From contig JAUSMA010000060.1 in the NCBI GenBank assembly GCA_030645475.1, positions 124,001 through 188,000 on the forward strand: a stretch of DNA of 64,000 nucleotides, given 5' to 3'. Numbering within the stretch: position 1 is the first letter of the stretch; the number at the start of each line of letters is the position of its first letter. The position numbers and the translations under genes are program-made. Shown piece by piece: positions 1-64,000 of the stretch. Origin of the DNA: Nitrospirota bacterium. GTDB taxonomy: Bacteria; Nitrospirota; Nitrospiria; Nitrospirales; Nitrospiraceae. Below the pieces are notes generated by a model. That model did no database searches. It was not told where the DNA came from and saw only the letters and a list, made by a program, of their open reading frames with translations.

Positions 1-2
1 TG

Positions 3-1094
3 TTGAAAAAGCCGTTCCAGGGTACTTCTCTCAAGGATCGGGTGCTTGAGTTATTGTCCAAGAGACAAGCGCCGGTTGCTCCTGCTCCGAAGCATGTTGA
101 GCCGGTGCCAGAGACGGTTGAACCGATTCATACAGCACGTGTCAGCGACGAACAATTGGAAACGTATCGGCAGACGGCTGCGCGATTGAAACCGCTTGAG
201 GAAGAACTTCAGGTTGAACGAGACCGATCGGCACAACTCACTCAACGAGTGGCGCAGCTTGAGGGGCAGTCGGGCAATATGAAGGAACTCGAGTCGATGC
301 TGGCCCGAGAGCGAGAGCAGACGGCTCAACTGAAGATAAAGCTTGCAGAAGCCGAGGAGGCGACTGCCCGGGTGCAGGAGCTCGAATCGGTATTGAAAGA
401 TGAACGCGAGCAGGCGGCCGACGCCAAAAAGCAGGGAGTCGTGGTTGAGAGTCTGACGGCCCGTGTTCGGGAACTGGAAGAGGCTCTTCAGCAGGAACGT
501 GAGGGCAGGGCGCAAGAGGCCTCGCGTCTCGCCGAGATGCAGAGGAGTGCGAGTCGAGTCCAGGAAATGGAGGCGACGTTGCATGCCGAGCGCCAGGCTG
601 CCACGCAACTGGTCCAGCAGATGACGGCGATGGAAAAGACCGTGGCCCGATCTCAAGAGCTGGCGCAGCAATTAGCGCAAGAACAGGAACGTACGAGCGA
701 TGCAACGCGCCGGGCGGCTGAGGCTGAACGCCAGGCAGCCGCGCAACTAGCGCAGGAGCAAAAGCATGTGCAGGAACTTTCTCGGCGTGTGGCTGAGCAA
801 GAACAGATTGTCGCACGGATGAGTATATTGGAACAAACATTGGCTGCCGAACAGGACACGAATCACGACCTCGCTGCGCGCCTTTCCGAGTCCCAACGTG
901 CATCGGAACGAGTCCTGGAGTTTGAATCGTTGCTTCAGACCGAGCGAGAACGGAATAGCCTTCTGGCCAAGCGTGCATCTGATACAGAACAGGCAGCCGA
1001 GCAGGCGACCAAACGGTTTGAAGAGATGGCGACGAAGCTTGGTGAGATCGCAGGGTTGGCCTCTCAGCTGGGGAGTGGAAAACGGCGATCCTGA
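3..1094 (+). CDS. Coiled-coil protein, 5' end uncertain
   Basis: About 363 residues, almost entirely heptad-patterned and rich in Glu, Gln, Arg and Ala from about residue 50 to the end, so a long alpha-helical coiled coil. The first 45 residues are Pro/Val-rich and not helical. No signal peptide or membrane segment is visible, so a cytoplasmic scaffold-like role is likely. The first in-frame start is a TTG two bases from the window edge, with no room to see a ribosome site, so the true start may lie outside. A 53-base gap separates it from the next gene on the same strand, and it probably belongs to the signalling cluster that follows. Coiled-coil similarity is not diagnostic and no specific function can be named. 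Confidence 0.75.
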   Translation: MKKPFQGTSLKDRVLELLSKRQAPVAPAPKHVEPVPETVEPIHTARVSDEQLETYRQTAARLKPLEEELQVERDRSAQLTQRVAQLEGQSGNMKELESMLAREREQTAQLKIKLAEAEEATARVQELESVLKDEREQAADAKKQGVVVESLTARVRELEEALQQEREGRAQEASRLAEMQRSASRVQEMEATLHAERQAATQLVQQMTAMEKTVARSQELAQQLAQEQERTSDATRRAAEAERQAAAQLAQEQKHVQELSRRVAEQEQIVARMSILEQTLAAEQDTNHDLAARLSESQRASERVLEFESLLQTERERNSLLAKRASDTEQAAEQATKRFEEMATKLGEIAGLASQLGSGKRRS

Positions 1095-1147
1095 ACTGAT
1101 ACGCCTCCCTCCCGTAAGAACTGTCACAGTCGTAAAGGACTGAGGTT

Positions 1148-2095
1148 ATGGCTGCTGAGACGACAGATGATTTCCAGAAAGAGCTGATCGATCTCTTTGT
1201 TCAGGAAGCACAAGAATGGCTTCAGAACATCCATGTCGCCCTTGATGAGCTGCAACAGGGCCCAGCGCCGGAACGGCATGCCAAACTCATCGGGATCATT
1301 TCGGCAGGAGTAACAAATCTCGGCGGATCTGCGGCCACAATCAATCTCCCGGATGTCGAACAGGCCAGCTTCAAGGCGATTCCCTTCATCGAAGCCCTCC
1401 AGGATCCGACCAAATCGCTTTCCGTTCAGGACTTTCTGTCCCTCTGTAAGCAGTTAGGACAGATTCATACGGCCTTGACCCAGGCCACGGGGATCTCCTT
1501 TGAAGATGACGGGAGTGGGGCCGCGGCTGAGGCAGCCTACTCGAGTCTCTCATCTGCTGAGTTTTTGCAGGCCTTACAGGCGTTGGAGGAGAGACAGCCA
1601 CAAGCGGTCATGTCCGGACGCAACGTCATCCGGGTCATGATCGAGCAGATAGAAGGGCAGGTTCAGGCCGGCGTTGGGCAAGTGGATGCCACGGTGATCC
1701 AGGGCTATTTGACTCGCGTGTCCGAAGCGGAAGAGTTGTTTCTGGAAGCAATTGGCAAGCAGATGCCTGCGATTTCTGAGAAGCTGAGTATTCTCGGACA
1801 GGACGGGGACGAACCCGCCTCACGCATGGCAGTCCTCGACGCCTCACTTCAGGATGTGGCTCGGCTTCGCAGCGAAGCGCAACAGGTGAACGCGGGGGCG
1901 GCCATGATATTTTTTGCAGGGCTGCATAGTTTAATGACTGTGGTGGCGCAGCGTCGAGTGCGTCTGGCTGCCGCACGGGTGGAAACAGTGAAGGCACGGC
2001 TTCACGTCATGGGCACCGCGATCCGGGAGTGGGCGGACCATGGGCGTGCTCAGCGGGCCGCGATCAATCAGTTGCTTCCCTCCAGCCAGTCGTGA
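1148..2095 (+). CDS. Hpt-like helical protein lacking the phospho-His
   Basis: 315 residues, all-alpha. Residues about 10-75 resemble the start of a CheA-type histidine phosphotransfer (Hpt) domain: an acidic helix with an EAQEWL motif, then a second helix ending TNLGGSAATI where Hpt domains have H-x-x-K-G-S-A. The phospho-accepting His is replaced by Asn and the Lys by Gly, so phosphotransfer is unlikely. The rest (residues about 135-315) is a helical region that recurs at the C-terminus of the HD-GYP protein two genes downstream, so the two are paralogues. No membrane segment. The role is probably as a docking or regulatory partner; this is inference. Confidence 0.75.
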   Translation: MAAETTDDFQKELIDLFVQEAQEWLQNIHVALDELQQGPAPERHAKLIGIISAGVTNLGGSAATINLPDVEQASFKAIPFIEALQDPTKSLSVQDFLSLCKQLGQIHTALTQATGISFEDDGSGAAAEAAYSSLSSAEFLQALQALEERQPQAVMSGRNVIRVMIEQIEGQVQAGVGQVDATVIQGYLTRVSEAEELFLEAIGKQMPAISEKLSILGQDGDEPASRMAVLDASLQDVARLRSEAQQVNAGAAMIFFAGLHSLMTVVAQRRVRLAAARVETVKARLHVMGTAIREWADHGRAQRAAINQLLPSSQS

Positions 2096-2174
2096 TGGAT
2101 GTGCCGGAACCCCGCACAGAGGTTCGTCGAGATGCCTGCGGGAATCGCTATCGACGAGCGAAGATGATGGCTCA

Positions 2175-2981
2175 ATGACGACAGACGTGGATTATACGAA
2201 GTATTGGGGACTCCAAACCCTCCCGTTCGACAATGTGCCGGACCCGCGATTCTATGTGCCCTGCACCCAGCATGACACGGCCTATCAGTGGTTGAGTTAC
2301 GGAATTCAGACACGCAAGGGCATGCTCCTGCTCACCGGCGACATCGGGTGCGGAAAAACGTTGCTCAGCCGCAGATTGATCGGCGGGCTATCGCCTGCAC
2401 AGTATGATATTGCGCTTGTTGCCAATCCCGCATTGTCCCCCTCAGAACTGTTGGATGAGGTATTGTCTCAGTTCGGACTCAACCCAGTGAGATCAAAAGC
2501 GGGACGATTGCAGCAGCTCAATGAGCGACTGCAGCTGAATGCACAGCACGGGATCAGTTCGGTCTTGATCGTGGATGAGGCGCAAGCGATTGAACGTGTC
2601 AAAGGATTCGAGGAGTTGCGATTACTAACGAACTTCCAACTCAATGACCGATTCTTGTTAACCGTGGTGTTGATCGGCCAGCCTGAATTGCGACATCGTG
2701 TCGCCAACATTCCACAACTGAACCAGCGAATTGCGGTCCGTGCCCACCTGGGCCCTTTCACGGCCGAGGAGACGGCGCCATATATGAAGGCTCGCATGGG
2801 CATCGCCACTCATCGGACAGATGTATTTACCAAGAAAGCAGTGGCAGCCATTTACGAACAGACTCAGGGGATTGGGCGGCTGATCAATGCGCTCTGTGAT
2901 CAATGCCTCTTTGCCGGATCCCTCGAAAACATGGTAGAGATCGATGACCGACTTGTTCAGCGGGTCGGGCAATGCCGATGA
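2175..2981 (+). CDS. ExeA/GspA-type AAA ATPase
   Basis: 268 residues. A typical ExeA/MshM-like N-terminus (YWGLQTLPFDNVPDPRFY) is followed by a Walker A motif GDIGCGKT, a Walker B motif with VLIVDEAQ, and a sensor region NFQLNDRFLLTVVLIGQPEL. ATPases of this family drive assembly or placement of secretion and pilus machinery, or act as generic AAA switches. The ATG at 2175 is chosen because the family-conserved N-terminus begins just after it; the open frame extends upstream into the preceding gene with unrelated sequence. The stop overlaps the longest version of the next gene by 38 bases, suggesting co-transcription. There is no C-terminal peptidoglycan-binding or membrane segment as in full GspA. 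Confidence 0.85.
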   Translation: MTTDVDYTKYWGLQTLPFDNVPDPRFYVPCTQHDTAYQWLSYGIQTRKGMLLLTGDIGCGKTLLSRRLIGGLSPAQYDIALVANPALSPSELLDEVLSQFGLNPVRSKAGRLQQLNERLQLNAQHGISSVLIVDEAQAIERVKGFEELRLLTNFQLNDRFLLTVVLIGQPELRHRVANIPQLNQRIAVRAHLGPFTAEETAPYMKARMGIATHRTDVFTKKAVAAIYEQTQGIGRLINALCDQCLFAGSLENMVEIDDRLVQRVGQCR

Positions 2982-5106
2982 TGTATCGGCGAATGCTCAA
3001 AAAGAACGGCCGAAGGCCATGAACGAATACAACGTGCCTGATTGGTATCGGATTGCGCAGGAACAACTGACGGGCGTGGCTCTGGCCGTCCAGCGGCAGG
3101 ATGCACTCGACTTGGAGTCCATCGCCACCTTGTCGACGGGTATTGGGGAGGCACTCAAGAGAAGTGACCAATTACTCGTGCAGGCGATGAGCGGGCCAGC
3201 TGGCCCCCCGCTGATTACCAATCTTGTGAATGTCGGGATTGTCGCAACAAAGGTTGGCGCCGGGCTGGGATACCACGGGAAAGAGTTGGAACGATTGACG
3301 TTCGCCGGGCTCCTGCATGACGTCGGTCTGTTTGCCGTACCGCAGTCGGTCATCAGTAAATCCAGCCGGTTGACCCACGATGAACGGATGCTGATTGAGC
3401 AGCATCCGGATCTCGGCTATGAGGCGATTCGAAAGGCTGGTCCACAATACGAGTGGCTGGCGCAAGTGGTGCGTCAAGCCCATGAGCGGTGGAACGGGCA
3501 GGGATACCCTAACAAACTGAAGGGACGGCAGATCAGCGAGTTTGCCCAAATCATCGGGGTCGTGGATGTTTTCGATGCCCTGGTGAGCCCGCGGGGCTAT
3601 CGCCGTCGATATTTTCCGCACGAAGCGGTCCGAGAATTGATGGTGGCGGAACGAACGGCATTCCCGCGCGAGGTGGTGAAAGCCTTGGTCGAACAACTGT
3701 CGGCCTATCCGCTCGGCACCTCGGTGCGGTTGACCACCGGAGAGGTGGGGACCGTGAAGCGCGTCAATACGAACTACCCGCTTCGTCCTATCGTATGGAT
3801 CGAGGGTGATCCAGTCCGCGGCCAGGAACCACGGCAACTTGATTTGAGCTTGACCCCGCTCGTGTCCATCGTTCAAACGCTTGAACCGCCTGACGTCGCG
3901 CGTTTGTCCTTTCCGACAATTGAGAAGAGTCCAATGCCATCTGCGGTCGTTCCCGCGGCATCCGATCAGTTCACATCGTTATTGGAAGGGTTGGATGCGC
4001 TGGCCAGCGCGATTCAAGGCGCTGTCGAGTCCAAGACTCCTGTACGAGAACAGGAGTCGACGGCGTTGTCGGGTGAGCGGAGATGGCCTGTGCGTTCTTC
4101 TGCGCAGAATCTGACGGATCCAAGCTTTGAGAAAGAAGTGATCGGGCTTTTTGCCCTCGAAGCGCATGAATGGCTGGCTCAAATTCAGGCGGCGTTGAGA
4201 CAACTGGGTGAAGGGACGCACGAAACGGTGCGTCCGAAGCTTTACGGGATTCTCTTGCACGGTATTACCAATCTTGCCAAGTCTGCGGCAACGGTACAAT
4301 TCCATGCGATTGAGCAGATGGCCTCGAATCTGCTTCCCATTCTCCACGATGTGGGGCGTCAGGAACCGCGTGCGATGACGGCAGCGCTTCAGTCGCTTCA
4401 GGAGGGGTTGGATCGGATCAATGTGGCTGTGCGTCGATTAGCAGGAACTCAAGAGGACGATCGTGCTGAACAGGATGGCGTTTCTGTTGCACCGGTGGAA
4501 GATACGCAGGAGATATCTCCTGCTATGGCCATGGATGATTCTGCGACTCTTCCGCGACAGTCCCCTGTCGCTACCGGGACTTCCAGCCCACCCCTTCTTC
4601 ATGCGCTACGGGATCTGCAGCAGGCGCGTGCCCGCTCAATGCAACCGGCGCGCGATGTGCTGGAGGCCGTTATCAACCGAGCCGAGCGGGAAGCCAATGA
4701 TCTTGATGTGGCCGCCGTTGGACAGATATTGACCGAGCTCGATCGCCTCGACGATGAGTTCCTTCACGAAGTCCGTCGCCAGGTCCCGATCATGAGTCGG
4801 ACGATTGAAGAGTTACGCGCGCATGGGCCGACGGATTTTGTGACGGCGTCTCAACTCGATCCGATTGTCCAGCAGGTCGAGATTCTCTACGACATGGCCA
4901 GCCATGTGCAAGCGACGATGATCACGATGTTTTTGCAAGGCCTCCGCTCCTTTCTCATGGTGGCAGCCTATCGGAAGACCTCGACGTTGCCGCAACGACT
5001 GGAAACCGTCCAGGGCCGGATTCAAGCGTTGATTCCCATGGCGGAGCAATGGGTCAATATCGGGCGTGTCGAGCGATTGGCCATCGGTAATATTTTGCCA
5101 GTCTAG
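2944..5106 (+). CDS. HD-GYP domain protein with degenerate Hpt-like C-terminus
   Basis: 720 residues. Residues about 90-215 form an HD-GYP phosphodiesterase domain: His125-Asp126 in LLHDVG and the signature HERWNGQGYP at 180-189. This family hydrolyses c-di-GMP, so the protein is a likely c-di-GMP phosphodiesterase. Residues about 250-285 contain a small beta-rich segment. Residues about 395-470 resemble an Hpt domain (ALEAHEWLAQI, then TNLAKSAAT), again with Asn where the phospho-His should be. The last 170 residues match the C-terminal region of the protein at 1148. The start is uncertain: the ATG at 2944 overlaps the ATPase gene, and another ATG lies at 3019; neither has a strong ribosome site. 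Confidence 0.88.
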   Translation: MTDLFSGSGNADDVSANAQKERPKAMNEYNVPDWYRIAQEQLTGVALAVQRQDALDLESIATLSTGIGEALKRSDQLLVQAMSGPAGPPLITNLVNVGIVATKVGAGLGYHGKELERLTFAGLLHDVGLFAVPQSVISKSSRLTHDERMLIEQHPDLGYEAIRKAGPQYEWLAQVVRQAHERWNGQGYPNKLKGRQISEFAQIIGVVDVFDALVSPRGYRRRYFPHEAVRELMVAERTAFPREVVKALVEQLSAYPLGTSVRLTTGEVGTVKRVNTNYPLRPIVWIEGDPVRGQEPRQLDLSLTPLVSIVQTLEPPDVARLSFPTIEKSPMPSAVVPAASDQFTSLLEGLDALASAIQGAVESKTPVREQESTALSGERRWPVRSSAQNLTDPSFEKEVIGLFALEAHEWLAQIQAALRQLGEGTHETVRPKLYGILLHGITNLAKSAATVQFHAIEQMASNLLPILHDVGRQEPRAMTAALQSLQEGLDRINVAVRRLAGTQEDDRAEQDGVSVAPVEDTQEISPAMAMDDSATLPRQSPVATGTSSPPLLHALRDLQQARARSMQPARDVLEAVINRAEREANDLDVAAVGQILTELDRLDDEFLHEVRRQVPIMSRTIEELRAHGPTDFVTASQLDPIVQQVEILYDMASHVQATMITMFLQGLRSFLMVAAYRKTSTLPQRLETVQGRIQALIPMAEQWVNIGRVERLAIGNILPV

Positions 5107-5714
5107 TTCTGTCCTGCCGATTCGCACAGTTCTGTACGATTGTTACGAGAGAATCTTCCTGATCGTATGGAAACGGTGCCTGTCTCCTCTGTACATTTCT
5201 GCGGTATCATCGCATCTCTATGGAATTGCACGGATTGTATTGCCTACCGATTGGGCAATCAGTGTGGTGTGCTGTTTCGACATGGTATTGGCCGCTCATC
5301 CACATGGTTATCCACAAGCCGTGCACATGTTTTGTGGACACCGAAGCTGTCCGTAGCAACGGACTCATGCTTTCCGGCCTTTTCCAGCGCGGAACTTCAT
5401 GGGGTCGACAGTGAAAGACCGCTGGGAGAAGGCCGTTTTGCTGTCGACATCTGCCTTCATCCCGTGGACTCAGTCGAAGGGTATCCAGCTTCTCACAATC
5501 AGCTAGCCCGTTTGCAGTTGCTCAGGTGCCATCCACAATCCCTCATCAAGTCGCGGGGATTGGACGGCCAGCTAATTAGCTCTGCAGAAAAGATCGTTCT
5601 CCTCTTTCCTCGCATGCGACAAACAACAGAAGGATGGTATGATGCCGCCGATTTACGGTCTTTCTTCGTCGAGGACGAGAAGCCTGTCAGCGTAATGAGG
5701 TGGGGGAACGGCTG
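5107..5714. other. 608-bp gap with DnaA-box-like sites
   Basis: No convincing gene. One perfect DnaA-box consensus, TTATCCACA, lies at 5308-5316. A one-mismatch copy, TCATCCACA, is at 5296-5304, an inverted two-mismatch copy is at 5333-5341, and another two-mismatch copy is at 5529-5537. An open frame of 191 codons (5140-5715) ends with a TGATG overlap with the next gene, but its composition (many Cys, Trp and His, no domain) does not look coding. A replication-initiator binding region or a DnaA-regulated promoter is possible; dnaA itself is not in the window. Confidence 0.35.
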
Positions 5715-6236
5715 ATGCCAAAACTTGTGACAGTCTTGCGGCCCGAGAAAATTCAGGAGCAAGCTCGTATCTATGTGCGGTCGTATATCCTCATGCCGTC
5801 CGGGGTGGTCGGACTGGTCTGTATGATTGGAGGGCTGGGATTGCTCGGCTATCAACTTCTGGCAAACCATACCTATACCTCGTTGACGTTTCTCGCCAGC
5901 TCGGGTCTCCTTGTGATCGGCGCATTGTTTGGGTGGGGGCAGACCCGGTATCACCGTTATCTATTGGCCGCCTTTCCGGAGGTGTATGCGGCGCGGATGC
6001 GAACGGCGGTGGTGCAAGGCAGCAAGAAGGCCAAGGCCGCGCCGGAGATGCCGGAAATCACCCATGCCGGACGAGGCTTCGTTCCGATACTCACCGTCGC
6101 CGGGGTGGCACTGATCTTCAGCGCATCGGCTGCAGCTATGCTGCAGGGGGACCTTGACCCCTTCCCGGCTGTGCTGATTCCCTGGGCGGGATTCTACTGG
6201 GCCAAGCTGTTTGGTTGGCGTGGAATTATCGGGTAG
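5715..6236 (+). CDS. Small four-helix membrane protein
   Basis: 173 residues. Hydrophobic segments at about 27-48, 55-75, 125-147 and 151-170 predict four transmembrane helices in two hairpins, separated by a basic loop with an AARMRTAVVQGSKKAKAA stretch that should be cytoplasmic. The ATG at 5715 is preceded at a suitable distance by a GGGGGA ribosome site; an in-frame GTG lies at 5700. I do not recognise a family. It ends 18 bases before the convergent lpxD stop, so it is probably transcribed alone or after the upstream open frame. Confidence 0.7.
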   Translation: MPKLVTVLRPEKIQEQARIYVRSYILMPSGVVGLVCMIGGLGLLGYQLLANHTYTSLTFLASSGLLVIGALFGWGQTRYHRYLLAAFPEVYAARMRTAVVQGSKKAKAAPEMPEITHAGRGFVPILTVAGVALIFSASAAAMLQGDLDPFPAVLIPWAGFYWAKLFGWRGIIG

Positions 6237-6254
6237 GGGTAGACGACCGATCCG

Positions 6255-7343
6255 TTATCTGGTTCGCTTCTTGGGTTTCGGCTTCGAGGTTCGAGGCGCC
6301 TTGCCTCGGGCCTCTATCTGCTTCATCTTTTCTTCCAATGTGCGAACCGCCTGTCGGAGTTCAGGAAGCCGTGGAATCACGGCTTGGGCTTTGACCCACA
6401 CTTCATGCGGCATGACGGGAGCCCCGGAGACGATTTGATTCGGTTCGAGGTTGCGGTTCACGCCTGCACGAGCGGCGACCATGACTTGATCACCGATGAC
6501 GATGTGATCAGCCACTCCTGCCTGTCCGCCGATCATGACATGATGTCCCACACGAGTACTGCCGGCAATCCCGACCTGTGAGACGAGGATTGAATGGGCG
6601 CCGATCGTCACGTTATGGGCGATCTGGACCAGGTTATCGACCTTCGTGCCTTGCTTGATCACCGTTTGGCCAAGTGTGGCTCGATCAACCGCAACATTGG
6701 CTCCGAGTTCGACGTCATCCTCGATCATGACCCCGCCGAGCTGAGGAATTTTATAGTGCCGTCCTTGATCCTGCACATAGCCGAATCCGTCGCTTCCGAT
6801 GACCGTGCCGCTGTGAACGATGACCCTCGCGCCGATGGTGCAGCCTTCCCTGACGACGACGTTGGGATAGAGCAGCGTATCGTCCCCGATGGTGGTGTCG
6901 TCTCCGACAAAGACGCCTGGGTAGAGCCTCACTCGCGCCCCGATCTGTACACGGTCTCCGAGGGTGACACCCGGCCAGATTGAGACATCGGGACCGACCT
7001 GCGTATCGATACCCCGGACCACGGCAGGGTCGATGCCGCGAGGAGGGGCGACCGGGCAAAAGAACGCGTGGGCGACCTGCGCAAACGCCAATGTCGGATT
7101 GGCGACGACGATATGAGGGTTGGAGATCTCAGCCAGACGCCGATGGGAGAGGAGCATTCCGGCAGCGGTGGGCCCGCCAGTCTTGAGCATCCGGTCCCCT
7201 GTAACGAAAGTCAGATCGTTCGGGCCTGCCTCTTCAAAACTGGCCAGGCTTGTGATGCTGGCTTGTGGCGACCCCACAAGTTCTCCGCCGACGACGTGGT
7301 GGATCTGTGTCAAGGTGATGGGGGGACGTGGGCGCGTGGCCAT
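6255..7343 (-). CDS. lpxD: UDP-3-O-acylglucosamine N-acyltransferase LpxD
   Basis: 362 residues. LpxD adds the second acyl chain to UDP-3-O-acyl-glucosamine from acyl-ACP, the third step of lipid A synthesis, in the cytoplasm. The N-terminal uridine-binding domain (about 1-100) is followed by a left-handed beta-helix of hexapeptide repeats (about 100-320, many I/V-G-x-x-x-x units). The conserved NLVQIAHNVTIG motif near residue 240 carries the catalytic His. The C-terminus ends in an unusual Lys/Pro/Arg-rich tail (SKPKPKKRTR). It starts four bases after the acyl carrier protein gene, so the two are co-transcribed and probably translationally coupled. Confidence 0.96.
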   Translation of the reverse strand: MATRPRPPITLTQIHHVVGGELVGSPQASITSLASFEEAGPNDLTFVTGDRMLKTGGPTAAGMLLSHRRLAEISNPHIVVANPTLAFAQVAHAFFCPVAPPRGIDPAVVRGIDTQVGPDVSIWPGVTLGDRVQIGARVRLYPGVFVGDDTTIGDDTLLYPNVVVREGCTIGARVIVHSGTVIGSDGFGYVQDQGRHYKIPQLGGVMIEDDVELGANVAVDRATLGQTVIKQGTKVDNLVQIAHNVTIGAHSILVSQVGIAGSTRVGHHVMIGGQAGVADHIVIGDQVMVAARAGVNRNLEPNQIVSGAPVMPHEVWVKAQAVIPRLPELRQAVRTLEEKMKQIEARGKAPRTSKPKPKKRTR

Positions 7344-7347
7344 AGTA

Positions 7348-7671
7348 TTACGATTTCTTTTTGCTCTTCGGCTTAGGGATCTTCGCTGGTTTTGCCGGCT
7401 TCTTGGCCGCGGTGGGCGAGGCCGATTTTCCTAACCGCTGTTCAACGTAGGTGACGACATGGCCCACGGTCGTCAGTCCCACCAGATCTTGGTCAGGAAT
7501 CTGGAGATCGAAGGCCTCCTCGATACGGTAGAGCAGTTCGATCACGGCCATCGAGTCGAGACCTAAATCGTCACGCAGATGTTGGGTGATGAGGATCGTG
7601 GCTGGATCGCGTTTCAGGTATTCACCCAAGGAGGTGCGGATCTTCAGCGATACAGTGGGGTCGGTTGCCAT
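7348..7671 (-). CDS. Acyl carrier protein with Lys/Pro tail
   Basis: 107 residues. A four-helix acyl carrier fold with the phosphopantetheine site DLGLDSMAV; Ser40 carries the prosthetic group. It shuttles acyl chains. It sits between fabF and lpxD on the same strand, so it may supply the acyl donor for LpxD as well as for fatty acid synthesis. Residues about 83-107 form a basic tail of Lys, Pro and Ala absent from standard AcpP (about 78 residues). Whether this is the housekeeping carrier or a dedicated lipid A carrier cannot be decided here. The 24-base gap to fabF supports one operon. Confidence 0.93.
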   Translation of the reverse strand: MATDPTVSLKIRTSLGEYLKRDPATILITQHLRDDLGLDSMAVIELLYRIEEAFDLQIPDQDLVGLTTVGHVVTYVEQRLGKSASPTAAKKPAKPAKIPKPKSKKKS

Positions 7672-7695
7672 AGGTCGATTCTCTCAGTGGCGTGC

Positions 7696-8952
7696 TTAGG
7701 TGGTTGCCTGCTTCAATACCACAGCGGCATTGTTGCTGCCAAATCCAAAAGCGTTCAGCATGGCGACTTTCACACGACGTTCTTGTGCCGAGCGGGACAG
7801 CCCTGCTAGGGCACAGGCTGGATCCGGGTCGTCATAGTTGGCGGTTGGATGAATCTGGCCTGTGTGGAGGGCCAATACCGAGGCGATGCCTCCGATGGCA
7901 CCGGCGGCGCCGAGGGTATGGCCGATCAGGGACTTGGTGGCGCTGATCGCGATTTTATCCGCGCGCGATTTAAACAGTTGCCTGATCGCCTTGGCTTCGA
8001 CGGCGTCGCCGATTGACGTCGACGTGGCATGCGCATTGATGTAATCCACCTGCCCAGGGGTGATGCCGGCATCCGCGAGAGCCAGTTTCATCGTATTGGC
8101 CACTTCCAGGCCGTCTTCACGAGGGATGACCATGTGATAGGCCTCGCTGGTAGCGGCATAGCCCGCAATTTCAGCATAGACTCTCGCTTTGCGCTTCTTG
8201 GCATGTGCGGCCGATTCCAAGATCAGCGAGCCGGCGCCTTCACCCATGACGAAGCCGTCGCGCAACCGATCGAACGGCCGAGAGGCCTTGTCCGGTTGAT
8301 CGTTGAACTTAGACGAGAGGGCACGCAGGGAGCAGAAACCTGCGAAGACAAGCGGGGTGATGCTGGCATCGGCCCCGACGACAATCACGACATCGGCCCG
8401 GCCCTCGCGGATACAGTGAAGTGCTTGTCCCAGGGCATGGGCGCTGGAAGAGCAGGCCGTGGAAATCGTCAGATTCGGGCCTTTGGCGCCATGGGCCATC
8501 GCGATAATGCCGGAGGCAGAGTTGAGAGTGATGGTGGGAATGAAGTTTGGATGGACGCGATGGGGCTTCTGGTGCTGGTAGAGTTGCGTGATTTCACGTT
8601 CGCCCATTACCATCCCACCCATACCGGCTCCCACGATCACGCCGACGCGGTGAGGATTTTCTTTGGTCATCTGGAGACCTGAGTCGGCCAGTGCTTCTTT
8701 TGCCGCCACAAGGGCAAACTGGGCGTACCGATCGACCCGATCGCCATGGGCGTTGTCGAGAAATCGTTCGACGGCGAAGTTGCGCACCTGACCTGCGACC
8801 TTCGAGCGATAGCCATCCATGGGAAAGGGGTCGAACGACGTAATCGCTGAGATCCCGGATTGGCCGGCGAGGGCAGCCTTCCAAAACTCACCGACCCCGA
8901 TACCGATCGGAGAAACGACACCTAACCCTGTGACGACAACTCGCGAGCGCAT
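7696..8952 (-). CDS. fabF: 3-oxoacyl-ACP synthase II FabF
   Basis: 418 residues. FabF condenses malonyl-ACP with acyl-ACP in fatty acid elongation. The thiolase-fold active site is complete: Cys about 166 in TACSSSAHAL, His about 306 in NAHATSTSIGD and His about 343 in LIGHTLGAAG. The start is set at the ATG at 8952, which has AAGGA about ten bases upstream and is followed by the conserved RVVVTGLGVVSPIG; a TTG at 8973 is less likely. It is the first gene of fabF-acp-lpxD. Adjacency to lpxD suggests that chain-length control for lipid A acyls is part of its job. Confidence 0.95.
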   Translation of the reverse strand: MRSRVVVTGLGVVSPIGIGVGEFWKAALAGQSGISAITSFDPFPMDGYRSKVAGQVRNFAVERFLDNAHGDRVDRYAQFALVAAKEALADSGLQMTKENPHRVGVIVGAGMGGMVMGEREITQLYQHQKPHRVHPNFIPTITLNSASGIIAMAHGAKGPNLTISTACSSSAHALGQALHCIREGRADVVIVVGADASITPLVFAGFCSLRALSSKFNDQPDKASRPFDRLRDGFVMGEGAGSLILESAAHAKKRKARVYAEIAGYAATSEAYHMVIPREDGLEVANTMKLALADAGITPGQVDYINAHATSTSIGDAVEAKAIRQLFKSRADKIAISATKSLIGHTLGAAGAIGGIASVLALHTGQIHPTANYDDPDPACALAGLSRSAQERRVKVAMLNAFGFGSNNAAVVLKQATT

Positions 8953-9051
8953 CTTCTTGAAATCCTTTTGCAAATGCTTTGCTTCTACTTACCGGAAGCG
9001 CATGGAGCAGTCAACCGGGGGCGGGATAGGCTGGCTCCAGGCTTCCCCTCA

Positions 9052-9062
9052 GCCTTCAGCCT
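9052..9062. repeat. GCCTTCAGCCT repeat motif, single arm
   Basis: The same 11-base motif that forms the arm of intergenic hairpins at 34900-34957 and, with one base changed, at 60654-60704. Here it lies between the lptG stop and the fabF start. A good partner arm is not seen; the sequence upstream only partly matches. Confidence 0.4.
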
Positions 9063-9076
9063 GCCTCTCGCGGGCT

Positions 9077-10168
9077 TTAATACCGGACTTTGAGCATCAA
9101 GTAGAGGCCAAAACTCAAAAAGAGCATATTCGCCATCCATCCGGCGATCAGCGGCGTCAAGACCCCGCCGCGGCCGAGTGCGATCGCGATCGAGTGTGTC
9201 GTCCAATAACAAAAACCGACGGCAAGCGCCTGCCCAATTCCCATTGCCATGCTGCCCCCTCGCGTCCCGCTTCGGCGCAGACTCAGCGCAATGCCGACCA
9301 GCACCATGATCACGGTGACGAACGGGAAGGCGATTCGACTGTAATAGTCGGTCTTGAGCCGTGCTGACTGGGAGTCCTGCTGATGCCGGCGTCTGGTATA
9401 GGCCCGAATGTCATGGAACGTCATCGCTTCGGAATCGCCGGCGAGCCATGTGGTGAAGTCGTCTGGAATGAGGGTCAACGCGATGGCTTGCCGATCGAAT
9501 GGGGTCGCCGACACGGCTCCATCGGGGGGAAAGAGTCGGTGTTGCCCCTGGTACAGGGCCCAACTGGAGTTACTGTAGCGGGCTTCCTCGGCTTCAGTGA
9601 TGCCGATCAGTTGGAAGTGACGATCGAATTGAAAGAGGCGCACGCCGCCCAAGCGCTCTCCGTCGACGGAGACGCTCGTCACATGCATGAGGCTGTCCGC
9701 TCCCACTCTTGTCCAGGGCTGCTGGAGTTTGACAGCCGCAGCAGGAGACTTTTTCTCGATGCGCGTGGTTCGAATCTCTTCGGACTTGCTCGCGGCTAAC
9801 GGGATGACGGTGGAGCTGAAGAGTAAGAGCACGAGAGAAATCCCTGCGGCAAAAATAATGAAGGGGGCGGTGATCCAGGGCAAACTGATACCGCAACTGC
9901 GCATCGCCGTAATTTCGTGGCCGCGGGAGAGCAGGCCAAATGTGAGGAGGGTGGCCATGAGAATCGCCAGCGGCGCAATTTGGAAGGAAATTGCGGGCGC
10001 CTTCAGCAGGAAATAGGTCAGGACGTCGATCCAGTTGGCATCGTAACGCAAAAATCGGCGCACCTTCTCGAAGAAATCGATGACGAGATAGATGGTCATC
10101 AACCCGCTGAAACACATTGTGAAGATCTTGCCGTATTCGCGAAGGAGATAACGAAAGAGAATAGGCAT
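9077..10168 (-). CDS. lptG: LPS export permease LptG
   Basis: 363 residues, YjgP/YjgQ family. The N-terminal half has three transmembrane segments (about 10-35, 58-80, 100-125), followed by a periplasmic jellyroll-type domain (about 140-260) and three C-terminal transmembrane helices (about 275-360). LptF and LptG form the inner-membrane channel of the Lpt exporter that lifts LPS to the outer membrane, powered by LptB (not in this window). The N-terminus LFRYLLREYGKIF fits LptG better than LptF. The gene begins four bases after the lptF stop, a tight two-gene unit. Confidence 0.93.
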   Translation of the reverse strand: MPILFRYLLREYGKIFTMCFSGLMTIYLVIDFFEKVRRFLRYDANWIDVLTYFLLKAPAISFQIAPLAILMATLLTFGLLSRGHEITAMRSCGISLPWITAPFIIFAAGISLVLLLFSSTVIPLAASKSEEIRTTRIEKKSPAAAVKLQQPWTRVGADSLMHVTSVSVDGERLGGVRLFQFDRHFQLIGITEAEEARYSNSSWALYQGQHRLFPPDGAVSATPFDRQAIALTLIPDDFTTWLAGDSEAMTFHDIRAYTRRRHQQDSQSARLKTDYYSRIAFPFVTVIMVLVGIALSLRRSGTRGGSMAMGIGQALAVGFCYWTTHSIAIALGRGGVLTPLIAGWMANMLFLSFGLYLMLKVRY

Positions 10169-10172
10169 AGGA

Positions 10173-11264
10173 TTACCGGCGACTCATGATGTAAAACCAC
10201 ACGACCGTGGTGAGCGCAAAGATGCCGTTCGGGAGCCAGGCTCCGGCAAAGGGTTGCAGTACTGCTGTCGTGACCAGGAATTCGCAGGCGACGTTCAGCA
10301 TGTAGTAGACGACGACCACGACCACGCCGACCGCAAAGCCCCCCATGCTTCCTGATCGTTTCGAGACGATGCCGACCGGAACGCCCAGCAGGCAAAACAC
10401 CAGTGAGGCGGTGGGAAAGGCCAGGTCTTTATAATATTCCATCAATCGTCGGAGCGCGGTGGGGTCGCGCCATTGAGATTGCGAGAGTTGGGCGACAATG
10501 GCCTCGTACGACGGACGTTCCTCCGTCGAGGAGTAGCCGCTTTGATTCAATGAGAGCTTCAAGTCATAACTTGTGAAGGCCACCTGCTCGTATTGATCGG
10601 CTTGATCCGGTCTGCTGTGAATTACGCCCTCTTGCAGGCGTAAGGCAACCTGATTGCTGGCGCTGTCGATCAAGACCTCATACTGTTGCGCCACGATAAT
10701 GCGGGGATTGTCTGGATTGCGCTCATCGGAGACGAAGATGCCGGTCGTGGTCTGTTTGGGATCCCCATCCGGGACATAGATCGTCATGTTGGGGATGGGC
10801 TCGTTAAAGGTTCCCCGCTCCAACGCGAGCACCAATTGATCTCGAAGGAGATTCAGCGCCACCTTTTTGAGATTGGTGGAACTCCAGGGTTGCCCCCACT
10901 GCGCCAGCCACAAGGTCAATCCGAACACGAGCAGGGCAAAGAGTATGACGGGGCGAGCCAATCGCATGAGGCTCAGGCCTGCTGCCTGCATTGCTACCAA
11001 TTCCTTATCGAAGGAGAGTCGTCCGAACGCGGTGATCGAGGCGATAATCCCGGCGATCGGGAGGGTCAACACGAGGAACGACGGCATCAGATGGGCGAAG
11101 ACTTGCAGCACCGCCACGATTCCAACGCCTTTGGAGACCAGCAGTTCCACGAGGCGCAGGAGTTCCCGCGTGAGCATTACAAAGCACAGGGCTCCGAGGC
11201 TTAAGCTAAACGGGGACAGGAGTTCGGTGAAGATGTAACGATCTAGCAGCGTTCGTAGAAACAT
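10173..11264 (-). CDS. lptF: LPS export permease LptF
   Basis: 363 residues. Same architecture as LptG: N-terminal transmembrane helices, a periplasmic beta domain with the motif NMTIYVPDGDP, and C-terminal helices ending in the cytoplasm. The N-terminus MFLRTLLDRYIFTELL is typical of LptF. The start is uncertain: ATG codons at 11276 and 11264 flank a GAGGAG sequence, which lies one base from the first and about 13 from the second; 11264 is chosen because the family-like sequence starts there. It pairs with the adjacent LptG in the Lpt exporter. Confidence 0.92.
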   Translation of the reverse strand: MFLRTLLDRYIFTELLSPFSLSLGALCFVMLTRELLRLVELLVSKGVGIVAVLQVFAHLMPSFLVLTLPIAGIIASITAFGRLSFDKELVAMQAAGLSLMRLARPVILFALLVFGLTLWLAQWGQPWSSTNLKKVALNLLRDQLVLALERGTFNEPIPNMTIYVPDGDPKQTTTGIFVSDERNPDNPRIIVAQQYEVLIDSASNQVALRLQEGVIHSRPDQADQYEQVAFTSYDLKLSLNQSGYSSTEERPSYEAIVAQLSQSQWRDPTALRRLMEYYKDLAFPTASLVFCLLGVPVGIVSKRSGSMGGFAVGVVVVVVYYMLNVACEFLVTTAVLQPFAGAWLPNGIFALTTVVWFYIMSRR

Positions 11265-11368
11265 TCGACAAATCATGCTCCTCGCACGGTGCGACACTAT
11301 AGGCGAGCAGGCGAGGCTTGTCTAGCGGAGAGGCGACGGGTCTACCGCGCCGATTGCTAATGGATGGC

Positions 11369-11568
11369 TTGACAAGATTGGAAACGCCGTGGTACATGCT
11401 GCGCGATTTATAACCAAGATGGGTTTTGTGACTGATTTTGTCTCTCCCATGAGCCCGTCATTGTCACCCCGCTCGTTGTTCTGTCTTTTTTTCATCACAT
11501 GTGTCACTCAGTTGGCTCCGGGATCGGTCACGTAACTACACGTGTCCGTTGAGGAAAGGAGGGTTTCT
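11369..11568 (+). promoter_or_regulatory. Candidate promoter and leader of cold-shock gene
   Basis: A perfect -35 hexamer, TTGACA, lies at 11369-11374, but the -10 match at about 17 bases is poor (TACAT region). If it is used, the mRNA would have a leader of roughly 160 bases, a length seen in cold-shock genes. Just before the GTG start, an AGGAGGG ribosome site is clear (about 11557-11563). Only the ribosome site is well supported; the promoter call is tentative. Confidence 0.35.
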
Positions 11569-11790
11569 GTGAAGGCAAAAGGCACGGTGAAGTGGTTCAA
11601 CGATCGCAAAGGGTTTGGGTTCATTCGCTTGGAGAGTGGAGATGATGTCTTCGTGCATTATTCCGCCCTGCAAGGAGAAGGATTCAAGACGTTGAAAGAG
11701 GGAGAAAATGTTGAGTTCGAAGTGGTGCAAGGCGCAAAGGGGCCTCAGGCTTCGAATGTATTGAAGGCAGCCGGCGCCGAATTGTCATAA
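11569..11790 (+). CDS. Cold-shock domain protein (CspA family)
   Basis: 73 residues, the standard length of the family. A five-stranded OB-fold RNA/ssDNA chaperone with RNP1 KGFGFI and RNP2 VFVHY. It probably keeps mRNA unfolded, but cold induction is not shown by the sequence alone. The start is a GTG at 11569, decided by the AGGAGGG seven bases upstream and by family length; an upstream start at 11542 would add nine non-conserved residues. It is followed 24 bases after the stop by a strong terminator, so it is monocistronic. Confidence 0.95.
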
Positions 11791-11814
11791 GTGCCCGTAC
11801 GGAAATTCGAACTG

Positions 11815-11854
11815 GAAGGCCTGCTCCTCATCAGGAGCAGGCCTTCGTATTTTT
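11815..11854 (+). terminator. Rho-independent terminator of the cold-shock gene
   Basis: A perfect 14-bp stem (11815-11828 with 11833-11846) with a four-base CATC loop, followed by GTA and five T residues. This is the clearest intrinsic terminator in the window. Confidence 0.93.
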
Positions 11855-11940
11855 GCTGAGAGCGCGACGCATCGGAAAGCCCCATTTCGTTGACAATAAC
11901 CAGTGACACTGTTAGCGTTTGATCGTTGTGGAGGTTCGTC

Positions 11941-14199
11941 TTGGCGATTGACCGCAGTAAGGTTCTGCATAGCGCACAGCTCTTTGCGTCACGAGGGCAA
12001 TTCGACGCCGCCATCAATGAATGGAAGAAGCTTTCCGCCGAATCCCCAGGTGACGGGAGCATCTTCAATTCAATCGGAGAATTGCATCTCAAGCGCAATG
12101 CGACCCATGATGCCGTCGCGGCGTTTCTGCAGGCCGCCAACGCCTTTCGTGCAGAAGGCGCCACGCTGAAGGCCATTGCCACATTCAAGAAAATCTTGAA
12201 GGTGGACCCGTCCCGGTACGACGTCTATCGGCATCTCGGAGATCTCAATGCAGAACGAGGTTTGCTGAGCAGTGCCGTACAGGATTATCTCACCCTCGGG
12301 AAGCACTACCTCAAAGAAGGAAAAGGCAAAGACGCGCTGGACATCTATCGGCGGATCGTCACGCAAGATCCCTCGAATCTGGATGCCCAGCAGCGGGTGG
12401 CGGAACTGTGCCTGCAAGAAAATATGCAGGACGAAGCCACGAAAGTCTACTTGCAACTGGGGCGCGAACGGTCGGCACAGCAGCGGTATGCGGAGGCCAA
12501 AGACGCGTATCAGGCTGTCTTGCGCATCGATCCTGCCAACAGCGAGGCCGCCCAATTCATCGACCATTTCGAAAAGACCGGTGGCACCTCTGGGCAACCT
12601 GCGAAGGCGGGTACGGCTCAAGCAGGAGACCAATCAAAGAGTTCAGAGCCGCTCGATCTGCTGTCGGAGGCTACACGTCGGATCGAAGAGAAACAGTTTG
12701 CCGGCGCTGAGGCCATTCTCAATCAATTGCTGACCAAGGAGCCGGGCAATCCGGATGTCTGCCAGTTGTTCGCGAAGTTGCATCTCCAACGCGGAGATCT
12801 CCAGGTGGCCCTCGGCGAATATCGGTACCTCGCTGGCGCAGCCTTACGCGCGCAAGACTACGCACAGGCTGAAACCCTGATCACCGATTTTCTGGCGGTC
12901 GAACCGCAGTCTGTGGCGATGCTTGAACTCTACGGAGAACTCTACGGAGAGAAAGGCGATGCCGCCAACGCCGTGGTCCAGTATGGGAAGGCGATTGAGC
13001 TGTTGTTGGAACATCCCGAGCCAGGGATGCCGACACTGCATGAGGAACTCTTCGAGAAAGTCACGGCACTCGCGCCGGATAGTCCCACGGCGAAAAAACT
13101 GGCGGCACTGATGCCTGGCGCTCCAATGGAGGCACCGCCTGTTCCGGTTCAACCCGAGCCAGTTGTTTCTCCCGCAGTGGCTGTTCCACCGATCCCAGTT
13201 CAGGAAACGAACACATTTTCGATTGCCGATGCCGCTCCGGACGATGCCTGGAGTATGACCTCGAAGATCGCCCCGCTACAGGATAGACATTTCTCCCTCG
13301 CTGGGTCTGAACCGGACCCAGTGTCAGACCCGGAGCCGGTTCAGTCGGTAGAGCCGGAACCGGTTACACAGGTTAATGCCTTCTCGCTGTTGCAGGACGA
13401 GCCAAAAGAGGTTGCGTCCATCGAGCCTGTCCTCTCCACAAACGAGCAGTTCCAAGCCTATGTGGCGGCCGGTCAACATGCTGAGGCGGAGGAATGGCTC
13501 AGTCGACTTGTGACGGCAGAGCCTCATCATTCTGAAGCCCGAGAACTTTTCGGTTACTTGCTTGAAATCAAGGGCGATACCGCCGGCGCCGCCTTACAAT
13601 ATTCGCGAGCGCTCGAATTGCTCCTGGCAGATCCGGAGAAGAAGCAAGAGCCGCAGCCGGCGATTCTCTATGCCAAGGTCAAAGAGCTCGCTCCTGCCAG
13701 TCCGTTAGTCGCCAAATGGGCCGCGACGTTTTCGCCAAAGAAGCCGGAGGTGACAGTACCGGCCGTTGAGGCTCAGGTCTCCGCCGAGCCGCCTGATGCA
13801 CTTGACCCCGAAACCCATTACACCTTGGGCGTCGCGTACAAGAATATGGGGCTTTGGGAGGAAGCGAAAGAGGAGTTTGGTTGTTCGATGAAGGGTTCTG
13901 ACTTTTTCCTGGACTCCTGTCTGATGATCGCGGTCTGCTTGAAAGAGCAGGGAGAAGGTCAGTTGGCGAGTCAACAGCTTGAGCAGTTGCTGCAGGACCC
14001 GAAGTGTCAAGGCGCCAAGGCGCAAGCCATCAGTTATGAACTCGGATTACTCTACGAAGCCCAAGAGCGATGGAGTCACGCTGCCATAATTTATCAATCG
14101 ATTCCGACCTTCCATGATGTGCCGCAACGACTCGACTCGGTTCGTGCTCGCCTCGGACCGGCTCAGGCACCGGCTCCCGCGTTACGCTACGCCAACTAG
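11941..14199 (+). CDS. Large TPR-repeat protein
   Basis: 752 residues. Tetratricopeptide repeats fill residues about 5-390 and 490-745 (e.g. ALDIYRRIVTQDPSNLDAQQRVAELCLQ), separated by a Pro/Val/Glu-rich linker at about 395-480. TPR arrays bind partner proteins. There is no signal peptide, so it is probably cytoplasmic. The start is taken as the TTG at 11941 because GGAGG lies six bases upstream; an in-frame TTG at 11926 would put that ribosome site inside the gene. It is flanked by the cold-shock gene and a convergent dehydrogenase, with no operon partner, so the partner is unknown. Confidence 0.88.
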   Translation: MAIDRSKVLHSAQLFASRGQFDAAINEWKKLSAESPGDGSIFNSIGELHLKRNATHDAVAAFLQAANAFRAEGATLKAIATFKKILKVDPSRYDVYRHLGDLNAERGLLSSAVQDYLTLGKHYLKEGKGKDALDIYRRIVTQDPSNLDAQQRVAELCLQENMQDEATKVYLQLGRERSAQQRYAEAKDAYQAVLRIDPANSEAAQFIDHFEKTGGTSGQPAKAGTAQAGDQSKSSEPLDLLSEATRRIEEKQFAGAEAILNQLLTKEPGNPDVCQLFAKLHLQRGDLQVALGEYRYLAGAALRAQDYAQAETLITDFLAVEPQSVAMLELYGELYGEKGDAANAVVQYGKAIELLLEHPEPGMPTLHEELFEKVTALAPDSPTAKKLAALMPGAPMEAPPVPVQPEPVVSPAVAVPPIPVQETNTFSIADAAPDDAWSMTSKIAPLQDRHFSLAGSEPDPVSDPEPVQSVEPEPVTQVNAFSLLQDEPKEVASIEPVLSTNEQFQAYVAAGQHAEAEEWLSRLVTAEPHHSEARELFGYLLEIKGDTAGAALQYSRALELLLADPEKKQEPQPAILYAKVKELAPASPLVAKWAATFSPKKPEVTVPAVEAQVSAEPPDALDPETHYTLGVAYKNMGLWEEAKEEFGCSMKGSDFFLDSCLMIAVCLKEQGEGQLASQQLEQLLQDPKCQGAKAQAISYELGLLYEAQERWSHAAIIYQSIPTFHDVPQRLDSVRARLGPAQAPAPALRYAN

Positions 14200-14273
14200 C
14201 AGCTCGTCGAAACAAGCCTCTATCGATTCGCGTCGCATCTTTCCCGTAAAACCTGCAAGCCCGTGCGTGTATT

Positions 14274-15242
14274 CTACGACTGAACACGGTTCGGGGCCGG
14301 AAGGCCTTTGAGTACAGCATCAATATTTTTCAAGCAGACCAATCCCATCTGAACCCTCGCATGTAATGTGGCAGAGCCCAGATGTGGAAGGAGCACCACT
14401 TGCTTCAGCTGACTCAGCGCCGGGTGGATTGCCGGTTCTTGTTCATACACGTCGAGTCCCGCGCCGGCGATGGTTCCTCTCTTGAGAGCTTCAACCAATG
14501 CACCCTCATCGACGATCGGGCCACGAGCAGTATTAAGCAGGAAGGCGGTGGGTTTCATCCAGGCCAACTCACGGGCTCCGATCAGATGGCGGGTGGCTGT
14601 TGTGAGCGGAACATGGATGGTCACGATATCGGCTTCTTCAAGGAGATTTCTCAGCGAGCGGTGCTCCCATTCATGAGAGAGAGACGAGGCGGTCATCGGT
14701 TGGCGTGCGTGATAGCGCACCGCCATACGAAATCCAACCGCACGCTGGGCGACCGCTTGGCCGATCCGTCCCATACCGATAATGCCCAGGGTTTTTCCAG
14801 ACACTTCCGCCCCCAAGAGTTGCGTGGGGCTCCATCCCGTCCATTGGCCTGATCGCACAAGGACATCGCCTTCGACGATGCGGCGTGCCGTCGCCAGAAT
14901 CAGAGCCCAGGTCAGATCTGCTGTGGCGTCCGTCAAGACGTCCGGCGTATTAGTCACGATCAGACCGCGCTGTTGTGCAGCAGCCAGATCGATGTTGTTA
15001 TACCCGACGGCATAGTTCGCCAGAATTTTCAGCCTGGTGGCAGCTTGAATGGTCTCGGCGTCGATGCGATCACCCAGGGTCACAATCGCGGCGTCGGCCT
15101 GACAGAGGCCGTCACGGAGAGCCGATGGAGCGGGCAACGCATCGAGCGGTTCTTGCAGCAAATGGAACCGTTCCCGCACGATGGCCATGACAGGGTCGGG
15201 AAGAAGTCGAGAGACGTAAAGGGTTGGACGTATATCGACCAC
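14274..15242 (-). CDS. D-2-hydroxyacid dehydrogenase (glyoxylate/hydroxypyruvate reductase type)
   Basis: 322 residues. It interconverts 2-oxo and D-2-hydroxy acids with NAD(P)H. The Rossmann motif GIIGMGRIGQAVA lies at 153-165. Catalytic residues are in place: Arg240 (LLNTARGP), Glu269 (DVYEQEP) and His287 (LLPHLGSAT). Substrate choice (glyoxylate, hydroxypyruvate, phenylpyruvate) cannot be read from sequence with certainty. The gene is divergent from the flavin/Fe-S oxidoreductase, with about 90 bases between the two start codons, so the two may share control and act on related hydroxyacids. Confidence 0.93.
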   Translation of the reverse strand: MVDIRPTLYVSRLLPDPVMAIVRERFHLLQEPLDALPAPSALRDGLCQADAAIVTLGDRIDAETIQAATRLKILANYAVGYNNIDLAAAQQRGLIVTNTPDVLTDATADLTWALILATARRIVEGDVLVRSGQWTGWSPTQLLGAEVSGKTLGIIGMGRIGQAVAQRAVGFRMAVRYHARQPMTASSLSHEWEHRSLRNLLEEADIVTIHVPLTTATRHLIGARELAWMKPTAFLLNTARGPIVDEGALVEALKRGTIAGAGLDVYEQEPAIHPALSQLKQVVLLPHLGSATLHARVQMGLVCLKNIDAVLKGLPAPNRVQS

Positions 15243-15331
15243 AATGCGTACTCCTAAATGAGGCGCTTATATTAGCCGGTCGTGCATGGCGGGACAACCG
15301 GACTTGTGCCGGTCTCAACAGTCCGTCTAGA

Positions 15332-18193
15332 ATGACCACCCATTTAACTATGAGCGCACCAACTCTCATTCTGCCTGAACGTTCCCACGCCATTGCTTCC
15401 GATCTCCGAGCTGCGATCGGCATCGATAAGGTCAAAGACGACTATTCGACGCTTACGGCTTATGCTGTGGATGCGAGCATCTATCGGATGACGCCGAAGG
15501 CCGTCGTGCTTGTTGAGTCCGAGGAGGATATTGCGGCGACGGTCGCCTATGCTGTGTCGCGCGGTATCCCATTGACACCCCGGGCGGCTGGAACTAATTT
15601 GACCGGTTCGGCGATCGGGGCCGGGATCATTTTGGATGTGTCGCGCCTCAATCGGGTGCTGGAGCTGAATCGGGAAGAGCGCTGGGCTCGGGTCCAGCCG
15701 GGAATCGTACTGGCTGAACTCAATAAGAAGCTGGCGCGTGACGGTCTGCTCTTCGGTCCCGATCCCTCCAGCGGCGACATGTGCAAGCTTGGCGGGATGT
15801 TGGCGAACAATTCATCCGGTCCTCACACGCTGCGCTACGGTGCCGTCAAAGATAATGTCGAAGCGCTCCGTGTCTGCCTGCAATCAGGCGAGTGGTTGGA
15901 CGCGAAGTCGTATGGACTCGACGATCCACGATGCAGCCAGCTACTAGAGACGCATAGGCCGCTGCACGATTTAAAGCTGCTGCTTCAAGATAATGCTGCC
16001 CTGATCGCGCAAAAACGTCCGACTGTCAGCAAAAACAGTTGCGGCTATAACCTCTTTGGGCTTGCCGATGGGCTAGCGCAAGGCCGCTTCGATCTTCCCA
16101 AGCTATTCGTCGGCAGCGAGGGGACGCTCGGTCTCTTCAGTGAAGCCACCATTAAGCTGGTGGAGAAGCCTCGATCCACCCTGACGGCGCTCATCCACTT
16201 TCACCGTTTAGAAGATGTGGGTGATGCGGTGCCGAAGTTGCTGGAGTTGCATCCGAGCGCGTTGGAAGTGATGGATGCCAACACGCTCAATCTGATTGGG
16301 CGGGCGAAGCATGGCATCCCGGCCGATGCGGCTGCCACGCTCCTGGTGGAGTTGGATGCTGACGAGGCGGGGATCGATCTTCGCGAACAGGCCGAGCGCA
16401 TGACCGGAATCTGCCGCAGCTATCGTCTCGCGTCCGACCCTGTGATTGCGTTCAATCCCGAGCAGCGGGATCAGTTGTGGAAGGCGCGGAAAGCCCTCTA
16501 TCCGACGCTCTATCGATTCGATCCCAAGAAGAAGCCCATCAACTTTGTCGACGATGTCGTGGTCCCTGCTGAACGGATCAGCGAACTCATCCGGTATCTG
16601 GAGGAGTTCTTCGTCGGGCAGCATGTGCCGGTCGCGATTTTCGGCCATATCGGGAATGGGAACGCCCACATTATTCCGTTACTCGATGTGAACGATCAGG
16701 GCGATTTCGACAAGATGGTGCAGGGCTATCACGAGATTCACCAGACTGTCTTGAGCCGCTTCGGCGGGTCGATCTGTGGGGAGCATGGGGATGGCCGTGT
16801 GCGAGCCGAATATGTGAAGACCATGTTCGGTCCTGAGTTGTATGACCTGTTCGTGAAGGTGAAGCAGAGCTTCGATCCTGCCGGGATGCTCAATCCCGGG
16901 ATTAAGATCAGCGATCGGCCCTTCACGGACCATATCGACTATGTGCGATTGTCGAAATCCTGTGCGACCTGCGCCAAATGTAATGCCGTCTGTCCGGTCT
17001 ACGATGTCTTTCAATCGGAAGACATGAGTTCGCGGGGCTGGTTCGAGATCGTCACCGACAAGAACTACAGTTATCTCAACTCGAAGCGAGTCGTGGAGGC
17101 CTGCCTCAACTGCAAGTCTTGTCGGACGGCCTGTCCGGCTGGAGTCGATGTCTCCCAACTCATCCTGGACCGTCGCGCCGAAAACCCGAACAAGATGGCG
17201 GGTCTTATCTTTCGTTTCCATGCACGAACAGCCATATTTGAACGATTTTTGAAGTTCCTCGCAGTCTGTCAGCCGATCTGGGATCGACCTCTAATGCGGT
17301 GGCTGCTCGATCTGGTGACGAAGCCCTTCATGCATTTTCTGGCCGAAACCGCACGACTTTCTCCGAAGCTGGTGATCCCTCGATTGGCCAAGCGGCAACT
17401 TCGTGACCGTTATCCGGAATTGATCCCCAGGGCCGGGCAACCGGCCCGTTCTCCGGTGGCCTATTTCCACGGCTGCGCGGCCAACTATTTCGACGATGGG
17501 GTGGGAGATGCCGTGATTGCGGTGTTACGAAAGCATGGGGTTGAACCGGATCTGCCGCCGCAACGCTGTTCGGGGACGCCGATCGAAACCTACGGGCACC
17601 GCGCATTAGCCAAAGAAGGGGCGCGGGTCAATCTTGCGTCTATGGCAGGATACGAGACAGTCGTGACCGGGTGCGCGTCCTGTACCCTCATGTTGAAGGA
17701 CTACCCAACCCTGTTCGCCGGTGAGCCGGAAGAAGCCTCAGCCCAGGCCTTGGCCAAGCGGATCACCCATATCTCGCAGTTTGTGTCACAATCGCCCGTC
17801 AAACCGGCCATGGCCAGTCAGCAGCCCAAGACCTGCAAGGTGGCCTACCATTCCTCCTGTCATCTGCGAGCAGCGGGAGTGACCAAGGAGCCTCGTGCGA
17901 TTCTGGCGGGCTTGCCTGGTGTCGATTATGTGGAGATGCCGGACGCCGATCGTTGCGCGGGTGGAGCCGGAACCTATCTCGTGAAGGATTTTGAAACGTC
18001 CCAGCGCATTGTCGAACGTAAGCGGAAGGCGGTCGAACAGAGCGGCGCCGAGGTCGTGGCGACGAGTTGCCCGGCCTGTATGATTCAATTGCGCACGGGA
18101 TTACAGGGAACGGCGGAAGTGAAACACATGGCTCAGCTTATTCAGGAGGCCTACGAAGCCGCAGACCAGCAGAAAGACAGAGGCCCGGCATGA
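15332..18193 (+). CDS. GlcD/GlcF-type fused flavin and Fe-S hydroxyacid dehydrogenase
   Basis: 953 residues. Residues about 40-250 form a PCMH-type FAD-binding domain (GIPLTPRAAGTNLTGSA), then a FAD-oxidase C-terminal domain (to about 530, with FGHIGNGNAH). Two [4Fe-4S] motifs follow: CATCAKCNAVCP near 543 and CLNCKSCRTACP near 590. Two CCG (heterodisulfide-reductase-like) segments lie near 711 and 839. It thus joins GlcD- and GlcF-like parts of glycolate oxidase, or resembles Dld-II-type D-lactate dehydrogenase. It should oxidise a D-2-hydroxyacid and pass electrons to a membrane or cytochrome acceptor. ATG choices at 15332 and 15350 are both plausible; neither has a strong ribosome site. 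It overlaps the cytochrome gene by four bases. Confidence 0.92.
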   Translation: MTTHLTMSAPTLILPERSHAIASDLRAAIGIDKVKDDYSTLTAYAVDASIYRMTPKAVVLVESEEDIAATVAYAVSRGIPLTPRAAGTNLTGSAIGAGIILDVSRLNRVLELNREERWARVQPGIVLAELNKKLARDGLLFGPDPSSGDMCKLGGMLANNSSGPHTLRYGAVKDNVEALRVCLQSGEWLDAKSYGLDDPRCSQLLETHRPLHDLKLLLQDNAALIAQKRPTVSKNSCGYNLFGLADGLAQGRFDLPKLFVGSEGTLGLFSEATIKLVEKPRSTLTALIHFHRLEDVGDAVPKLLELHPSALEVMDANTLNLIGRAKHGIPADAAATLLVELDADEAGIDLREQAERMTGICRSYRLASDPVIAFNPEQRDQLWKARKALYPTLYRFDPKKKPINFVDDVVVPAERISELIRYLEEFFVGQHVPVAIFGHIGNGNAHIIPLLDVNDQGDFDKMVQGYHEIHQTVLSRFGGSICGEHGDGRVRAEYVKTMFGPELYDLFVKVKQSFDPAGMLNPGIKISDRPFTDHIDYVRLSKSCATCAKCNAVCPVYDVFQSEDMSSRGWFEIVTDKNYSYLNSKRVVEACLNCKSCRTACPAGVDVSQLILDRRAENPNKMAGLIFRFHARTAIFERFLKFLAVCQPIWDRPLMRWLLDLVTKPFMHFLAETARLSPKLVIPRLAKRQLRDRYPELIPRAGQPARSPVAYFHGCAANYFDDGVGDAVIAVLRKHGVEPDLPPQRCSGTPIETYGHRALAKEGARVNLASMAGYETVVTGCASCTLMLKDYPTLFAGEPEEASAQALAKRITHISQFVSQSPVKPAMASQQPKTCKVAYHSSCHLRAAGVTKEPRAILAGLPGVDYVEMPDADRCAGGAGTYLVKDFETSQRIVERKRKAVEQSGAEVVATSCPACMIQLRTGLQGTAEVKHMAQLIQEAYEAADQQKDRGPA

Positions 18194-18423
18194 AATTTCG
18201 AAAAGTCGACGCGCTATTCATCCTATTTGCCGTGGCCGTCGTCGTCGGTGTATCGCTGTTGCCGACTCCGAAAGACCGGAACCCACCGGTTCCGACGAAT
18301 GCCACACATCTGGAGATCAGAGCCGAGCAGGCCTGTATCTATTGTCATGCTCCGACTGGGAGTAAGCCTCTACCGGAACGACATCCCAGACGACAGGATT
18401 GTTTCCGCTGCCATGCGCGCTGA
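18190..18423 (+). CDS. Small membrane-anchored dihaem c-type cytochrome
   Basis: 77 residues. An N-terminal helix at about 8-24 (signal anchor) is followed by two haem-binding motifs, CIYCH (49-53) and CFRCH (71-75), so it should carry two covalent haems in the periplasm. The ATG overlaps the stop of the preceding flavin/Fe-S gene (ATGA), strong evidence of translational coupling and of a shared pathway. It could accept electrons from that dehydrogenase, though the catalytic domains of the dehydrogenase appear cytoplasmic, so a quinone or another carrier may sit between them. Its short length sets it apart from NrfH/NapC, which are larger and have four haems. Confidence 0.9.
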   Translation: MKFRKVDALFILFAVAVVVGVSLLPTPKDRNPPVPTNATHLEIRAEQACIYCHAPTGSKPLPERHPRRQDCFRCHAR

Positions 18424-18427
18424 CGAA

Positions 18428-18562
18428 GAGCTGATGGCTGATAGCGTATGGCAGATGGCGGGAAATATGAATCGATAGCTTATGGAAAATTGTTTTCGGT
18501 ACAAGCGAGCGAATCTTCTCTTGTTTGTACCATCGGCCATAAGCCATCTGCTATCTGCTCTG
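18428..18562. repeat. Imperfect inverted repeat, GCTGATGGCTGATAGC family
   Basis: The left part (18428-18460) reads GAGCTGATGGCTGATAGC and onward; the right part near 18535-18562 (GGCCATAAGCCATCTGC) is an imperfect reverse complement. Related sequence occurs at 43792-43832 (reverse orientation) and, weakly, at 37080-37107 and 44772-44804. It lies between the cytochrome gene and the MoaD-like gene and could form a long hairpin in RNA. Confidence 0.5.
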
Positions 18563-18584
18563 CATAGTAAAGGATGAAGAAACC

Positions 18585-18863
18585 ATGGTTACAGTGCTGG
18601 TGTTTGGATTGACGCTTCGCGATGCAGTTGGAGACACGGAGTTCGAGCTGGAGATTTCTGAGCCGACTACGGTGAGGAAGTTTATTGAATCGAACCTAGA
18701 TCGGATAGGCCCCTTGCTGCAGTTTTTGTTGAACCGGGAAATGATGATAGCGGTGAACAAGAAAGTCAGCGGCGAGGATACGATCGTCAAGGACGGCGAT
18801 ATCGTAAAGTTCTCCCACCAATCGCGGACGTCGTACGACGGGACAAGAGACATTCCAATCTAA
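18585..18863 (+). CDS. MoaD/ThiS-like beta-grasp protein without C-terminal GlyGly
   Basis: 92 residues. The ubiquitin-like beta-grasp pattern of MoaD/ThiS is visible, including VNKKVSGEDTIVKDGDIVKF near the end (the family's V-N-x-x-x...L-x-D-G-D-x-V). Family members end in GlyGly, which is thiocarboxylated by a MoeB/ThiF-type enzyme. Here the chain runs on to SYDGTRDIPI and has no diglycine, so sulfur transfer in the usual way is not expected unless the tail is processed. It lies 162 bases after the cytochrome gene, on the same strand. No other cofactor gene is nearby. Confidence 0.7.
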   Translation: MVTVLVFGLTLRDAVGDTEFELEISEPTTVRKFIESNLDRIGPLLQFLLNREMMIAVNKKVSGEDTIVKDGDIVKFSHQSRTSYDGTRDIPI

Positions 18864-18986
18864 CAGGATGCTCAAAACGCTCGTTCAGCAAGGCCACAGT
18901 GAGTGAAGGGCCGAGGCGTACCCTTGGGGTATGTTGAGGGTCTGAACGATGCGAGAACGAAGCTGGCGGGATTTTTCAGCATCCTG
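18864..18986. repeat. 123-bp dispersed repeat, copy 1
   Basis: Starts immediately after the MoaD-like stop codon. It is the same length as, and closely similar to, 22289-22411. The ends are imperfect inverted repeats (CAGGATGCT at one end, AGCATCCTG at the other), and the interior contains GTTCAG/CTGAAC and CGTACCC/GGGTATG pairs, so the whole unit can fold on itself. It lies between convergent genes. Confidence 0.8.
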
Positions 18987-18989
18987 AGG

Positions 18990-19625
18990 TTATGTGCTGG
19001 CCCCTTCGCTGCGACTTCTATACTCAAGAAATAGTTTGCTGTGTCGGTTGCCGGTGAGTTCGAGCGTGATCGTGCCGTCTTGGGTTTCCCATGACGCATG
19101 GTAGTGGAGATGGCCGATGAGGACCGCGACACCCCAGTAGCTGGGGACCGGTTGGTAGAGGTCGTTGTCCCACAGAGTCTGGTCGTTCGTCGGGCTTCCG
19201 TAGGCAGTAGTGAGCTGTTCTTTCAGCACCTGGTAGTACCCGATAAATTCATTCAGTCCGTTGAGGGGCCGCTGCAACAGGATGTATTGGCCGCGGACCA
19301 GTGATTCGTGACGGAACTCATAGCCTTCCAGCACACCATGATCGGAGAGATTGCGCAGATAGATCAGCTTGCCTTCCTCATCTTTCTCGACTGCTCCTGC
19401 CACCGATAGGCGAAGGGCCTCCGGCTCTTGCCCCCAATGGGCCTGTACCGTTTCTAAGAACGTCAGCACCTGCTTCGTCACTTCCGCTTGTAAGGTGGCT
19501 TCGTCTATCTCGTCGAATGGAATCGTGAACGTCGGCGGCGGGAGGACATCCCATGAATTGGCCCAGGCAGATGGAGTGAGCCCGGTCAACGTCATGCCAA
19601 GGATCAGTGCGAAAAGATAACGCAT
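18990..19625 (-). CDS. Exported protein of unknown function
   Basis: 211 residues. An N-terminal signal peptide (MRYLFALILGMTLTGLTPSAWA) is followed by a soluble alpha/beta region with a Trp/Tyr-rich C-terminal half (YWGVAVLIGHLHYHASWETQ). Probably periplasmic. I do not recognise a family. The ATG at 19625 is chosen because the signal peptide begins there; a GTG nine bases upstream is possible. It stands alone, convergent with the MoaD-like gene and separated from it by the 123-bp repeat. Confidence 0.72.
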   Translation of the reverse strand: MRYLFALILGMTLTGLTPSAWANSWDVLPPPTFTIPFDEIDEATLQAEVTKQVLTFLETVQAHWGQEPEALRLSVAGAVEKDEEGKLIYLRNLSDHGVLEGYEFRHESLVRGQYILLQRPLNGLNEFIGYYQVLKEQLTTAYGSPTNDQTLWDNDLYQPVPSYWGVAVLIGHLHYHASWETQDGTITLELTGNRHSKLFLEYRSRSEGAST

Positions 19626-19744
19626 AGGTGTCACGATAGAGGCACAGAGGGATGCTGGTCTATCCTACGAAAGGCTGGGGGTATGGGAAGTGATGAGTGA
19701 TCGGTGATGAGTGAGGGAGGGAGAAAGCTTGCTTGCCCGTCCGT

Positions 19745-22261
19745 TCACCGCACGCGGCGTTTAGCCTTAGCAGTCGGCGGAGCTGTAAGTGGATCGTCTG
19801 GCCAAGAATGTTTGGGGTATCGGCCACGGAGTTCTTTTTTGACTTCGACGTAGGCAGACTTCCAGAAGCTGGAGAGGTCCTTCGTGATTTGGACGGGTCT
19901 GCGGGCCGGTGAGAGGAGGTGCAGCATGACCGGAATCTTTCCATCGACGAGGCGCGGTGTCTCTTTGCAGCCGAACATTTCTTGTAACCGCACAGCCAGG
20001 ATTGGCAGATCAAGCGTCTCATATTCCACTCGCACGTTCGATCCGCTGGGGACTATCAGATGGGTGGGAGCCCATTGGTCGAGTTGGCGTGCCTGTTCCC
20101 AGGAGAGGAAGGCATGCAATGGTTGGGTAAGATCGAGCCGCGTGACGCGGTCGAGGGTCGTGAGCCCTGATAGGTAGGGACCGAGCCAGTCGTCGACAGT
20201 CTGTGCTAAGGCCTCGTCCGACAGGTCCGGCCATCGTGATTCTTGTCCCTCGATTTTGCGGAGAAATGCCACTCGCGCCCGCCACTGACGAAGCTCTGAA
20301 GTCCAGGCCAGCCGGTCGAGTCCCGCCCGACGAATGCCCTGCAGCAATGCCGCCGATATCATCGAAGGATCCGGCTTCGAGAGCCCCTGCTCAGACAGAA
20401 CGAGTGAACCCAATCGGCGCTGTCTTGTTGCACGAACCACCTGTGCTGTCTCATCCCACGAGACTTCATCCACCACTCGAATCTGGTCTGCATAGAGGGT
20501 TTCAAGATCGTGAAGGCTGACCGGTGCGGCCAGATCGATCCTGGCCCATTGCTGGCCGCCGTCCAGGTCGGCAATGACGAGATAATCTTCTGAGCCGAGC
20601 GGGTCGGGGTTTTGGAAGAGGGCGCCACGGCCATTGGCCATGAGATAGCGGGAGTTGTTTCCTTGTTGACGTTGGGCGATGCGATCGGGATAGGCCAGTG
20701 CGAGCAAGAGGCCGACTTCATCGAGGCTGTCCTGCCGATTTGAACGAGCCGCTCGCGGAAGTTGGCGTTGCCAGAGGTCGGCCGTACGGGCCACTCGCTG
20801 ACAGGCCCCGCGGTCGACGGTCGCACCGGCCGCATGATCGTGCTGTCCATGCAAGACATCCAGCCGGAGCCGCAGATCTGCGTTGCGCCAGCCGGAGGGG
20901 CCCCGCAGAATATCGCGTTCGCTGAGCAGGGCGGCCAGTTCACAGGCCAGATAGCCGAGCTGCAGGGGCACAGACTTGAGTAGCATATGGGCGAGGCGTG
21001 GATGGAGCGGCAACTCAGCCATTTGTTTGCCATGGGCCGTGATCTGCCCCTCTCCATTGAGTGCGCCAAGGCTTGTGAGCAACTCTCTCGCCTGGGCGAC
21101 GGCACCGGGTGGTGGGGGAGTGAGCCAGGACAACTCGGCTGGATTTGGAGTGCCCCAGAGGGCCAATTCGAGGAGGAGCGGCGCCAAGTCGGCATCGAGC
21201 ATTTCCGGCGGGCGGCGAGGGGCCAACGATTGATGCTCCCCAGCGGTCCAGAGGCGAGCACAGACGCCTGGTTCGAGACGGCCGGCTCTGCCACGCCGTT
21301 GCTCGGCAGAGTCCTGGGTGACGCGAATCGTGTCCAGCCTCGTGAGTCCCGATCGCGGATCGAAGCGAGGCACGCGCAACAGTCCCGCATCGATCACGAC
21401 CCGGACCCCGTCGATCGTGAGACTGGTTTCGGCAATCGAGGTGGCCAGCACGATCTTTCTCATGCTCGGTTGCGTAGGTGTGATGGCTCGGTCCTGCGCC
21501 TCTTGCGGCAGGTCTCCATGGAGCGGGGCGATCATGATGTTCGGCGCCAAGTTCAGATCGAGCAGTTTTCGTTCGACGCGGCGGATTTCCGCCATACCAG
21601 GCAGAAAGACCAAGAGACTGCCTTGATCCTGCGCCAGTGAACGCTTGATGGATTGGACGACGGCCACGTCCAGATGGCCCGAGAGCGGCTGTTCGAGATA
21701 GCGGGTCTCGACCGGAAACATTCGGCCTTCACAGGCAATGACTGGCGCCTGCCCCAAGAGCTCCGAGACCGGACCACAGTCCAAGGTGGCTGACATGACG
21801 AGCAGACGGAGATCCGGGCGGAAGAGCCGTTGCGATTCAAGACAGAGGGCCAGGCCGGTATCGGCTTGCAGGCTCCGTTCATGGAACTCATCGAACAGGA
21901 CGATGGCATAGGAGCTGAGGGCAGGATCGTCTTGCAGCAGCCGAGCGAGGATCCCTTCCGTGACGACTTCGATCTTCGTCGTAGGTCCCACTTTCGTATC
22001 GAGTCGCATGCGATAACCGACCGTCCCGCCGACCGGCTCCCCCAGGGTGGTGGCCATGCGATGGGCTGCTGCACGGGCGGCAAGCCGCCGCGGTTCCAGC
22101 ATGAGGAGTTTTTTCCCGTCGAGCCAGGGGGCATCGAGCAAGGCCAACGGAACCCTTGTCGTTTTGCCCGCACCAGGCGCCGCAGTCAAAAGGGCATTGC
22201 GCCCATTCGTCAGTGCAAGACGAAGGTCCGGCAACACATCTTCTATTGGGAGTCTGGACAT
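19745..22261 (-). CDS. hrpB: ATP-dependent helicase HrpB
   Basis: 838 residues, the usual length of HrpB. Domains in order: DEAH helicase core with Walker A AAPGAGKT (27-34), DEFH box near 123 (VLFDEFHERSL), SAT motif (MSATLD), helicase C with QRRGRAGR, then HA2-like and the HrpB-specific C-terminal domain (with PSGSNVRVEYE). It is an RNA/DNA-dependent ATPase whose cellular role is poorly defined. The ATG at 22261 is preferred because the longer frame begins inside the 123-bp repeat and the conserved LPIEDVLPDL follows. It is transcribed away from the small gene at 22458. Confidence 0.95.
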   Translation of the reverse strand: MSRLPIEDVLPDLRLALTNGRNALLTAAPGAGKTTRVPLALLDAPWLDGKKLLMLEPRRLAARAAAHRMATTLGEPVGGTVGYRMRLDTKVGPTTKIEVVTEGILARLLQDDPALSSYAIVLFDEFHERSLQADTGLALCLESQRLFRPDLRLLVMSATLDCGPVSELLGQAPVIACEGRMFPVETRYLEQPLSGHLDVAVVQSIKRSLAQDQGSLLVFLPGMAEIRRVERKLLDLNLAPNIMIAPLHGDLPQEAQDRAITPTQPSMRKIVLATSIAETSLTIDGVRVVIDAGLLRVPRFDPRSGLTRLDTIRVTQDSAEQRRGRAGRLEPGVCARLWTAGEHQSLAPRRPPEMLDADLAPLLLELALWGTPNPAELSWLTPPPPGAVAQARELLTSLGALNGEGQITAHGKQMAELPLHPRLAHMLLKSVPLQLGYLACELAALLSERDILRGPSGWRNADLRLRLDVLHGQHDHAAGATVDRGACQRVARTADLWQRQLPRAARSNRQDSLDEVGLLLALAYPDRIAQRQQGNNSRYLMANGRGALFQNPDPLGSEDYLVIADLDGGQQWARIDLAAPVSLHDLETLYADQIRVVDEVSWDETAQVVRATRQRRLGSLVLSEQGLSKPDPSMISAALLQGIRRAGLDRLAWTSELRQWRARVAFLRKIEGQESRWPDLSDEALAQTVDDWLGPYLSGLTTLDRVTRLDLTQPLHAFLSWEQARQLDQWAPTHLIVPSGSNVRVEYETLDLPILAVRLQEMFGCKETPRLVDGKIPVMLHLLSPARRPVQITKDLSSFWKSAYVEVKKELRGRYPKHSWPDDPLTAPPTAKAKRRVR

Positions 22262-22288
22262 GGTAAGTTCAATCTTCACGAGAGTGAG

Positions 22289-22411
22289 CAGGATACTCAA
22301 AAAGTCCGTTCAGCGAGGCCGCAGCGAGTGAAGGGCCGAGGCGTACCCGCTGGGTACGTTGAGGGTCTGAACGACGCGAGAATGAAGCTGGCGGCATTTT
22401 TCAGTGTCCTG
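22289..22411. repeat. 123-bp dispersed repeat, copy 2
   Basis: Second copy of the element at 18864-18986, same orientation and same length. Ends are CAGGATACT and AGTGTCCTG; a perfect internal palindrome CGTACCC-gct-GGGTACG sits in the centre. It lies upstream of the hrpB start, between divergent genes. Confidence 0.8.
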
Positions 22412-22457
22412 CCAGGACTGTAGCAGAGTCGAAGTCAGAACGAAAAGGAAGCGGTAG

Positions 22458-22655
22458 ATGGTCGAGTATCGATGGAGCAAAACGAAACCCATTACAGCCG
22501 GTTGGTATTGGTTCCGGGGCCTGGCACATGAGGCAGATCCCTTTATTGTAGAAGTGGACGAGGTCGGCCAGTTTCAATGGCCGGATGGCGGGTTTCAAGA
22601 GGCGATACTCGCCAAAGGGGAATGGGCGGGGCCCATCGAAGAGCCGAAGGAATAA
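22458..22655 (+). CDS. Small Trp-rich hypothetical protein
   Basis: 65 residues with six Trp, including WYWFRG and a C-terminal EWAGPIEEPKE. An AAGGAAG ribosome site stands about eight bases before the ATG. The composition (aromatic, acidic, no membrane segment) resembles small proteins of unknown function with a W-x-x-GWYW pattern, often found in bacteria and phages. No partner is evident. It is included because of the good ribosome site and protein-like composition. Confidence 0.55.
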   Translation: MVEYRWSKTKPITAGWYWFRGLAHEADPFIVEVDEVGQFQWPDGGFQEAILAKGEWAGPIEEPKE

Positions 22656-22681
22656 GTGGCGAGAGATACACCGAATAGGTG

Positions 22682-22986
22682 TATAATGCGTACTTGATTG
22701 ATGGTTGTTCGGTGAGAAGGTATCTGCAAGTGTCTTCCGCAGCCCTCTGAACGGGCCTGATACGATTCTCTCCCCCGAGTCTCTGAATGACATTCTCTCG
22801 CTCGTGACACGTGATCGTGATCGCGCGTTGAGCTACCATCTGACGCAGAGACCAGTATGCGCCTAGGGCCTTAGGGCTCGGCGCCTATTGTCTCATTGAG
22901 GCTATCCCCCTTGCTGTGAGAGGGCGAGGGGGATAGCACATACACACCATTCGAGATCCTATCCAGAAAGGCAGTCGATACATTTT
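22682..22986 (+). promoter_or_regulatory. Candidate promoter and structured leader of RNA helicase
   Basis: A perfect -10 hexamer TATAAT lies at 22682-22687 (the -35 is poor). About 300 bases separate it from the helicase start. Within this, 22901-22911 and 22927-22937 form a perfect 11-bp stem (GCTATCCCCCT) with a 15-base loop and no T tract. Long structured leaders are typical of DEAD-box/cold-shock genes; regulation is inferred, not shown. Confidence 0.4.
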
Positions 22987-24768
22987 ATGAAACACGATAG
23001 CACCAACCCACCGGCGGAAACGCCGGCGAAAGGGTTTTCTCCTGGTTTCGCCGCGTTGGGCCTGGAAGCCGCGCTGCTCACCACACTCGATACGCTGGGC
23101 TATGAAGAGCCCACGCCGATCCAGAGGGAAGCGATTCCTCCGTTTTTGGCAGGCCGCGATCTCTTGGGCCAAGCAGCGACCGGAACCGGTAAGACGGCGG
23201 CCTTCACGTTGCCGATGCTCCAGCGCATCGCCCATTCAGCCAGGCGCTGTCCCTCCGCGCTCATCCTGGTCCCAACGAGAGAGTTGGCGATGCAGGTCGG
23301 CGAAGCCGTCACACGCTATGGCAAAGAACTGAAGATCACCGTGCTCCCGGTCTACGGAGGACAGGCGATCGGTCCCCAGCTCCATGCACTCAAGCGCGGT
23401 GTCGATGTCATCGTGGCGACGCCTGGGCGTGCGCTGGACCATATTCGCCGGAAAACGCTGCAGCTCAAAACGATTCAGATGGTCGTGTTGGACGAAGCCG
23501 ATGAAATGCTGGACATGGGCTTTGCCGACGACCTGGACGCCATTCTGGAACAGGTGCCGAAAGAGCGGCAGACGGCTCTGTTCTCCGCGACTATGCCGCC
23601 CAGGATTGCCTCCATTGCCAAGCGCCATCTCAAGGAACCGGTCGAGATCAAGATTGCCAAAGAACCGCTGAAGGCTGGCGCAGCTCCACGCGTGCATCAA
23701 ACGGCCTATATCGTCACCAGACCGCACAAGGTGGCGGCTTTGGCGCGCATCTTGGATATGGAAGCACCGAAATCTGCCCTCGTGTTCTGCCGCACACGTA
23801 TCGAAGTCGATGAACTCACCGCGATGTTGACCAGCCGCGGACACAAGGCCGAAGCGATCCATGGCGGGATGAATCAGCCCCAGCGCGATCGTGTGATGGC
23901 GTCGTTCCGATCCGGTCAAACCGAACTCCTCGTGGCGACCGATGTGGCAGCCCGAGGATTGGACATTCCATCTGTGTCGCATGTGGTGAACTACGATCTG
24001 CCTATGTCTTCTGAGGTCTACGTCCATCGGATTGGACGGACGGGACGGGCTGGGCGTGAAGGGTCGGCGATTACTGTTCTCGACCCGCGTGAGCAGCGAT
24101 TGCTGTGGAACATTGAGCAGCTCACGAAGGCCAAGATTGTCGTGACACAAGTGCCGACCATTGCCGACCTGCGCACGAAACGGCTTGCACGAACCAAGGC
24201 AGCACTTGAAGAAGTACTGGCGGCTGGTGAGTTGGATTTGTTTCGGGCCGTGGTGGCCTCGATGGCTGAACAGGGAGACCCAGCGGAAGTGGCGGCGGCC
24301 GCCCTCAAGCTCGTATTCCGTCTGCAGGGTGGGGAGCGGAAGGAATACGATATTCCGGCCGTGTCGAACAGACCACCGGAGCGTCCTTCGATGGGGCGGC
24401 GCCCCATGGAAGATTCTCGAGCGGATCCTCGCGGGCGGGCCGGTGCCATGATGCCGAGAGAGGGACAGGGCAGACCATTCAACCCTCCAGGCCGTGGCGG
24501 ACGAACGCCTGGCATGGCGAAGGTCTATATCGGTGCAGGCCGGGAGGCAGGTATCCGGGCGGGAGATCTCGTCGGAGCGATTGCCAACGAGGCCGGACTC
24601 AATTCGAGTTCGATCGGCGCCGTCGAAATTATGGATCGATTCTCGCTGGTGGAAGTGCCGGAAGTGATGGCTCGCGAGATCATCGAGACCCTTAGCCGCA
24701 CCAGGATTAAGGGACAGAAGGTCGGCGTGCGACTGTTTCTGGAGCAGCCAAGGGGTGGAAGGGCATAG
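22987..24768 (+). CDS. DEAD-box RNA helicase (DeaD/CsdA type)
   Basis: 593 residues. Q motif (PTPIQREAIP), Walker A AATGTGKT (about 63-70), DEAD at about 169-172, SAT (FSATMPP), and the helicase C-domain with RGLDIPSVSHVVNYD and HRIGRTGR. A linker rich in Arg, Pro and Gly (about 455-510) leads to a DbpA/CsdA-type RNA-binding domain (about 516-590, with VYIGAGREAGIRAGDLVGAI). It should unwind structured RNA in ribosome assembly or mRNA decay. DeaD and DbpA are not separable with certainty; the long C-terminal extension suggests a DeaD-like role. A long leader with a hairpin lies upstream. Confidence 0.94.
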   Translation: MKHDSTNPPAETPAKGFSPGFAALGLEAALLTTLDTLGYEEPTPIQREAIPPFLAGRDLLGQAATGTGKTAAFTLPMLQRIAHSARRCPSALILVPTRELAMQVGEAVTRYGKELKITVLPVYGGQAIGPQLHALKRGVDVIVATPGRALDHIRRKTLQLKTIQMVVLDEADEMLDMGFADDLDAILEQVPKERQTALFSATMPPRIASIAKRHLKEPVEIKIAKEPLKAGAAPRVHQTAYIVTRPHKVAALARILDMEAPKSALVFCRTRIEVDELTAMLTSRGHKAEAIHGGMNQPQRDRVMASFRSGQTELLVATDVAARGLDIPSVSHVVNYDLPMSSEVYVHRIGRTGRAGREGSAITVLDPREQRLLWNIEQLTKAKIVVTQVPTIADLRTKRLARTKAALEEVLAAGELDLFRAVVASMAEQGDPAEVAAAALKLVFRLQGGERKEYDIPAVSNRPPERPSMGRRPMEDSRADPRGRAGAMMPREGQGRPFNPPGRGGRTPGMAKVYIGAGREAGIRAGDLVGAIANEAGLNSSSIGAVEIMDRFSLVEVPEVMAREIIETLSRTRIKGQKVGVRLFLEQPRGGRA

Positions 24769-24770
24769 CC

Positions 24771-24843
24771 AAGTGCCCTTCTTGCTCGCAGAACGCGCCC
24801 GCTCGGAAGGTGCTCATTCGATGCGCGCAGTAAAGGGCAACTT
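24771..24843. repeat. GC-rich palindromic repeat, copy a
   Basis: Core TGCTCGCAGAACGCGCCC ... TCATTCGATGCGCGCAG between arms AAGTGCCCTT and AAAGGGCAACTT. One of six related units in the window (a-f). It lies just after the RNA helicase stop codon. The remaining 258 bases up to the pyrophosphatase gene hold no gene I can support. Confidence 0.65.
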
Positions 24844-25101
24844 GCCTACACCCTCTTTGAGAGAGCGGGTGAGAAGGAGCAACCAGTGGGGGACCATCAG
24901 CCACCTCATTTGAGAGATCCATGCAAGACTGAAGGGAATATGTAGAGTATTGTTAGAGGTCTGAGGCTTTGAGTTCGGACGAAAAACAGTTTTTACGTGG
25001 AGTGGTGAGCGATCCCCGATATCCTCTTCGTATCAGGTGTTAGGATAGACGTCCTACTTATTCAGCTCTTATTTTCATAACATTCATTGGAGGAAGACGT
25101 G

Positions 25102-25770
25102 ATGAGCGGCAACCAAGCCGATTCCGTGCTGCGACTAATGAGCCTGATGTTCAGAGCCCATCCCTGGCATGGAGTCTCCATCGGAGAGAAGGCCCCTGAA
25201 GTGGTGACGGCCTATATTGAAATCGTGCCGACCGACACGGTGAAGTACGAAGTCGATAAGGTTAGCGGGTTCCTGAAGGTCGATCGCCCGCAGCGATTCT
25301 CGAACTATTGCCCGGTCTATTACGGACTGGTTCCGCAAACCTATTGCGGAGACGGCGTTGCGGCGTTGTTTTCCGCACGGGCCAAGCGTCAAGGTATGGT
25401 GGGGGACCGCGATCCCCTCGATATCTGCGTCCTCACAGAGAAGACGATTCCACACAGTGACATTCTCCTTACGGCCTTGCCCATCGGTGGGCTCAGCATG
25501 GCTGACGATGGTGAAGCGGACGACAAGATCATCGCCGTCATGAAGGACGATGCAACCTATGGCGGGTATACGGATATCAGCCAGGTTCCCATGGCGCTGA
25601 TCGATCGTCTGCAGCATTATTTCTTGACCTATAAGAGTGCGCCAGGCAGCACCCAGCATAAGGTTGAAATTACGAGTATCTATGGCCGCGAGGAAGCCAT
25701 GAAGGTTATCCGCGCCAGTCATGCCGATTACAAGGCGAAATTCCCTGAGTTGGAAATGCGGTGGGGATAG
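25102..25770 (+). CDS. ppa: Inorganic pyrophosphatase, family I
   Basis: 222 residues. It hydrolyses pyrophosphate to two phosphates in the cytoplasm, pulling biosynthetic reactions forward. The family I metal-binding signature GDRDPLDICV lies near 102-110, and the downstream DDKIIAVMKDD segment is also conserved. It is longer than E. coli Ppa (176 residues), with N-terminal and C-terminal extensions. The ATG at 25102 follows a GGAGGA site in TTGGAGGAAGACGTG; an in-frame TTG at 25087 would put the site inside the gene. It stands alone. Confidence 0.95.
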   Translation: MSGNQADSVLRLMSLMFRAHPWHGVSIGEKAPEVVTAYIEIVPTDTVKYEVDKVSGFLKVDRPQRFSNYCPVYYGLVPQTYCGDGVAALFSARAKRQGMVGDRDPLDICVLTEKTIPHSDILLTALPIGGLSMADDGEADDKIIAVMKDDATYGGYTDISQVPMALIDRLQHYFLTYKSAPGSTQHKVEITSIYGREEAMKVIRASHADYKAKFPELEMRWG

Positions 25771-25778
25771 CGGAGGAA

Positions 25779-25865
25779 CGGCCTGGTCGGTCCCCTGTGC
25801 TCACGGAACGCCCACGATGAAACTGTGGTCGTTCGACGTGCGCAGTGGGGGACCAAGCCAGGCCG
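25779..25865. repeat. GC-rich palindromic repeat, copy b
   Basis: Arms ACGGCCTGG-TCGGTCCCC and GGGGGACC-AAGCCAGGCCGT around a core with GTGCTCACGGAACGCCCACG and GTTCGACGTGCGCAG. Same family as copies a and c-f. It starts eight bases after the pyrophosphatase stop and could act as its transcript end. Confidence 0.7.
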
Positions 25866-25936
25866 TCCTCCTTGAGTGGGCGTGAGGAGGATGTGCCTAT
25901 GAGATCTGCGCCAGTGCGAGATAGAGAGGGGAAGCT

Positions 25937-26497
25937 ATGTTACGGATGAAATGGCAGCTGGCGATGGTCGGGTTTGCGCTGGTTCTCTTTGCTCCCTGGT
26001 TAAGTCAAGCGGAGGAGATTCGATTAAATAGCATCGGGGTGAGGGGGGGAGTGACCGGAGGCTCTCCCATCGGGGAACTTGAGACGCAATATTTTAAGAC
26101 GTATGACTTGATGGCGAACTGGTCAATGCCCTGGGGATGGTATTCCGAGTCGGGATGGGGTGTTGGGACAAGGTTAATGGGCACGGTCGGCGCCATAACG
26201 GCATCGGGGGATACCGCATTTGTGACCACGCTGACGCCGGGCTTTGTGCTCGGGAAGAAGGATGGCTGGCTCTCTCTAGAAGTCGGAGGGGGAGGTGCCT
26301 TCCTCAGCCAGCACCGCTTTGCAAACCAGGATATGGGGGGGCACTTCCAGTTTGTGGCGGATTTGGCGGTCAGAGCAAAGGTTTATCGAGGGATAGGCGT
26401 GGGCTATTGGTTCCACCATATATCCGATGCCGGCACCTATGGGCGCGATGCCCATGGAGCCGATTTTCATATGATCGAATTCAGCTATCGGTTTTGA
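25937..26497 (+). CDS. PagL-like lipid A 3-O-deacylase
   Basis: 186 residues. A signal peptide (to about residue 26, ending SQAEE) precedes alternating beta-strand segments expected of an eight-stranded outer-membrane barrel, ending in Phe (FSYRF). The last third has WFHHISDAG; His161 and Ser163 match the catalytic His-x-Ser of PagL (HYSNA in the type enzyme). PagL removes the 3-O acyl chain of lipid A. The assignment is from motif and length, so another acyloxyacyl-hydrolase-like barrel is possible. A GAGGGGAAG site precedes the ATG. It converges with the diguanylate cyclase gene. Confidence 0.75.
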   Translation: MLRMKWQLAMVGFALVLFAPWLSQAEEIRLNSIGVRGGVTGGSPIGELETQYFKTYDLMANWSMPWGWYSESGWGVGTRLMGTVGAITASGDTAFVTTLTPGFVLGKKDGWLSLEVGGGGAFLSQHRFANQDMGGHFQFVADLAVRAKVYRGIGVGYWFHHISDAGTYGRDAHGADFHMIEFSYRF

Positions 26498-26563
26498 CGG
26501 TGTCCACGCTCTCTGTGTCCCGTCTTCCTCATCCACAACATGTGCTGCGCATCGGCGAAGCCG

Positions 26564-28753
26564 TTATGCGGTCTTTTTCATCTGCTCTACTACCAGTGCG
26601 TGGGGATGGGGCACGATGTCGACCCCGTTTCTGCCGTGGTTTTTGACACGATAGAGCGCGTAGTCGGCCATTTTTCTCAAGAGCTCAGAACTCAATGGAT
26701 ATTCGGGGGAGCAGACCGTCGCTCCGATGCTCACGGTAATGGTGAGCGGGCCACTTGGCGTGTCAAAGGGCATATCGCTGATGGCGGTCCTGAAACGTTC
26801 GGCACATTCTCTCAACGCCTCTAGATCGCAATTCGGCACCACAATCAAAAACTCTTCACCTCCGGCGCGACCCACGTGATCGTAGCTGCGCGCAGTTTCG
26901 CGGAGTCGTTGTGCGGCTTCTCGAAGGACGGTATCTCCAACCTGGTGTCCATAGGTATCATTGACCCGCTTGAAATGGTCGAGGTCGGCGATCAAGACCC
27001 CCACAGGCTGGCGGCTTCGTTCAGCCCGTGACAGTTCTTGCGCCAAGGCGTTGAGGATGGCCGAATGATTCAGTAACTCCGTCAATGAATCGTGCTTGGC
27101 CTGCTCCTTGGAATCGTGGAGCAGCTGGAGATTTTGAATGGCGGTGCCGGCTTGGGCGGCCAGGGTCAGCACAATCTGTTCGTCCAGTTCGCTGAAGTCG
27201 GCCGCGAGACCCTTCGGCGTCAGCTTGTTGGCGAGTGAGAGCCGGCCGAAGAATTGCTCATGGCACCGAATCGATACCCCGAGGTATGACGTCATGGGCC
27301 GATGGTCTGCTGGCAGTCCTAGTGCTGCCCAGTATTTCGCAAGATGATTCAGGGACAGAGTCCCGTTTTCCTGTCCAAGTGATTTTCGCGCTCCCGTTTC
27401 GAGCGGAAGTATCCGGATGGCGTCGGCCGCAGCCTCATCTGCTCCGGTGCTGAAGAACTGTCCTGGTGTTCGCTGGTCGTTGCTGGAGATTGCTAACGCC
27501 GCGTAGTGCGCGCTGGTGATCCCTCTGGCAATATTGAGGAGCTGCTGAAGCAGCCCGTCGAGGTCTTGCTGTGCAGACAACGTCTGAGTGGCCACAACCA
27601 AGGCATGAAGGGCTTCCGTCCGTTTCGTGAGGTCTGATTCTGCGTCGATCGCTCGCTGAGATTCCCGCTTCGCGCTGCTCCATTCTTCGTGACGGGCCTT
27701 GATCATCCAGAGCACAAGACCGACTAAGGGAAGGAGGAGCAGCAGTGATAGGCACGACAGTTTCCAGAGAAACGACCGAATGGGGGCAAGAATGCTGTCC
27801 CGGTCTACACGAATTAAGATGCTCCACCGTAGGATGGGGTCGGCATGGGGGATGGCGAGCTGCGCATAGGCGGTAATGACGGAGGCGCCTCGACGGAGAT
27901 GTGTTTCCTCGACAAATCCACGTGTATGTATGCCAACCAGTGCGGCAGAAGAAAGTCCGAGTTGCTTGAGGTTGAGGTGGCCGTCTTGTGGTAGCGCCGA
28001 ATCCGCAAGCAGATCGCCGTTTTCGTTCAGGAGCTGATATTCAAGATGCGACTCTTCAGTCCACTCGATATCCTTGAGCACCTGCATCGTGTCGTCAAGG
28101 ATTGTGATCAGTGAGGGAATGCCTACGACGGCCTTGATGGCGCCGAGAAAACGACCGTCGGGACTGTGCAGGGGTGCGATCACCGTGATCGCCGAGGTCA
28201 CGTCTGATTCCTCACTCATCCGTGCATCCAGAATCCTGACGCCAGTGAGGTTGCGCGCCAGCTGAAACCAGGGACGCTGGCTCTGGTCAAGGGACGTACT
28301 CGACGGGGTTGTGGTTGCGACGATCCTCCCCTGTGAATCCGTAACGCCGATCCATCGATAGGCCGGGTAGGTGTGACGCAGTTGGCGGAGATACTGTGTC
28401 AATGTCTCCGGGTTCTGATCTTGAGCGATCGGAGCTTCTGAGAACAGCTGAATATCGCCTGATCGCTCCAGAATCAGCATGTCTAATTTACTGGCGGCAT
28501 CTGTGGCTGCCTGCACCAGGCTATGGCCACTGGATTGGATCAACCGCTGCTGGATGGTGTAGAGGGCCCAACCCAGACAGAAGACTGTCACCATCGTCAT
28601 GATAGCGAATACGAACAGGAGCCGAAAGTGATGGTGGTCCATCCAGTCGGGGAAGCGGTCTGCCGTAAATGGTGAGTGCCGTTGTGTGTTCAAGCGAGCA
28701 GTTGAAACCAAGCCAGAGTCGCGGCTATCGGCGATGTGGGGCTGGTTCTCCAT
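26564..28753 (-). CDS. Membrane diguanylate cyclase: Cache, GAF, GGDEF
   Basis: About 729 residues from the ATG at 28753 (start uncertain; the frame opens at 28870 and no start has a clear ribosome site). A transmembrane helix (LLFVFAIMTMVTVFCLGW) is followed by a periplasmic dCache-like sensor (RWIGVTDSQGRIV), a second transmembrane helix (LLLLLPLVGLVLW), a GAF-like region (SAQQDLDGLLQQLL) and a C-terminal GGDEF domain. The active-site motif is GGEEF. A product-binding I-site RSYD lies exactly five residues before it, so activity should be feedback-inhibited. It makes c-di-GMP in response to an external ligand that is not identifiable. It forms a network with the HD-GYP and PilZ proteins here only by inference. 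Confidence 0.92.
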   Translation of the reverse strand: MENQPHIADSRDSGLVSTARLNTQRHSPFTADRFPDWMDHHHFRLLFVFAIMTMVTVFCLGWALYTIQQRLIQSSGHSLVQAATDAASKLDMLILERSGDIQLFSEAPIAQDQNPETLTQYLRQLRHTYPAYRWIGVTDSQGRIVATTTPSSTSLDQSQRPWFQLARNLTGVRILDARMSEESDVTSAITVIAPLHSPDGRFLGAIKAVVGIPSLITILDDTMQVLKDIEWTEESHLEYQLLNENGDLLADSALPQDGHLNLKQLGLSSAALVGIHTRGFVEETHLRRGASVITAYAQLAIPHADPILRWSILIRVDRDSILAPIRSFLWKLSCLSLLLLLPLVGLVLWMIKARHEEWSSAKRESQRAIDAESDLTKRTEALHALVVATQTLSAQQDLDGLLQQLLNIARGITSAHYAALAISSNDQRTPGQFFSTGADEAAADAIRILPLETGARKSLGQENGTLSLNHLAKYWAALGLPADHRPMTSYLGVSIRCHEQFFGRLSLANKLTPKGLAADFSELDEQIVLTLAAQAGTAIQNLQLLHDSKEQAKHDSLTELLNHSAILNALAQELSRAERSRQPVGVLIADLDHFKRVNDTYGHQVGDTVLREAAQRLRETARSYDHVGRAGGEEFLIVVPNCDLEALRECAERFRTAISDMPFDTPSGPLTITVSIGATVCSPEYPLSSELLRKMADYALYRVKNHGRNGVDIVPHPHALVVEQMKKTA

Positions 28754-29054
28754 TTGGTATCGATCATGCTGAACGCGTGGCTGCCTATCACTGCTCCATC
28801 CTAAAGCAAGAGCGGCGTAAGGCAAGAAAGCGGTCACTTTCTGATGAGAGCGGAAGGCACAGATTGTCACTGATTACAATAGGATGTGATGAAGCAGACG
28901 AAACGGTTTGGCGAAGCATTCGGAGGGGTCGACCAGGCCCTCCCAATTATGAGACAACATCAGTCTATGACGAGTCGTTAGGTGCAGCTGAACCCGAGTT
29001 CCCACGTTGTCGTACCCCTGTCCGGACCGCAATGACCAGTAGAAAGAGGCTGTT

Positions 29055-30620
29055 GTGACCCTGTCTCCTTGGACGGCCAAACTGCGCGAGTGGCAAGCTC
29101 GCGCCGTATCCAGCGTCCTGACCCATACGCGCCCTGATTTTCTTGCGACGGCCACGCCCGCAGCGGGCAAAACCAGATTCGCCCTGCGCATTGCCCATCA
29201 GTACCTGGCGGATCGGGTGGCGACCCGTGTCTTGGTAATCTGTCCGACGAATCACTTGCGTACGCAATGGGCGACCGCCGCAGGCTTGGTGGGGATTCAA
29301 CTGGATCCGGCGTTGACGAACGAGCAAGGGATCGAAGCGCGCGATTACCATGGCGCCGTCGTGACCTACCAGCAAGTCTGTCTGGCTCCCGGGGTGTTCC
29401 AGCGTGCCTGCCGGAATCGGCCCACGCTGCTCATCTTCGACGAGTTGCACCATGCAGGCGAGGGCAAAGATTGGGGCAACGCCCTGCGGGAATCGTTCGA
29501 CGACGCAGTCTTTCGTCTAGCCTTATCCGGCACCCCGTTTCGTTCGGATAACAATCCGATTCCCTATGTACGGTACGAGCAGGGTGAGAGTCAGGCCGAC
29601 TTCACCTATGGATATGCCGAGGCAATTCGCGAAAGCGTCTGCCGTCCGATTCTTTTTCCGAGTTACGAGGGGGAACTGACGTGGCTCTCCGAGGGGCGCG
29701 AACATCGAGCGACCTTTGAAGATGGACTCACGTTCGAGTTGCAGCGGGAACGGCTTAAGACTGCGCTGTTGCAAGACAGTTGGCTGGGCCCGGTGATTAC
29801 GGATGCCCATGCCGAGTTACGCCGCCTTCGCAAGCAAGAACAGCCCGATGCCGGCGGCCTCATTGTCACGATGAATCAGGATCATGCCAGGCAGGTCGCA
29901 GAACTCGTGGGTCGAATTACAGGCAGCCGCGCCCATGTCGCGATATCGGACGACCCATCGGCCTCGAAGACGATCGAGGCCTTCTCGCAGCATAAGACCC
30001 AGCAATGGCTTGTGGCGGTGAATATGGTGAGCGAAGGCGTCGATATTCCGAGGCTCCGCGTCGGTGTCTACGCCACGAACGTGCTGACCGAAATGTATTT
30101 CCGTCAGGTCGTCGGACGCTTCGTCCGGATGCAGGAGGGGTTACCGAAGCCGCAGCGGGCCTGGCTCTACCTGCCGAAGGATGCGACGCTGGTCCACTAT
30201 GCCAAACGGATCAAGGCAGAACGCGACCATGTCCTGGAAGAGATCATGCCCTCCGTGCAGCGCACACTTTTCGGGACAGCTGCCACATCGCTGAAAGAAT
30301 ACATCCCCCTCCATGGGATCGCCAGGATGGATACGTTGATCGGAGGGGATGAGGGAGAGCCGGCCCTTGACGGTAAAGGGTTCGTCGAGCCGCCGGTGGC
30401 GCTGCATGACAGAAAAAACGAACTGCGAGACCAGCATCGTTCCCTTGTCGGCTCGGTGTCTCGAAAGACCGGCGTCGATCATCGACAACTGAATGCGGAA
30501 CTCATCAAGCGGACAGGCGGGCGGGTCGAACAAGCGACCGTCGCGCAACTGGCCCGCCGTATTGCGCTGCTGGAAAAGTGGCGGGATTCTGGTTTTGACG
30601 GAGGCCGAGCGCGAGTCTAA
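29055..30620 (+). CDS. SF2 helicase of restriction-enzyme/UvrB-like type
   Basis: 521 residues. A ResIII-type N-domain has Walker A ATPAAGKT (33-40) and Walker B/DEAD-equivalent FDELHH near 129-134; the motif III equivalent is LSGTPFR. The C-domain has VSEGVDIPRLRVGVYA and RQVVGRFVRMQ (motifs V and VI). The last 80 residues include TGVDHRQLNAELIKRTGG, a tail I have seen in standalone phage- and bacteria-borne helicases but cannot name. A GTG start is preceded weakly by AAAGAGG. There is no nuclease or methylase partner, so it is not an obvious restriction system. Function: DNA-dependent ATPase/translocase, probably repair or defence; unproven. Confidence 0.85.
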   Translation: MTLSPWTAKLREWQARAVSSVLTHTRPDFLATATPAAGKTRFALRIAHQYLADRVATRVLVICPTNHLRTQWATAAGLVGIQLDPALTNEQGIEARDYHGAVVTYQQVCLAPGVFQRACRNRPTLLIFDELHHAGEGKDWGNALRESFDDAVFRLALSGTPFRSDNNPIPYVRYEQGESQADFTYGYAEAIRESVCRPILFPSYEGELTWLSEGREHRATFEDGLTFELQRERLKTALLQDSWLGPVITDAHAELRRLRKQEQPDAGGLIVTMNQDHARQVAELVGRITGSRAHVAISDDPSASKTIEAFSQHKTQQWLVAVNMVSEGVDIPRLRVGVYATNVLTEMYFRQVVGRFVRMQEGLPKPQRAWLYLPKDATLVHYAKRIKAERDHVLEEIMPSVQRTLFGTAATSLKEYIPLHGIARMDTLIGGDEGEPALDGKGFVEPPVALHDRKNELRDQHRSLVGSVSRKTGVDHRQLNAELIKRTGGRVEQATVAQLARRIALLEKWRDSGFDGGRARV

Positions 30621-30789
30621 CCTGTCTCGATAGATATGCGCAGGCTGCAGGCCTTTCCGCGTGAAGCACAAGCGATACGAGACAGGCGCGACGTGGACAG
30701 ATTGGACTTCTGTCTCGTCGCGCCCTCCCGCCAATCTCGCTCGGCTATCCCGCTAATAAGCCATTCTTGGCTTCAATGTCAGTCAAGTC

Positions 30790-31866
30790 TTACCTAAGAA
30801 CCAGGTCGCCTGGAGTCACCGGGCGTGTCGGAGTTGAAGTGCCCGCATAGTATAGGGTGAAGGTCACCGGTACAGTGCGTGGGGTAGCCCCAGGGGCAGT
30901 GACGGTAACTGTGGTGCTGTAGGTGCCGGCGCTGAGTGTGCCGTTGGTTACACTCAGCGTCACAACGCCGTTTCCGGTCCCCGAGGCCGGGCTCAGCGTC
31001 AACCAGGGGGCATTGTCACTGGCGGTCCACGTGAGCATGTTGCTCCCTGTATTGCTGATGCTCAAGGTTTGGGGCACGGGGTTGGCCCAACCAATTGTTG
31101 CAGCGAAAGAGAGGCTCGCTGGACTCGCTCCGAGGGCCGATGCCGCGGGCGGTGCCCCGGCGGCTGCGAGAGTGAAGGTTACCGGCACGGTGCGCGAAGT
31201 AGCCCCGGGGGCAGTAATGGTGACTGTGGTGCTGTAGGTGCCGGCGCTCAATGTGCCGTTGGTTACACTCAGCGTCACAACGCCGTTTCCGGTCCCCGAG
31301 GCCGGGCTCAGCGTCAGCCAAGAGGCATTGTCACTGGCGGTCCACGTGAGCGTGCCACTTCCAGTATTGCTAATGCTCAAGGTTTGGGGCACGGGGTTGG
31401 CCCAGCCAATTATTGCAGTGAAGGAGAGGCTTGTCGCACTCGCCCCAATGGCAGGTGGGGTGACCGGTGGTGGGGTGACCGGTGGCGGCGTGACCGGTGG
31501 TGGGGTGACCGGCGGCGGGGTGACCGGTGGTGGGGTGACCGGTGGCGGAGTGACCGGCGGCGGCGCTCCAGCTGGTGTGAAGATCGCGAGGCTACTCTCG
31601 GTCGACTCATTATTGGAAAAGTCATAGGCCGTAATGAAGTAGTACTGAGTGAGCGCCGGAGTTCCGATATTGAAACTCGTTGCCGTTCCCAAGATGACGA
31701 GAAGAGATGCGTTGCTAGATGTGCGCGTGCAAGGCTGCTGACTGCATTGATAAATACGATATCCCGCCAAATCTGGTTCGTGATTGGCATTCCACGTCAA
31801 CGTGGCACTCCACGCAGGAGTCGACCACAGTAGTAGTATGCCAGTGATGGCTCTTCTCCAGTTCAT
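30790..31866 (-). CDS. Secreted Fn3 and tandem BACON-like domain protein
   Basis: 358 residues. Signal peptide MNWRRAITGILLLWSTPAWS, then a fibronectin type III domain (about 22-108, ATLTWNANHEPDLAGYRIY), a (PPPVT)7 linker, and two nearly identical beta-sandwich domains of about 95 residues resembling BACON domains (ASLSFAATIGWANPVPQTL and WLTLSPASGTGNGVVTLSV in each). The domains are adhesion or carbohydrate-binding-like; no enzyme is seen. The ATG at 31866 is supported by AGGAGTG and the signal peptide. It has a long leader upstream. The two repeat domains also match at DNA level, a recent duplication. Confidence 0.85.
   Translation of the reverse strand: MNWRRAITGILLLWSTPAWSATLTWNANHEPDLAGYRIYQCSQQPCTRTSSNASLLVILGTATSFNIGTPALTQYYFITAYDFSNNESTESSLAIFTPAGAPPPVTPPPVTPPPVTPPPVTPPPVTPPPVTPPPVTPPAIGASATSLSFTAIIGWANPVPQTLSISNTGSGTLTWTASDNASWLTLSPASGTGNGVVTLSVTNGTLSAGTYSTTVTITAPGATSRTVPVTFTLAAAGAPPAASALGASPASLSFAATIGWANPVPQTLSISNTGSNMLTWTASDNAPWLTLSPASGTGNGVVTLSVTNGTLSAGTYSTTVTVTAPGATPRTVPVTFTLYYAGTSTPTRPVTPGDLVLR
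31457..31563. repeat. 15-bp tandem repeat coding for PPPVT
   Basis: About seven imperfect copies of a 15-base unit (GGTGGTGGGGTGACC on the plus strand) inside the secreted-protein gene. It encodes a stiff proline-rich linker; the copy number is likely to vary between strains. Confidence 0.9.
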
Positions 31867-32286
31867 ACAGGCACTCCTATTGTGTGTTCCTCGGCAACAG
31901 GCATATCTTTCCCGGAGAAGGTTTCTTCTCTCGTTTTCAGACGATGTCGGTTTGCTCAACGGACTCGGCTACCCGAGAAGAAATCGCTGAGGGGACTGTT
32001 CACCTCTTCACCGTGGTAACTACGCAAGGTATGTGCCGCTGTGAGAAGGAGGATGGTTGGAAGAAAAATACCAGCAATATCATCGGATACGAGAATGGGT
32101 GTGCCGATGCGCTGCCGATAGACTGTAGGGCGTGGCAGAGGATTGCCGCGCCAATCCTAGTGATTCTGGGAGGATAGAGGCTGAAGTTGTTTGCCTACAG
32201 ATAGAACAGTGAAGAAAGAGGCGGAGAGCGGTGACTCAGTCAGTGACTCATTCCCAATGCAGAGATCGCGTCATAGGCACGATGCC
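31867..32286 (-). promoter_or_regulatory. 420-bp leader with hairpins, upstream of Fn3/BACON gene
   Basis: No gene. Two perfect small hairpins occur at 31915-31930 (GAGAAG-GTTT-CTTCTC) and 31964-31977 (CTCGG-CTAC-CCGAG, plus strand). The minus-strand sequence just before the start, TATGCCTGTTGCCGAGG, resembles the 3' segment of GEMM (c-di-GMP-I) riboswitches, but the conserved GACGCAAAGCC core is not found. A structured leader is supported; its class is not. Confidence 0.25.
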
Positions 32287-33201
32287 TTACTTCTTGAGAG
32301 CGTGAAGGAATCCTCCCAGGACTCTCCGGAAACCCTCAGGGTCTTCGGCCATCATGAAGTGGCCCGTTTCGAATATCGCCAGGCGCGATCCAGCAATCTG
32401 CGCCTGAATATCTGCTGCGATGGACGGCGTGGCCACGCCGTCTTTAGCGCCGACCATGATGAGAGTCGGCGCGGTAATCGAAGAGAGCTGCCCGTGTTTG
32501 TTGAAGAGGGACATGGAGGTCAGGGCTTCACGAAGGACTGAGGCATTCCAGGTGGGAATGCGGTCGAGCAGTGGCTGATAAAGCTGTGGATTTGTCCCGG
32601 CGGGAAAACTTTCCAGTAAAATTTTCTTGGATACCTCGGCGTTCGTGCGTGGGTTGCCGATCGACGGCAGGTTCTGATCGAGAATCATGGCGCCATCGGT
32701 GGTCGAGACCAGCACGAGGGCTTTCACGCGATCGGGATGTTCCAGGGCCAGTTGCTGGAGGATCATGCCGCCCATCGACACACCGACCCAGACGGGCTTC
32801 TCGATCTTCAACCGATCCGCCAGTGCGATCAGGTCCTTCACGAATTGCGAAATGTTGGAGCCGGTGGGGGTCTTCTCCGAATCGCCATAGCCCCGGAGAT
32901 CGACTGCGATGCCGCGATAGGCAGGGGAATAGGCGGCCAGATATTTCGGGAAGATGTTGCTGGTGGTGACCACGCCATGGACGTAGATTACCGGGTCTCC
33001 TGTCCCTGCTTCGAGGATGCTCAACGTCACGCCATCCAGCGAGACAGTGCGACGGGTTGGTTGAGCGGTCATCTGAGCTGATGCAGGATGGCCGGTCATC
33101 GCTTGGCCGGATGGGGGAGCAGTCGAGGTTTCAGCGCAGCCGGCGAAAAGTATAAGTGCGCCCAACAGGAAAAGCGTAAATCTTCTCACTGCATCCTCCA
33201 T
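32287..33201 (-). CDS. Alpha/beta-hydrolase lipoprotein
   Basis: 304 residues. The signal peptide ends in a lipobox (LFAGC at about 17-21), so it is a lipid-anchored periplasmic or outer-membrane protein. The alpha/beta hydrolase core has an oxyanion HG motif (VIYVHGVVTTS), nucleophile elbow GVSMGG, acid in VGAKDG and His in ETGHFM. Substrate (ester, lactone or peroxide) cannot be told. The ATG at 33201 is chosen for the lipobox spacing and because the gene then starts just after the prfC stop (7-base gap); it is probably transcribed with prfC. No dehalogenase- or epoxide hydrolase-specific motif is evident. Confidence 0.87.
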   Translation of the reverse strand: MEDAVRRFTLFLLGALILFAGCAETSTAPPSGQAMTGHPASAQMTAQPTRRTVSLDGVTLSILEAGTGDPVIYVHGVVTTSNIFPKYLAAYSPAYRGIAVDLRGYGDSEKTPTGSNISQFVKDLIALADRLKIEKPVWVGVSMGGMILQQLALEHPDRVKALVLVSTTDGAMILDQNLPSIGNPRTNAEVSKKILLESFPAGTNPQLYQPLLDRIPTWNASVLREALTSMSLFNKHGQLSSITAPTLIMVGAKDGVATPSIAADIQAQIAGSRLAIFETGHFMMAEDPEGFRRVLGGFLHALKK

Positions 33202-33208
33202 GGGCCTG

Positions 33209-34834
33209 TTAGGCGTCTGGCTTGCCAACTTCTTCCCGCAGTTGAAACTTAAGGGAGGCATATTCTTTCATACAGTAGGCGAGCAACCGTTCTGAGCCGA
33301 AGAGCATCACCATCCTCCCGTCCTTGTCCACAAGCCGTCTCGTGTCCTGCGGCCAGTAGATGCGGGCAATCACGTCTGGATCGCCAGTCACCCAGCGGGC
33401 CAGGACGAAGGGCATGCGTTCGACAGTCGTCTTGACCCCATATTCGCTGTCGAGGCGCGAGGCGACCACATCGAACTGGAGTTCTCCGACTGCGGCCAGG
33501 ACCGGCTCGCGCCGCACATGGTCCGGGGAATAGAACACCTGCATGACCCCTTCCTCTTCCAGCTGCTGGAGTCCCTTCTGGAATTGCTTCTGCTTCGTGA
33601 GGTCCTGGCTGCGGAGCACGCCGAAACATTCCGGGGGAAAGAGCGGAATCGCATCGAAAGAGCGGGGATTGCCGGAACAGAGGGTGTCGCCGATGGCAAA
33701 GAGGCCGGGGTTCACGAATCCTACGACATCGCCCGGGTAAGCCTCCTCGATCGTTTCCCGGTCCCGCCCGAAGAGCCGGTGCGGTCGCGTCATCCGGATC
33801 TTCCGGTCCAACCGCGCATGGTGAACCATCATATCCTTCTCAAATCGGCCAGACACGATACGGAGAAACGCCATTCTGTCGCGATGTTGCGGGTCCATGT
33901 TCGCCTGAATCTTGAAGACGAAGCCGGAGAACTTTTCGTCCGTCGGCTGCACCAGTCCCTCCGAACTCATGCGAGGGCCTGGCGGAGGCGCAAGCTGAAG
34001 GAAGCCGTTCAGAAAGGGTTCGACGCCGAAGTTGGTGAGGGCACTTCCGAAGAAAACCGGCGTGAGCTGGCCTGCGAGAAAACGGTCGCGGTCGAATTTC
34101 GTGCCGGCGCCGCTCAGGAGGGCGATCTCTTCCTGGAGCGGGCCATAGGCTTCTCCAAGCGTCTCGGCCAGGCTCGGGTGGGGGAAGGTCTCCACTCGCA
34201 TCGGCGCCCGTTTCTGGTTATGGAGCGTCCGTTGAAAGAAGAGCACTTGGGGGTCTTGAAGGTCGTAGAGCCCTAGAAACCCGGAGCCTTCCCCGATGGG
34301 CCAATTGAAGGGCACTGCCGTCATGTTCAGGGTCTGTTCGATCTCTTCGAGTAGTTCGAAGGGATGGCGCCCCGGCAGGTCCATCTTATTGATGAAGGTC
34401 ATGATCGGGATATTGCGTTTGCGGCAGACGGCGAAGAGTTTCTTGGTCTGGGGCTCGATGCCCTTGGCACAGTCCAGCACCATGACGGCGCTGTCCACGG
34501 CCATGAGGGTGCGGTAGGTGTCTTCGCTGAAGTCCTGGTGGCCAGGCGTGTCGAGCAGGTTGACCCGCACACCCTGATAGTCGAACTGCAGCGCGGTGGA
34601 GGTGATAGAGATGCCGCGCGCCTGTTCCAGCTCCATCCAGTCCGACTTCGACGCTCGCTGATTGGACCGTGCATGGACGGCCCCGGCGAGGTGGACGGCT
34701 CCAGCATAGAGGAGGAGCTTTTCAGTCAGAGTGGTTTTTCCTGCGTCCGGGTGCGAAATGATGGCAAAGGTGCGTCGCCGGGAGACTTCTCGCGCCAGTT
34801 CATCGGACGACGACTTTTCGATCGGCAAAGACAT
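33209..34834 (-). CDS. prfC: Peptide chain release factor 3
   Basis: 541 residues. A GTPase that removes RF1/RF2 from the ribosome after peptide release. G motifs: SHPDAGKT (27-34), DTPGHQDF (G3), NKMD (G4). Domain 2 and the RF3 C-terminal domain follow (ECFGVLRSQDLTKQKQFQKG, GELQFDVVASRL). The ATG at 34834 is chosen because AAGGA lies seven bases before it and the family starts at about this point; an ATG-less upstream extension in frame is ignored. It is followed by the hydrolase gene in what looks like one transcript. Confidence 0.95.
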   Translation of the reverse strand: MSLPIEKSSSDELAREVSRRRTFAIISHPDAGKTTLTEKLLLYAGAVHLAGAVHARSNQRASKSDWMELEQARGISITSTALQFDYQGVRVNLLDTPGHQDFSEDTYRTLMAVDSAVMVLDCAKGIEPQTKKLFAVCRKRNIPIMTFINKMDLPGRHPFELLEEIEQTLNMTAVPFNWPIGEGSGFLGLYDLQDPQVLFFQRTLHNQKRAPMRVETFPHPSLAETLGEAYGPLQEEIALLSGAGTKFDRDRFLAGQLTPVFFGSALTNFGVEPFLNGFLQLAPPPGPRMSSEGLVQPTDEKFSGFVFKIQANMDPQHRDRMAFLRIVSGRFEKDMMVHHARLDRKIRMTRPHRLFGRDRETIEEAYPGDVVGFVNPGLFAIGDTLCSGNPRSFDAIPLFPPECFGVLRSQDLTKQKQFQKGLQQLEEEGVMQVFYSPDHVRREPVLAAVGELQFDVVASRLDSEYGVKTTVERMPFVLARWVTGDPDVIARIYWPQDTRRLVDKDGRMVMLFGSERLLAYCMKEYASLKFQLREEVGKPDA

Positions 34835-34888
34835 GGACGGTCCTTCTCTTAGGCTAGGCATCAGATGGAGATATGTTTCATGTACCTG

Positions 34889-34968
34889 CTCAGGTAGATA
34901 GGCTGAAGGCTTTTAGCCTGAAAGTTTTGATGCGAGATAATTTATCGCCTTCAGCCTGAACACCTGAG
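34889..34968. repeat. Nested inverted repeat with AGGCTGAAGGC arms
   Basis: CTCAGGT (34889-34895) pairs with ACCTGAG (34962-34968), and AGGCTGAAGGC (34900-34910) pairs with GCCTTCAGCCT (34947-34957). The same 11-base arm occurs at 9052 and, with one change, at 60654-60704. It sits upstream of prfC; there is no T run. Confidence 0.7.
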
Positions 34969-35010
34969 TAATTAATGTTTTAGCATCTGGCAGAGCAGAA
35001 AACTACGGGG

Positions 35011-35105
35011 GAGGGTAGCCTGTTGGTCTCCTGTGCTCGCGCAACGCGCGGCCTCGGAAGGCCCTCGTTGGACGCGCGCAGTGGGAGCCCAAGCAGGCCA
35101 CCCTC
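35011..35105. repeat. GC-rich palindromic repeat, copy c
   Basis: Arms GAGGGTAGCCTGTTGG and CCCAAGCAGGCCACCCTC, with an inner CTCGCGCAACGCGCGGCC and GGACGCGCGCAG. Best-preserved member of the family. The 421-bp gap between prfC and the next gene holds this unit, copy d and the nested repeat, and no gene. Confidence 0.75.
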
Positions 35106-35152
35106 TGAAGAGGCGAATGGGGAGGCTGGGAAGACCAGAAGAGAGCGGCCGG

Positions 35153-35222
35153 ACCATCCTTCTTGCTCGCTGAACGCGCACAATCGGAATGTGCTCGTTC
35201 AATGCGCGCATCGGAAGGGTGT
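35153..35222. repeat. GC-rich palindromic repeat, copy d
   Basis: Short version: TTGCTCGCTGAACGCGCACAA ... GTTCAATGCGCGCATC, between CCATCCTTC and GAAGGGTG. It is separated from copy c by about 47 bases in the same intergenic region. Confidence 0.65.
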
Positions 35223-35255
35223 CGAGGCTAAGGGTGTCCTTTAGAAGGTGGAGAA

Positions 35256-36635
35256 TTACAGTAGTGGATCGGCTAGTTTGAGGCTGTAGTCCCGCGAATA
35301 CAAGCCTGAATAGGGCACCTTTCTCTCAATTGCATAGATGAAGTTCATGCAGGTGTAAAAGGCATCGTCTGCCTCTTGATGTCCAATTGCTTTCTTGCGG
35401 TGAAGAAGAAGATTGCGGTGAAGAAGAAGATTGCGCTGATTGAGAACCTTTTCCACATGGTCAGAGAGCCTAATCCAGTAGTCGCTTTCGTTTCGGCCTC
35501 GATGAGCAGCGACAGTTTTGTCGAGATAATCCTTGAGCGTATCTCCCATCGCTAATTTGAAATAGGTTTTCCGCTTGGTCTGGCCAGTGATCTTATCACT
35601 TTGGTTTTTCAATCGTTTATATTCTGATGTGCTTTTCGGCAGCTTATCGAGCAGGATGCCTTCGATTATATTTGACATGATTGTTCCAGCCCACACCAAG
35701 CATTCACGATACTGACCGTACAGGTGAGCAGTCTTGAGCAATGAGACGGCTACGGGAAGAAATGGGGGGGATTGCGATAATAGAAGGGATGAAAAAAGAA
35801 GCTTCCGGGAGGTATCTTCTTGAACATCCCGTTTCTCCATCCCACGCAACTGCATTTCACTCTCGTACGGATTTCCCGTGAGGAAAACAGTTTTCGGGCC
35901 GTCTGTTAAGACGACGACCATGGCGGCGCTAATGGCATCGGCAAAACCTATTGGCCGAGCAGCAGGATCATCGAATGCCAGGCGATATGCCTCGATGACA
36001 TGGTTTACGACACGAATCGATAACCTAAGACATTCAGATTGAATAACGCGAGCGGTGAAGACATCGAAACCCTCATCTTTCTCTCTTAGAAATGATTGAA
36101 CGGTGCGTTGTAGAAACTCTTCCCTGCCAGAAAGTGTAAGCTTAACTATCGTTTGTCTCAGCGGAGCAGCATGGCCTCCAAATTCGAAATGAAATGGAAT
36201 GGTGGAGGTAGTGATTCGCTCAAGGTTTACCGGCAGTTCCTTCCCATCAACGCGACAGGGAAATGTGGATTTGTCTTCATGCAGCCGAGAAAATACTACC
36301 GGGGTTATGAGATACACATCAATGTGGTCAATGTCATTGAGTTGGAGGTGATGAAAACGGTTCATGATTTCCCATCGTTTCCGTTCCTCTGCCTCCGCTG
36401 TCAGATCCCACTCCTCCTTAGGTTTTCTTTGGACCCTTCCTCTGACCACCGGCATTCCCTCTGTTTGGTCCGGGTCTAAACAGAAGACATAATTCTTGAG
36501 AGCCCCTTCTTGATTGAATTCACCAGCGTCGCCCACTCTTAACCCAGGTTCAAGGTTTTGCAGAAGGGATTCCGATGGCCCTGATGATGCAGACTTAATC
36601 TCTCCTGTTTTAGTTACGAAGGTGACGAATCTCAT
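35256..36635 (-). CDS. HEPN-like C-terminal protein, accessory
   Basis: 459 residues, unknown overall. The C-terminal third (about 300-450) is helical, with the HEPN-RNase-type motif R-N-x-x-x-H. This occurs twice in tandem: Arg401-Asn402 ... His406 and Arg407-Asn408 ... His412. HEPN proteins are RNases in toxin and abortive-infection systems, so a defence role is possible; the N-terminal 300 residues give no family. There is a clear AAGGAG ribosome site, and a perfect 8-bp inverted repeat just upstream. The region is richer in A and T than its neighbours, which suggests acquisition. Alternatively the motif could be fortuitous. Confidence 0.7.
   Translation of the reverse strand: MRFVTFVTKTGEIKSASSGPSESLLQNLEPGLRVGDAGEFNQEGALKNYVFCLDPDQTEGMPVVRGRVQRKPKEEWDLTAEAEERKRWEIMNRFHHLQLNDIDHIDVYLITPVVFSRLHEDKSTFPCRVDGKELPVNLERITTSTIPFHFEFGGHAAPLRQTIVKLTLSGREEFLQRTVQSFLREKDEGFDVFTARVIQSECLRLSIRVVNHVIEAYRLAFDDPAARPIGFADAISAAMVVVLTDGPKTVFLTGNPYESEMQLRGMEKRDVQEDTSRKLLFSSLLLSQSPPFLPVAVSLLKTAHLYGQYRECLVWAGTIMSNIIEGILLDKLPKSTSEYKRLKNQSDKITGQTKRKTYFKLAMGDTLKDYLDKTVAAHRGRNESDYWIRLSDHVEKVLNQRNLLLHRNLLLHRKKAIGHQEADDAFYTCMNFIYAIERKVPYSGLYSRDYSLKLADPLL
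35397..35432. repeat. 18-bp tandem duplication inside HEPN-like gene
   Basis: Two perfect, adjacent copies of GCGGTGAAGAAGAAGATT (plus strand). In the minus-strand frame each encodes the six residues N-L-L-L-H-R, doubling the R-N-L-L-L-H motif. Confidence 0.9.
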
Positions 36636-36656
36636 GGATCGGCTCCTTATTTCCCA

Positions 36657-36682
36657 GTCCCAATGCTACGACTTATTGGGAC
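36657..36682. promoter_or_regulatory. Inverted repeat upstream of HEPN-like gene, candidate operator
   Basis: GTCCCAAT (36657-36664) and ATTGGGAC (36675-36682) form a perfect 8-bp inverted repeat with a 10-base spacer. It lies 22 to 47 bases upstream of the HEPN-like start codon, the usual place for an operator or an mRNA hairpin. No cognate regulator is known. Confidence 0.4.
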
Positions 36683-36843
36683 GAATAAGTCTTTCGAGAC
36701 AGCTGTCTATTGAGTGCGGCCTCCGTAGCAACCCAGCAAGTAATAATACTCCCTCTTTCCCCTTTCTCCCGCAAGCGTCCAAAGTGTCTGAAAGAGATAA
36801 AGGGGGCGAGATGAGCTGGCGGAAGATGTCGCAACCGTTTTCA

Positions 36844-36912
36844 GAAATCCCCGCGAGTTGAGCCTGCCGGACGCTGACTACTGGACTTTCCTTTCACTTA
36901 TCACGGATTACT
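36844..36912. repeat. CGCGAGTTGAGCCTGCCGGA repeat, copy A
   Basis: About 70 bases: GAAATCCCCGCGAGTTGAGCCTGCCGG then ACGCTGACTACTGGAC. Shares the core with 37718, 43451, 44623 and 45293. Together with 36983-37107 it forms a composite block also found at 43451-43832. Confidence 0.65.
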
Positions 36913-37611
36913 TTCCTTCAAGGGGTGGCGGTCATCGAGACTGCTCCGCGTAGGGCTTGTCAGCTCTTTCCCCGTTTCCTCTAGGGCGGCCTGATTTACT
37001 CCCTGACTGCGCGCGTTCAACGAGGGGAGTCTTCGACCGCGCGTTGCGCGAGCAAGGGGAGTAATCAGGCTGCCCCTCTCCGCTCCGAGACATACGCCAT
37101 CAGCTTTTTTCTTCTTGTGACTGCTAGTTGTAGGTCTGTTCGTTTCGCTTGGCGAGTTTGAGGAAGACGACTTTTTTGCGCTGGTCGTCGATATCGTAGA
37201 GTACTCGGTAGGGGCCGACTCGCAGCCGATACTCGGCGGTGAAGCGTGACACGATGAGTTCTCCCGTGAGCTTCTTGGTCCGCTTGCCCTGAGGTCGGGG
37301 ATTGGTTTTGAGGGATCTGATGGCGGCAAATAGAAGCCCATTTTCTTGAAGAGCCTCTTCGCAGGGACTTCTTTCCCTCGCGCATACTCGGTCCGTGCTC
37401 GTTCGATTTCTGCAAGCAGCTTCTTGTCTTTCAACTCATTGAGGGTGTCGACCAAGTTCAGCATGTCCTCGTAGGGGACAAGGAACGACACAGGTTTGCC
37501 ATGGGAGAGGACCACCGTGGGGGATTTCGAGCGGATCAGTTTCGATAATTGCGCTTGGGCATCACGTACGTTGATCGGCTTTGCTTTTCGCACCAGGTTT
37601 GTCGCGCTCAT
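36901..37611 (-). CDS. YefM/Phd-type antitoxin with aberrant C-terminus
   Basis: 236 residues in total, but only residues 1 to about 95 are real antitoxin: KPINVRDAQAQLSKLIRSK, then VVLSHGKPVSFLVPYEDM, as in the Phd/YefM DNA-binding fold that neutralises a RelE toxin and represses its own operon. Normal members are 80-95 residues. After about residue 95 the frame reads through the toxin remnant out of frame and then through the palindromic repeat, giving a Ser/Pro/Arg-rich tail with no family. The ATG at 37611 follows a GGAGG site. It may still bind DNA, or may be a decayed relic. Confidence 0.8.
   Translation of the reverse strand: MSATNLVRKAKPINVRDAQAQLSKLIRSKSPTVVLSHGKPVSFLVPYEDMLNLVDTLNELKDKKLLAEIERARTEYARGKEVPAKRLFKKMGFYLPPSDPSKPIPDLRASGPRSSRENSSCHASPPSIGCESAPTEYSTISTTSAKKSSSSNSPSETNRPTTSSHKKKKADGVCLGAERGSLITPLARATRGRRLPSLNARSQGVNQAALEETGKELTSPTRSSLDDRHPLKESNP
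36983..37077. repeat. GC-rich palindromic repeat, copy e (reverse orientation)
   Basis: Arms AGGGCGGCCTGATTTACTCCC and GGGGAGTAATCAGGCTGCCCCT; the inner part reads CTGCGCGCGTTCAACGAGG ... CGCGCGTTGCGCGAGCA. It is the reverse complement of the family as written for copy c. The antitoxin reading frame runs through it before stopping at 36901. Confidence 0.75.
37124..37372 (-). pseudogene. RelE-type toxin remnant
   Basis: Translation of the minus strand in this frame gives about 73 residues clearly like a RelE/ParE toxin: LLFAAIRSLKTNPRPQGK, then KKLTGELIVSRFTAEYRL and RVGPYRVLYDIDDQRKKVVF, ending with a stop at 37124-37126. There is no ATG, GTG or TTG in the open part of the frame before this homology, and about 25 N-terminal residues of a normal toxin are missing. 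It also directly abuts the antitoxin in another frame. It is therefore a 5'-truncated, probably inactive toxin, which explains why the antitoxin has no normal stop. Confidence 0.8.
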
Positions 37612-37717
37612 GCAGGCCTCCAATTGTATGGTACTTTTAGAGATTGGCAGATTCCATCATGTCCGGCAAGGTTGACGTTGCGTGCGGGTACAGGGCGTGG
37701 CCGTGCCCTTGCTTGGG

Positions 37718-37750
37718 TTTTCTCATGAGTTGAGTCTGCCGGAAGCGTGA
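37718..37750. repeat. CGCGAGTTGAGCCTGCCGGA repeat, copy E (partial)
   Basis: TTCTCATGAGTTGAGTCTGCCGGAAGCGTGA, a short diverged copy of the family. The 306-base gap between the antitoxin and the next gene contains this and nothing else I can support. Confidence 0.5.
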
Positions 37751-37917
37751 AGGAGACAGGCTTGTAAGCGGCCTGTCCCTTTCTGTTTTGATGGTTGCTG
37801 GCGACTTCTTTGAGGGGTGGCAGAGCCCTGAGCGCAATCAGCTTCTCCGGTAAGGAAAACTTTTGGCGTACGAGAGCTGCCGTTGACGGGCGAGGTCAAG
37901 AGGAATAGACTCGGGCC

Positions 37918-38289
37918 ATGAACGCGCCTTCCCATCCCTTCCGGTCTGTGCTCGCCGTTTCGCTTGTCGTGCTCTTTTTCGCGTTGAGCTTTAATGCCTA
38001 TGCCTGCCTTCTGCCTGTGAATGGCGTCATGGCTACTGCCATGGGCAAGGACTGTTCGACTCCAGAGGAGCTACCGGTCTATCAGTTCTGCGATGCGTTT
38101 AAGACGCTCGGCGTGCAGTCGGTCGATAAGCTCCACTTCGAGAGTGACTCTCACGCGCTCTGCCCGGAAGACACCGCCTCATTAGCCCTTCGTGCCGCCA
38201 TCATCTCGCACAGCAGCCGTTTGTTTGATCATCCTCCGGATAGTCCTTCACAGGATCTCCTGCTCAAGATTTCCGTGCTTCGTATCTGA
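37918..38289 (+). CDS. Small secreted Cys-containing protein
   Basis: 123 residues. Signal peptide (about 1-29, FFALSFNAYA), then a mature chain with four Cys (C30, and in KDCSTP, QFCDAF, ALCPED) that could form disulfides or bind metal. The segment VYQFCDAFKTLGVQS looks conserved in Nitrospira-type proteins I recall, but I cannot name a function. It stands 250 bases before the next secreted gene on the same strand, at the head of the transporter cluster. A metal-stress role is a guess from Cys content and context only. Confidence 0.7.
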   Translation: MNAPSHPFRSVLAVSLVVLFFALSFNAYACLLPVNGVMATAMGKDCSTPEELPVYQFCDAFKTLGVQSVDKLHFESDSHALCPEDTASLALRAAIISHSSRLFDHPPDSPSQDLLLKISVLRI

Positions 38290-38538
38290 TCTTCTCCGCC
38301 CATTTCTCACAATCGCTCCATCGCTAGCGCTGTGTTGCGTGATGCCAGGTTTCGGCGTCCGATCTACTGTCTCATTCATTGGGATGTGTACGACCGGCGC
38401 ACAGACACGGCATCAATCGTGACAGACATGCGAGGGCAGTCATTTCTCTGGAACGAAATAGATGAGGTTCGTGCTGTAAATCCATAACCGGCAGCCGGCG
38501 CACGGATACGGTGCGCCATATCAAGAGGAGGTGCAATC

Positions 38539-38892
38539 ATGACGAAGAATGGGAATGTATTGAGAGGTATTGCCGCGGTTCTGCTGATGGTGGGAATCGT
38601 GGCCTGCGCGGTGATGGCCAGTCCGCCTCAAGACCTTGTGGCCAAGAACGACCACGCAGGGCTGGAAGCCTGGTACGTGAAGGAGACCGCCCATCTCCGA
38701 CAACGCTCAAAGGACATGTTGGTCATGGCGGAGGAGTATCAGAAGAATCCTGAAGCGGGCTCGTACGGGGTAATGTCCCGCAAGGTCGATATGGTCCAGC
38801 ATTGCCAGAGCCTCGCGGCCATCTATACCAAGGCCGCTGATGAGGCCGAGGTGATCGCACGCGCGCATCGAGACATGAAGGGCCATTCGTAA
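38539..38892 (+). CDS. Small secreted helical protein
   Basis: 117 residues. An N-terminal hydrophobic segment (about 8-27, VLRGIAAVLLMVGIVACAV) gives a signal peptide or a lipobox at VAC. The mature region is helical and charged, with two recognisable stretches, EAWYVKETAHLRQRSKDM and VQHCQSLAAIYTKAADEAEV. A strong GAGGAGG ribosome site precedes the ATG. Probably the first gene of the transporter operon that follows; likely periplasmic. No function is known to me. Confidence 0.75.
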   Translation: MTKNGNVLRGIAAVLLMVGIVACAVMASPPQDLVAKNDHAGLEAWYVKETAHLRQRSKDMLVMAEEYQKNPEAGSYGVMSRKVDMVQHCQSLAAIYTKAADEAEVIARAHRDMKGHS

Positions 38893-38918
38893 AGAAGTAT
38901 TTACGAAGCCGTGAGCCT

Positions 38919-40232
38919 TTGGCGGTCATAGGCGGGAAAGAAGTTGTGGCGCGTCCAGCAATCCAGAAGCAATTCTTTGACGCAGCGGTGGCGTTCATCG
39001 TGATCGCCATGGTTACACCAACGATGCTTGCGGCAGCAGACAGGCCAGCGGCACCCTTCGATTATTCGAAGGGTGCCGCTCAGTCTCAATCGGCAGCAGG
39101 CGCCGAGGCAGACCCGTTCGCGGACCTTGCCGAACCCCCGATGTCGCAGGCAACTCCCGAACAGGCCTCGCGCTCGTGGCGGCAGACATTGTTTACCGAG
39201 AATTTCGGCTTCAGAAAGGAAATCATGTCGCAGTTCGACATGAACGAGCGAGGCAAAACCGCCAGTCGCCAGTCCGTTGGTTTCGAGGCGCTCAAGAAGT
39301 TCTCGACGGCGACTGCGACCCTGGCCAGCTTCGATTTCCAGGGGCGGCTGGTCCGTCGAGATGGGTTCAATCCAGTGCAAAACGATATGGAGGGCCAGGG
39401 TCGGCCCGGTTGGACGTTCGAGTATCACAACGCCTATCTGGACCTGTACAACGTTCTCAATCCTCTGTTGAGCGATGAACAGCGCAGCAACACGGTCGGG
39501 CATTTCAATCTTCGCGCAGGCCGGTTCTATGTTCCGTTCGGACTCAACCTCCAGACTGACACCCATGGCACGGTGCTCCAGCTGTCCAACGACCGCAATT
39601 TCGGGTTCGAGCGGGACTGGTACACCGGCTTCTGGGGAGCGATCAACTCACATCTCAACTATGACGTCTACTATTTGGCCGGCTCCGGGTACGATCTCAA
39701 ATTCAAAGGCCAGAGCGGACTCGGCGCGATCAGGCTCAGCCTGGCTAACAAGTACAGTTACGAATACGGCTTGGAAGGCGGGCTGTCGATTCTGGGAGGG
39801 GAACGGCTGTCTCCTGATGCCGTCAAGCGCAGCCAAACTTTTGCCTCGGACGCAGGGGGTGCGAATCGCGTTGAAACCAAGCGGGTCGGCCTCGATGGCC
39901 GATATCGACAGGCGGTCCCGACGGGTCTGCTCACCGTCACTTCTGAGCTCAGCGGAGGCCGTGATCTGTCCAGCCATGTGTTCACGCAGCTCTATCAAGC
40001 CGAATATCTTCGCGCCTCGCGCCAGTGGGGCGTCTCCGCGCAATATCGACGATTCCAGCAAGAGGGGCTCGGCGCCGATGCGTCCATCATCGGCGAAGTC
40101 TCGTGGTACTTCCGGAACGACATTGGTAACTCCAACTTGCATTGGATCAAACTCAATATCGAGCGCCAATTGGAACAGATGCAAGGGCCACAGAGCACCA
40201 TTGCCACAGTGCAATATTATTTTTATCAATAG
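38919..40232 (+). CDS. Outer-membrane beta-barrel candidate
   Basis: 437 residues from the TTG at 38919. The start is unsure; a GTG at 38946 is an alternative. A signal peptide (VAFIVIAMVTPTMLAAAD) leads to a region with many alternating aromatic/polar beta-strand segments (FNLRAGRFYVPFGLNLQ, YDVYYLAGSGYDLKFKG), ending in aromatic residues (VQYYFYQ) as expected of an outer-membrane barrel. A porin-like or efflux channel role is possible, not a TolC fold (no long helices). It lies 26 bases after the helical secreted gene and 9 before the next one. Confidence 0.75.
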   Translation: MAVIGGKEVVARPAIQKQFFDAAVAFIVIAMVTPTMLAAADRPAAPFDYSKGAAQSQSAAGAEADPFADLAEPPMSQATPEQASRSWRQTLFTENFGFRKEIMSQFDMNERGKTASRQSVGFEALKKFSTATATLASFDFQGRLVRRDGFNPVQNDMEGQGRPGWTFEYHNAYLDLYNVLNPLLSDEQRSNTVGHFNLRAGRFYVPFGLNLQTDTHGTVLQLSNDRNFGFERDWYTGFWGAINSHLNYDVYYLAGSGYDLKFKGQSGLGAIRLSLANKYSYEYGLEGGLSILGGERLSPDAVKRSQTFASDAGGANRVETKRVGLDGRYRQAVPTGLLTVTSELSGGRDLSSHVFTQLYQAEYLRASRQWGVSAQYRRFQQEGLGADASIIGEVSWYFRNDIGNSNLHWIKLNIERQLEQMQGPQSTIATVQYYFYQ

Positions 40233-40241
40233 GAGGCGCGG

Positions 40242-40940
40242 ATGAAGAGCGTCGTCATGTTCATGATGTTCGCGGTTCTCGCGATGCCGCAACAGACATT
40301 TGCTGCGATCGGGTGCACGCTGAGCAATCCGGCGGAAGATCTGAAGTATCTCTATCCAGAGATGACGACCTATAAAGAGGATCTCAATGAGTTTCCATTG
40401 CTCAAGGATGGCACCGAGCTGTTCCGTGCTCTGCGGGAGCGTCTCGGCAGCGACTTAGATCCAATCTATGAGACCTACGAAACTCCCTATACCGTGTACA
40501 GCGTTTTCAAGGGCCAGCAGAAGATCGGGGTCGTCCATGGCGTCAACGTGCCAGGCAAGGGCGGCGTGATCCAGGTGTTCCTGTCGATGAATCCGCAGAC
40601 CGGCGCGATCAGGAGATTCTTCTTCCAGCGGCTGGAAAGCCCGGCGGCGCGCCAGCTGAGGAGTAAGGAGTTCCTCGGTCAATTCGAGGGCCTGACGCTG
40701 GGGGACTTCTACAAGCACGATTACTATGACACCGTCGATCCGGGCGCAAAGGCCGACAACGTCGCGGCCATTACGCCGCCGGTATTCGATCCAAGCGGCC
40801 GGCCTGATTACGAGGCGTCGCTCCGCGGCATCCGCAAGAATTTAATCCTGGTCGACTTCTTCGTCTACGGAAAGAAGTTCGAGCCATATTTTGAGCGAGC
40901 CAAGCAGGCAGCCGAGAAGGCGAAGGCTCGAAAGGAGTAG
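40242..40940 (+). CDS. Periplasmic FMN_bind-like protein
   Basis: 232 residues with a signal peptide (MKSVVMFMMFAVLAMPQQTFA). Residues about 80-160 resemble the FMN_bind domain seen in RnfG, NqrC and NosR: GKGGVIQVFLSMNPQTGAI then ESPAARQLRSKEFLGQFEGLTL, matching the family's glycine turn, a E-T/S-P segment and the F-x-x-Q-F-x-G motif. The Thr that carries FMN is not certain. If real, it would bind FMN covalently and pass electrons. It follows the barrel gene with TAGGAGG before the ATG. The last 20 residues are charged and helical. Confidence 0.65.
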   Translation: MKSVVMFMMFAVLAMPQQTFAAIGCTLSNPAEDLKYLYPEMTTYKEDLNEFPLLKDGTELFRALRERLGSDLDPIYETYETPYTVYSVFKGQQKIGVVHGVNVPGKGGVIQVFLSMNPQTGAIRRFFFQRLESPAARQLRSKEFLGQFEGLTLGDFYKHDYYDTVDPGAKADNVAAITPPVFDPSGRPDYEASLRGIRKNLILVDFFVYGKKFEPYFERAKQAAEKAKARKE

Positions 40941-40943
40941 GGG

Positions 40944-41315
40944 ATGAGAACGATACTGGTCCTATGCGCCGTCTCTCTTGTCGTCGGGGCGGTGCTCATC
41001 TGGTACATGGTGAGCCTGCCCAACGAGTACGGTGCATTCACGGGGATGCCGAAGGCCGAGGTCGCCGATCTCATCGAACGGCCGAAGGATTTTCTGCATA
41101 CAACCGTGGCCATTGAGGGAACGGTCCGGAAACAATGCACCACCATGGGCTGCTATTTCTTTTTTCTCTCAGGCGAGAAGGTGTTACGGGTCGATTTGGA
41201 GCAGATCACGATGGTGGCGCCGAGAAGGAATGGGCATGTTGCCCGCGTGGAAGGGCAGATTGTGCCCTATGGTGACGGCTATCAGTTTGTCGCCAGCGCG
41301 GTCGAATTTAAGTGA
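40944..41315 (+). CDS. Anchored small OB-fold-like protein
   Basis: 123 residues. An N-terminal transmembrane segment (about 5-24) is followed by a compact beta-rich domain: TTVAIEGTVRKQCTTMGCYFFFLSGEKVLRVDLEQ, with Cys-x4-Cys in the middle, similar in layout to small OB-fold DUF4920-type proteins (EG-x-V ... C-x-x-x-G-C-W). It probably faces the periplasm. The gap to the FMN_bind-like gene is three bases and to the permease nine, so this is one operon. The two Cys could bind a metal or form a disulfide. No function is known. Confidence 0.65.
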   Translation: MRTILVLCAVSLVVGAVLIWYMVSLPNEYGAFTGMPKAEVADLIERPKDFLHTTVAIEGTVRKQCTTMGCYFFFLSGEKVLRVDLEQITMVAPRRNGHVARVEGQIVPYGDGYQFVASAVEFK

Positions 41316-41324
41316 GGAGGAGCG

Positions 41325-42605
41325 ATGGAGGATACAACACAAGATCCGTTTGTGCTTCGGCGCTATGTCGTGCTGGCCACGAAGAACCTGCGCAGGCGTC
41401 CGATGCGCACGGGGCTCACCGTCGCCGGCGTCGCGCTGGCGGTGACGGTGGCCGTGTCGCTCGGAGGCTTTATGCTGGGCTACCGAGGGGCCATCGACAA
41501 GAGCATCAATATGCTGGGCTACCAGGTCATGATCATGGCCAAAGGCTGTCCCTACGAGGCCGCGACCATGATGCTCAAAGGAGGGACAGGATTGCTCTAC
41601 CTGCCGGGCGACACCTACCAACAGGTCAAGAGCGATCCGGACATCGAAAGCATCACGCCGATTTTCGTTGGGGTGGCGGAGAAACAGGCCAGCAGCATCC
41701 GTGACGAAGGTGCCGCCAGTAATTTCACGATCATCAGCGGCATTGATGTGCCGAGTTTCCTGGTCATGAAGCCCTGGCTCGGGTTCAAGAAGGGGCCGGG
41801 GTACGCCAATGGCCGATGGTTTACTCCTGGGAGCAAAGACGAGGTGGTCCTGGGCTTCGAAGCTGCCGAGTACGAGCAGCGCAAGGTCGGCGACAGCTTC
41901 TATGCCTCGATCACGCCGGCGGGCAAGCCCAATCCCGTCATGTATCAATTCACGGTCGTGGGCGTGCTGGAGCGGACCGGAACGCAGGACGACGGGACGG
42001 TCTTTCTGCCGATCGATGCGACGCGTGAATATTTCAACCGGCCAAACCAGTTGACGATCCTCGGCATCAAACTTAAGAAATTCAGTTCGTTCAAAATGCG
42101 CGAGTTCGAGATGCGCTGGCTCAAGCTGCCGGAGGTCCAGGTGGTCGGGTTGCAGCAGGTCAAGAATACGCTGGTCAACCTCGTCGCCACGGCCCAGACC
42201 ATGATTGCAGCCGTGGCCGCCATCGCCGTCATCGTCGCCCTCATCGGTGTCATCAACACAATTCTCATGAGTGTGTATGAGCGTACGGCGGAAATCGGCA
42301 TCATGAAAGCGCTCGGCGCGAGGCGAGGCAGCATCTTCCAGCTCATCTGGCTGGAAACCCTGATGGTGTGTTTTGTCGGGGCGCTGGCCGGTTCGGCGCT
42401 GGCGGTCATCGGCGCGGGTCTTGTCGAAAAGGCGATCAAAGGGCTGGCCGATCTGGGCCTGTCGGGGTCGATCGTGCAAATTACTCCGGCCCTCGTTGGA
42501 TACACCGTCCTCGTTGCCGTGGTGCTGGGATTCTTCGCCGGGCTCTATCCTGCCTGGCGTGCATCGTCGATGCGGCCCGTCGAAGCGATCGGGAAGGGCG
42601 GGTGA
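41325..42605 (+). CDS. MacB/LolC-type FtsX-family permease
   Basis: 426 residues. N-terminal transmembrane helix (about 29-52) with the MacB-type periplasmic domain (about 55-285, IDKSINMLGYQVMIMAK), then three C-terminal transmembrane helices (about 290-415) with the FtsX motif VYERTAEIGIMKALGARR. Permeases of this kind work as mechanotransmitters with a paired ATPase and do not themselves form a pore. A GAGGAG site precedes the ATG. The ATPase gene follows with one base between its ATG and this stop (TGATATG), so they form one ABC unit. Confidence 0.92.
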   Translation: MEDTTQDPFVLRRYVVLATKNLRRRPMRTGLTVAGVALAVTVAVSLGGFMLGYRGAIDKSINMLGYQVMIMAKGCPYEAATMMLKGGTGLLYLPGDTYQQVKSDPDIESITPIFVGVAEKQASSIRDEGAASNFTIISGIDVPSFLVMKPWLGFKKGPGYANGRWFTPGSKDEVVLGFEAAEYEQRKVGDSFYASITPAGKPNPVMYQFTVVGVLERTGTQDDGTVFLPIDATREYFNRPNQLTILGIKLKKFSSFKMREFEMRWLKLPEVQVVGLQQVKNTLVNLVATAQTMIAAVAAIAVIVALIGVINTILMSVYERTAEIGIMKALGARRGSIFQLIWLETLMVCFVGALAGSALAVIGAGLVEKAIKGLADLGLSGSIVQITPALVGYTVLVAVVLGFFAGLYPAWRASSMRPVEAIGKGG

Positions 42606-42606
42606 T

Positions 42607-43302
42607 ATGCATGACACCATCATCGAAGCCCATGGGCTCAAACGGTATTACTATCGCGGCAGCGAGACGGTCAAGGCGCTGGACGGCGTGGACCTGTCGA
42701 TCCGGACCGGCGAGATCGTTTCGATCCTCGGTCCATCTGGCTCGGGCAAGACGACGCTCATCAACCTGCTCTCCTGCCTCGATGCGCCGACAGAAGGGAC
42801 GCTCATGGTGGCAGGCAAGTCGGTCGCCGGACTCTCCGAGGACGAGCTGGTCGAGGTCAGACGCGGCCTGCTGGGGTTCGTGTTCCAACAGTTCTCCTTG
42901 TTGCCGACGCTGACGGTTTCGGAGAACGTCGAGCTCCCGCTGATGTTTCTGGGGCGTCGAACCGATGCCGGGAGGATCGCGGAGGTGCTGAGGATGGTCG
43001 GCCTGAGCGATCGGGCCACCCATTTGCCGCGAGAGCTTTCAGGAGGGCAGATGCAACGGGTGGCGATCGCGCGAGCCTTGATCGTGAATCCAAAGATTCT
43101 GGTCGCGGACGAGCCCACCGGGAACCTCGACAAGGCGACGGGAGAGTCCATCATCACGTTGTTCAAACATCTGGCAGCCGACAAAGGGCTGGCGATCCTC
43201 ATCACGACGCACAACCCAGTGTTCGGCTATGAGACGGACCGTGCCATTACGCTGGAAGATGGCAGGATCGTCAAGGAAGAGGATCTGCGAAAGGGGAGAT
43301 GA
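42607..43302 (+). CDS. ABC transporter ATPase, LolD/MacB type
   Basis: 231 residues. Walker A GPSGSGKTT (about 41-49), Q-loop FVFQQFSLL, signature LSGGQMQRVAIARAL, Walker B ILVADEPTGNLD, H-switch ITTHNP. All catalytic motifs are present, so it is active. The size and motifs fit the MacB/LolD/FtsE family that pairs with FtsX-type permeases. The ATG at 42607 begins two bases after the permease stop. The longer frame upstream (from 42373) lies inside the permease and is not used. It is the last gene of the cluster. Confidence 0.94.
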   Translation: MHDTIIEAHGLKRYYYRGSETVKALDGVDLSIRTGEIVSILGPSGSGKTTLINLLSCLDAPTEGTLMVAGKSVAGLSEDELVEVRRGLLGFVFQQFSLLPTLTVSENVELPLMFLGRRTDAGRIAEVLRMVGLSDRATHLPRELSGGQMQRVAIARALIVNPKILVADEPTGNLDKATGESIITLFKHLAADKGLAILITTHNPVFGYETDRAITLEDGRIVKEEDLRKGR

Positions 43303-43450
43303 TGGCCCGGCCTCGCCGATTCGAATCCGGAGCACGCAAATAGCCGTTCCATTCTCACATCTCGCACCACCGCCGAAAAACCAAAGGGGACGAGAGTTTT
43401 TCTTTATCATCTGTTGCGTGGGCCAGTGAGTGGGGCCGTAACCGTTTCCT

Positions 43451-43520
43451 GAAATCCCCGCGAATTGATTCTACCAGGAAGCTGACTGCTCCATTCTTCT
43501 CCAACTTCACTTCGATCACC
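43451..43520. repeat. CGCGAGTTGAGCCTGCCGGA repeat, copy B
   Basis: GAAATCCCCGCGAATTGATTCTACCAGGAAGCTGACTGCTCCATT; shares its start and layout with copy A and is followed, as copy A is, by a GC-rich palindrome and a short GATAGC-type repeat. The 677-bp gap 43303-43979 holds only repeats. Confidence 0.6.
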
Positions 43521-43605
43521 GTCGGGATGCGCCGTTATGTCGTAGGAGACGAAGCTTGCCGAAGCGTTAAGCTGACGGGCTTGTAGTCTCTTCTACTTTT
43601 CCTCT

Positions 43606-43776
43606 AGGGTGGCCTGGTTCACTCCCTGACTGTGCGCGTCCAATGAGATCTGGTTCATCTGGTCTATGTTGTCTTTCTGGTTTGTCTGATTGGTTGGACT
43701 GGAAATTCATCCAGAAGAACCAGACAGACAAGCCCGTGCGCGTTGCGCGAGCAAGGGGAGCAATCAGGTCGCCCCT
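43606..43776. repeat. GC-rich palindromic repeat, copy f, with 88-bp insert
   Basis: Arms AGGGTGGCCTGGTTCACTCCC and GGGGAGCAATCAGGTCGCCCCT, reverse orientation. Between TGCGCGTCCAATGAG and CGTGCGCGTTGCGCGAGCA an insert of about 88 bases (43646-43733) replaces the usual 20-25 base centre. The insert itself carries an inverted pair, TTGTCTTTCTGGTT and AACCAGACAGACAA, with one mismatch. Confidence 0.7.
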
Positions 43777-43791
43777 CTCCTTCTTCACTCC

Positions 43792-43832
43792 GAGCCATAC
43801 GCTATCGGCCATCAGCTATCAGCCATATGCTC
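43792..43832. repeat. GATAGC/CATCAGC short repeat
   Basis: GAGCCATACGCTATCGGCCATC then AGCTATCAGCCATATGCTC. Imperfectly palindromic, and the reverse complement of the start of the element at 18428. A shortened version is at 37080-37107. Confidence 0.55.
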
Positions 43833-43979
43833 TTTTCTTCAGACGGGAGGTGCTGGAGCGAAGGGCTCTGCCACCATGATTAGGCCACGCGAGCGGGTTG
43901 TTTTTCCTGCCATGTTATGTGAAAAATCACTTCTCACTTTCGTAAGTCTGACTCTTCAAGAGCATGATGGGAGGAGAGC

Positions 43980-44546
43980 ATGGATCACAGTTTGATCGCA
44001 CATCTTGGGCCGCTTGCGGCGTTGGCTGGAGTGTGGGAGGGACAGAAGGGGGAGGATGTGGCGCCTTCGGACGATCGCGGGACTGAGCGCAATCAGTTTC
44101 GTGAGCGGATGACCTTCGAGCCCATGGGCCCGGTCCGCAATCACGAACAAACCCTCTATGGGTTGCGCTATGCCACGACTGTGTGGCGTCTCGGGGAGAC
44201 GGACCCCTTTCACGAGGAACTGGGCTACTGGCTGTGGGATGCCCAGGCCAAGCAAGTGCTCCGCTGTTTCATTGTGCCCCGCGGGGTCACGGTGATTGCC
44301 GGCGGGACGGTCGAACCGTCGGCCACGTCCTTCTCCCTTGCGGCGGATGTGTCGTCGCACACCTACGGCATTTGCTCAAATCAATTTCTAGACAAAGCAT
44401 TCAAGACGGTGCGGTATGAATTGACTATCACGGTGCTGGATGCCGACCAGTTTCGTTATGAGGAGGATACACAACTCCAGATTCCCGGCCAAGCAGAGCT
44501 ATTCCATCACACGGATAAGAATACCCTCTCGCGCGTCAAGTCGTGA
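43980..44546 (+). CDS. Nitrobindin/THAP4-type heme-binding beta-barrel protein
   Basis: 188 residues. The N-terminal LGPLAALAGVWEGQKG and the following FHEELGYWLWDA, FIVPRGVTVIAGGTVE match the small ten-stranded nitrobindin/THAP4-type barrel (P-L-x-x-L-x-G-x-W-x-G ... H-E-x-G-Y-W). Those proteins bind ferric haem and can detoxify peroxynitrite. The axial His of nitrobindin cannot be located with certainty here; HHT near residue 176 is one candidate. Cytoplasmic; no signal peptide. The ATG at 43980 has GGGAGGAGAGC upstream. It stands alone among repeats. Confidence 0.65.
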   Translation: MDHSLIAHLGPLAALAGVWEGQKGEDVAPSDDRGTERNQFRERMTFEPMGPVRNHEQTLYGLRYATTVWRLGETDPFHEELGYWLWDAQAKQVLRCFIVPRGVTVIAGGTVEPSATSFSLAADVSSHTYGICSNQFLDKAFKTVRYELTITVLDADQFRYEEDTQLQIPGQAELFHHTDKNTLSRVKS

Positions 44547-44589
44547 GCCGATCGCAGAAAAACGGAGCGGGCGGGAGTCTTTGTTTTAC

Positions 44590-44612
44590 GTGCGCCCCTG
44601 CCACAGGGGCAC
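44590..44612. repeat. Hairpin GCCCCTG/CAGGGGC
   Basis: GTGC-GCCCCTG-CCA-CAGGGGC-ACAC, a 7-bp perfect stem with partly paired ends, just before copy C of the CGCGAGTTGAGCC family and 44 bases after the nitrobindin-like stop. Confidence 0.5.
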
Positions 44613-44622
44613 ACTACTTCAC

Positions 44623-44695
44623 GGAATTCCCGTGAGTTGAGCCTGCCGGAGGTTGACCGTTCTATTCTGCTCCTACCCTACATCGATTACTTCCC
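44623..44695. repeat. CGCGAGTTGAGCCTGCCGGA repeat, copy C
   Basis: GGAATTCCCGTGAGTTGAGCCTGCCGGAGGTTGACCGTTCTATT. The 524-bp gap between the nitrobindin-like gene and the small Cys protein contains this, the preceding hairpin, and a weak GATAGC-type stretch at 44772-44804; no gene is supported. Confidence 0.65.
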
Positions 44696-45070
44696 AGGAT
44701 GCGGAGCAAGCCCACAACAGAAGAAGGCCGTCGCTCGTATCGCGCGAAGCGCACCGCATTTCCGGATAGGAGCTGGTGGCTGAACGCTGAGTGCTGATAG
44801 CTATAGTCGTGAGCGACGGACGAAATTCGAAGAACCGCTCCGCGAGGCACTGAAGTGAAGGGTCCTGCTACCCCTCATATTTTCCGTGAGTGCGTCTGAT
44901 TCTCCTCTGTGCCTGTACTCATTGCCCTTCGAAGATACAACTCGCATTGGTTCGCAGCCCCAGGGTTACTCCATTACATCATTGTTTGTGCATCCACGTA
45001 TTGGCATCGGCCTTGCTCATAGTCCGTATGTGGGTGAGTCCATACATATTGGCATTGAGGCAGTGATGCG

Positions 45071-45325
45071 ATGAACATTCTTTGTGCATGGTGCGAAGAA
45101 GAAGGGAAGCAGGCACTGATCGGTGTGACCGAATCCGATCCCTCTACGATGGCCACACATGGCATTTGTCGTCAGCATGAAGTGGCACTCTTGACGCAGA
45201 TTGCCACTCTCGCTCGCAAAATGAAACGGAAGGATCGTGCGCCTGTCTTGTATGGAGGGGCGCGTGGGGGAGGAGCCGTTCCCACAGCAGTCCATTCCCG
45301 CAAGTTGAACCTACCGGAACGCTGA
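45071..45325 (+). CDS. Small zinc-ribbon-like protein
   Basis: 84 residues. The N-terminus NILCAWCEEEGK and the later GICRQHE provide a C-x-x-C ... C-x-x-H set that could bind zinc. Residues about 45-55 are helical and basic. The last 20 residues (from about 65) are encoded by repeat DNA (copy D), so the stop codon sits inside the repeat and the tail is probably not conserved. I recall similar small proteins in Nitrospira-type genomes, without known function. The ribosome site is weak (GAGGCAG). Confidence 0.6.
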   Translation: MNILCAWCEEEGKQALIGVTESDPSTMATHGICRQHEVALLTQIATLARKMKRKDRAPVLYGGARGGGAVPTAVHSRKLNLPER

Positions 45326-45360
45326 CCGCTATCTTCTTGTTCCTTCACGCACCGATTGTC
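45293..45360. repeat. CGCGAGTTGAGCCTGCCGGA repeat, copy D
   Basis: CATTCCCGCAAGTTGAACCTACCGGAACGCTGACCGCTATCTTC; overlaps the 3' end of the zinc-ribbon-like gene. Confidence 0.65.
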
Positions 45361-45375
45361 ACCAGGCTGCGTCGA

Positions 45376-45783
45376 TCACGGAGTATCTTGAGACTCAGGT
45401 TCTTGTTGCAGCGGGCCCTCCTGTAACTGCTGCTGCACGGCTTCTAGTAATTCCGCCAGCTCGAGGGGTTTCTTCATCGTGCGATGCGCACCCAGGAGTT
45501 TGGCCACTTCGAGGAGGTTGGGCTCCCCCGCGCCGCCAGTCAGAGCGATAATCTTGGCGTGCGGCGATTCACGCCGCAACGTCATCGTGACTTCCAAGCC
45601 GTCACTGTCCGGCATGAGCAGGTCCGTGATCACGAGCGCGACGGGAGTTTCTCTGAACCGCCGGAGTCCTTCTCGCCCATTGGCCGCATCGATAACGAAG
45701 TACCCGGCTTCTTCCAGTACCCGGCGAAGGAGGGCACGGATCTGGTCGTTGTCGTCAATGAGGAGGATGGAGCGAGGATGCAC
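45376..45783 (-). CDS. Stand-alone receiver-domain response regulator
   Basis: 135 residues, a single CheY-type receiver. Acidic pocket in LLIDDND (10-13), phospho-acceptor Asp54 in VITDLLMPD, Thr in ALTGG, Lys in MKKP near 104. There is no output domain; the C-terminus is a short Gln/Glu-rich tail. It probably acts as a phospho-relay or by binding a partner. Its kinase is not in the window. A GTG start is supported by GGAAGG seven bases upstream. It stands alone. Confidence 0.9.
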   Translation of the reverse strand: MHPRSILLIDDNDQIRALLRRVLEEAGYFVIDAANGREGLRRFRETPVALVITDLLMPDSDGLEVTMTLRRESPHAKIIALTGGAGEPNLLEVAKLLGAHRTMKKPLELAELLEAVQQQLQEGPLQQEPESQDTP

Positions 45784-46141
45784 GATGATGCCTTCCCGTC
45801 CGTAGCCAGAACCACGTCATGACCGTTCCGAGGGGATACGATATTGATGCGATCACGAAAGCGTTGCACATCGTCGATCATGCGAATCTGTGCTACGAGC
45901 TTCCCTCTGACTACAGCGCAGCCTATCACGGGGAGACCTTGGGGAAACCTGAGCATTCAGCCGGAGCCATACTAGGCTATGTGAGGCATTACGTAGGACT
46001 TGCACTGTCAGTTGAGTCTTTCGCTGGAAGGTGACTAGAAGGCAAGGGGGGAAGATGTCTGAACCATACCGGACCCTACGCGAAGTGCGTTGAAGCTAGG
46101 CAGTCGGATGGCGCACAGAGTGTGGCGCGTCGCCGCGTGAA
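45784..46141. other. 358-bp gap, no gene supported
   Basis: An open frame of 71 codons at 45819-46034 has no ribosome site and no family-like content. Nothing else is evident. Confidence 0.5.
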
Positions 46142-47017
46142 TTAGAATTGTTCGAGCAACTGTTGCTTCTTCGCTCGGTATTCTTCTTCCGTGATGAGCC
46201 CTTGCGTATACAGCCGTTTCAGCGTCTGGAGTCGTTCCTCGATGGGCGTGGGTGGAGAAACGGTCCCCGGAGTGGGCGCTGGCGATTGATTCACGGTTGA
46301 GATTTCCTGGGCGCCTGTCTTCGTGACAGGCTGGCCCGAGGGGAGTGCGTGATAGACAATTGCGAGATGAAGGGGGCTCGAGGTGAACAGGCTCAGTGCG
46401 GACTTGGGTGCTCGGACGATCGTCTGTTGGGTGCCTGCGATGAGACTGTACGAAGAGTCACTGTCAGGGTGAAGCGGCTGCTCCCACAGTAATTGGTGCA
46501 TGTTGGACATGGTGACGCTCACCCGATAGTTGGCCAAGACGAAATGCAGGTCAGGGCCATCCAGATACCATCCGCCAGTGGTTAGTTTGCTGAGCCCTCG
46601 TGACCTCTCTGGATTGAGCCCAAACACGACCCATTCGTTGGGTTGAGCTTGGGCAAACGCTTTGCTCAAGGTCACGCTGAGGTAGTCGATCTCCTCTTCG
46701 GTGAAGACCGACAGGATTGGCTCTTGTGGGTCGGATGCAAAGAGCCGTTCGGCCTGATGCTGGATGTGGAGTTCCTTGAGGATGGATGTCCAGTCTGCAG
46801 GGGGCAACAGGAAGGGATGGGTGAACGTGCGGGAGCTCACCGGGCGATCGGCGGAGGTGACGGCTTGTAATCGGACGAAGCGGTCCGCCTCCTCACATTG
46901 TCCACATGCAATCCTGGTTGCCGACGCCGCGATGGCGTCGGCTCCGCCTGTCAGTAACAATGTCGCTACGATCAGACATACACCGACAGAGACTTGCTTA
47001 TTCTGTGACGACTGCAT
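46142..47017 (-). CDS. Exported protein with C-terminal SHOCT domain
   Basis: 291 residues. Signal peptide (SVGVCLIVATLLLTGGADAIAA). The main part (about 40-235) is of unknown fold (VVFGLNPERSRGLSKLTTGGW). A Pro-rich linker leads to a C-terminal SHOCT domain of about 30 residues (RLQTLKRLYTQGLITEEEYRAKKQQLL), a short helical hairpin common at protein ends and thought to aid oligomerisation. The ATG at 47017 is chosen for its AAGGA site. Periplasmic. No operon partner. Confidence 0.82.
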   Translation of the reverse strand: MQSSQNKQVSVGVCLIVATLLLTGGADAIAASATRIACGQCEEADRFVRLQAVTSADRPVSSRTFTHPFLLPPADWTSILKELHIQHQAERLFASDPQEPILSVFTEEEIDYLSVTLSKAFAQAQPNEWVVFGLNPERSRGLSKLTTGGWYLDGPDLHFVLANYRVSVTMSNMHQLLWEQPLHPDSDSSYSLIAGTQQTIVRAPKSALSLFTSSPLHLAIVYHALPSGQPVTKTGAQEISTVNQSPAPTPGTVSPPTPIEERLQTLKRLYTQGLITEEEYRAKKQQLLEQF

Positions 47018-47425
47018 CAAGGTCCTTTCCCTTCAGTCGAACTCTTGGCGTCGTTTTGTTACTCGCGCCAGCTCGTGGGGCTCTCCTGCCTGAATGCGCG
47101 AAGTCTAACGCAATGAGCCTGATCTGACCAAGAAAATCTTAGCCAAGGAATTGGATTCATGCTGTTCCTGCCGCACATCGGATCTTCTTCGCAAAGAGGA
47201 TGTAGCCCTGAACGTCATGAGTGAGAGGAGCGGGGACGGCCCGTCGGTCTCACCGACTCGGCCACGTGCAATATTGTCACAGCTGACATCGCGCGTGTAT
47301 CGTGATTGTGCCAGGAGGGAGAGCGGACATGAACAGTGACCGGTCCGAAACACTGCTTTCTTGATGGATCAGGGTGGTTGAGCGTATTCGGCTGGAACGT
47401 GATCGCAGGAATCGATAGGGTCGGG
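47018..47425. other. 408-bp gap, no gene supported
   Basis: Open frames here are short, overlap in both directions and lack ribosome sites. No repeat of the families described above is seen. Confidence 0.5.
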
Positions 47426-48232
47426 CTACGGAGCCACAGAGTTTGTACGGCTCTCCAATTGTTGCCGGATAACGGCAATCATCTTTTCGTGGCTGAACGG
47501 TTTGAGGAGAAATGGCACATCGCTCAGGTCGATGCCATTGTTGGCGAGTGATGCCTTGGAATTGGTCGACATCATGATCGTACGGAGTTCCTTGCGCGTG
47601 GCCGTGAGACCCATCGCCAGGGTGTGGCCGTGCACCCTGGCGCAAGCGATTTTCTCCGCCCTTACCTGAAAAGCTGGCGGCTGCAACATTACATCGACCA
47701 ATGCAATGTGAATATCCCCCACATGGGTCGTACAGATCGCCATGGCCTCCGTACTCCCCGAGGCCTCTATCACCTTGAATCCGTCTCGTGCCAGCATTAT
47801 GGCGCAGAGGTGGCGCATGGCTGGATCATCGTCAACGACCAGGATTGTGTATGGAACCGCCTGAGGATTGAGAGGCGCCTGTGGTATCGACGTGGTCTCG
47901 TCTTCGAGGGTGTCCAGGGTCAAATCATTGAGGCGAAGTTGGTCGTTGTGCGGCAACTGAATGAATTCGACGCCGAACGAGGTGCCGTTGGTCCAGCGCA
48001 CTCGCGCCAGGGTCACATTCACCGGTTGAGCTGAATCGAGCAGGTAGATGCGAAGGGTCAGATAGTTGCCAGGGGCGAGGACCTGAGTACTCTCCACGCT
48101 ACATCCCGTGACATTCAAGTCAGTGGAGTGGCCTTCGCCGTTGACCTCATGGCCGGAGGCTCCTCCTTCGAATTCGACACGGACACGGATAAGCACGCGG
48201 GCCTTCCGAGATTGTATTTTTGGGGAGTCCAT
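47426..48232 (-). CDS. PilZ-receiver fusion protein
   Basis: 268 residues. The N-terminal PilZ-like domain (about 5-105) has the RKARVLIRV start of the c-di-GMP-binding motif and DLNVTGCSVES, where the usual Ser of D-x-S-x-x-G is Asn. A linker leads to a receiver domain (about 128-262) with VVDDD (132-136), phospho-acceptor Asp180 in ALVDVML, and Lys244 in LKPF. It joins c-di-GMP and phosphorylation inputs with no separate output, so it acts by protein contact. c-di-GMP binding is likely but the altered Ser could weaken it. Stands alone. Confidence 0.88.
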   Translation of the reverse strand: MDSPKIQSRKARVLIRVRVEFEGGASGHEVNGEGHSTDLNVTGCSVESTQVLAPGNYLTLRIYLLDSAQPVNVTLARVRWTNGTSFGVEFIQLPHNDQLRLNDLTLDTLEDETTSIPQAPLNPQAVPYTILVVDDDPAMRHLCAIMLARDGFKVIEASGSTEAMAICTTHVGDIHIALVDVMLQPPAFQVRAEKIACARVHGHTLAMGLTATRKELRTIMMSTNSKASLANNGIDLSDVPFLLKPFSHEKMIAVIRQQLESRTNSVAP

Positions 48233-48513
48233 CGTCTGGGATTCAAGATCCTTTTTGGTCGGGACACATCGAGTGTGTGACGTCTAGCAATAATGGGTAC
48301 GTACAGTTACGTCATGCCACGTTCTCTAATCGGTGCGGTCAGTTAAACGCTAAAGGCTCCAAGCACGTATAGTACGTATCGCACTGGGCACCGTCGGCCT
48401 CAGTCTATATGTTCGCCGTATTATGGGGCTGAGGAGGGGTAAATCCAAGGGAAACGTAAGATATTGCAGTCGCAGCCATGCACTCGAGGGCCAGAGGCAG
48501 TGGAATGATAGTC

Positions 48514-48546
48514 GAGGGGGCAGGGGGCATGCGCCCCTGCCCCCTC
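48514..48546. terminator. Strong hairpin 3' of DUF1566 gene
   Basis: A perfect 13-bp GC-rich stem, 48514-48526 (GAGGGGGCAGGGG) with 48534-48546, loop GCATGCG. It lies about 25 bases past the stop of the minus-strand gene at 48571. No T run follows on the minus strand, so it may stabilise the mRNA 3' end rather than terminate by itself. The rest of the gap back to 48233 shows no gene. Confidence 0.5.
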
Positions 48547-48570
48547 AGAGATAGATCCAATGACAATTTT

Positions 48571-49209
48571 TCAGTATGCAGATTCTTGTATCGAACCGCG
48601 GACACACCAGAGGTAGTTCCCCGTGGATTTACTGCTGAGACCTACGAAGCCATCCTGGAAGTTTATGGCAAACTTGGTAGTAGAGCTCTCCGCATTTGAC
48701 GTCGCCGACCAGTAGGGAGCCAGATGGACGCCTGTAAATACGCCTGGGACGAAGGGTGGCGGCAACGACGGGTCGATCAAGCTTGCCAACTCCACCACCG
48801 AGGGGAGCCGCCACCCTCTTGTACCTCCGACGTTCTTGTCGACACATTGGAGGCGGGCATCGCTCCAGGTGGGCCCTGGCGTGAGCATGGCCGGTGATTG
48901 CTCCCAGACCAGTCCGGTATTATTGTCCCTTACCGCTGCACCTCCAAAGTCTGTCAAGACGGTAAAACGCGACGCTGATGGATTGTGAGTGTCCCACCGC
49001 ATCGTATGATTGCCAGCTCCACCTCCGCCACTATTATTGAGCTTTGCCAGGATCTCGTTAAGCTTGGCCAGTATTTGTTTGAAGGGATTCTGATAGCTGT
49101 GTGCGTCTGCAGGCGTGACGCCCTCGCCGTAATTCGACAGGACAAGGCCTCCGATGAGAATCACCGCTCCAAACCCACTCAACCATCTACTTCCTCTAGG
49201 TTGCATCAT
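48571..49209 (-). CDS. Exported DUF1566 (Lcl-type) protein
   Basis: 212 residues. Signal peptide or N-terminal anchor (SGFGAVILIGGLVLSNYGEG), a short coiled-coil (ILAKLNEILAKLNNS), then a DUF1566 domain: NTGLVWEQSP, TRGWRLPSVVELASLID, PYWSATS, YLWCVRG. Such domains occur in extracellular proteins, including collagen- or lectin-like ones; the function is structural or adhesive. The ATG at 49209 follows a GGAGGAGG ribosome site. The HEAT-like gene lies next, on the same strand and 128 bases upstream. Confidence 0.88.
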   Translation of the reverse strand: MMQPRGSRWLSGFGAVILIGGLVLSNYGEGVTPADAHSYQNPFKQILAKLNEILAKLNNSGGGGAGNHTMRWDTHNPSASRFTVLTDFGGAAVRDNNTGLVWEQSPAMLTPGPTWSDARLQCVDKNVGGTRGWRLPSVVELASLIDPSLPPPFVPGVFTGVHLAPYWSATSNAESSTTKFAINFQDGFVGLSSKSTGNYLWCVRGSIQESAY

Positions 49210-49337
49210 GTTGTTCCTCCTCCTTGGTGATATTGCGGTTGCACCGACTGACCGACTCTGGCCCACGCACCTCTCGTGAAGCGTTTGATCTCTTCCCACT
49301 TCTCTATGCATCTATTCCCGTACCACTCTATCCCGCC

Positions 49338-49874
49338 TTACTTCTCCACCTCGGGCTCTCCCTGCTGCTCGGCCTCCCAGTTCTGTTCGATGATCGCCAT
49401 CGCTTTCGTCCGTACGCCGTCGTCTTCGTCGTCCAGCGCGACAATCAACGGTTCCAGAGGTGCCTGGGATCCCTGCTGTGCCAACTTATCCAGAGCAAGG
49501 AGTCGCACGGAGGCGTCCGGATCTTCCAGTGCCTGCGCGATCCAGACAGGCATGATCAGCTGTTCAGGCTGTGGCGGCTCTTCTTGCGCTGTCGGTGCTG
49601 GCGCGAGGGTCAACGTGGGAGGCGCGTGGAGAGCCACGGAGATCGGCAATGGAGCTGGTCGCACGATCGGTTGCGGCTGTGACCACATGCTCACGCTGGC
49701 GCGGGGCGCTTGATTCGTGGTGTGCTCAGATGCAGCCGGCCCGCAACCCCATAGCCCGGCGATGAGCACCGGGCTCAGGAGCCATGCCAGATGTGGAAGC
49801 GGCACGAGTGAACATGGTGGCGATAGATGCCTGCCCGTGGTTATTCCTCGCCCCACGATAATTGCTCCCTTCAT
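49338..49874 (-). CDS. HEAT-repeat-like lipoprotein
   Basis: 178 residues. The signal peptide ends in a lipobox (VLIAGLWGC), so it is lipid-anchored. After a Pro/Ala-rich stretch (about 60-105), residues about 110-170 form two HEAT-type repeats (DPDASVRLLALDKLAQQG; DDGVRTKAMAIIEQNW). HEAT repeats mediate protein contacts. The ATG at 49874 follows GAGGGGAACG. Probably outer-membrane or periplasmic side. It is not obviously tied to the DUF1566 gene downstream. Confidence 0.75.
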   Translation of the reverse strand: MKGAIIVGRGITTGRHLSPPCSLVPLPHLAWLLSPVLIAGLWGCGPAASEHTTNQAPRASVSMWSQPQPIVRPAPLPISVALHAPPTLTLAPAPTAQEEPPQPEQLIMPVWIAQALEDPDASVRLLALDKLAQQGSQAPLEPLIVALDDEDDGVRTKAMAIIEQNWEAEQQGEPEVEK

Positions 49875-50276
49875 CGTTCCCCTCCACACTGTTCGGACGT
49901 TCTCGTTACGAACCTCCTGATGTCGCAATCGCCGTGCCATCGTGCGAGGATTCGTTCTCTTTAATACTCACGATAATCCAGGGGCTTGACGTTTTGGTGC
50001 CATAAATTGTCTGGCGATTGTCCCTGTCTGACCGGTCCTGTGCCGGAAATTGGAGGTGACGCTGCCAAAGAGGTACGCTCCTATGCTGGTGAAGCAGGAG
50101 GCTAGGATGCGTACAATCTCCTAAATTAATAAACTGATGCTAGTTGAGTGAACTGTCTAGAGTCATTATTTGCGTCACGCGGGGCAGGTTCCGTAAATAT
50201 CATCAAGAAATCTGTGAGTGGTGGATCGGACGAGAAGTTAGGCAGACACATGCTCCCTCCAGGATGTATCGCTCCA

Positions 50277-50599
50277 TGAACATGATGCAGAATCAAGTCC
50301 GCCAGCAGAAGACAATCGTCGCTCGTCTCTTACAAGTGAGGAAAACAGTGCCTACGAACGACGAGGGCGGCTTGTCGCATATGCCGTTTTGGGAGGTGTT
50401 GGAGCGAAGAGACTTGCTCTTGTGCGCAGCTTCGTTCGCTGCCACATTTCAACGAGTGACCTGGGGTGAACGCACAGGGGTATATTGTCTGTATTGTCGG
50501 GATTCTAAATGCGCTGCGAATGAGTGTCAGGTGATGATGCGCGACCTGCGGAGTGATGGTGAAGAGAAAGGGGTCTGGCGTTATTGTCTTACGTGGTAG
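50277..50599 (+). CDS. Doubtful small Cys-containing open frame
   Basis: 107 codons from an ATG (a TTG at 50144 would lengthen it). The C-terminal half has a Cys cluster, CLYCRDSKCAANEC. There is no ribosome site and no known domain; the stretch near 50380 also resembles sequence near 43830, so part may be repeat-derived. The 802-bp gap 49875-50676 holds no better candidate. Confidence 0.2.
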
Positions 50600-50676
50600 A
50601 CCTCGTGTCTGGGCGTGAAGACATCTGGTTATTTAATCCGTCGATTCTGTACAATAGTTTGAGCCTGAGGGAAATC

Positions 50677-51396
50677 ATGATTCACACGGCGATGAATTTG
50701 GGCGACCATCGGTATTGCACCGCGTTGTCGAGCTGTTTTCGGGGCAAGCTCTGCGATCAACTCATGAACCGGCCTGGACGGCTTGTGGCGAAGGGGCAGC
50801 CGGTCTACGGACTTGGCGATCCGGCGCAAAGTGTGTTCTTCCTTCGGCAGGGCTTAGTGAAGCTCACCTCCATGACCGAGGATGGGCGCGAGTCGATCTT
50901 GCGCCTGCATCAGGTCGGCGATGTCTTCGGCGACCTTTGTCATTGCACGGGCGAGCGGCGTGAACAAGCGGTTGCGATGGAGGATTGCGACATTGTCGAG
51001 TTGAACTTCGACGAATTTATTGCTCACCTCCAGGGTAATCGTCCGGCGTTTCTGCTGTTTCTTTCCAATGTGGCGCAACAACTCTCCTCGGCCTATGAGC
51101 AGATCCAAACGCTGTCGTTCAGCAGCACGATGGAGCGGCTGGTTCGGACCTTGAGCAGATTGGCCGATGAGTTCGGTGTTCCAGAGGGCGAGTGGATCAA
51201 GCTGACCCATTATTTTCGCCAAGACGACCTTGCGCAGATGATCGGTGCGCGCCGTGAAGTCGTGTCGACCTTGCTGAATCAATTGCGTGATGAGGGGCTC
51301 ATCACCTATGTACGTAAGGATGGACTGCTGTTACGTCGAGCCGGCCTCGACGGCTACCTGCTATCCTCCGGAAAATCCTCTGCCAGTCTCAAATAA
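50677..51396 (+). CDS. Crp/Fnr-family transcription regulator
   Basis: 239 residues. A cyclic-nucleotide-binding-like beta domain (about 30-125, with LVAKGQPVYGLGDPAQSVFFLRQGLVKL) joins through a long helix to a C-terminal winged helix with DDLAQMIGARREVVSTLLNQL (about 185-205). Cys residues occur near 19, 25 and 93 but not as a standard Fnr iron-sulfur set. The ligand is not known; Dnr/NNR-like NO sensing or redox sensing is possible, given NnrS 2.4 kb away. The ATG at 50677 follows GAGGGAAATC; the longer frame from 50584 lacks a site. Confidence 0.92.
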   Translation: MIHTAMNLGDHRYCTALSSCFRGKLCDQLMNRPGRLVAKGQPVYGLGDPAQSVFFLRQGLVKLTSMTEDGRESILRLHQVGDVFGDLCHCTGERREQAVAMEDCDIVELNFDEFIAHLQGNRPAFLLFLSNVAQQLSSAYEQIQTLSFSSTMERLVRTLSRLADEFGVPEGEWIKLTHYFRQDDLAQMIGARREVVSTLLNQLRDEGLITYVRKDGLLLRRAGLDGYLLSSGKSSASLK

Positions 51397-51618
51397 TCCG
51401 GTCGCACGGCCTTTTTCTTCTCCAATGTTATCCCGCTAACTGACAGTTCTGCTCCCGTTCCCTATCCTTACCCATCGTTGCTACGGTCGGTTGTGACTGA
51501 CCGAATCGGTTCATCCTGTTCGGAGGAGGTGGTCGATGCGGTAGGGATATCGGTTCTCTGTGTTGTCATCTGAGTGAAAGGCCTTGCAGTGTCAATTTTG
51601 AACAAAGGAGTCTGTGCC

Positions 51619-52272
51619 ATGCGTCATACATTTCGTGCCTTGCCGCTCTTCGTCCTGCTGTTATCCCCGATTGCCTGCGCGCACAGTGCCGATTCGCTCG
51701 TGACTGCTGCACCCAAGGTGGCTCAGGCCAGCCCTGTGAAGGTGGCGGAAACCAAGATGGTCCTTCGTGACCTCTGGTTGGGCCATGTCCTCTCGATCCG
51801 TAATGTGGCGGTGGCGACGATGGATAAGAATCCGTCTGCGCGCGAGTCGGCCGAGAAAGGCGTCGTGGCGAATGCGCAACAGATTGCCGGCTCCATCGAG
51901 CCATTTTATGGCAAACCGGCGTCCGATAAGTTGTTCGCCCTGTTGGCGGAACATTACGGTGCCATCCGCGATCATTTAGACGCGACCGTCGCCGGTAACG
52001 CCAGCCAGCAAGAGGCGGCGGTGAAACATCTCACGGCCAATGCCGCGGAGATCTCGACGTTCTTGAGTGGCGCCAATCCGAACTGGCAGAAGGATGCCGT
52101 CATGGGTCTGCTGACGGCACATGCCGCGCACCACATCCAGCAGTTTCAACAGTTGAAGGAAAGCGATTACACGCATGAGCGTGACACCTGGACTGGCATG
52201 AAGTCACATATTTATGTGGTGGCCGATACCCTGACCAGCGGATTGGCCGCGCAGTTCCCGAACAAGTTCTAA
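51619..52272 (+). CDS. Exported helical protein of unknown function
   Basis: 217 residues. Signal peptide with Cys at its end (FVLLLSPIACAHSA), perhaps a lipoprotein. The mature chain (about 30-215) is all-helical with repeated His (EHYGAIRDHLDATV, LLTAHAAHHIQQF), a pattern fit for metal or haem binding in a helical bundle. It follows the Crp/Fnr gene by about 220 bases on the same strand. AAAGGAG precedes the ATG. I do not recognise the family. Confidence 0.72.
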   Translation: MRHTFRALPLFVLLLSPIACAHSADSLVTAAPKVAQASPVKVAETKMVLRDLWLGHVLSIRNVAVATMDKNPSARESAEKGVVANAQQIAGSIEPFYGKPASDKLFALLAEHYGAIRDHLDATVAGNASQQEAAVKHLTANAAEISTFLSGANPNWQKDAVMGLLTAHAAHHIQQFQQLKESDYTHERDTWTGMKSHIYVVADTLTSGLAAQFPNKF

Positions 52273-52296
52273 TCGGTATCCGAGGGGCTGTTCTCT

Positions 52297-52314
52297 CTCC
52301 GATCTCAATCGGAG
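52297..52314. terminator. Weak hairpin between convergent genes
   Basis: CTCCGAT (52297-52303), loop CTCA, ATCGGAG (52308-52314): a perfect 7-bp stem 25 bases past the stop of the helical exported gene. It is followed by GC-rich sequence and only a short TTT, so termination is uncertain. Confidence 0.35.
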
Positions 52315-52400
52315 GCCGGGCTTTGCTGGCCGGGTGGCGGAGTTACCGCGCCCGGCTGGCGAGGTCTGCTGTTTCTATTTCCGAGTATGGGATGGGGCTG

Positions 52401-52946
52401 TCAGCGTTGATGGAAGTCCTGTTCAAGCATCGCGTACAGTTCAACCTCCACAAATTCACCGAAACGCCTGTAATGTTCCCGCATCCTGCCTTCGTATGTC
52501 ATGCCGACTTTCTGAAGCACCCGGCCTGATGCCGGGTTGTTCGAGAAGTGTGGGGCATAGATCCGGTGCAGCGCTCGCTGGGTGAACCCGTAGGCGAGCA
52601 CCGCCTGTACCGCTTCCGTCGCATATCCGTGATTCCAATAGGGCAGGCCAAGCCAATAGCTCATGCGTGCATGCTGGTGCTCGGCAACGATAGCCAATCC
52701 GATCGACCCGATCAGGATCTCCTGCGTGAGGAGCACGATCGCAAAGTTGACGAGCGTATTGGCGTCGAATTCCTCCTGCTGGCTCGCGATCCATTGCTCG
52801 GCGGTGCCATCGGGATAGGGATGGGGGAGGAACGTGCCGGCCGCGACCTCTTTCACTCCGGCCAGCCGTTGTACCTCTGGCGCATCGCGCAACTGAAATT
52901 GTCTGAGCAAGAGCCGTTCAGTTCTGAGGGTAGGGAAGGGGGCCAT
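52401..52946 (-). CDS. GNAT acetyltransferase, RimJ/RimL-like
   Basis: 181 residues. Typical RimJ/RimL-family start (TERLLLRQFQLRDAPEV), acetyl-CoA site region (GLPYWNHGYATEAVQAVLAYGF) and C-terminal NPASGRVLQKVGMTYEGRMREHY. It transfers an acetyl group to an amine; the substrate may be a ribosomal protein N-terminus or a small molecule such as an aminoglycoside or amino acid, which cannot be told. It is convergent with the helical exported gene, and divergent from NnrS. Confidence 0.9.
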   Translation of the reverse strand: MAPFPTLRTERLLLRQFQLRDAPEVQRLAGVKEVAAGTFLPHPYPDGTAEQWIASQQEEFDANTLVNFAIVLLTQEILIGSIGLAIVAEHQHARMSYWLGLPYWNHGYATEAVQAVLAYGFTQRALHRIYAPHFSNNPASGRVLQKVGMTYEGRMREHYRRFGEFVEVELYAMLEQDFHQR

Positions 52947-53081
52947 GGTCGTGATGAAACCACAGACAGGGTAGGCCTGACAATCATGTCTGGAAAATCC
53001 TCTGTCAGTAGCTGATGGCAGTTGATCGGGCTCCTGACAACACGTAGACTACCGCGATTTTCAGGGATGCTTCTTCTTGCT

Positions 53082-54263
53082 ATGACTGACCAGACGAACG
53101 ACCGATCACAGTATCAAGGGCCCGCGTTCTTTTCGTACGGATTCAGACCGTTCTTTCTGAGTGCGGCGCTGTTTGCCGGACTGGCGGTCCCGGCTTGGAT
53201 CGTCATTCTTATGGGAGTTCCTGATCCGGAGCTCCTCTCTGCTGTGCGGGACTGGCACGTGCATGAGATGGTCTTTGGTTTTCTGCCTGCGGTGATCACA
53301 GGCTTCTTGCTCACGGCCATTCCCAACTGGACCGACCGTACGCCGATCAGAGGGAGCGAACTGTTGTCGTTGTGGGCCTTGTGGTTGGCCGGACGGGTGG
53401 TGATGGCCGTTCCGTTTCTTTCGCCGCTGTTGTCCTCAATCATTGATGGGGCGTTCCTGGTCGTCGTGGCGGGGCTGGCCTGGCGAGAGATCATCGCAGG
53501 GAAGAGTTGGCCTCAAGCACCGATCGGAGCGCTCGTCAGCCTCTATGCTTGCGCCAACGTCTTGTTTCATATCTGGACGTTAAGCAGCGCCGAAACGGAC
53601 CCTGCCGAGCGAATGGGCCTTGCACTGGTTCTGATACTGCTATCGCTCATCGGTGGGCGCGTCACCCCCAATTTCACTCGAGACTTTCTTGCCGAGCAGG
53701 GTAGGGCCGAACAACCGGCGCCCTTCTCGCGTTTTGATGGACTGTCGGTTGTGCTCGTAGGGATTGCTGCTCTGTTCTGGATTGTTCAGCCGCAAGCCCT
53801 GGTGACAGGCTGGTTGTGGGTGGCAGCCGGGTTGCTCAATCTGGTTCGCCTCTTGCGCTGGTACGGATGGCTGACCTGGCGTGAGCCCTTGGTGCTGACC
53901 CTACATGTGGGCTTTGCCTGGGTGGTGTTAGCGTTGTTGGTCATGGGAGGCGCCATTCTTGGTGTAGGCCTGCCCATAACAGATGCGATACATGCGCTCA
54001 CGACCGGCGCCGTGGGTGCAATGACCCTGGCAGTGATGACTCGCGCCAGCCTGGGCCATACGGGACGCCCCAAGCATGCGGGGCCCCTGACGGCCTGCAT
54101 CTACCTCTTGGTCAATATCGGTGCGTTGTTGCGGGTCTTCGGGCCGTCCCTCGACTCCTCCCACTTTGTGCTTGGACTCGCCGCGATGAGTTGGAGCAGC
54201 GCCTACCTGCTCTTTGCCCTCATCTATGGTCCGTTCCTTCTCCGTCCAAGCCTCGACGATTGA
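53082..54263 (+). CDS. nnrS: NnrS family membrane protein
   Basis: 393 residues, about twelve transmembrane helices throughout. NnrS hallmarks include PAFFSYGFRPFFLSAALFAG and the conserved His in WHVHEMVFGFL. NnrS is a haem- and copper-containing protein that protects cells against NO or nitrosative stress and is usually controlled by Crp/Fnr-type NO regulators. The start is uncertain: 53082 is chosen because the family begins just after it, with ATG at 53067 also possible. It is close to a Crp/Fnr gene and divergent from the acetyltransferase. Confidence 0.92.
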   Translation: MTDQTNDRSQYQGPAFFSYGFRPFFLSAALFAGLAVPAWIVILMGVPDPELLSAVRDWHVHEMVFGFLPAVITGFLLTAIPNWTDRTPIRGSELLSLWALWLAGRVVMAVPFLSPLLSSIIDGAFLVVVAGLAWREIIAGKSWPQAPIGALVSLYACANVLFHIWTLSSAETDPAERMGLALVLILLSLIGGRVTPNFTRDFLAEQGRAEQPAPFSRFDGLSVVLVGIAALFWIVQPQALVTGWLWVAAGLLNLVRLLRWYGWLTWREPLVLTLHVGFAWVVLALLVMGGAILGVGLPITDAIHALTTGAVGAMTLAVMTRASLGHTGRPKHAGPLTACIYLLVNIGALLRVFGPSLDSSHFVLGLAAMSWSSAYLLFALIYGPFLLRPSLDD

Positions 54264-54311
54264 CCGACGATTTCAACATCCTGCGAACCCACATTGAGGA
54301 TTGGGAGACCT

Positions 54312-55139
54312 ATGTCACAGATAGATTTTACGGAAAAATTAGCTGAGGGGTTTGGGGCCTACAATACAAAGGTCGGTCAATGGTGGGTGGATCAGACGCG
54401 CAATGCGGCGCATGCGGCTGCGTATACGAATATTGCGAGCCTGGTGGCCAAGTGCGCAAAAAAGGAGAGCGGTCTGATCATCGATTACGGATGTGGCTCC
54501 GGCCTCCTGATGAAACAGCTCGTCGATCTGCTTCCGGCCTGGGACTTCCTTGGCATCGATGGTTCGAAATTGATGCTGCGTGAGGCGGAGGCCTGGGCTC
54601 GTACCACACGAAAGGGCCGCCCCGTACCCATCGAATTTCGCCGCGCACAGCTGCCGGACTTCTCCGTGAGCAGACCAAAGGCCGACATCATTGCCTTCAC
54701 CTTTCCCAATATCGTGGCAGTCCCCAGCGAGCGTCGTCAGTTTGAAGCGCTCTTCCCCAAAGATAGGGCCCTCGCTGGTCTGTTAGCGATGAAACAGGAA
54801 GGGGAGGTGGAGGATGTCGAAAATCTCTACGACTCCCTGTTCATGAGCCGCGTGGTGTCGAGAAATCTGCGCCTCCTATTACGAAAGGGAGGCCTCTGTG
54901 TGCGCGCGGACTATAGTCAAGCCGGGAGGCGGGACTTGAAGCGCTTCGACCAATTGTCGACCAAGTTCGAGGAAGGGTCGCTGAACGCGAAACAGTCTCA
55001 TTTGCAGCCGCAAAAGTTCTTCACATTGCTCTCGTCGGTCTATTACCCGTCGGCAGTCATTCTGGATGTGTATGAGCAGACCAAGGATCCAGACTATCTT
55101 GAGGGCGGTTATCTGGTCAGTATCTTGAAAGCGATGTAG
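54312..55139 (+). CDS. SAM-dependent methyltransferase
   Basis: 275 residues. Rossmann-type methyltransferase: motif I LIIDYGCGSGLL (about 54-65), the acidic end of strand 2 in FLGIDGSKLM, and motif IV region ADIIAFTFPN. Substrate unknown. It has a distinctive late helix with VVSRNLRLLLRKGGL. The ATG at 54312 follows GGGAGA; a TTG 18 bases upstream also opens the frame. It follows NnrS by about 50 bases on the same strand, and may be co-transcribed, though no functional link is known. Confidence 0.87.
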   Translation: MSQIDFTEKLAEGFGAYNTKVGQWWVDQTRNAAHAAAYTNIASLVAKCAKKESGLIIDYGCGSGLLMKQLVDLLPAWDFLGIDGSKLMLREAEAWARTTRKGRPVPIEFRRAQLPDFSVSRPKADIIAFTFPNIVAVPSERRQFEALFPKDRALAGLLAMKQEGEVEDVENLYDSLFMSRVVSRNLRLLLRKGGLCVRADYSQAGRRDLKRFDQLSTKFEEGSLNAKQSHLQPQKFFTLLSSVYYPSAVILDVYEQTKDPDYLEGGYLVSILKAM

Positions 55140-55268
55140 GTAGAGGAATTCCAGCTGTTCCATCGTGCCTGATGCATCGGTTCCGGCTGACAATCGGTTG
55201 ACAGGACAGTTGCAAGACAGTAGCCTGGCAAAACGTTCTCTTTGTCGTTCACTCTGAAGGATTGTCGT

Positions 55269-56633
55269 ATGATTGAGCCGAATACTAGCGAGCTGATACG
55301 GAAGCTGCATGAGCGGCCACAGATGCCGTTGGCTGACTGGCTGCAAGCCCCTGCGCACGTCCATTACAAAGCCTTTCGCATGACCGACCCCCCGGTGCAG
55401 CGGCCTGCGAGTCGTGCCGAGTTCACGTCTCTCCTGGAGGCTTTTGCGGTCTCCGCGGATGCGATGGTCCTTCATGACACATTCGGGTATGGCGTGAAGA
55501 CAGCGACGTTAGGCGATCGGCTCATTGTGATCTGGCAAGCGCACACCGAATACTATAGTTATCAAATCTGGCATATTCCTTCTCCCCAGGCTGCGAGGAT
55601 TTCGTTCGGCCCGATGACCTTTCCCGACTATCGGTTTCCGATTACGCCGCTCGGTGCAGAAGTCTGCCGTCTGGATATCGTGCTCATGGCTGAAACGTTG
55701 CCCAGCAGCGAAACGTTGCGCCCGCTGTTTCCAGGCCCGGTTCTCTATGGCAGCCGGATTCTCGATGAGGAGACCGCGCTGGTGACCAGTTTCACGCCGG
55801 ACGAATATGGGCGGGAACATTATTGGGTCAGTGTGGGATCAGCGAGGGCAACCAGATCTCACCTCAAAGATATCGTCGATGCGATTGTCAGGATCGAAAC
55901 CTATTATCACTTGCTGCTCATGCAAAAGCCCTTGAGCTCGGCTGCCATCGATCAGACGCATAAGTTTGAACAGGTGCATTTGAAGCAGAGGGAAATTATC
56001 TCTGAACATATCGGCCATGCCGATTCCCTGACGCTCCAGCGCTGGCTCAATGCGCTGACGAAAGATTTGTTGAAGACCACCAGGTTGTCTGGCAAGTTGC
56101 ATTTCGAATTATCCGCCTCTGTGCCCTACGATAAGATTGTCCACCGGACGTTGGCGTCGCTCGACGAACGGCTCCTTCCCTCGTACCGCCCGATGTCCGA
56201 CTATGTGCTGAGTGGGGTGACCGGGGTGGCGGAGGGGTATCAGCAACTCCTGAAGCGCATCGACACCCTACGCAGCGGGTTTGAAGGCATTATTTCCATC
56301 ATTCGAGCCCGCGTCGATCTCATGCTTCAAGCCCAGAATTTGACCCTCTTGGTCAGCGTCGACAAGACCACGAAGAGCCAGGCGATCCTCCAACATACGG
56401 TGGAAGGCTTGTCGGTCATTGTGATCGCCTATTATCTCAGCGGCCTGATGGGCTATCTCTTCAAGGGACTGCAAGAGATGGGGTGGCTTCGCAATGCGCA
56501 TATTGCCTCAGCTTTGTTTGTGCCCCTCGCGATCGGGCTCGCCTTTTTGATCACGACGCTCAGCAGAAAGCATCTCCACAAGAAACTCTCGGGTGAACCC
56601 ACAGCTCCAACAGTCGAGAAGCCACAGGCCTGA
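55269..56633 (+). CDS. DUF3422 family membrane protein
   Basis: 454 residues, matching the length of DUF3422 proteins: an N-terminal soluble domain (about 15-380, with HYKAFRMTDPP and YSYQIWHIP) and two C-terminal transmembrane helices (about 385-440, AYYLSGLMGYLFKGL ... IASALFVPLAIGLAFLITTLS). It probably faces the cytoplasm, anchored by the two-helix hairpin. The biochemical function of the family is unknown. The ATG at 55269 is supported by AAGGA seven bases upstream. Confidence 0.9.
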   Translation: MIEPNTSELIRKLHERPQMPLADWLQAPAHVHYKAFRMTDPPVQRPASRAEFTSLLEAFAVSADAMVLHDTFGYGVKTATLGDRLIVIWQAHTEYYSYQIWHIPSPQAARISFGPMTFPDYRFPITPLGAEVCRLDIVLMAETLPSSETLRPLFPGPVLYGSRILDEETALVTSFTPDEYGREHYWVSVGSARATRSHLKDIVDAIVRIETYYHLLLMQKPLSSAAIDQTHKFEQVHLKQREIISEHIGHADSLTLQRWLNALTKDLLKTTRLSGKLHFELSASVPYDKIVHRTLASLDERLLPSYRPMSDYVLSGVTGVAEGYQQLLKRIDTLRSGFEGIISIIRARVDLMLQAQNLTLLVSVDKTTKSQAILQHTVEGLSVIVIAYYLSGLMGYLFKGLQEMGWLRNAHIASALFVPLAIGLAFLITTLSRKHLHKKLSGEPTAPTVEKPQA

Positions 56634-56854
56634 ATACGAGAACAGCACGTGCAGGCTTGGCAACTGTCAGGTAACCGCGCCGTTCATGCTGGTTCCTGGT
56701 TTCTTCCCCAGCATCTTCTGCATGAGGCTGACCGGCCAGCATGCTAAACATCGTCTCAATCTTTGAGTGAGGAGGGTGAGCAGAATGCCGGTCATTTCTT
56801 GACGCGCTTGATGTGTCTGATAGGCTGCAGTCATCTCTCACTGGGCAGGCCATT

Positions 56855-57874
56855 ATGATTTTTGTTACAGGCGGCGCCGGTTATATCGGGTCCCATACCT
56901 GCGTGGAACTGCTCGACGCAGGTTGTGATATCACAGTATTCGATAATTTCTCGAATAGCCATCCCGAAGCGTTGGCGCGAGTGGAACGGATCACGGGAAA
57001 GACACTGCGCCTGGTACAGGGCGACATCCGCGACCGTGCCGCGTTAGTGACAGCTTTGAAGAAAAGTGGAGCCAATGCGGTGATCCATTTTGCCGGTCTC
57101 AAGGCTGTGGGGGAGTCGGTCACACAGCCGCTGACCTACTATGATAACAACGTGGTCGGCACCCTGCGCCTGTTAGAGGCGATGGATGAATGTGGCGTGA
57201 AGACTCTCGTCTTTAGTTCCTCTGCCACCGTCTATGGCGACCCGATCCGGTTGCCGCTTACCGAAGACCATCCGCTCTCCGCCACGAATCCCTATGGCCG
57301 CACGAAGCTGATGATTGAGGAGATTTTGCGGGATCTGCATCGCAGCGATACGTCCTGGAAACTGGCCATTTTGCGCTATTTCAATCCGGTGGGCGCACAT
57401 GCCAGCGGCTTGATCGGAGAAGACTCGCAGGGCATCCCCAATAATTTAATGCCTTTCGTGGCCCAAGTGGCAGTCGGTCGACTCGCCAGTCTCAATGTGT
57501 GGGGAAATGATTATTCCACTCCCGACGGGACCGGTGTGCGGGATTACATTCATGTGGTGGATCTGGCCCTGGGCCACCTCAAGGCCCTCAAGGCGCTTGA
57601 GCGTCTAGAGACGAAGACCGACTGTCTGACGGTGAATCTTGGCACTGGTACGGGCTATAGCGTGCTGGATATCGTGCAGGCGTTCGAGAGCGCAAGCGGG
57701 CGGCCAGTCCCCTATACGATCGCGCCTCGGCGGCCCGGAGATATTGCGTCCTGTTATGCCGACTCCCAGCGGGCATTTGAGTTATTAGGCTGGCGAGCCG
57801 AACGTGGGCTTGGTGCGATGTGTGCCGATGCCTGGCGCTGGCAGAGTGGTAATCCGGCTGGGTTCAAGAGCTGA
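56855..57874 (+). CDS. galE: UDP-glucose 4-epimerase
   Basis: 339 residues, the normal GalE size. NAD motif GGAGYIG (6-12), SSATVYG (catalytic Ser/Thr), and YGRTK with Tyr about 147 and Lys about 151. It interconverts UDP-glucose and UDP-galactose, supplying sugars for LPS and exopolysaccharide. The ATG at 56855 begins the universally conserved IFVTGGAGYIGSH; GGGCAGG lies a few bases upstream. Not adjacent to other sugar-nucleotide genes in this window. Confidence 0.96.
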   Translation: MIFVTGGAGYIGSHTCVELLDAGCDITVFDNFSNSHPEALARVERITGKTLRLVQGDIRDRAALVTALKKSGANAVIHFAGLKAVGESVTQPLTYYDNNVVGTLRLLEAMDECGVKTLVFSSSATVYGDPIRLPLTEDHPLSATNPYGRTKLMIEEILRDLHRSDTSWKLAILRYFNPVGAHASGLIGEDSQGIPNNLMPFVAQVAVGRLASLNVWGNDYSTPDGTGVRDYIHVVDLALGHLKALKALERLETKTDCLTVNLGTGTGYSVLDIVQAFESASGRPVPYTIAPRRPGDIASCYADSQRAFELLGWRAERGLGAMCADAWRWQSGNPAGFKS

Positions 57875-57964
57875 TCCTAATCAGCCGTCACGTCGTTCTC
57901 TGCCTTCAATTCCCTTCAACTTACCGTGGGACTCGCGGTATCAACAATACAGTCGTGAAGACGG

Positions 57965-58855
57965 TCATGGACGGGGCTGGAGCTTCCAGATCGTTGTGAT
58001 GGGGGCTACATCGGCGCTTGCACCGGAGTGGGATAGGCCGTAGAGGTCTTCGATCGTGCGCAAGACGTTGTGATGAGAGATCTTCTGGTCGTAGCGGCCG
58101 GCTTGGACCATGGGGCCGATGAAGAGGGTCACGATTCGATTGTTCTCGGTCTTATTGTCCTCGTCCCAGGTCACGATGAGCAGACTGTTGTGCTGCTGCG
58201 CCCATTGGACATAGGCCTTCAGGTGTCCTTGGAGCCAACGATCGCCGTTCTGAATCGCCTCGGGATTCTTTCCGTGGTGCATGTCGTTGATCTGGTTCGG
58301 CACGACGATGCTCACAGTAGGGAGTCTATTGAAATCTGCAGGAAAACTGGTCATCGGCAGATTGATCGTTGCGGGAAGTCCATTGGCTGGGCTGTCTTGC
58401 CAATTGATCCAGGGATTATGTTTGCGTGCATAGAGTCCTATGCTGCAGATGAGCGAACCGGCTTCCGGCAGGTCTTCGGAATAGCCGACGAACGTCAGCC
58501 CCGCTGACAACACTGCATGTCCGAGATTGGCAGTCGTGAAAGTCTGGGGGCAGGAGTTGTCGGAGATGCCTTGTGTCGATCCGGAAAACAGCGAGAGATA
58601 GTTCGGTTGGCTCGGGTAGGTAGCGCCAAAGGACTGCGTGAACAGCGCGCCCTGTGCTGCCAGCTCGTTGATGTACGGCGCATCGGGCGAACCAATAATC
58701 TGGCTATAAGAGTGATTCTCTTCAATCACCAGGACAATGTGATCGGGTCGGGGGAGATGAGGAACACCGCTGTTCAGCGTTGAGGCCGCAGAGAGGGCGC
58801 ATGCGCCCATCGCAAGAGGCAGAGCGATGGATCCGAGGACAAGCTTCCAATACAT
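57965..58855 (-). CDS. Secreted phosphoesterase family protein
   Basis: 296 residues. Signal peptide with a Cys near the lipobox position (LAMGACALSA). The mature part matches the PF04185-type phosphoesterase family (phospholipase C and acid phosphatase): HIVLVIEENHSYSQIIG, then ATYPSQPNYLSLFSGST, and the metal-binding WDEDNKTENNRI and SHHNVLRTIEDLYGL. It hydrolyses a phosphoester in the periplasm or outside the cell; substrate not known. It is transcribed toward galE. No obvious ribosome site. Confidence 0.88.
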   Translation of the reverse strand: MYWKLVLGSIALPLAMGACALSAASTLNSGVPHLPRPDHIVLVIEENHSYSQIIGSPDAPYINELAAQGALFTQSFGATYPSQPNYLSLFSGSTQGISDNSCPQTFTTANLGHAVLSAGLTFVGYSEDLPEAGSLICSIGLYARKHNPWINWQDSPANGLPATINLPMTSFPADFNRLPTVSIVVPNQINDMHHGKNPEAIQNGDRWLQGHLKAYVQWAQQHNSLLIVTWDEDNKTENNRIVTLFIGPMVQAGRYDQKISHHNVLRTIEDLYGLSHSGASADVAPITTIWKLQPRP

Positions 58856-58952
58856 AGGAGATATGTATCATTCCCTCACGTCCATTCGCCACTAGGAAGA
58901 TGCGTTCGTGCGTGAACGTGCGGCCAGGTGCCTCATGTGGTGACGTGATGGT

Positions 58953-59267
58953 CTATTCCGGGCAATCGATGAGATAGCGTGGCACTGCTGGCGGGTCGGT
59001 GGCGATCTGTTGGGTGTGACAGGGAGGAATGTCTTCTTGCAGTCGCCTCAGGAGCCTGAGGACCTTCATGCTGGGAGGCACCTCGCAGACCCAGAGGTGG
59101 CCGCCGGACTCCAGTTCTTCCATGTGTCGTTGCACACGAAAATCTGGATGCTCCATGAAATAGGCAGACAAAAATCCACCGATCGCCTGGACCACCCAAG
59201 GGTGTGCCGTCACATACCGGTAACTCACTCGCAGTTCGACCACTTCTCCCGTAATCTGTTCATCCAT
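58953..59267 (-). CDS. Hypothetical protein
   Basis: 104 residues. A mixed alpha/beta chain with RVSYRYVTAHPWVVQAIGGF and WVCEVPPSMKVLRLLRRL, no signal peptide or membrane segment. I cannot name it. The last Cys-Pro-Glu and two central Cys may be incidental. It is divergent from the flavoprotein gene, about 160 bases away. Open frames in other phases are shadows. Confidence 0.5.
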   Translation of the reverse strand: MDEQITGEVVELRVSYRYVTAHPWVVQAIGGFLSAYFMEHPDFRVQRHMEELESGGHLWVCEVPPSMKVLRLLRRLQEDIPPCHTQQIATDPPAVPRYLIDCPE

Positions 59268-59431
59268 CGGTTGAGTATAGCGGGTTGGAACGGTAAAACC
59301 CTAGCGTTTCTTCAGCTGGCGAAGCCTATACTTGACCCACCTCGCGCCTGCATGTAGGGTCCCGCGATGTGTTCATTCAGAACGCCGGATTGGCGGCACG
59401 AATCAGACAAGACACCATGATTGGAACAACG

Positions 59432-60661
59432 ATGAAAATTGCCATTATTGGGGGTGGACCGGCTGGGCTCATGGCTGCGGAGGTGGCACGTGCCGCAGGG
59501 GTAGAGGTCGATCTCTATGACGCCATGGCGTCGGTCGGTCGAAAATTTCTCCTGGCTGGAAAAGGCGGCCTCAATCTCACGCATTCGGAGCCTTCTGAGA
59601 AATTTCTCTCACGCTATGGTGCGCGTCGAGCCCAGGTCGAGCCCTTGCTCGCGTCATTCGGGCCTGATGCCTTGCTGGCATGGGTTCGCGGTCTTGGCAT
59701 CGAAACATTTGTGGGCTCATCGGGGCGAGTGTTCCCCAAGGATTTGAAGGCCGCGCCGTTGCTGCGTACATGGCTTCGCCGCTTGCGACAATCCGGTGTG
59801 CGATTCCATATGCGCCATCGGTGGTCCGGCTGGGATGCGCAGGGGGCTCCATGTTTTGTCACGCCAGAGGGAAACCGTTCTGTTCAAGCCGATGCCGTAG
59901 TATTAGCGCTCGGCGGCGGCAGTTGGCCGAAACTTGGCTCTGATGCGTCGTGGGTACCGTTGCTGGCAGGACGCGGCCTTCAGATCGCGCCCTTACAGCC
60001 AGCAAACTGCGGGTTTAACGTGGGCTGGAGCGAGCATTTCCGAACGAAGTTCGCCGGACAGCCGGTTAAATCGGTCGCGATTATCCTGCGGAGTGATGCC
60101 GGAGCCGAGTCCTGGCATCCAGGCGAGTTCGTCATCACGGAGACCGGTGTAGAGGGTGGCGTGATCTACTCAGTATCCGCCGCGCTGCGCGACGAGATTC
60201 TGGCGAAGGGCGTAGCGACATTGCGTCTCGATCTGGCGCCTGATCGCGACGTGCCGCGCCTGACACACGACTTATCGAGACCGCGTGGAAAACGCACGAT
60301 GGCGACGCATCTTCAGCGACAGGCCCACATCGAAGGTGTGAAGGCAGGGCTGCTTCGTGAAGTGGTGTCGAAAGAGGATTTTGCAGATCCGGCTCGGCTG
60401 GCCGCCACGATCAAATCACTACCACTGCGCCTGGTGACTCCGCGTCCGTTAGAGGAAGCGATCAGCACGGCTGGTGGCGTTCCTTTCGAGGCACTCGACA
60501 GACGATTGATGATCCGCAAGCTTCCAGGGACTTTTTGCGCGGGAGAGATGCTGGATTGGGAGGCGCCGACCGGAGGCTATCTCTTGACCGCCTGTTTCGC
60601 CACGGGTCAGGCGGCCGGTGCCGGAGCTGTGGCATGGCTCAATAATCGCGGGGAAGGCTGA
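59432..60661 (+). CDS. BaiN/HI0933-like FAD flavoprotein
   Basis: 409 residues. FAD-binding GGGPAG near the start (KIAIIGGGPAGLMAAE) and a GKGGLNLTHSE motif typical of the HI0933/BaiN/TIGR03862 oxidoreductase family, with VVLALGGGSWPKLGSD and the C-terminal AGEMLDWEAPTGGYLLTACFATG. Members reduce or oxidise small substrates; the real substrate is not known outside the bile-acid enzymes. The ATG at 59432 begins the FAD motif directly; an ATG at 59417 is possible. It ends just before the inverted repeat shared with the accA side. Confidence 0.9.
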   Translation: MKIAIIGGGPAGLMAAEVARAAGVEVDLYDAMASVGRKFLLAGKGGLNLTHSEPSEKFLSRYGARRAQVEPLLASFGPDALLAWVRGLGIETFVGSSGRVFPKDLKAAPLLRTWLRRLRQSGVRFHMRHRWSGWDAQGAPCFVTPEGNRSVQADAVVLALGGGSWPKLGSDASWVPLLAGRGLQIAPLQPANCGFNVGWSEHFRTKFAGQPVKSVAIILRSDAGAESWHPGEFVITETGVEGGVIYSVSAALRDEILAKGVATLRLDLAPDRDVPRLTHDLSRPRGKRTMATHLQRQAHIEGVKAGLLREVVSKEDFADPARLAATIKSLPLRLVTPRPLEEAISTAGGVPFEALDRRLMIRKLPGTFCAGEMLDWEAPTGGYLLTACFATGQAAGAGAVAWLNNRGEG

Positions 60662-60704
60662 AGGGGGTAAGGCCGAAGTATTCAGAACTCCGACCTTCAG
60701 CCTT
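60654..60704. terminator. Inverted repeat between flavoprotein and accA genes
   Basis: AAGGCTGAAGG (60654-60664, overlapping the stop) and CCTTCAGCCTT (60694-60704) form a perfect 11-bp inverted repeat with a 29-base loop between convergent genes. Similar in arm to the repeat at 34900-34957. May end both transcripts; no T run. Confidence 0.45.
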
Positions 60705-60728
60705 CAGAATTTAATCGTCTCATTCGGC

Positions 60729-61697
60729 TTATTGGGGTGTGGCGGCCAGCCCGCTGACGGCTCCGATGGAGCGGTACTTCCGATCTCGCTGATTCAATAA
60801 TTCAGGGATGGAGAGTTCGGAAAGTTGGGAGAGTTGGTTCGTGAGCGATTTGGCGACTCGTTCGGTGATGGCACCGGGGTCGCGATGGGCGCCACCAAGC
60901 GGTTCAGGAATCACTTCATCGACAATGTGGAGATCAACGAGGTCTTTCGCTGTCATCTTCAGGGCAGAGGCCGCATCGGGAATTTTCGCCGGATCATCCC
61001 AGAGAATGGCGGCACAGCCTTCCGGTGAAATGACGGAATAGACACCATGCTCCAGCATGAGGACGCGGTCTGAAACGCCCAATGCGAGTGCGCCGCCGCT
61101 GCCGCCTTCACCGATGACGATGGATACGATCGGGACGGAGAGCCTGGACATCACATAAATATTGCGGGCGATCGCTTCTGCCTGGCCGCGTTCTTCTGCA
61201 CCAATGCCGGGGTAGGCGCCTGGTGTGTCGATAAAGGTCACGATCGGACGCCCGAACTTTTCGGCCATCCGCATGAGGCGCAGGGCCTTTCGATAGCCTT
61301 CCGGGTTCGGCATGCCAAAGTTTCGCTGCATCCGTTCTTTCAGGGTCTTCCCTTTTTGATGGCCGATGACCATGATCGACCGGTCGTTGAATCGGGCAAA
61401 GCCTCCGACGATGGCGCGATCGTCGCCAAACGAGCGGTCCCCATGGAACTCAAGGAAATCTCTGAAGAGCGCACTGATGTAATCGAGGGTGCTGGGCCGT
61501 TGCGGATGGCGGGCGAGCTGTGTGCGCTGCCAGGGTGTCAACTTGTTGTAGAGGTCATGTTCGACCTGGGCCAGCTTCATCCGCAGCTTGCGGATTTCAT
61601 CCTGGGAGTTGGACTTGCCGGGAGGAGCAGCCGCGAGTTTTTCGATCTTTTCTTCGATCTCGCGAATCGGCTTTTCAAACTCGAGATAGTCGCGCAT
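60729..61697 (-). CDS. accA: Acetyl-CoA carboxylase carboxyltransferase subunit alpha
   Basis: 322 residues, the normal AccA length. With AccD it moves the carboxyl group from biotin-carboxyl carrier protein to acetyl-CoA, making malonyl-CoA. Signature regions: helical N-terminus with RDYLEFEKPIREIEEKI, FHGDRSFGDDRAIVGG, GGSGGALALGVSDRVLM and EHGVYSVISPEGCAAILW. It follows dnaE on the same strand with about 65 bases between, a frequent arrangement. Confidence 0.97.
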   Translation of the reverse strand: MRDYLEFEKPIREIEEKIEKLAAAPPGKSNSQDEIRKLRMKLAQVEHDLYNKLTPWQRTQLARHPQRPSTLDYISALFRDFLEFHGDRSFGDDRAIVGGFARFNDRSIMVIGHQKGKTLKERMQRNFGMPNPEGYRKALRLMRMAEKFGRPIVTFIDTPGAYPGIGAEERGQAEAIARNIYVMSRLSVPIVSIVIGEGGSGGALALGVSDRVLMLEHGVYSVISPEGCAAILWDDPAKIPDAASALKMTAKDLVDLHIVDEVIPEPLGGAHRDPGAITERVAKSLTNQLSQLSELSIPELLNQRDRKYRSIGAVSGLAATPQ

Positions 61698-61761
61698 GGG
61701 GCGTGGGGGGCTCTAGAGGGTACTCATGGAGCTGGTTTAGCTCCATCCCGAAAACTACGCA

Positions 61762-64000
61762 CTACGATAGCAGAAAAATGGCTCCTTTGCCTAGCACTTC
61801 TTCAACATCGGCCACAAACCGTTCACTGGGGGTGATCGTCAGATTCGGGAGGGGGGCGGTCACGGCTTCCTGTGATGCATCCATCCGTAACGTAAGGGAA
61901 ATGGTCGTATTGCCTGGGTGGCGCTGAAAGATCTCGCGGAGGCGCGGCAACTGTTCCGTCACGTCCGGGTGATCGATCAATCGAATATGGACACGTTTGA
62001 TCGCCTGCGCCTGAACTTCGGCGAGTGGCTCGATCTTGCTCCCTCGAATCTTCGTGCCTTTATCCCCCCGATCCACCGTGCCCGTGATGCGCACCAGCCG
62101 TTCCACGACGATGAGCTCAGCGGCATTCTTGTAGAGATCGGGAAAGATGATGATTTCCACCACGCCCAGGAGGTCTTCCAGGGTGAGGTAGGCCATCTTG
62201 TCGCCCTTTTTGGTCAGCATGCTTTTGACGGTCGTAATGATGCCGCAAAGTTTGACCTCTCGCCCGTCCGACGATTCCGGCAAGCTGATGGTCGTGGCGG
62301 TCGAGAGCGCTTTCATGGTGGCTTCATAACGAGCCAGCGGATGAGACGAGATGTAGAAGCCGGTCAGTTCCCGCTCATGTTTCAGTCGCTCGTTTTGGTC
62401 CCATTCTGGAATGTTGGGCAGCGGCGGCGCGGCCAACTGCTCGGACGAATCCTGTCCACCCAGCTCATCGCCGAAAATATTCGTCTGTCCCAGATCCCGT
62501 TCGCGCTGCGCGGACGCTCCGTCTTCGACGGCCTGATCCAGGACTGCCGCCAGTTGAGAGCGTTTCGCACCGGTCGAATCGAACGCGCCGGTCTTGATCA
62601 GCCCTTCGAGCATGCGCTTATTGACCTTGTGCAGATCGACTCGCCGACAAAATTCGAAGAAGGATTTAAATGGGCCACTAGTATTCCGGATCTCGATGAT
62701 CGATTCGACGGCGCCTTCGCCGACATTCTTGATGGCCGCCAGGCCGAACCGGATGGCCTGCTCCACCACGGTAAAATTTTTATGGCTTTGGTTGACGTCG
62801 GGAGGCAAGACCTTGATGTTGAGGTCTCGACATTCCGTGAAGTAGCCCACGATCTTGTCGGCGTTCCCCATGTCGGTCGTCATCAGGGCGGCCATGAACT
62901 CGGTCGGGTAATGGGCTTTGAGATAACCTGTCTGATAACACACGACGGCATAGGCCGCCGCATGCGACTTGTTGAACCCGTAGCCTGCAAACTTCTGGAT
63001 CAGTTCGTAGAGTTTTTCCGCCTTCTTATCGGGAATCTTGTTCGTCTTGGCGCCGGCCAGGAACTGCGCGCGCAACTTCTCCATCTCCTCCGGCTTCTTT
63101 TTACCCATCGCGCGCCGGAGAATGTCGGCTTGGCCAAGCGAGAAGCCTGCCACCTTGTTGGCGATCGCCATCACCTGCTCCTGATAGACGATGACCCCGT
63201 AGGTGTCCTTCAGGATCGGTTCGAGCTCAGGCGTTTCGTAGGTGATGGGGATCTTGCCCTGTTTTCGTTTAATGAAATCGGGGATCAGATCCATTGGGCC
63301 AGGGCGGTAGAGCGCGATAATAGCGATGATGTCCTCGAAACGGTCTGGTTTCAGGCCGGTCAGGAGGTCGCGCATGCCCGAGCTTTCTAACTGGAAGAGG
63401 CCGATGGTTTTGCCGGACGAGAGGAGGGCAAAGGTCTTGGGATCGTCGAACGGCACCTGCTCCATAACCAACGGAGGAGCGCCGGGACGTCCCGCATTGA
63501 TCAGATCCTCAGCGCGTTTGATCATGGTGAGGGTTTTGAGGCCCAGAAAGTCAAATTTGACGAGCCCGATCTTTTCGACGTCGCCCATCGAATATTGGGT
63601 GACGACTTCGTCGTTGGATCCTTTGTAGAGCGGCACATGGTCCGTGAGCGGCCCTTCGGAAATCACCACGCCGGCTGCGTGGGTCGAGGCATGGCGGGCC
63701 AGTCCTTCGAGGGAGCGGGCAATGCCCATCAGCTCTTTGACGCGCGCATCGGTATCGACGAGCTCTTGCAGCTTCGGTTCCTGGTCGAGCGCCTGCTGAA
63801 GCGTGATGTTGAGCTGGTTCGGGACGAGCTTGGCCACGCGATCGACTTCGGCATAGGGAATTTCCAGCACGCGGCCCACGTCGCGGATGGCGGCTTTCGC
63901 TCCGAGCGTGCCGAACGTAATGATCTGGGCCACATGGTCTTTGCCGTACTTATCGACCACGTAGTTGATCACCTCGTTACGGCGATCCATGCAGAAGTCC
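61762..64000 (-). CDS. dnaE: DNA polymerase III alpha subunit DnaE, 3' part
   Basis: The last about 745 residues of the replicative polymerase; the 5' part lies beyond the right edge (the frame continues to base 64000 through D-F-C before MDRRNEVI). Polymerase palm/fingers (ASTHAAGVVISEGPL, AIIALYRPGPMDLIPDFIKRK), the HhH and OB-fold regions (NKRMLEGLIKTGAFD; AYLTLEDLLGVVEIIIF) and the C-terminal tail are visible. It has no sign of a frameshift. It is upstream of accA in the same direction. Confidence 0.96.
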   Translation of the reverse strand, partial: DFCMDRRNEVINYVVDKYGKDHVAQIITFGTLGAKAAIRDVGRVLEIPYAEVDRVAKLVPNQLNITLQQALDQEPKLQELVDTDARVKELMGIARSLEGLARHASTHAAGVVISEGPLTDHVPLYKGSNDEVVTQYSMGDVEKIGLVKFDFLGLKTLTMIKRAEDLINAGRPGAPPLVMEQVPFDDPKTFALLSSGKTIGLFQLESSGMRDLLTGLKPDRFEDIIAIIALYRPGPMDLIPDFIKRKQGKIPITYETPELEPILKDTYGVIVYQEQVMAIANKVAGFSLGQADILRRAMGKKKPEEMEKLRAQFLAGAKTNKIPDKKAEKLYELIQKFAGYGFNKSHAAAYAVVCYQTGYLKAHYPTEFMAALMTTDMGNADKIVGYFTECRDLNIKVLPPDVNQSHKNFTVVEQAIRFGLAAIKNVGEGAVESIIEIRNTSGPFKSFFEFCRRVDLHKVNKRMLEGLIKTGAFDSTGAKRSQLAAVLDQAVEDGASAQRERDLGQTNIFGDELGGQDSSEQLAAPPLPNIPEWDQNERLKHERELTGFYISSHPLARYEATMKALSTATTISLPESSDGREVKLCGIITTVKSMLTKKGDKMAYLTLEDLLGVVEIIIFPDLYKNAAELIVVERLVRITGTVDRGDKGTKIRGSKIEPLAEVQAQAIKRVHIRLIDHPDVTEQLPRLREIFQRHPGNTTISLTLRMDASQEAVTAPLPNLTITPSERFVADVEEVLGKGAIFLLS

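Follow-up and report, generated by a model that had tools for sequence, protein, structure and literature searches.

Paired Hpt-like proteins lacking the phospho-histidine, one fused to a degenerate HD-GYP domain, at the end of a Nitrospira chemosensory operon

Several described signalling proteins provide a context for the locus reported here. In FimL of Pseudomonas aeruginosa, which brings PilG to the pole (PMC10519157), Gln occupies both of the putative acceptor sites (PMC3019171), and the plant pseudo-phosphotransfer proteins AHP6/PHP are non-phosphorylatable members of the Hpt family that modulate a phosphorelay (PMC12115143). Mutants of Ypd1 at H+4 lose phosphotransfer but keep receiver binding (PMC6341664). 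Among HD-GYP proteins, alanine at D183, H189, K225 or H276 abolishes or nearly abolishes the activity of PmGH (PMC4159591), and the HD-GYP domain of DvhD binds c-di-GMP without cleaving it (PMC13090378). We describe a pair of paralogous genes in a Nitrospira genome, one coding for a pseudo-Hpt protein (P1) and the other for a fusion of a pseudo-HD-GYP domain with a second pseudo-Hpt domain. The window, the whole 64,000-nucleotide stretch of DNA that was analysed, lies on contig 60 of this genome (G000:C60:124001-188000), and its features are listed in Table 1. With the in-frame ATG at 2944 as its start, the fusion protein would be 25 aa longer; the homologue alignments begin at about ATG 3019.

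Table 1. Features of the locus, in window coordinates; residues of the fusion protein are counted from ATG 3019.
Feature	Position	Strand	Basis
Receiver-coiled-coil response regulator, 3' part	1..1094	+	read from genome, L043:17700-19094
Pseudo-Hpt protein P1, 315 aa: Hpt-like bundle and C-terminal helical bundle	1148..2095	+	ORF list, homologues, model, dN/dS
P1 pseudo-Hpt four-helix bundle, aa 4-118	1157..1501	+	helices 4-36, 41-64, 68-83, 93-114; 1tqg TM 0.78
P1 degenerate motif T56-N-L-G-G-S-A-A-T; T56 at phospho-His position	1313..1339	+	alignments
P1 C-terminal helical bundle, aa 133-310, common to HD-GYP protein	1544..2077	+	model and BLASTP
ExeA/PEP-CTERM-type AAA ATPase, Walker A (GDIGCGKT) and Walker B (VLIVDEAQ) intact	2175..2981	+	TIGR03015, AAA_22
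Pseudo-HD-GYP/pseudo-Hpt fusion protein, 695 aa from ATG 3019	3019..5106	+	ORF list, Pfam
Degenerate HD-GYP domain of fusion protein	3196..3708	+	PmGH alignment, fold match
Second pseudo-Hpt four-helix bundle, aa 366-478	4114..4452	+	helices 368-397, 405-425, 429-447, 450-475
Fusion degenerate motif T417-N-L-A-K-S-A-A-T; Thr at His position, Lys at His+4	4267..4293	+	alignments
Fusion C-terminal helical bundle, aa 525-692, paralogous to that of P1	4591..5094	+	BLASTP and model

The P1 and fusion genes form the end of a complete chemosensory operon that starts outside the window. Upstream and on the same strand are genes for a free receiver, CheW, an MCP, CheA, two CheW-like proteins and a receiver-coiled-coil protein, and the CheA is a hybrid that has three Hpt domains, each with its His, and a receiver. 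The gene order is conserved among relatives, in nearly all of which the receiver-coiled-coil gene adjoins the P1 family. A coiled-coil protein had been noted in this cluster from the window alone and is indeed present, but it is really a response regulator of receiver-coiled-coil type, of which the window lacks the N-terminus; it is 464 aa in full, its receiver domain starts about 300 bases beyond the window edge, and the receiver keeps the Asp, the DD pair and the Lys (MPNVLVADDS...VVSDVIMPD...LKKPF). The ExeA-type ATPase assigned to the same cluster is also present here, but its gene is absent from many orthologous loci carrying the pair, which rules it out as a constant partner. It matches AAA_22 at 1.4e-23 and scores 211.8 bits against TIGR03015 (XrtA/PEP-CTERM ATPase), below the cut-off of 324.5; on these scores it is an ExeA-like relative only, and not a TIGR03015 member. 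We found no description of this operon in the literature searched, most subscription journals being outside its reach.

P1 and the C-terminal half of the fusion protein are related over their whole length (28% identity, E 5e-34, BLASTP), and the domain order earlier proposed for both, an Hpt-like bundle followed by a helical region, is confirmed. Comparison with Hpt and CheA P1 profiles upholds the Hpt assignment in part. Pfam Hpt (PF01627) is the best match to P1 yet remains sub-threshold, at 15.5 bits against a cut-off of 24.6, and the fused copy scores 7.7 bits, below the same cut-off. The family profile matches the CheA P1 domains 1tqg and 2ld6 in a PDB sequence search, at low significance. 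The profile of the whole P1 protein gives weak PDB matches only, and some unrelated helical proteins outscore CheA P1, so that the 1tqg profile alignment is used here for register and not for family assignment. The profile of the fused copy detects the Hpt domains of the same-operon CheA in related genomes, with whole-protein E values of 8e-7 to 2e-4. AlphaFold models contain the four-helix bundle in both copies, as the Hpt proposal implies; that of P1 (pLDDT 79.6) aligns with Thermotoga CheA P1 (1tqg) at a TM of 0.78 and an rmsd of 2.5 and that of the fused domain at a TM of 0.76, and the CheA3 P1 domain, from a structure in complex with CheY6, gives 0.68 and 0.67 respectively. Designed four-helix bundles score as well as 1tqg against the P1 model; the fold match is thus not specific to Hpt, and it counts in favour of the assignment without proving it.

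Neither pseudo-Hpt domain has a phospho-His, and Thr occupies the position in each (T56 in P1 and T417 in the fusion protein). The sequence-only reading had instead placed Asn there, an assignment ruled out by three alignments: those to 1tqg and to the same-operon CheA Hpt domains agree on Thr at the His position and Asn at His+1, as does a comparison by eye with the CheA of one distant Nitrospirota genome (AHTLKGSAAIVKL / VTNLGGSAATINL). The register of that reading was shifted by one residue because the His lies five residues before the Ser of H-x-x-K-G-S-A, and the Asn four before the Ser of N-L-x-x-S-A-A. Among 76 homologues the His column reads T63/A8/S3/N2 and never His, and the His-bearing homologues that could have spoken against the proposal are thus lacking from this set. 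The next column reads N67/S8/T1, and the Asn that had been put forward for a survey across genomes is therefore not invariant even in its proper place. The Lys at His+3 is gone in 76/76 (G, A or M instead), and at His+4 there are 54 G and 22 K/R, with Lys/Arg in most fused copies. The motif is wholly absent from two further divergent copies, L085 and L086. The L-x-x-S-A motif on the surface of helix B ranks with the best-conserved parts of the family.

Homologues are present in 75 of the 296 Nitrospirota genomes sampled, nearly all of them in the family Nitrospiraceae; the weakest of these matches (G184) is a normal CheA with His. Some related genera carry a single copy behind the receiver-coiled-coil gene, with no HD-GYP or ATPase gene there (L074-L077, L079), and these single-copy homologues are likewise without His. 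A tree separates the P1 and HD-GYP-fused groups with support, although the exact order of the single copies is unsure owing to a few long branches. A loss of His in both paralogues had been proposed, but since the single-copy outgroup homologues also lack the His, and the tree separates both groups, the sequences place the loss before the duplication, as one event and not two, and independent loss in each paralogue is ruled out. The fused copy is present in 14 of 39 loci, and many of the others carry the same HD-GYP without it. For phage origin, relatives were looked for in viral contigs and none was found.

For P1, dN/dS between close relatives is 0.11-0.12; the HD-GYP part gives 0.05-0.11 and the fused pseudo-Hpt 0-0.04. 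Judged by these ratios (~0.1), selection on P1 and the fusion protein is purifying, and these are therefore working proteins; random decay is ruled out, as had been argued from the letters of the two genes. Taken with the absence of His from all 76 homologues, this sustains the broader proposal of a family of Hpt-like modules without phospho-His that is clustered with signalling proteins.

The HD-GYP domain of the fusion protein is readily recognised (Pfam HD_5, 9.2e-30), and its model matches the folds of PmGH, PA4781, Bd1817 and DvhD. Alignment with PmGH, whose numbering is used here, shows the substitutions D183 to G, E185 to P, H189 to N, K225 to L and H276 to A, and these five positions are replaced in 33/33 homologues (D183 by G/S, E185 by P/S, H189 by N, K225 by L/I/V and H276 by A/V). 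The residues kept are H221 and D222 (the HD), H250, H277, the GYP, D305 and R314; the GYP motif is found in 33/33 homologues, and in the ligand site R314 and Y285 are each conserved in 33/33, while Arg replaces K317 in 32/33. Eight other HD-GYP proteins of the genome that were read by the same motif scan served as a control: the HH pair is intact in seven, the exception being the closest paralogue, L097. Because residues essential in PmGH (PMC4159591) are lost in 33/33 homologues and the HH pair is intact in seven of the eight control proteins, phosphodiesterase activity of the domain is very unlikely, and the suggested link of the cluster to c-di-GMP hydrolysis is not sustained. This corrects a likely mis-annotation, in that c-di-GMP censuses of Nitrospira should leave the protein out of their phosphodiesterase counts. 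Since five of the eight metal ligands are still in place, residual metal binding or other activity is possible. The retention of an R-x-Y-R/K site with apparent loss of catalysis follows the DvhD receptor pattern, and by analogy the pseudo-HD-GYP may sense c-di-GMP.

A plausible scenario, which we hold to be moderately probable, is that P1 and the fusion protein serve a Chp/Frz-like chemosensory pathway as a pair of non-catalytic docking proteins, with FimL-like adaptor action and possible c-di-GMP sensing included. Without taking up phosphate, the pseudo-Hpt bundles would bind either the CheA kinase core or a receiver (the free one, the one in CheA or that of the receiver-coiled-coil protein), and the bound signalling proteins would be held or sequestered, as PilG is by FimL in Pseudomonas. 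The pseudo-HD-GYP would carry out no hydrolysis and would perhaps still bind c-di-GMP, as in DvhD, the level of which would gate docking of the attached pseudo-Hpt. Docking is favoured by the same-operon CheA Hpt domains, which are detectable relatives and keep their His, and the strong conservation of the L-x-x-S-A motif of helix B points to continued use of the old receiver face. A more specific version, in which the fusion protein is a c-di-GMP-gated decoy whose pseudo-HD-GYP senses c-di-GMP and controls receiver binding by the fused pseudo-Hpt, is offered only tentatively; it would couple the level of a second messenger to a His-Asp relay by way of a single protein with two dead enzyme domains.

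A different relationship is expected if the bundle is a generic helical scaffold derived from Hpt that binds no receiver, with its C-terminal bundle joining the HD-GYP protein, the ATPase and P1. The C-terminal bundle is conserved too, designed bundles equal Hpt in the fold match, and Lys/Arg at His+4 in most fused copies fits such a role, but the high conservation of the L-x-x-S-A motif of helix B speaks against it, and H+4 substitutions in Ypd1 leave binding intact (PMC6341664); we regard the scaffold as unlikely. Alternatively, T56 and T417 could accept phosphate in place of His, as Thr-type transfer ('Tpt') domains, a role proposed for the threonine Xpt domains of Pseudomonas ChpA. Thr is at the exact His position in 63 of the 76 homologues and the Xpt domains of ChpA include threonine and serine types (PMC12632253), but eight homologues have Ala and two Asn at this site, none keeps the catalytic Lys at His+3, and the His+4 Gly is replaced by Lys/Arg in most fused copies. 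A phospho-Thr role is less likely given the Ala and Asn at the site and the missing His+3 Lys, and we consider it improbable.

The original proposal, in which an Asn-substituted pseudo-Hpt is coupled to an active c-di-GMP phosphodiesterase, accounts for the presence of an HD-GYP domain (HD_5 9e-30) that keeps the HD, the GYP and five metal ligands. However, the Asn sits at His+1, and the equivalents of H189, H276, K225 and D183, each essential in PmGH, are lost in 33/33 homologues, and we give this version very little credence. If the docking reading is correct, the small set of bacterial pseudo-Hpt proteins gains a further lineage (Nitrospira, which are central nitrifiers), and the fusion would be a compact protein in which the sensing of c-di-GMP could be brought together with a chemosensory relay without any catalysis.

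Each half of this arrangement has a known precedent; what would be new is that a pseudo-HD-GYP and a pseudo-Hpt are fused, and this within a chemosensory operon. FimL of the Pil-Chp system resembles the pair in having Hpt-like domains related to the CheA of its system, a replaced His and a link to Chp; this likeness rests on shared features and not on sequence comparison, and the Pfam scan of P1 and the fusion protein gave no FimL-type model. FimL has Gln where Thr replaces the His here, and the Nitrospira proteins are two paralogues at an operon end, one of them fused to a pseudo-HD-GYP. The Xpt domains (Tpt/Spt) of ChpA share Thr/Ser at the His position and the setting of a multi-Hpt CheA system, whereas here the domains are in separate proteins and have lost the Lys at His+3. 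AHP6/PHP are alike by description, act in the plant cytokinin pathway and have no fusion. PmGH and the canonical HD-GYP phosphodiesterases share the fold and the GYP motif with the fusion protein, in which catalytic and metal residues are lost. DvhD of Desulfovibrio vulgaris has likewise lost metal ligands and kept the Arg and Tyr of the ligand site, and its fold matches. Its HD reads SQ and its HH reads MN, whereas the HD and the second His of the HH are kept here, and DvhD, a membrane protein, carries dCache and PAS domains, whereas in Nitrospira the partner of the degenerate HD-GYP is a pseudo-Hpt.

The closest paralogue of the window's HD-GYP protein (window 3019-5106) is encoded at L097, a second locus of the same genome (E 2e-73), and its HD-GYP site is partly degenerate, with H189 replaced by N, K225 by M and HH by EH (PmGH numbering). 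The gene directly downstream looks like one for a polysaccharide export protein. Two divergent homologues of P1, the 315-aa pseudo-Hpt protein, adjoin divergent CheA and MCP genes in two smaller genomes; they lack the N-L-G-G-S-A-A-T motif, and read SGICEAAIR and ARIGESAAK there.

Features in and beyond the window
Feature	Location	Remark
Secreted protein	L043:9429-10289	CLGCH haem-binding motif; immediately 5' of chemosensory operon
Divergent P1 homologue	L085:7516-8493	
Divergent P1 homologue	L086:10824-11801	
TPR-rich protein	window 11926-14199	757 aa; proline-rich linkers
HD-GYP protein (L097)	G000:C33:28643-29077	354 aa
Small membrane protein	window 5700-6236	predicted

The small predicted membrane protein, which belongs to no known family (best Pfam E 0.18), follows the cluster in most relatives, and beyond it lies lpxD-acp-fabF on the other strand. 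Upstream of the operon, the secreted protein possibly provides a signal input. By eye, it resembles haem sensor domains of the DUF3365/Tll0287 type.

Follow-up and report, generated by a model that had tools for sequence, protein, structure and literature searches.

The locus analysed here raises the question of what a protein resembling FMN_bind domains does between an outer-membrane barrel and an FtsX permease, next to an anchored protein with a Cys-x4-Cys pair. An earlier note had suggested a flavin redox step tied to an envelope ABC system. In the window, i.e., the whole 64,000-nt stretch of Nitrospirota DNA that was analysed, seven genes on the forward strand, from 37918 to 43302, make up one block. 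The envelope ABC operon proposed in the note was indeed found as the same-strand run 38919-43302, with the gene at 40242 lying between barrel and permease. It encodes a porin-like outer-membrane barrel (38919..40232, +; start codon uncertain), an FMN_bind-fold periplasmic protein without flavinylation motif (40242..40940, +; 232 aa, hydrophobic signal-like N-terminus), a membrane-anchored OB-fold protein related to DUF4920 (40944..41315, +; 123 aa, hydrophobic segment 1-27), an FtsX/MacB_PCD permease recognized by domain matches (41325..42605, +) and a LolD/MacB-type ABC ATPase recognized by domain and family matches (42607..43302, +). The barrel is termed porin-like on the basis of its homologues, 2 of 20 of which touch Porin_O_P (best E 0.0043); the protein itself had no Pfam match, and a PDB sequence search gave none.

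Two small genes precede the barrel. The protein encoded at 37918..38289 (+), inside the shared block described below, is small, secreted and Cys-containing, and belongs to no family; that encoded at 38539..38892 (+) is small and secreted or anchored, with relatives near the cassette in the Acidobacteria loci L028 and L004. By eye, the C-terminal tails (..LRI/LRV) of the small secreted Cys-rich proteins L004:3222-3599, L016:3166-3663 and window 37918-38289 look alike, and in several Acidobacteria further short Cys-rich proteins are encoded ahead of the cassette.

Comparison within the Nitrospiraceae showed the cassette to be a 5.4-kb block. DNA homology to L003, L074 and L131 (76-90% identity) starts at 37880-37899 and ends at 43295-43304, with a gap in L074 at window 38445-38518. 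Outside the block, window 30000-50000 had no match to these three loci save a displaced piece, 46139-46930, in L074. In L131 the block starts approximately 40 bp from a tRNA-Leu gene, and a 96% identical 40242 protein in Nitrospira sp. CG24D marks the window as Nitrospira DNA. Where the block begins on the left there is a promoter-like TTGACG-17-TAGACT (37883..37911, +), the first hexamer being identical in 4/4 and the second in 3/4 Nitrospiraceae sequences; because shuffled sequences already give 1.8 such sites versus 4 found, this site is weak evidence by itself. Repeats near the presumed promoter were unremarkable. Patchy direct repeats (36830-37104 and 43437-43809; 82-93% identity over 39-57 nt, spaced by approximately 6.6 kb) flank the cassette, and since related pieces occur at 35013-35104 and 18426-18460, they resemble a dispersed repeat family more than they do a clear target-site duplication. 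Just downstream and outside the shared block, a THAP4-like heme-binding beta-barrel protein is encoded at 43980-44546 (PF08768, E 9.2e-23).

One pattern scan of genome_contigs yielded 30 loci (clade I), which by record title came from Nitrospira, Acidobacteria, Elusimicrobia, Bdellovibrio-like bacteria, Myxococcales/Deltaproteobacteria, Verrucomicrobia, Lentisphaerae and Planctomycetota. The complete order barrel-FMN-OB-FtsX-ATPase was kept in 23 of the 30 and six loci were cut by the sequence end; the one true exception, L020, had the FMN gene and a partial OB gene, with no permease or ATPase in the next 5.8 kb. At L072 an FMN-like gene stands alone, no other cassette gene being found beside it. 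The association is more than chance, as the same order is kept in other phyla. Record titles and the taxonomy of the genome collection differ, since L019 is titled Myxococcales and its genome G056 groups at phylum level with the Bdellovibrionales genome G045; the record of the L023 cassette is titled Akkermansia muciniphila, and here title or binning is doubtful.

A second arrangement (clade II) keeps barrel-FMN-FtsX-ATPase and places a YtkA-like gene in front, with no OB gene detected. The YtkA-like gene leads all 28 clade II loci fetched, namely 12/12 from Acidobacteriota (11 aligned and L059 read) and 16/16 others (15 Elusimicrobiota and one Nitrospirota; three were cut at a contig end or had an incomplete set). 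The window barrel gave no match in L061, L062, L065 and L066, and a barrel-sized gene stands at the barrel place in L061, L062 and L065. L067, which has the OB gene, is intermediate between the clades. The FMN profile was found in 6/295 sampled Nitrospirota genomes (4 strong, one clade II-like and one weak), 14/297 Acidobacteriota, 5/288 in the phylum of L024, 24/247 in that of L008 (one weak) and 2/195 in that of L007. Among the closest relatives, the gene was present in 2/41, own genome included.

In the FtsX tree (57 rows, to be read with caution for long branches and possible foreign contigs in bins), the window and L003 fell within an otherwise Acidobacteriota group (support 100/96), a placement which suits transfer of the cassette from Acidobacteriota. 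The permease had a sole match at E up to 1e-20 among 72,556 plasmid records, on Massilia putida plasmid NZ_CP019036 from wolfram mine tailing soil. The order there is ArsR/SmtB, a 313-aa protein, FMN-like, OB-like, FtsX, ATPase and DsbD_N; the 313-aa protein is a candidate counterpart of the barrel by its place. By hhalign, the Massilia FMN-like protein matched the FMN-like alignment A1 (95.5%) and the OB-like protein matched the OB alignment A2 (93.8%); the OB-like protein lacks the second of the two cysteines, and the permease motif reads GCPMEAASLALHGG. The Massilia proteins, used as plasmid queries, retrieved no further cassette; the window FMN-like and OB proteins matched no plasmid, and viral_contigs held no relative of the FMN-like protein. 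A phage or plasmid origin of the window cassette was discarded, there being no viral relative and only the Massilia plasmid, reached via the permease.

The FMN_bind fold that the earlier note had assigned to the 40242 protein, and on which it had made its idea depend, was confirmed by structure prediction: the AF2 model (pLDDT 90.1) matched RnfG and NqrC over approximately residues 27-213, with Z of 9-12. Foldseek against PDB returned NqrC and RnfG at a best E of 9.7e-5, the TM-scores being modest (0.41-0.43), and VIA-align gave Z 12.0 to 8ahx_G (rmsd 6.8 over 160 residues) and Z 11.8 to 8rb8_G (rmsd 2.9 over 141 residues), with IscU-type rows at Z of about 5. At the sequence level, Pfam FMN_bind (PF04205) at E up to 1 matched 0/28 clade I homologues, 0/1 clade II and 0/1 Massilia FMN-like proteins, and neither the FMN-like nor the OB protein had a significant hit in PDB sequence searches. 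A weak kinship of the FMN-like protein to an ApbE-adjacent FMN_bind protein was seen (E 5.4e-4).

ApbE attaches FMN at a [S/T]GA[S/T]-like acceptor motif (PMC10979944). This motif was found in 0/67 aligned FMN-like proteins (residues aligned to 22-212). Loose look-alikes occur in three rows, L007, L013 and L113, of which L113 alone has its look-alike near the relevant end. At the aligned acceptor place, the ApbE-adjacent FMN_bind relatives L129, L076 and L077 have GAT, GAT and GGT, the Massilia cassette protein has GAD and L128 has GTD; in the proteins of clades I and II nothing there resembles GAT. The FMN-like proteins have a conserved Cys25 (64/65 aligned rows) and His99 (64/67), which, like the lack of the motif and of the Pfam match, set the 40242 protein apart from RnfG and NqrC; no Rnf/Nqr-type complex is present in the cassette either. 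Cys25 was considered as a lipoprotein cysteine from its A-I/V-G-C context, and this was dropped because the Massilia protein reads A-D-V-C. Non-covalent flavin in the 40242 protein is possible. At L128:6154-10144 (Nitrospirota G757), a distant FMN_bind-like protein without GAT precedes a Fer4_5 membrane protein that has a Met/His-rich stretch; here too the FMN_bind fold may serve in a metal context.

For the anchored protein encoded at 40944, in which the note had pointed to a Cys-x4-Cys pair within a small beta domain, the model showed an N-terminal helix and a five-stranded OB barrel (pLDDT 91.2, Z up to 12.1), and the pair proved to be conserved. Cys65 and Cys70 (41136..41153, +) are invariant in the 29 rows of the OB alignment; in a wider first alignment they were present in 31/32 and 31/31, respectively. 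DUF4920 (PF16267), for which we know of no function, is matched at E up to 1 by 20 of the 29 OB members (best 4.4e-7), the window member not being among them.

The permease and the ATPase are nearest to the MacB and LolCDE/LolD models, and neither reached the NCBIfam cut-offs (89.7 bits vs 362.45 for lolCE and 214.5 bits vs 307.75 for LolD). In the 60 aligned permeases, G74, C75, P76, E78, A79, A80, G86 and G87 are identical and M83 is kept in 59. The motif, GCPYEAATMMLKGG (G74-G87; 41544..41585, +), comes after the first hydrophobic segment (28-53); by this position, and by analogy with MacB, the GCPxEAA site is presumed to be on the periplasmic side. Aligned MacB has no Cys or Met at this place. 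The cassette resembles MacAB-TolC in its MacB_PCD and FtsX permease with a MacB-type ATPase, here a separate gene, but differs in that no MacA-type fusion protein and no TolC-type protein are found among the five fixed genes; the GCPxEAA motif and the fixed FMN_bind-fold and OB or YtkA partners likewise separate it from MacB and Lol systems. Among the flanking genes scanned, an efflux-type outer-membrane protein is encoded beside two loci (L007 and L022), and one HlyD protein is encoded upstream of L005, adjoining an RND pump.

The genes near the cassette point to copper. In the 68 genomes with an FMN-like gene, 18 CsoR-family genes were found in 14 genomes; 7 of the 18 lie 1.3-2.0 kb from the FMN-like gene, with 0.04 expected within 3 kb (Poisson 4e-14; the genomes counted are related, so neither this nor any other such Poisson value is a true probability), and an eighth lies at 5.6 kb. 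The seven CsoR-linked genomes comprise four PVC (clade I) and three Elusimicrobiota (clade II), each without a second CsoR found. Nearness is not judgeable in G1055 and G1097, where CsoR is on another small contig, and the genome of the window has no CsoR. The Cu(I)-type fingerprint is present in all seven adjacent CsoR proteins: Cys-His-Cys, with a Tyr preceding the first Cys and a last-helix Glu, read as positions in an alignment of these sequences with no known CsoR included. In the CsoR family, Cys/His alone do not predict the metal and a second-shell Tyr predicts Cu(I) selectivity (PMC4235346).

Multicopper oxidases (PF07732) gave 49 matches in 17 of the 68 genomes, 5 of them (4 genes) within 6 kb of the FMN-like gene versus 0.14 expected; none was found on the cassette contig of the window genome. 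In L007 and L022 the outer-membrane efflux gene, a multicopper oxidase gene and the cassette stand in succession. The leading protein of clade II has an invariant DMPSM and His and was over the YtkA (PF13115) cut-off in 2/5 scanned. In Bacillus subtilis a YtkA domain supports copper trafficking (PMC13344008); compared with YtkA/CtaK, the clade II protein is a free secreted one and heads an ABC operon. A secreted YHS-like protein encoded upstream of L022 remained just below the cut-off (28.9 bits vs 30.3), and in L026 and L027 short proteins similar to it lie between the CsoR and barrel genes (tblastn 5e-8 and 1e-7), Pfam finding no YHS in the L026 protein. Other metals may be indicated in L006, where a MerR gene and an ArsP_1 permease gene adjoin the cassette, and an ArsR/SmtB gene heads the Massilia plasmid version.

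From the gene order kept across phyla, the CsoR, multicopper oxidase and YtkA genes linked to it, the metal regulators in L006 and Massilia and the permease motif, we give a probability of about 0.5 to the reading that the cassette is a soft-metal envelope ABC system which responds to copper and acts on copper in the periplasm. A relay of Cu(I) may be supposed because each partner offers soft-metal ligands (C25/H99, C65/C70 and the permease motif). Cu(I) would be captured in clade I by the Cys-x4-Cys pair of the OB protein and in clade II by the Met/His motif of the YtkA-like protein, with Cys25 and His99 of the FMN_bind-fold protein as further ligands, and would then pass to the permease, at whose periplasmic mouth the invariant GCPxEAA site would receive it. 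In MacB and LolCDE, ATP hydrolysis moves the periplasmic domain of the permease; the cytosolic LolD-like ATPase may do likewise, driving the metal, or a metal-loaded carrier, outward in the direction of the porin-like barrel. On this view an electron-carrier fold, FMN_bind, would have been taken over as a scaffold or for carrying metal. We infer from sequence that the substrate is copper and that the conserved residues bind Cu(I); outward transport is a guess from the usual sense of CsoR control, CsoR normally answering copper excess. At the sequence level there is good evidence that this FtsX-type ABC cassette is conserved, transferable and linked to copper, and the fuller proposal, an FtsX-type (mechanotransmission) ABC copper exporter with a flavinless FMN_bind fold as carrier that has spread between phyla as a compact block, is tentative, with odds somewhat against it. 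The copper reading is weakened by the lack of a fusion protein in the cassette and by 61/68 genomes having no CsoR within 3 kb of the FMN-like gene. The window genome, with no CsoR and no multicopper oxidase match on its cassette contig, also counts against it, as do the OB cysteine lost in Massilia, the OB gene not detected in clade II, and the loci L020 and L072.

Several other explanations were weighed. Known FtsX-type ABC systems such as LolCDE and MacB move large substrates, i.e., lipoprotein, lipid or peptide, and with a permease and ATPase nearest to these models, the pair here might move such a substrate upon metal damage of the envelope, copper acting only in regulation. This reading, to which we give roughly one chance in four, fits the regulator linkage without any metal transport, but leaves the Cys/Met motif of the permease, the OB Cys pair and the YtkA-like protein of clade II unexplained. 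Copper might also be delivered to a periplasmic or extracellular cuproenzyme instead of being exported, for which NosDFY, serving N2O reductase, is a partial parallel. Multicopper oxidase genes beside four cassettes agree with delivery, as does the YtkA-like partner, given that YtkA domains act in oxidase assembly (PMC13344008). However, 51 of the 68 genomes have no PF07732 match and hence no fixed client of that kind, and CsoR is normally tied to copper excess; delivery is considered improbable.

An equally improbable alternative is that the same machine handles another soft metal (Zn, Cd, Pb, Hg or As) in many hosts and copper only in the CsoR-linked ones; the ArsR/SmtB gene in Massilia and MerR with the ArsP_1 permease in L006 favor it, whereas the signals repeated across clades (CsoR type, multicopper oxidase and YtkA) are copper-related. 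The flavin-based redox step of the earlier note, e.g., periplasmic metal reduction tied to the ABC transporter, is the least likely of all and was set aside on the motif, the ApbE distribution and the copper context. In its favor are the FMN_bind fold, the adjoining Cys pair and ApbE, which is present in 52 of the 68 genomes. Against it, the acceptor motif is missing throughout, two of the three look-alikes being far from the site; no ApbE was found within 35 kb on cassette contigs, the nearest on any of these fragmented assemblies being 35.7 kb from the gene; and ApbE was not detected in 16/68 genomes, an absence that is soft because many genomes are incomplete bins. The search for ApbE that the note had called for succeeded in the genome of the window, which has one (C14:74989-75825), but on another contig than the cassette. 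This only ApbE is 3 kb from the only PF04205 match of the genome (C14:78853-79089), and C14:74989-79089, within L073, is perhaps a real flavinylated electron-transfer locus.

Gram-negative bacteria are described as removing envelope copper by RND pumps (Cus) and oxidation (CueO), with P-type ATPases clearing the cytosol (PMC13374858). The cassette is like CusCFBA/CopA/CueO in its linkage to CsoR and multicopper oxidase genes and in its presumed clearing of envelope copper, but it is of the FtsX type, not an RND pump or P-type ATPase. An FMN_bind domain also occurs together with copper and an ABC system in NosDFYL with NosR; there NosR is flavinylated and NosY is not known to be FtsX-type, whereas the FMN-like protein here has no flavinylation motif and the permease is FtsX-type. 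Our literature search, with subscription journals mostly outside its reach, gave no paper describing this cassette, and FtsX and MacB do not appear in PMC13374858 and PMC8836040. The available main text of the survey of flavinylation contexts (PMC8238504) has no 'ABC transporter', 'FtsX' or 'copper', a silence expected if these proteins escape the Pfam model.

The permease and ATPase belong to the MacB/Lol superfamily, and the partners and the copper link appear new. If the copper-export reading is true, FtsX-type ABC systems would be a further route of envelope copper removal, MacB/Lol-type mechanics would be applied to a metal, and the cassette would show plainly that the FMN_bind fold can persist without its flavin site.
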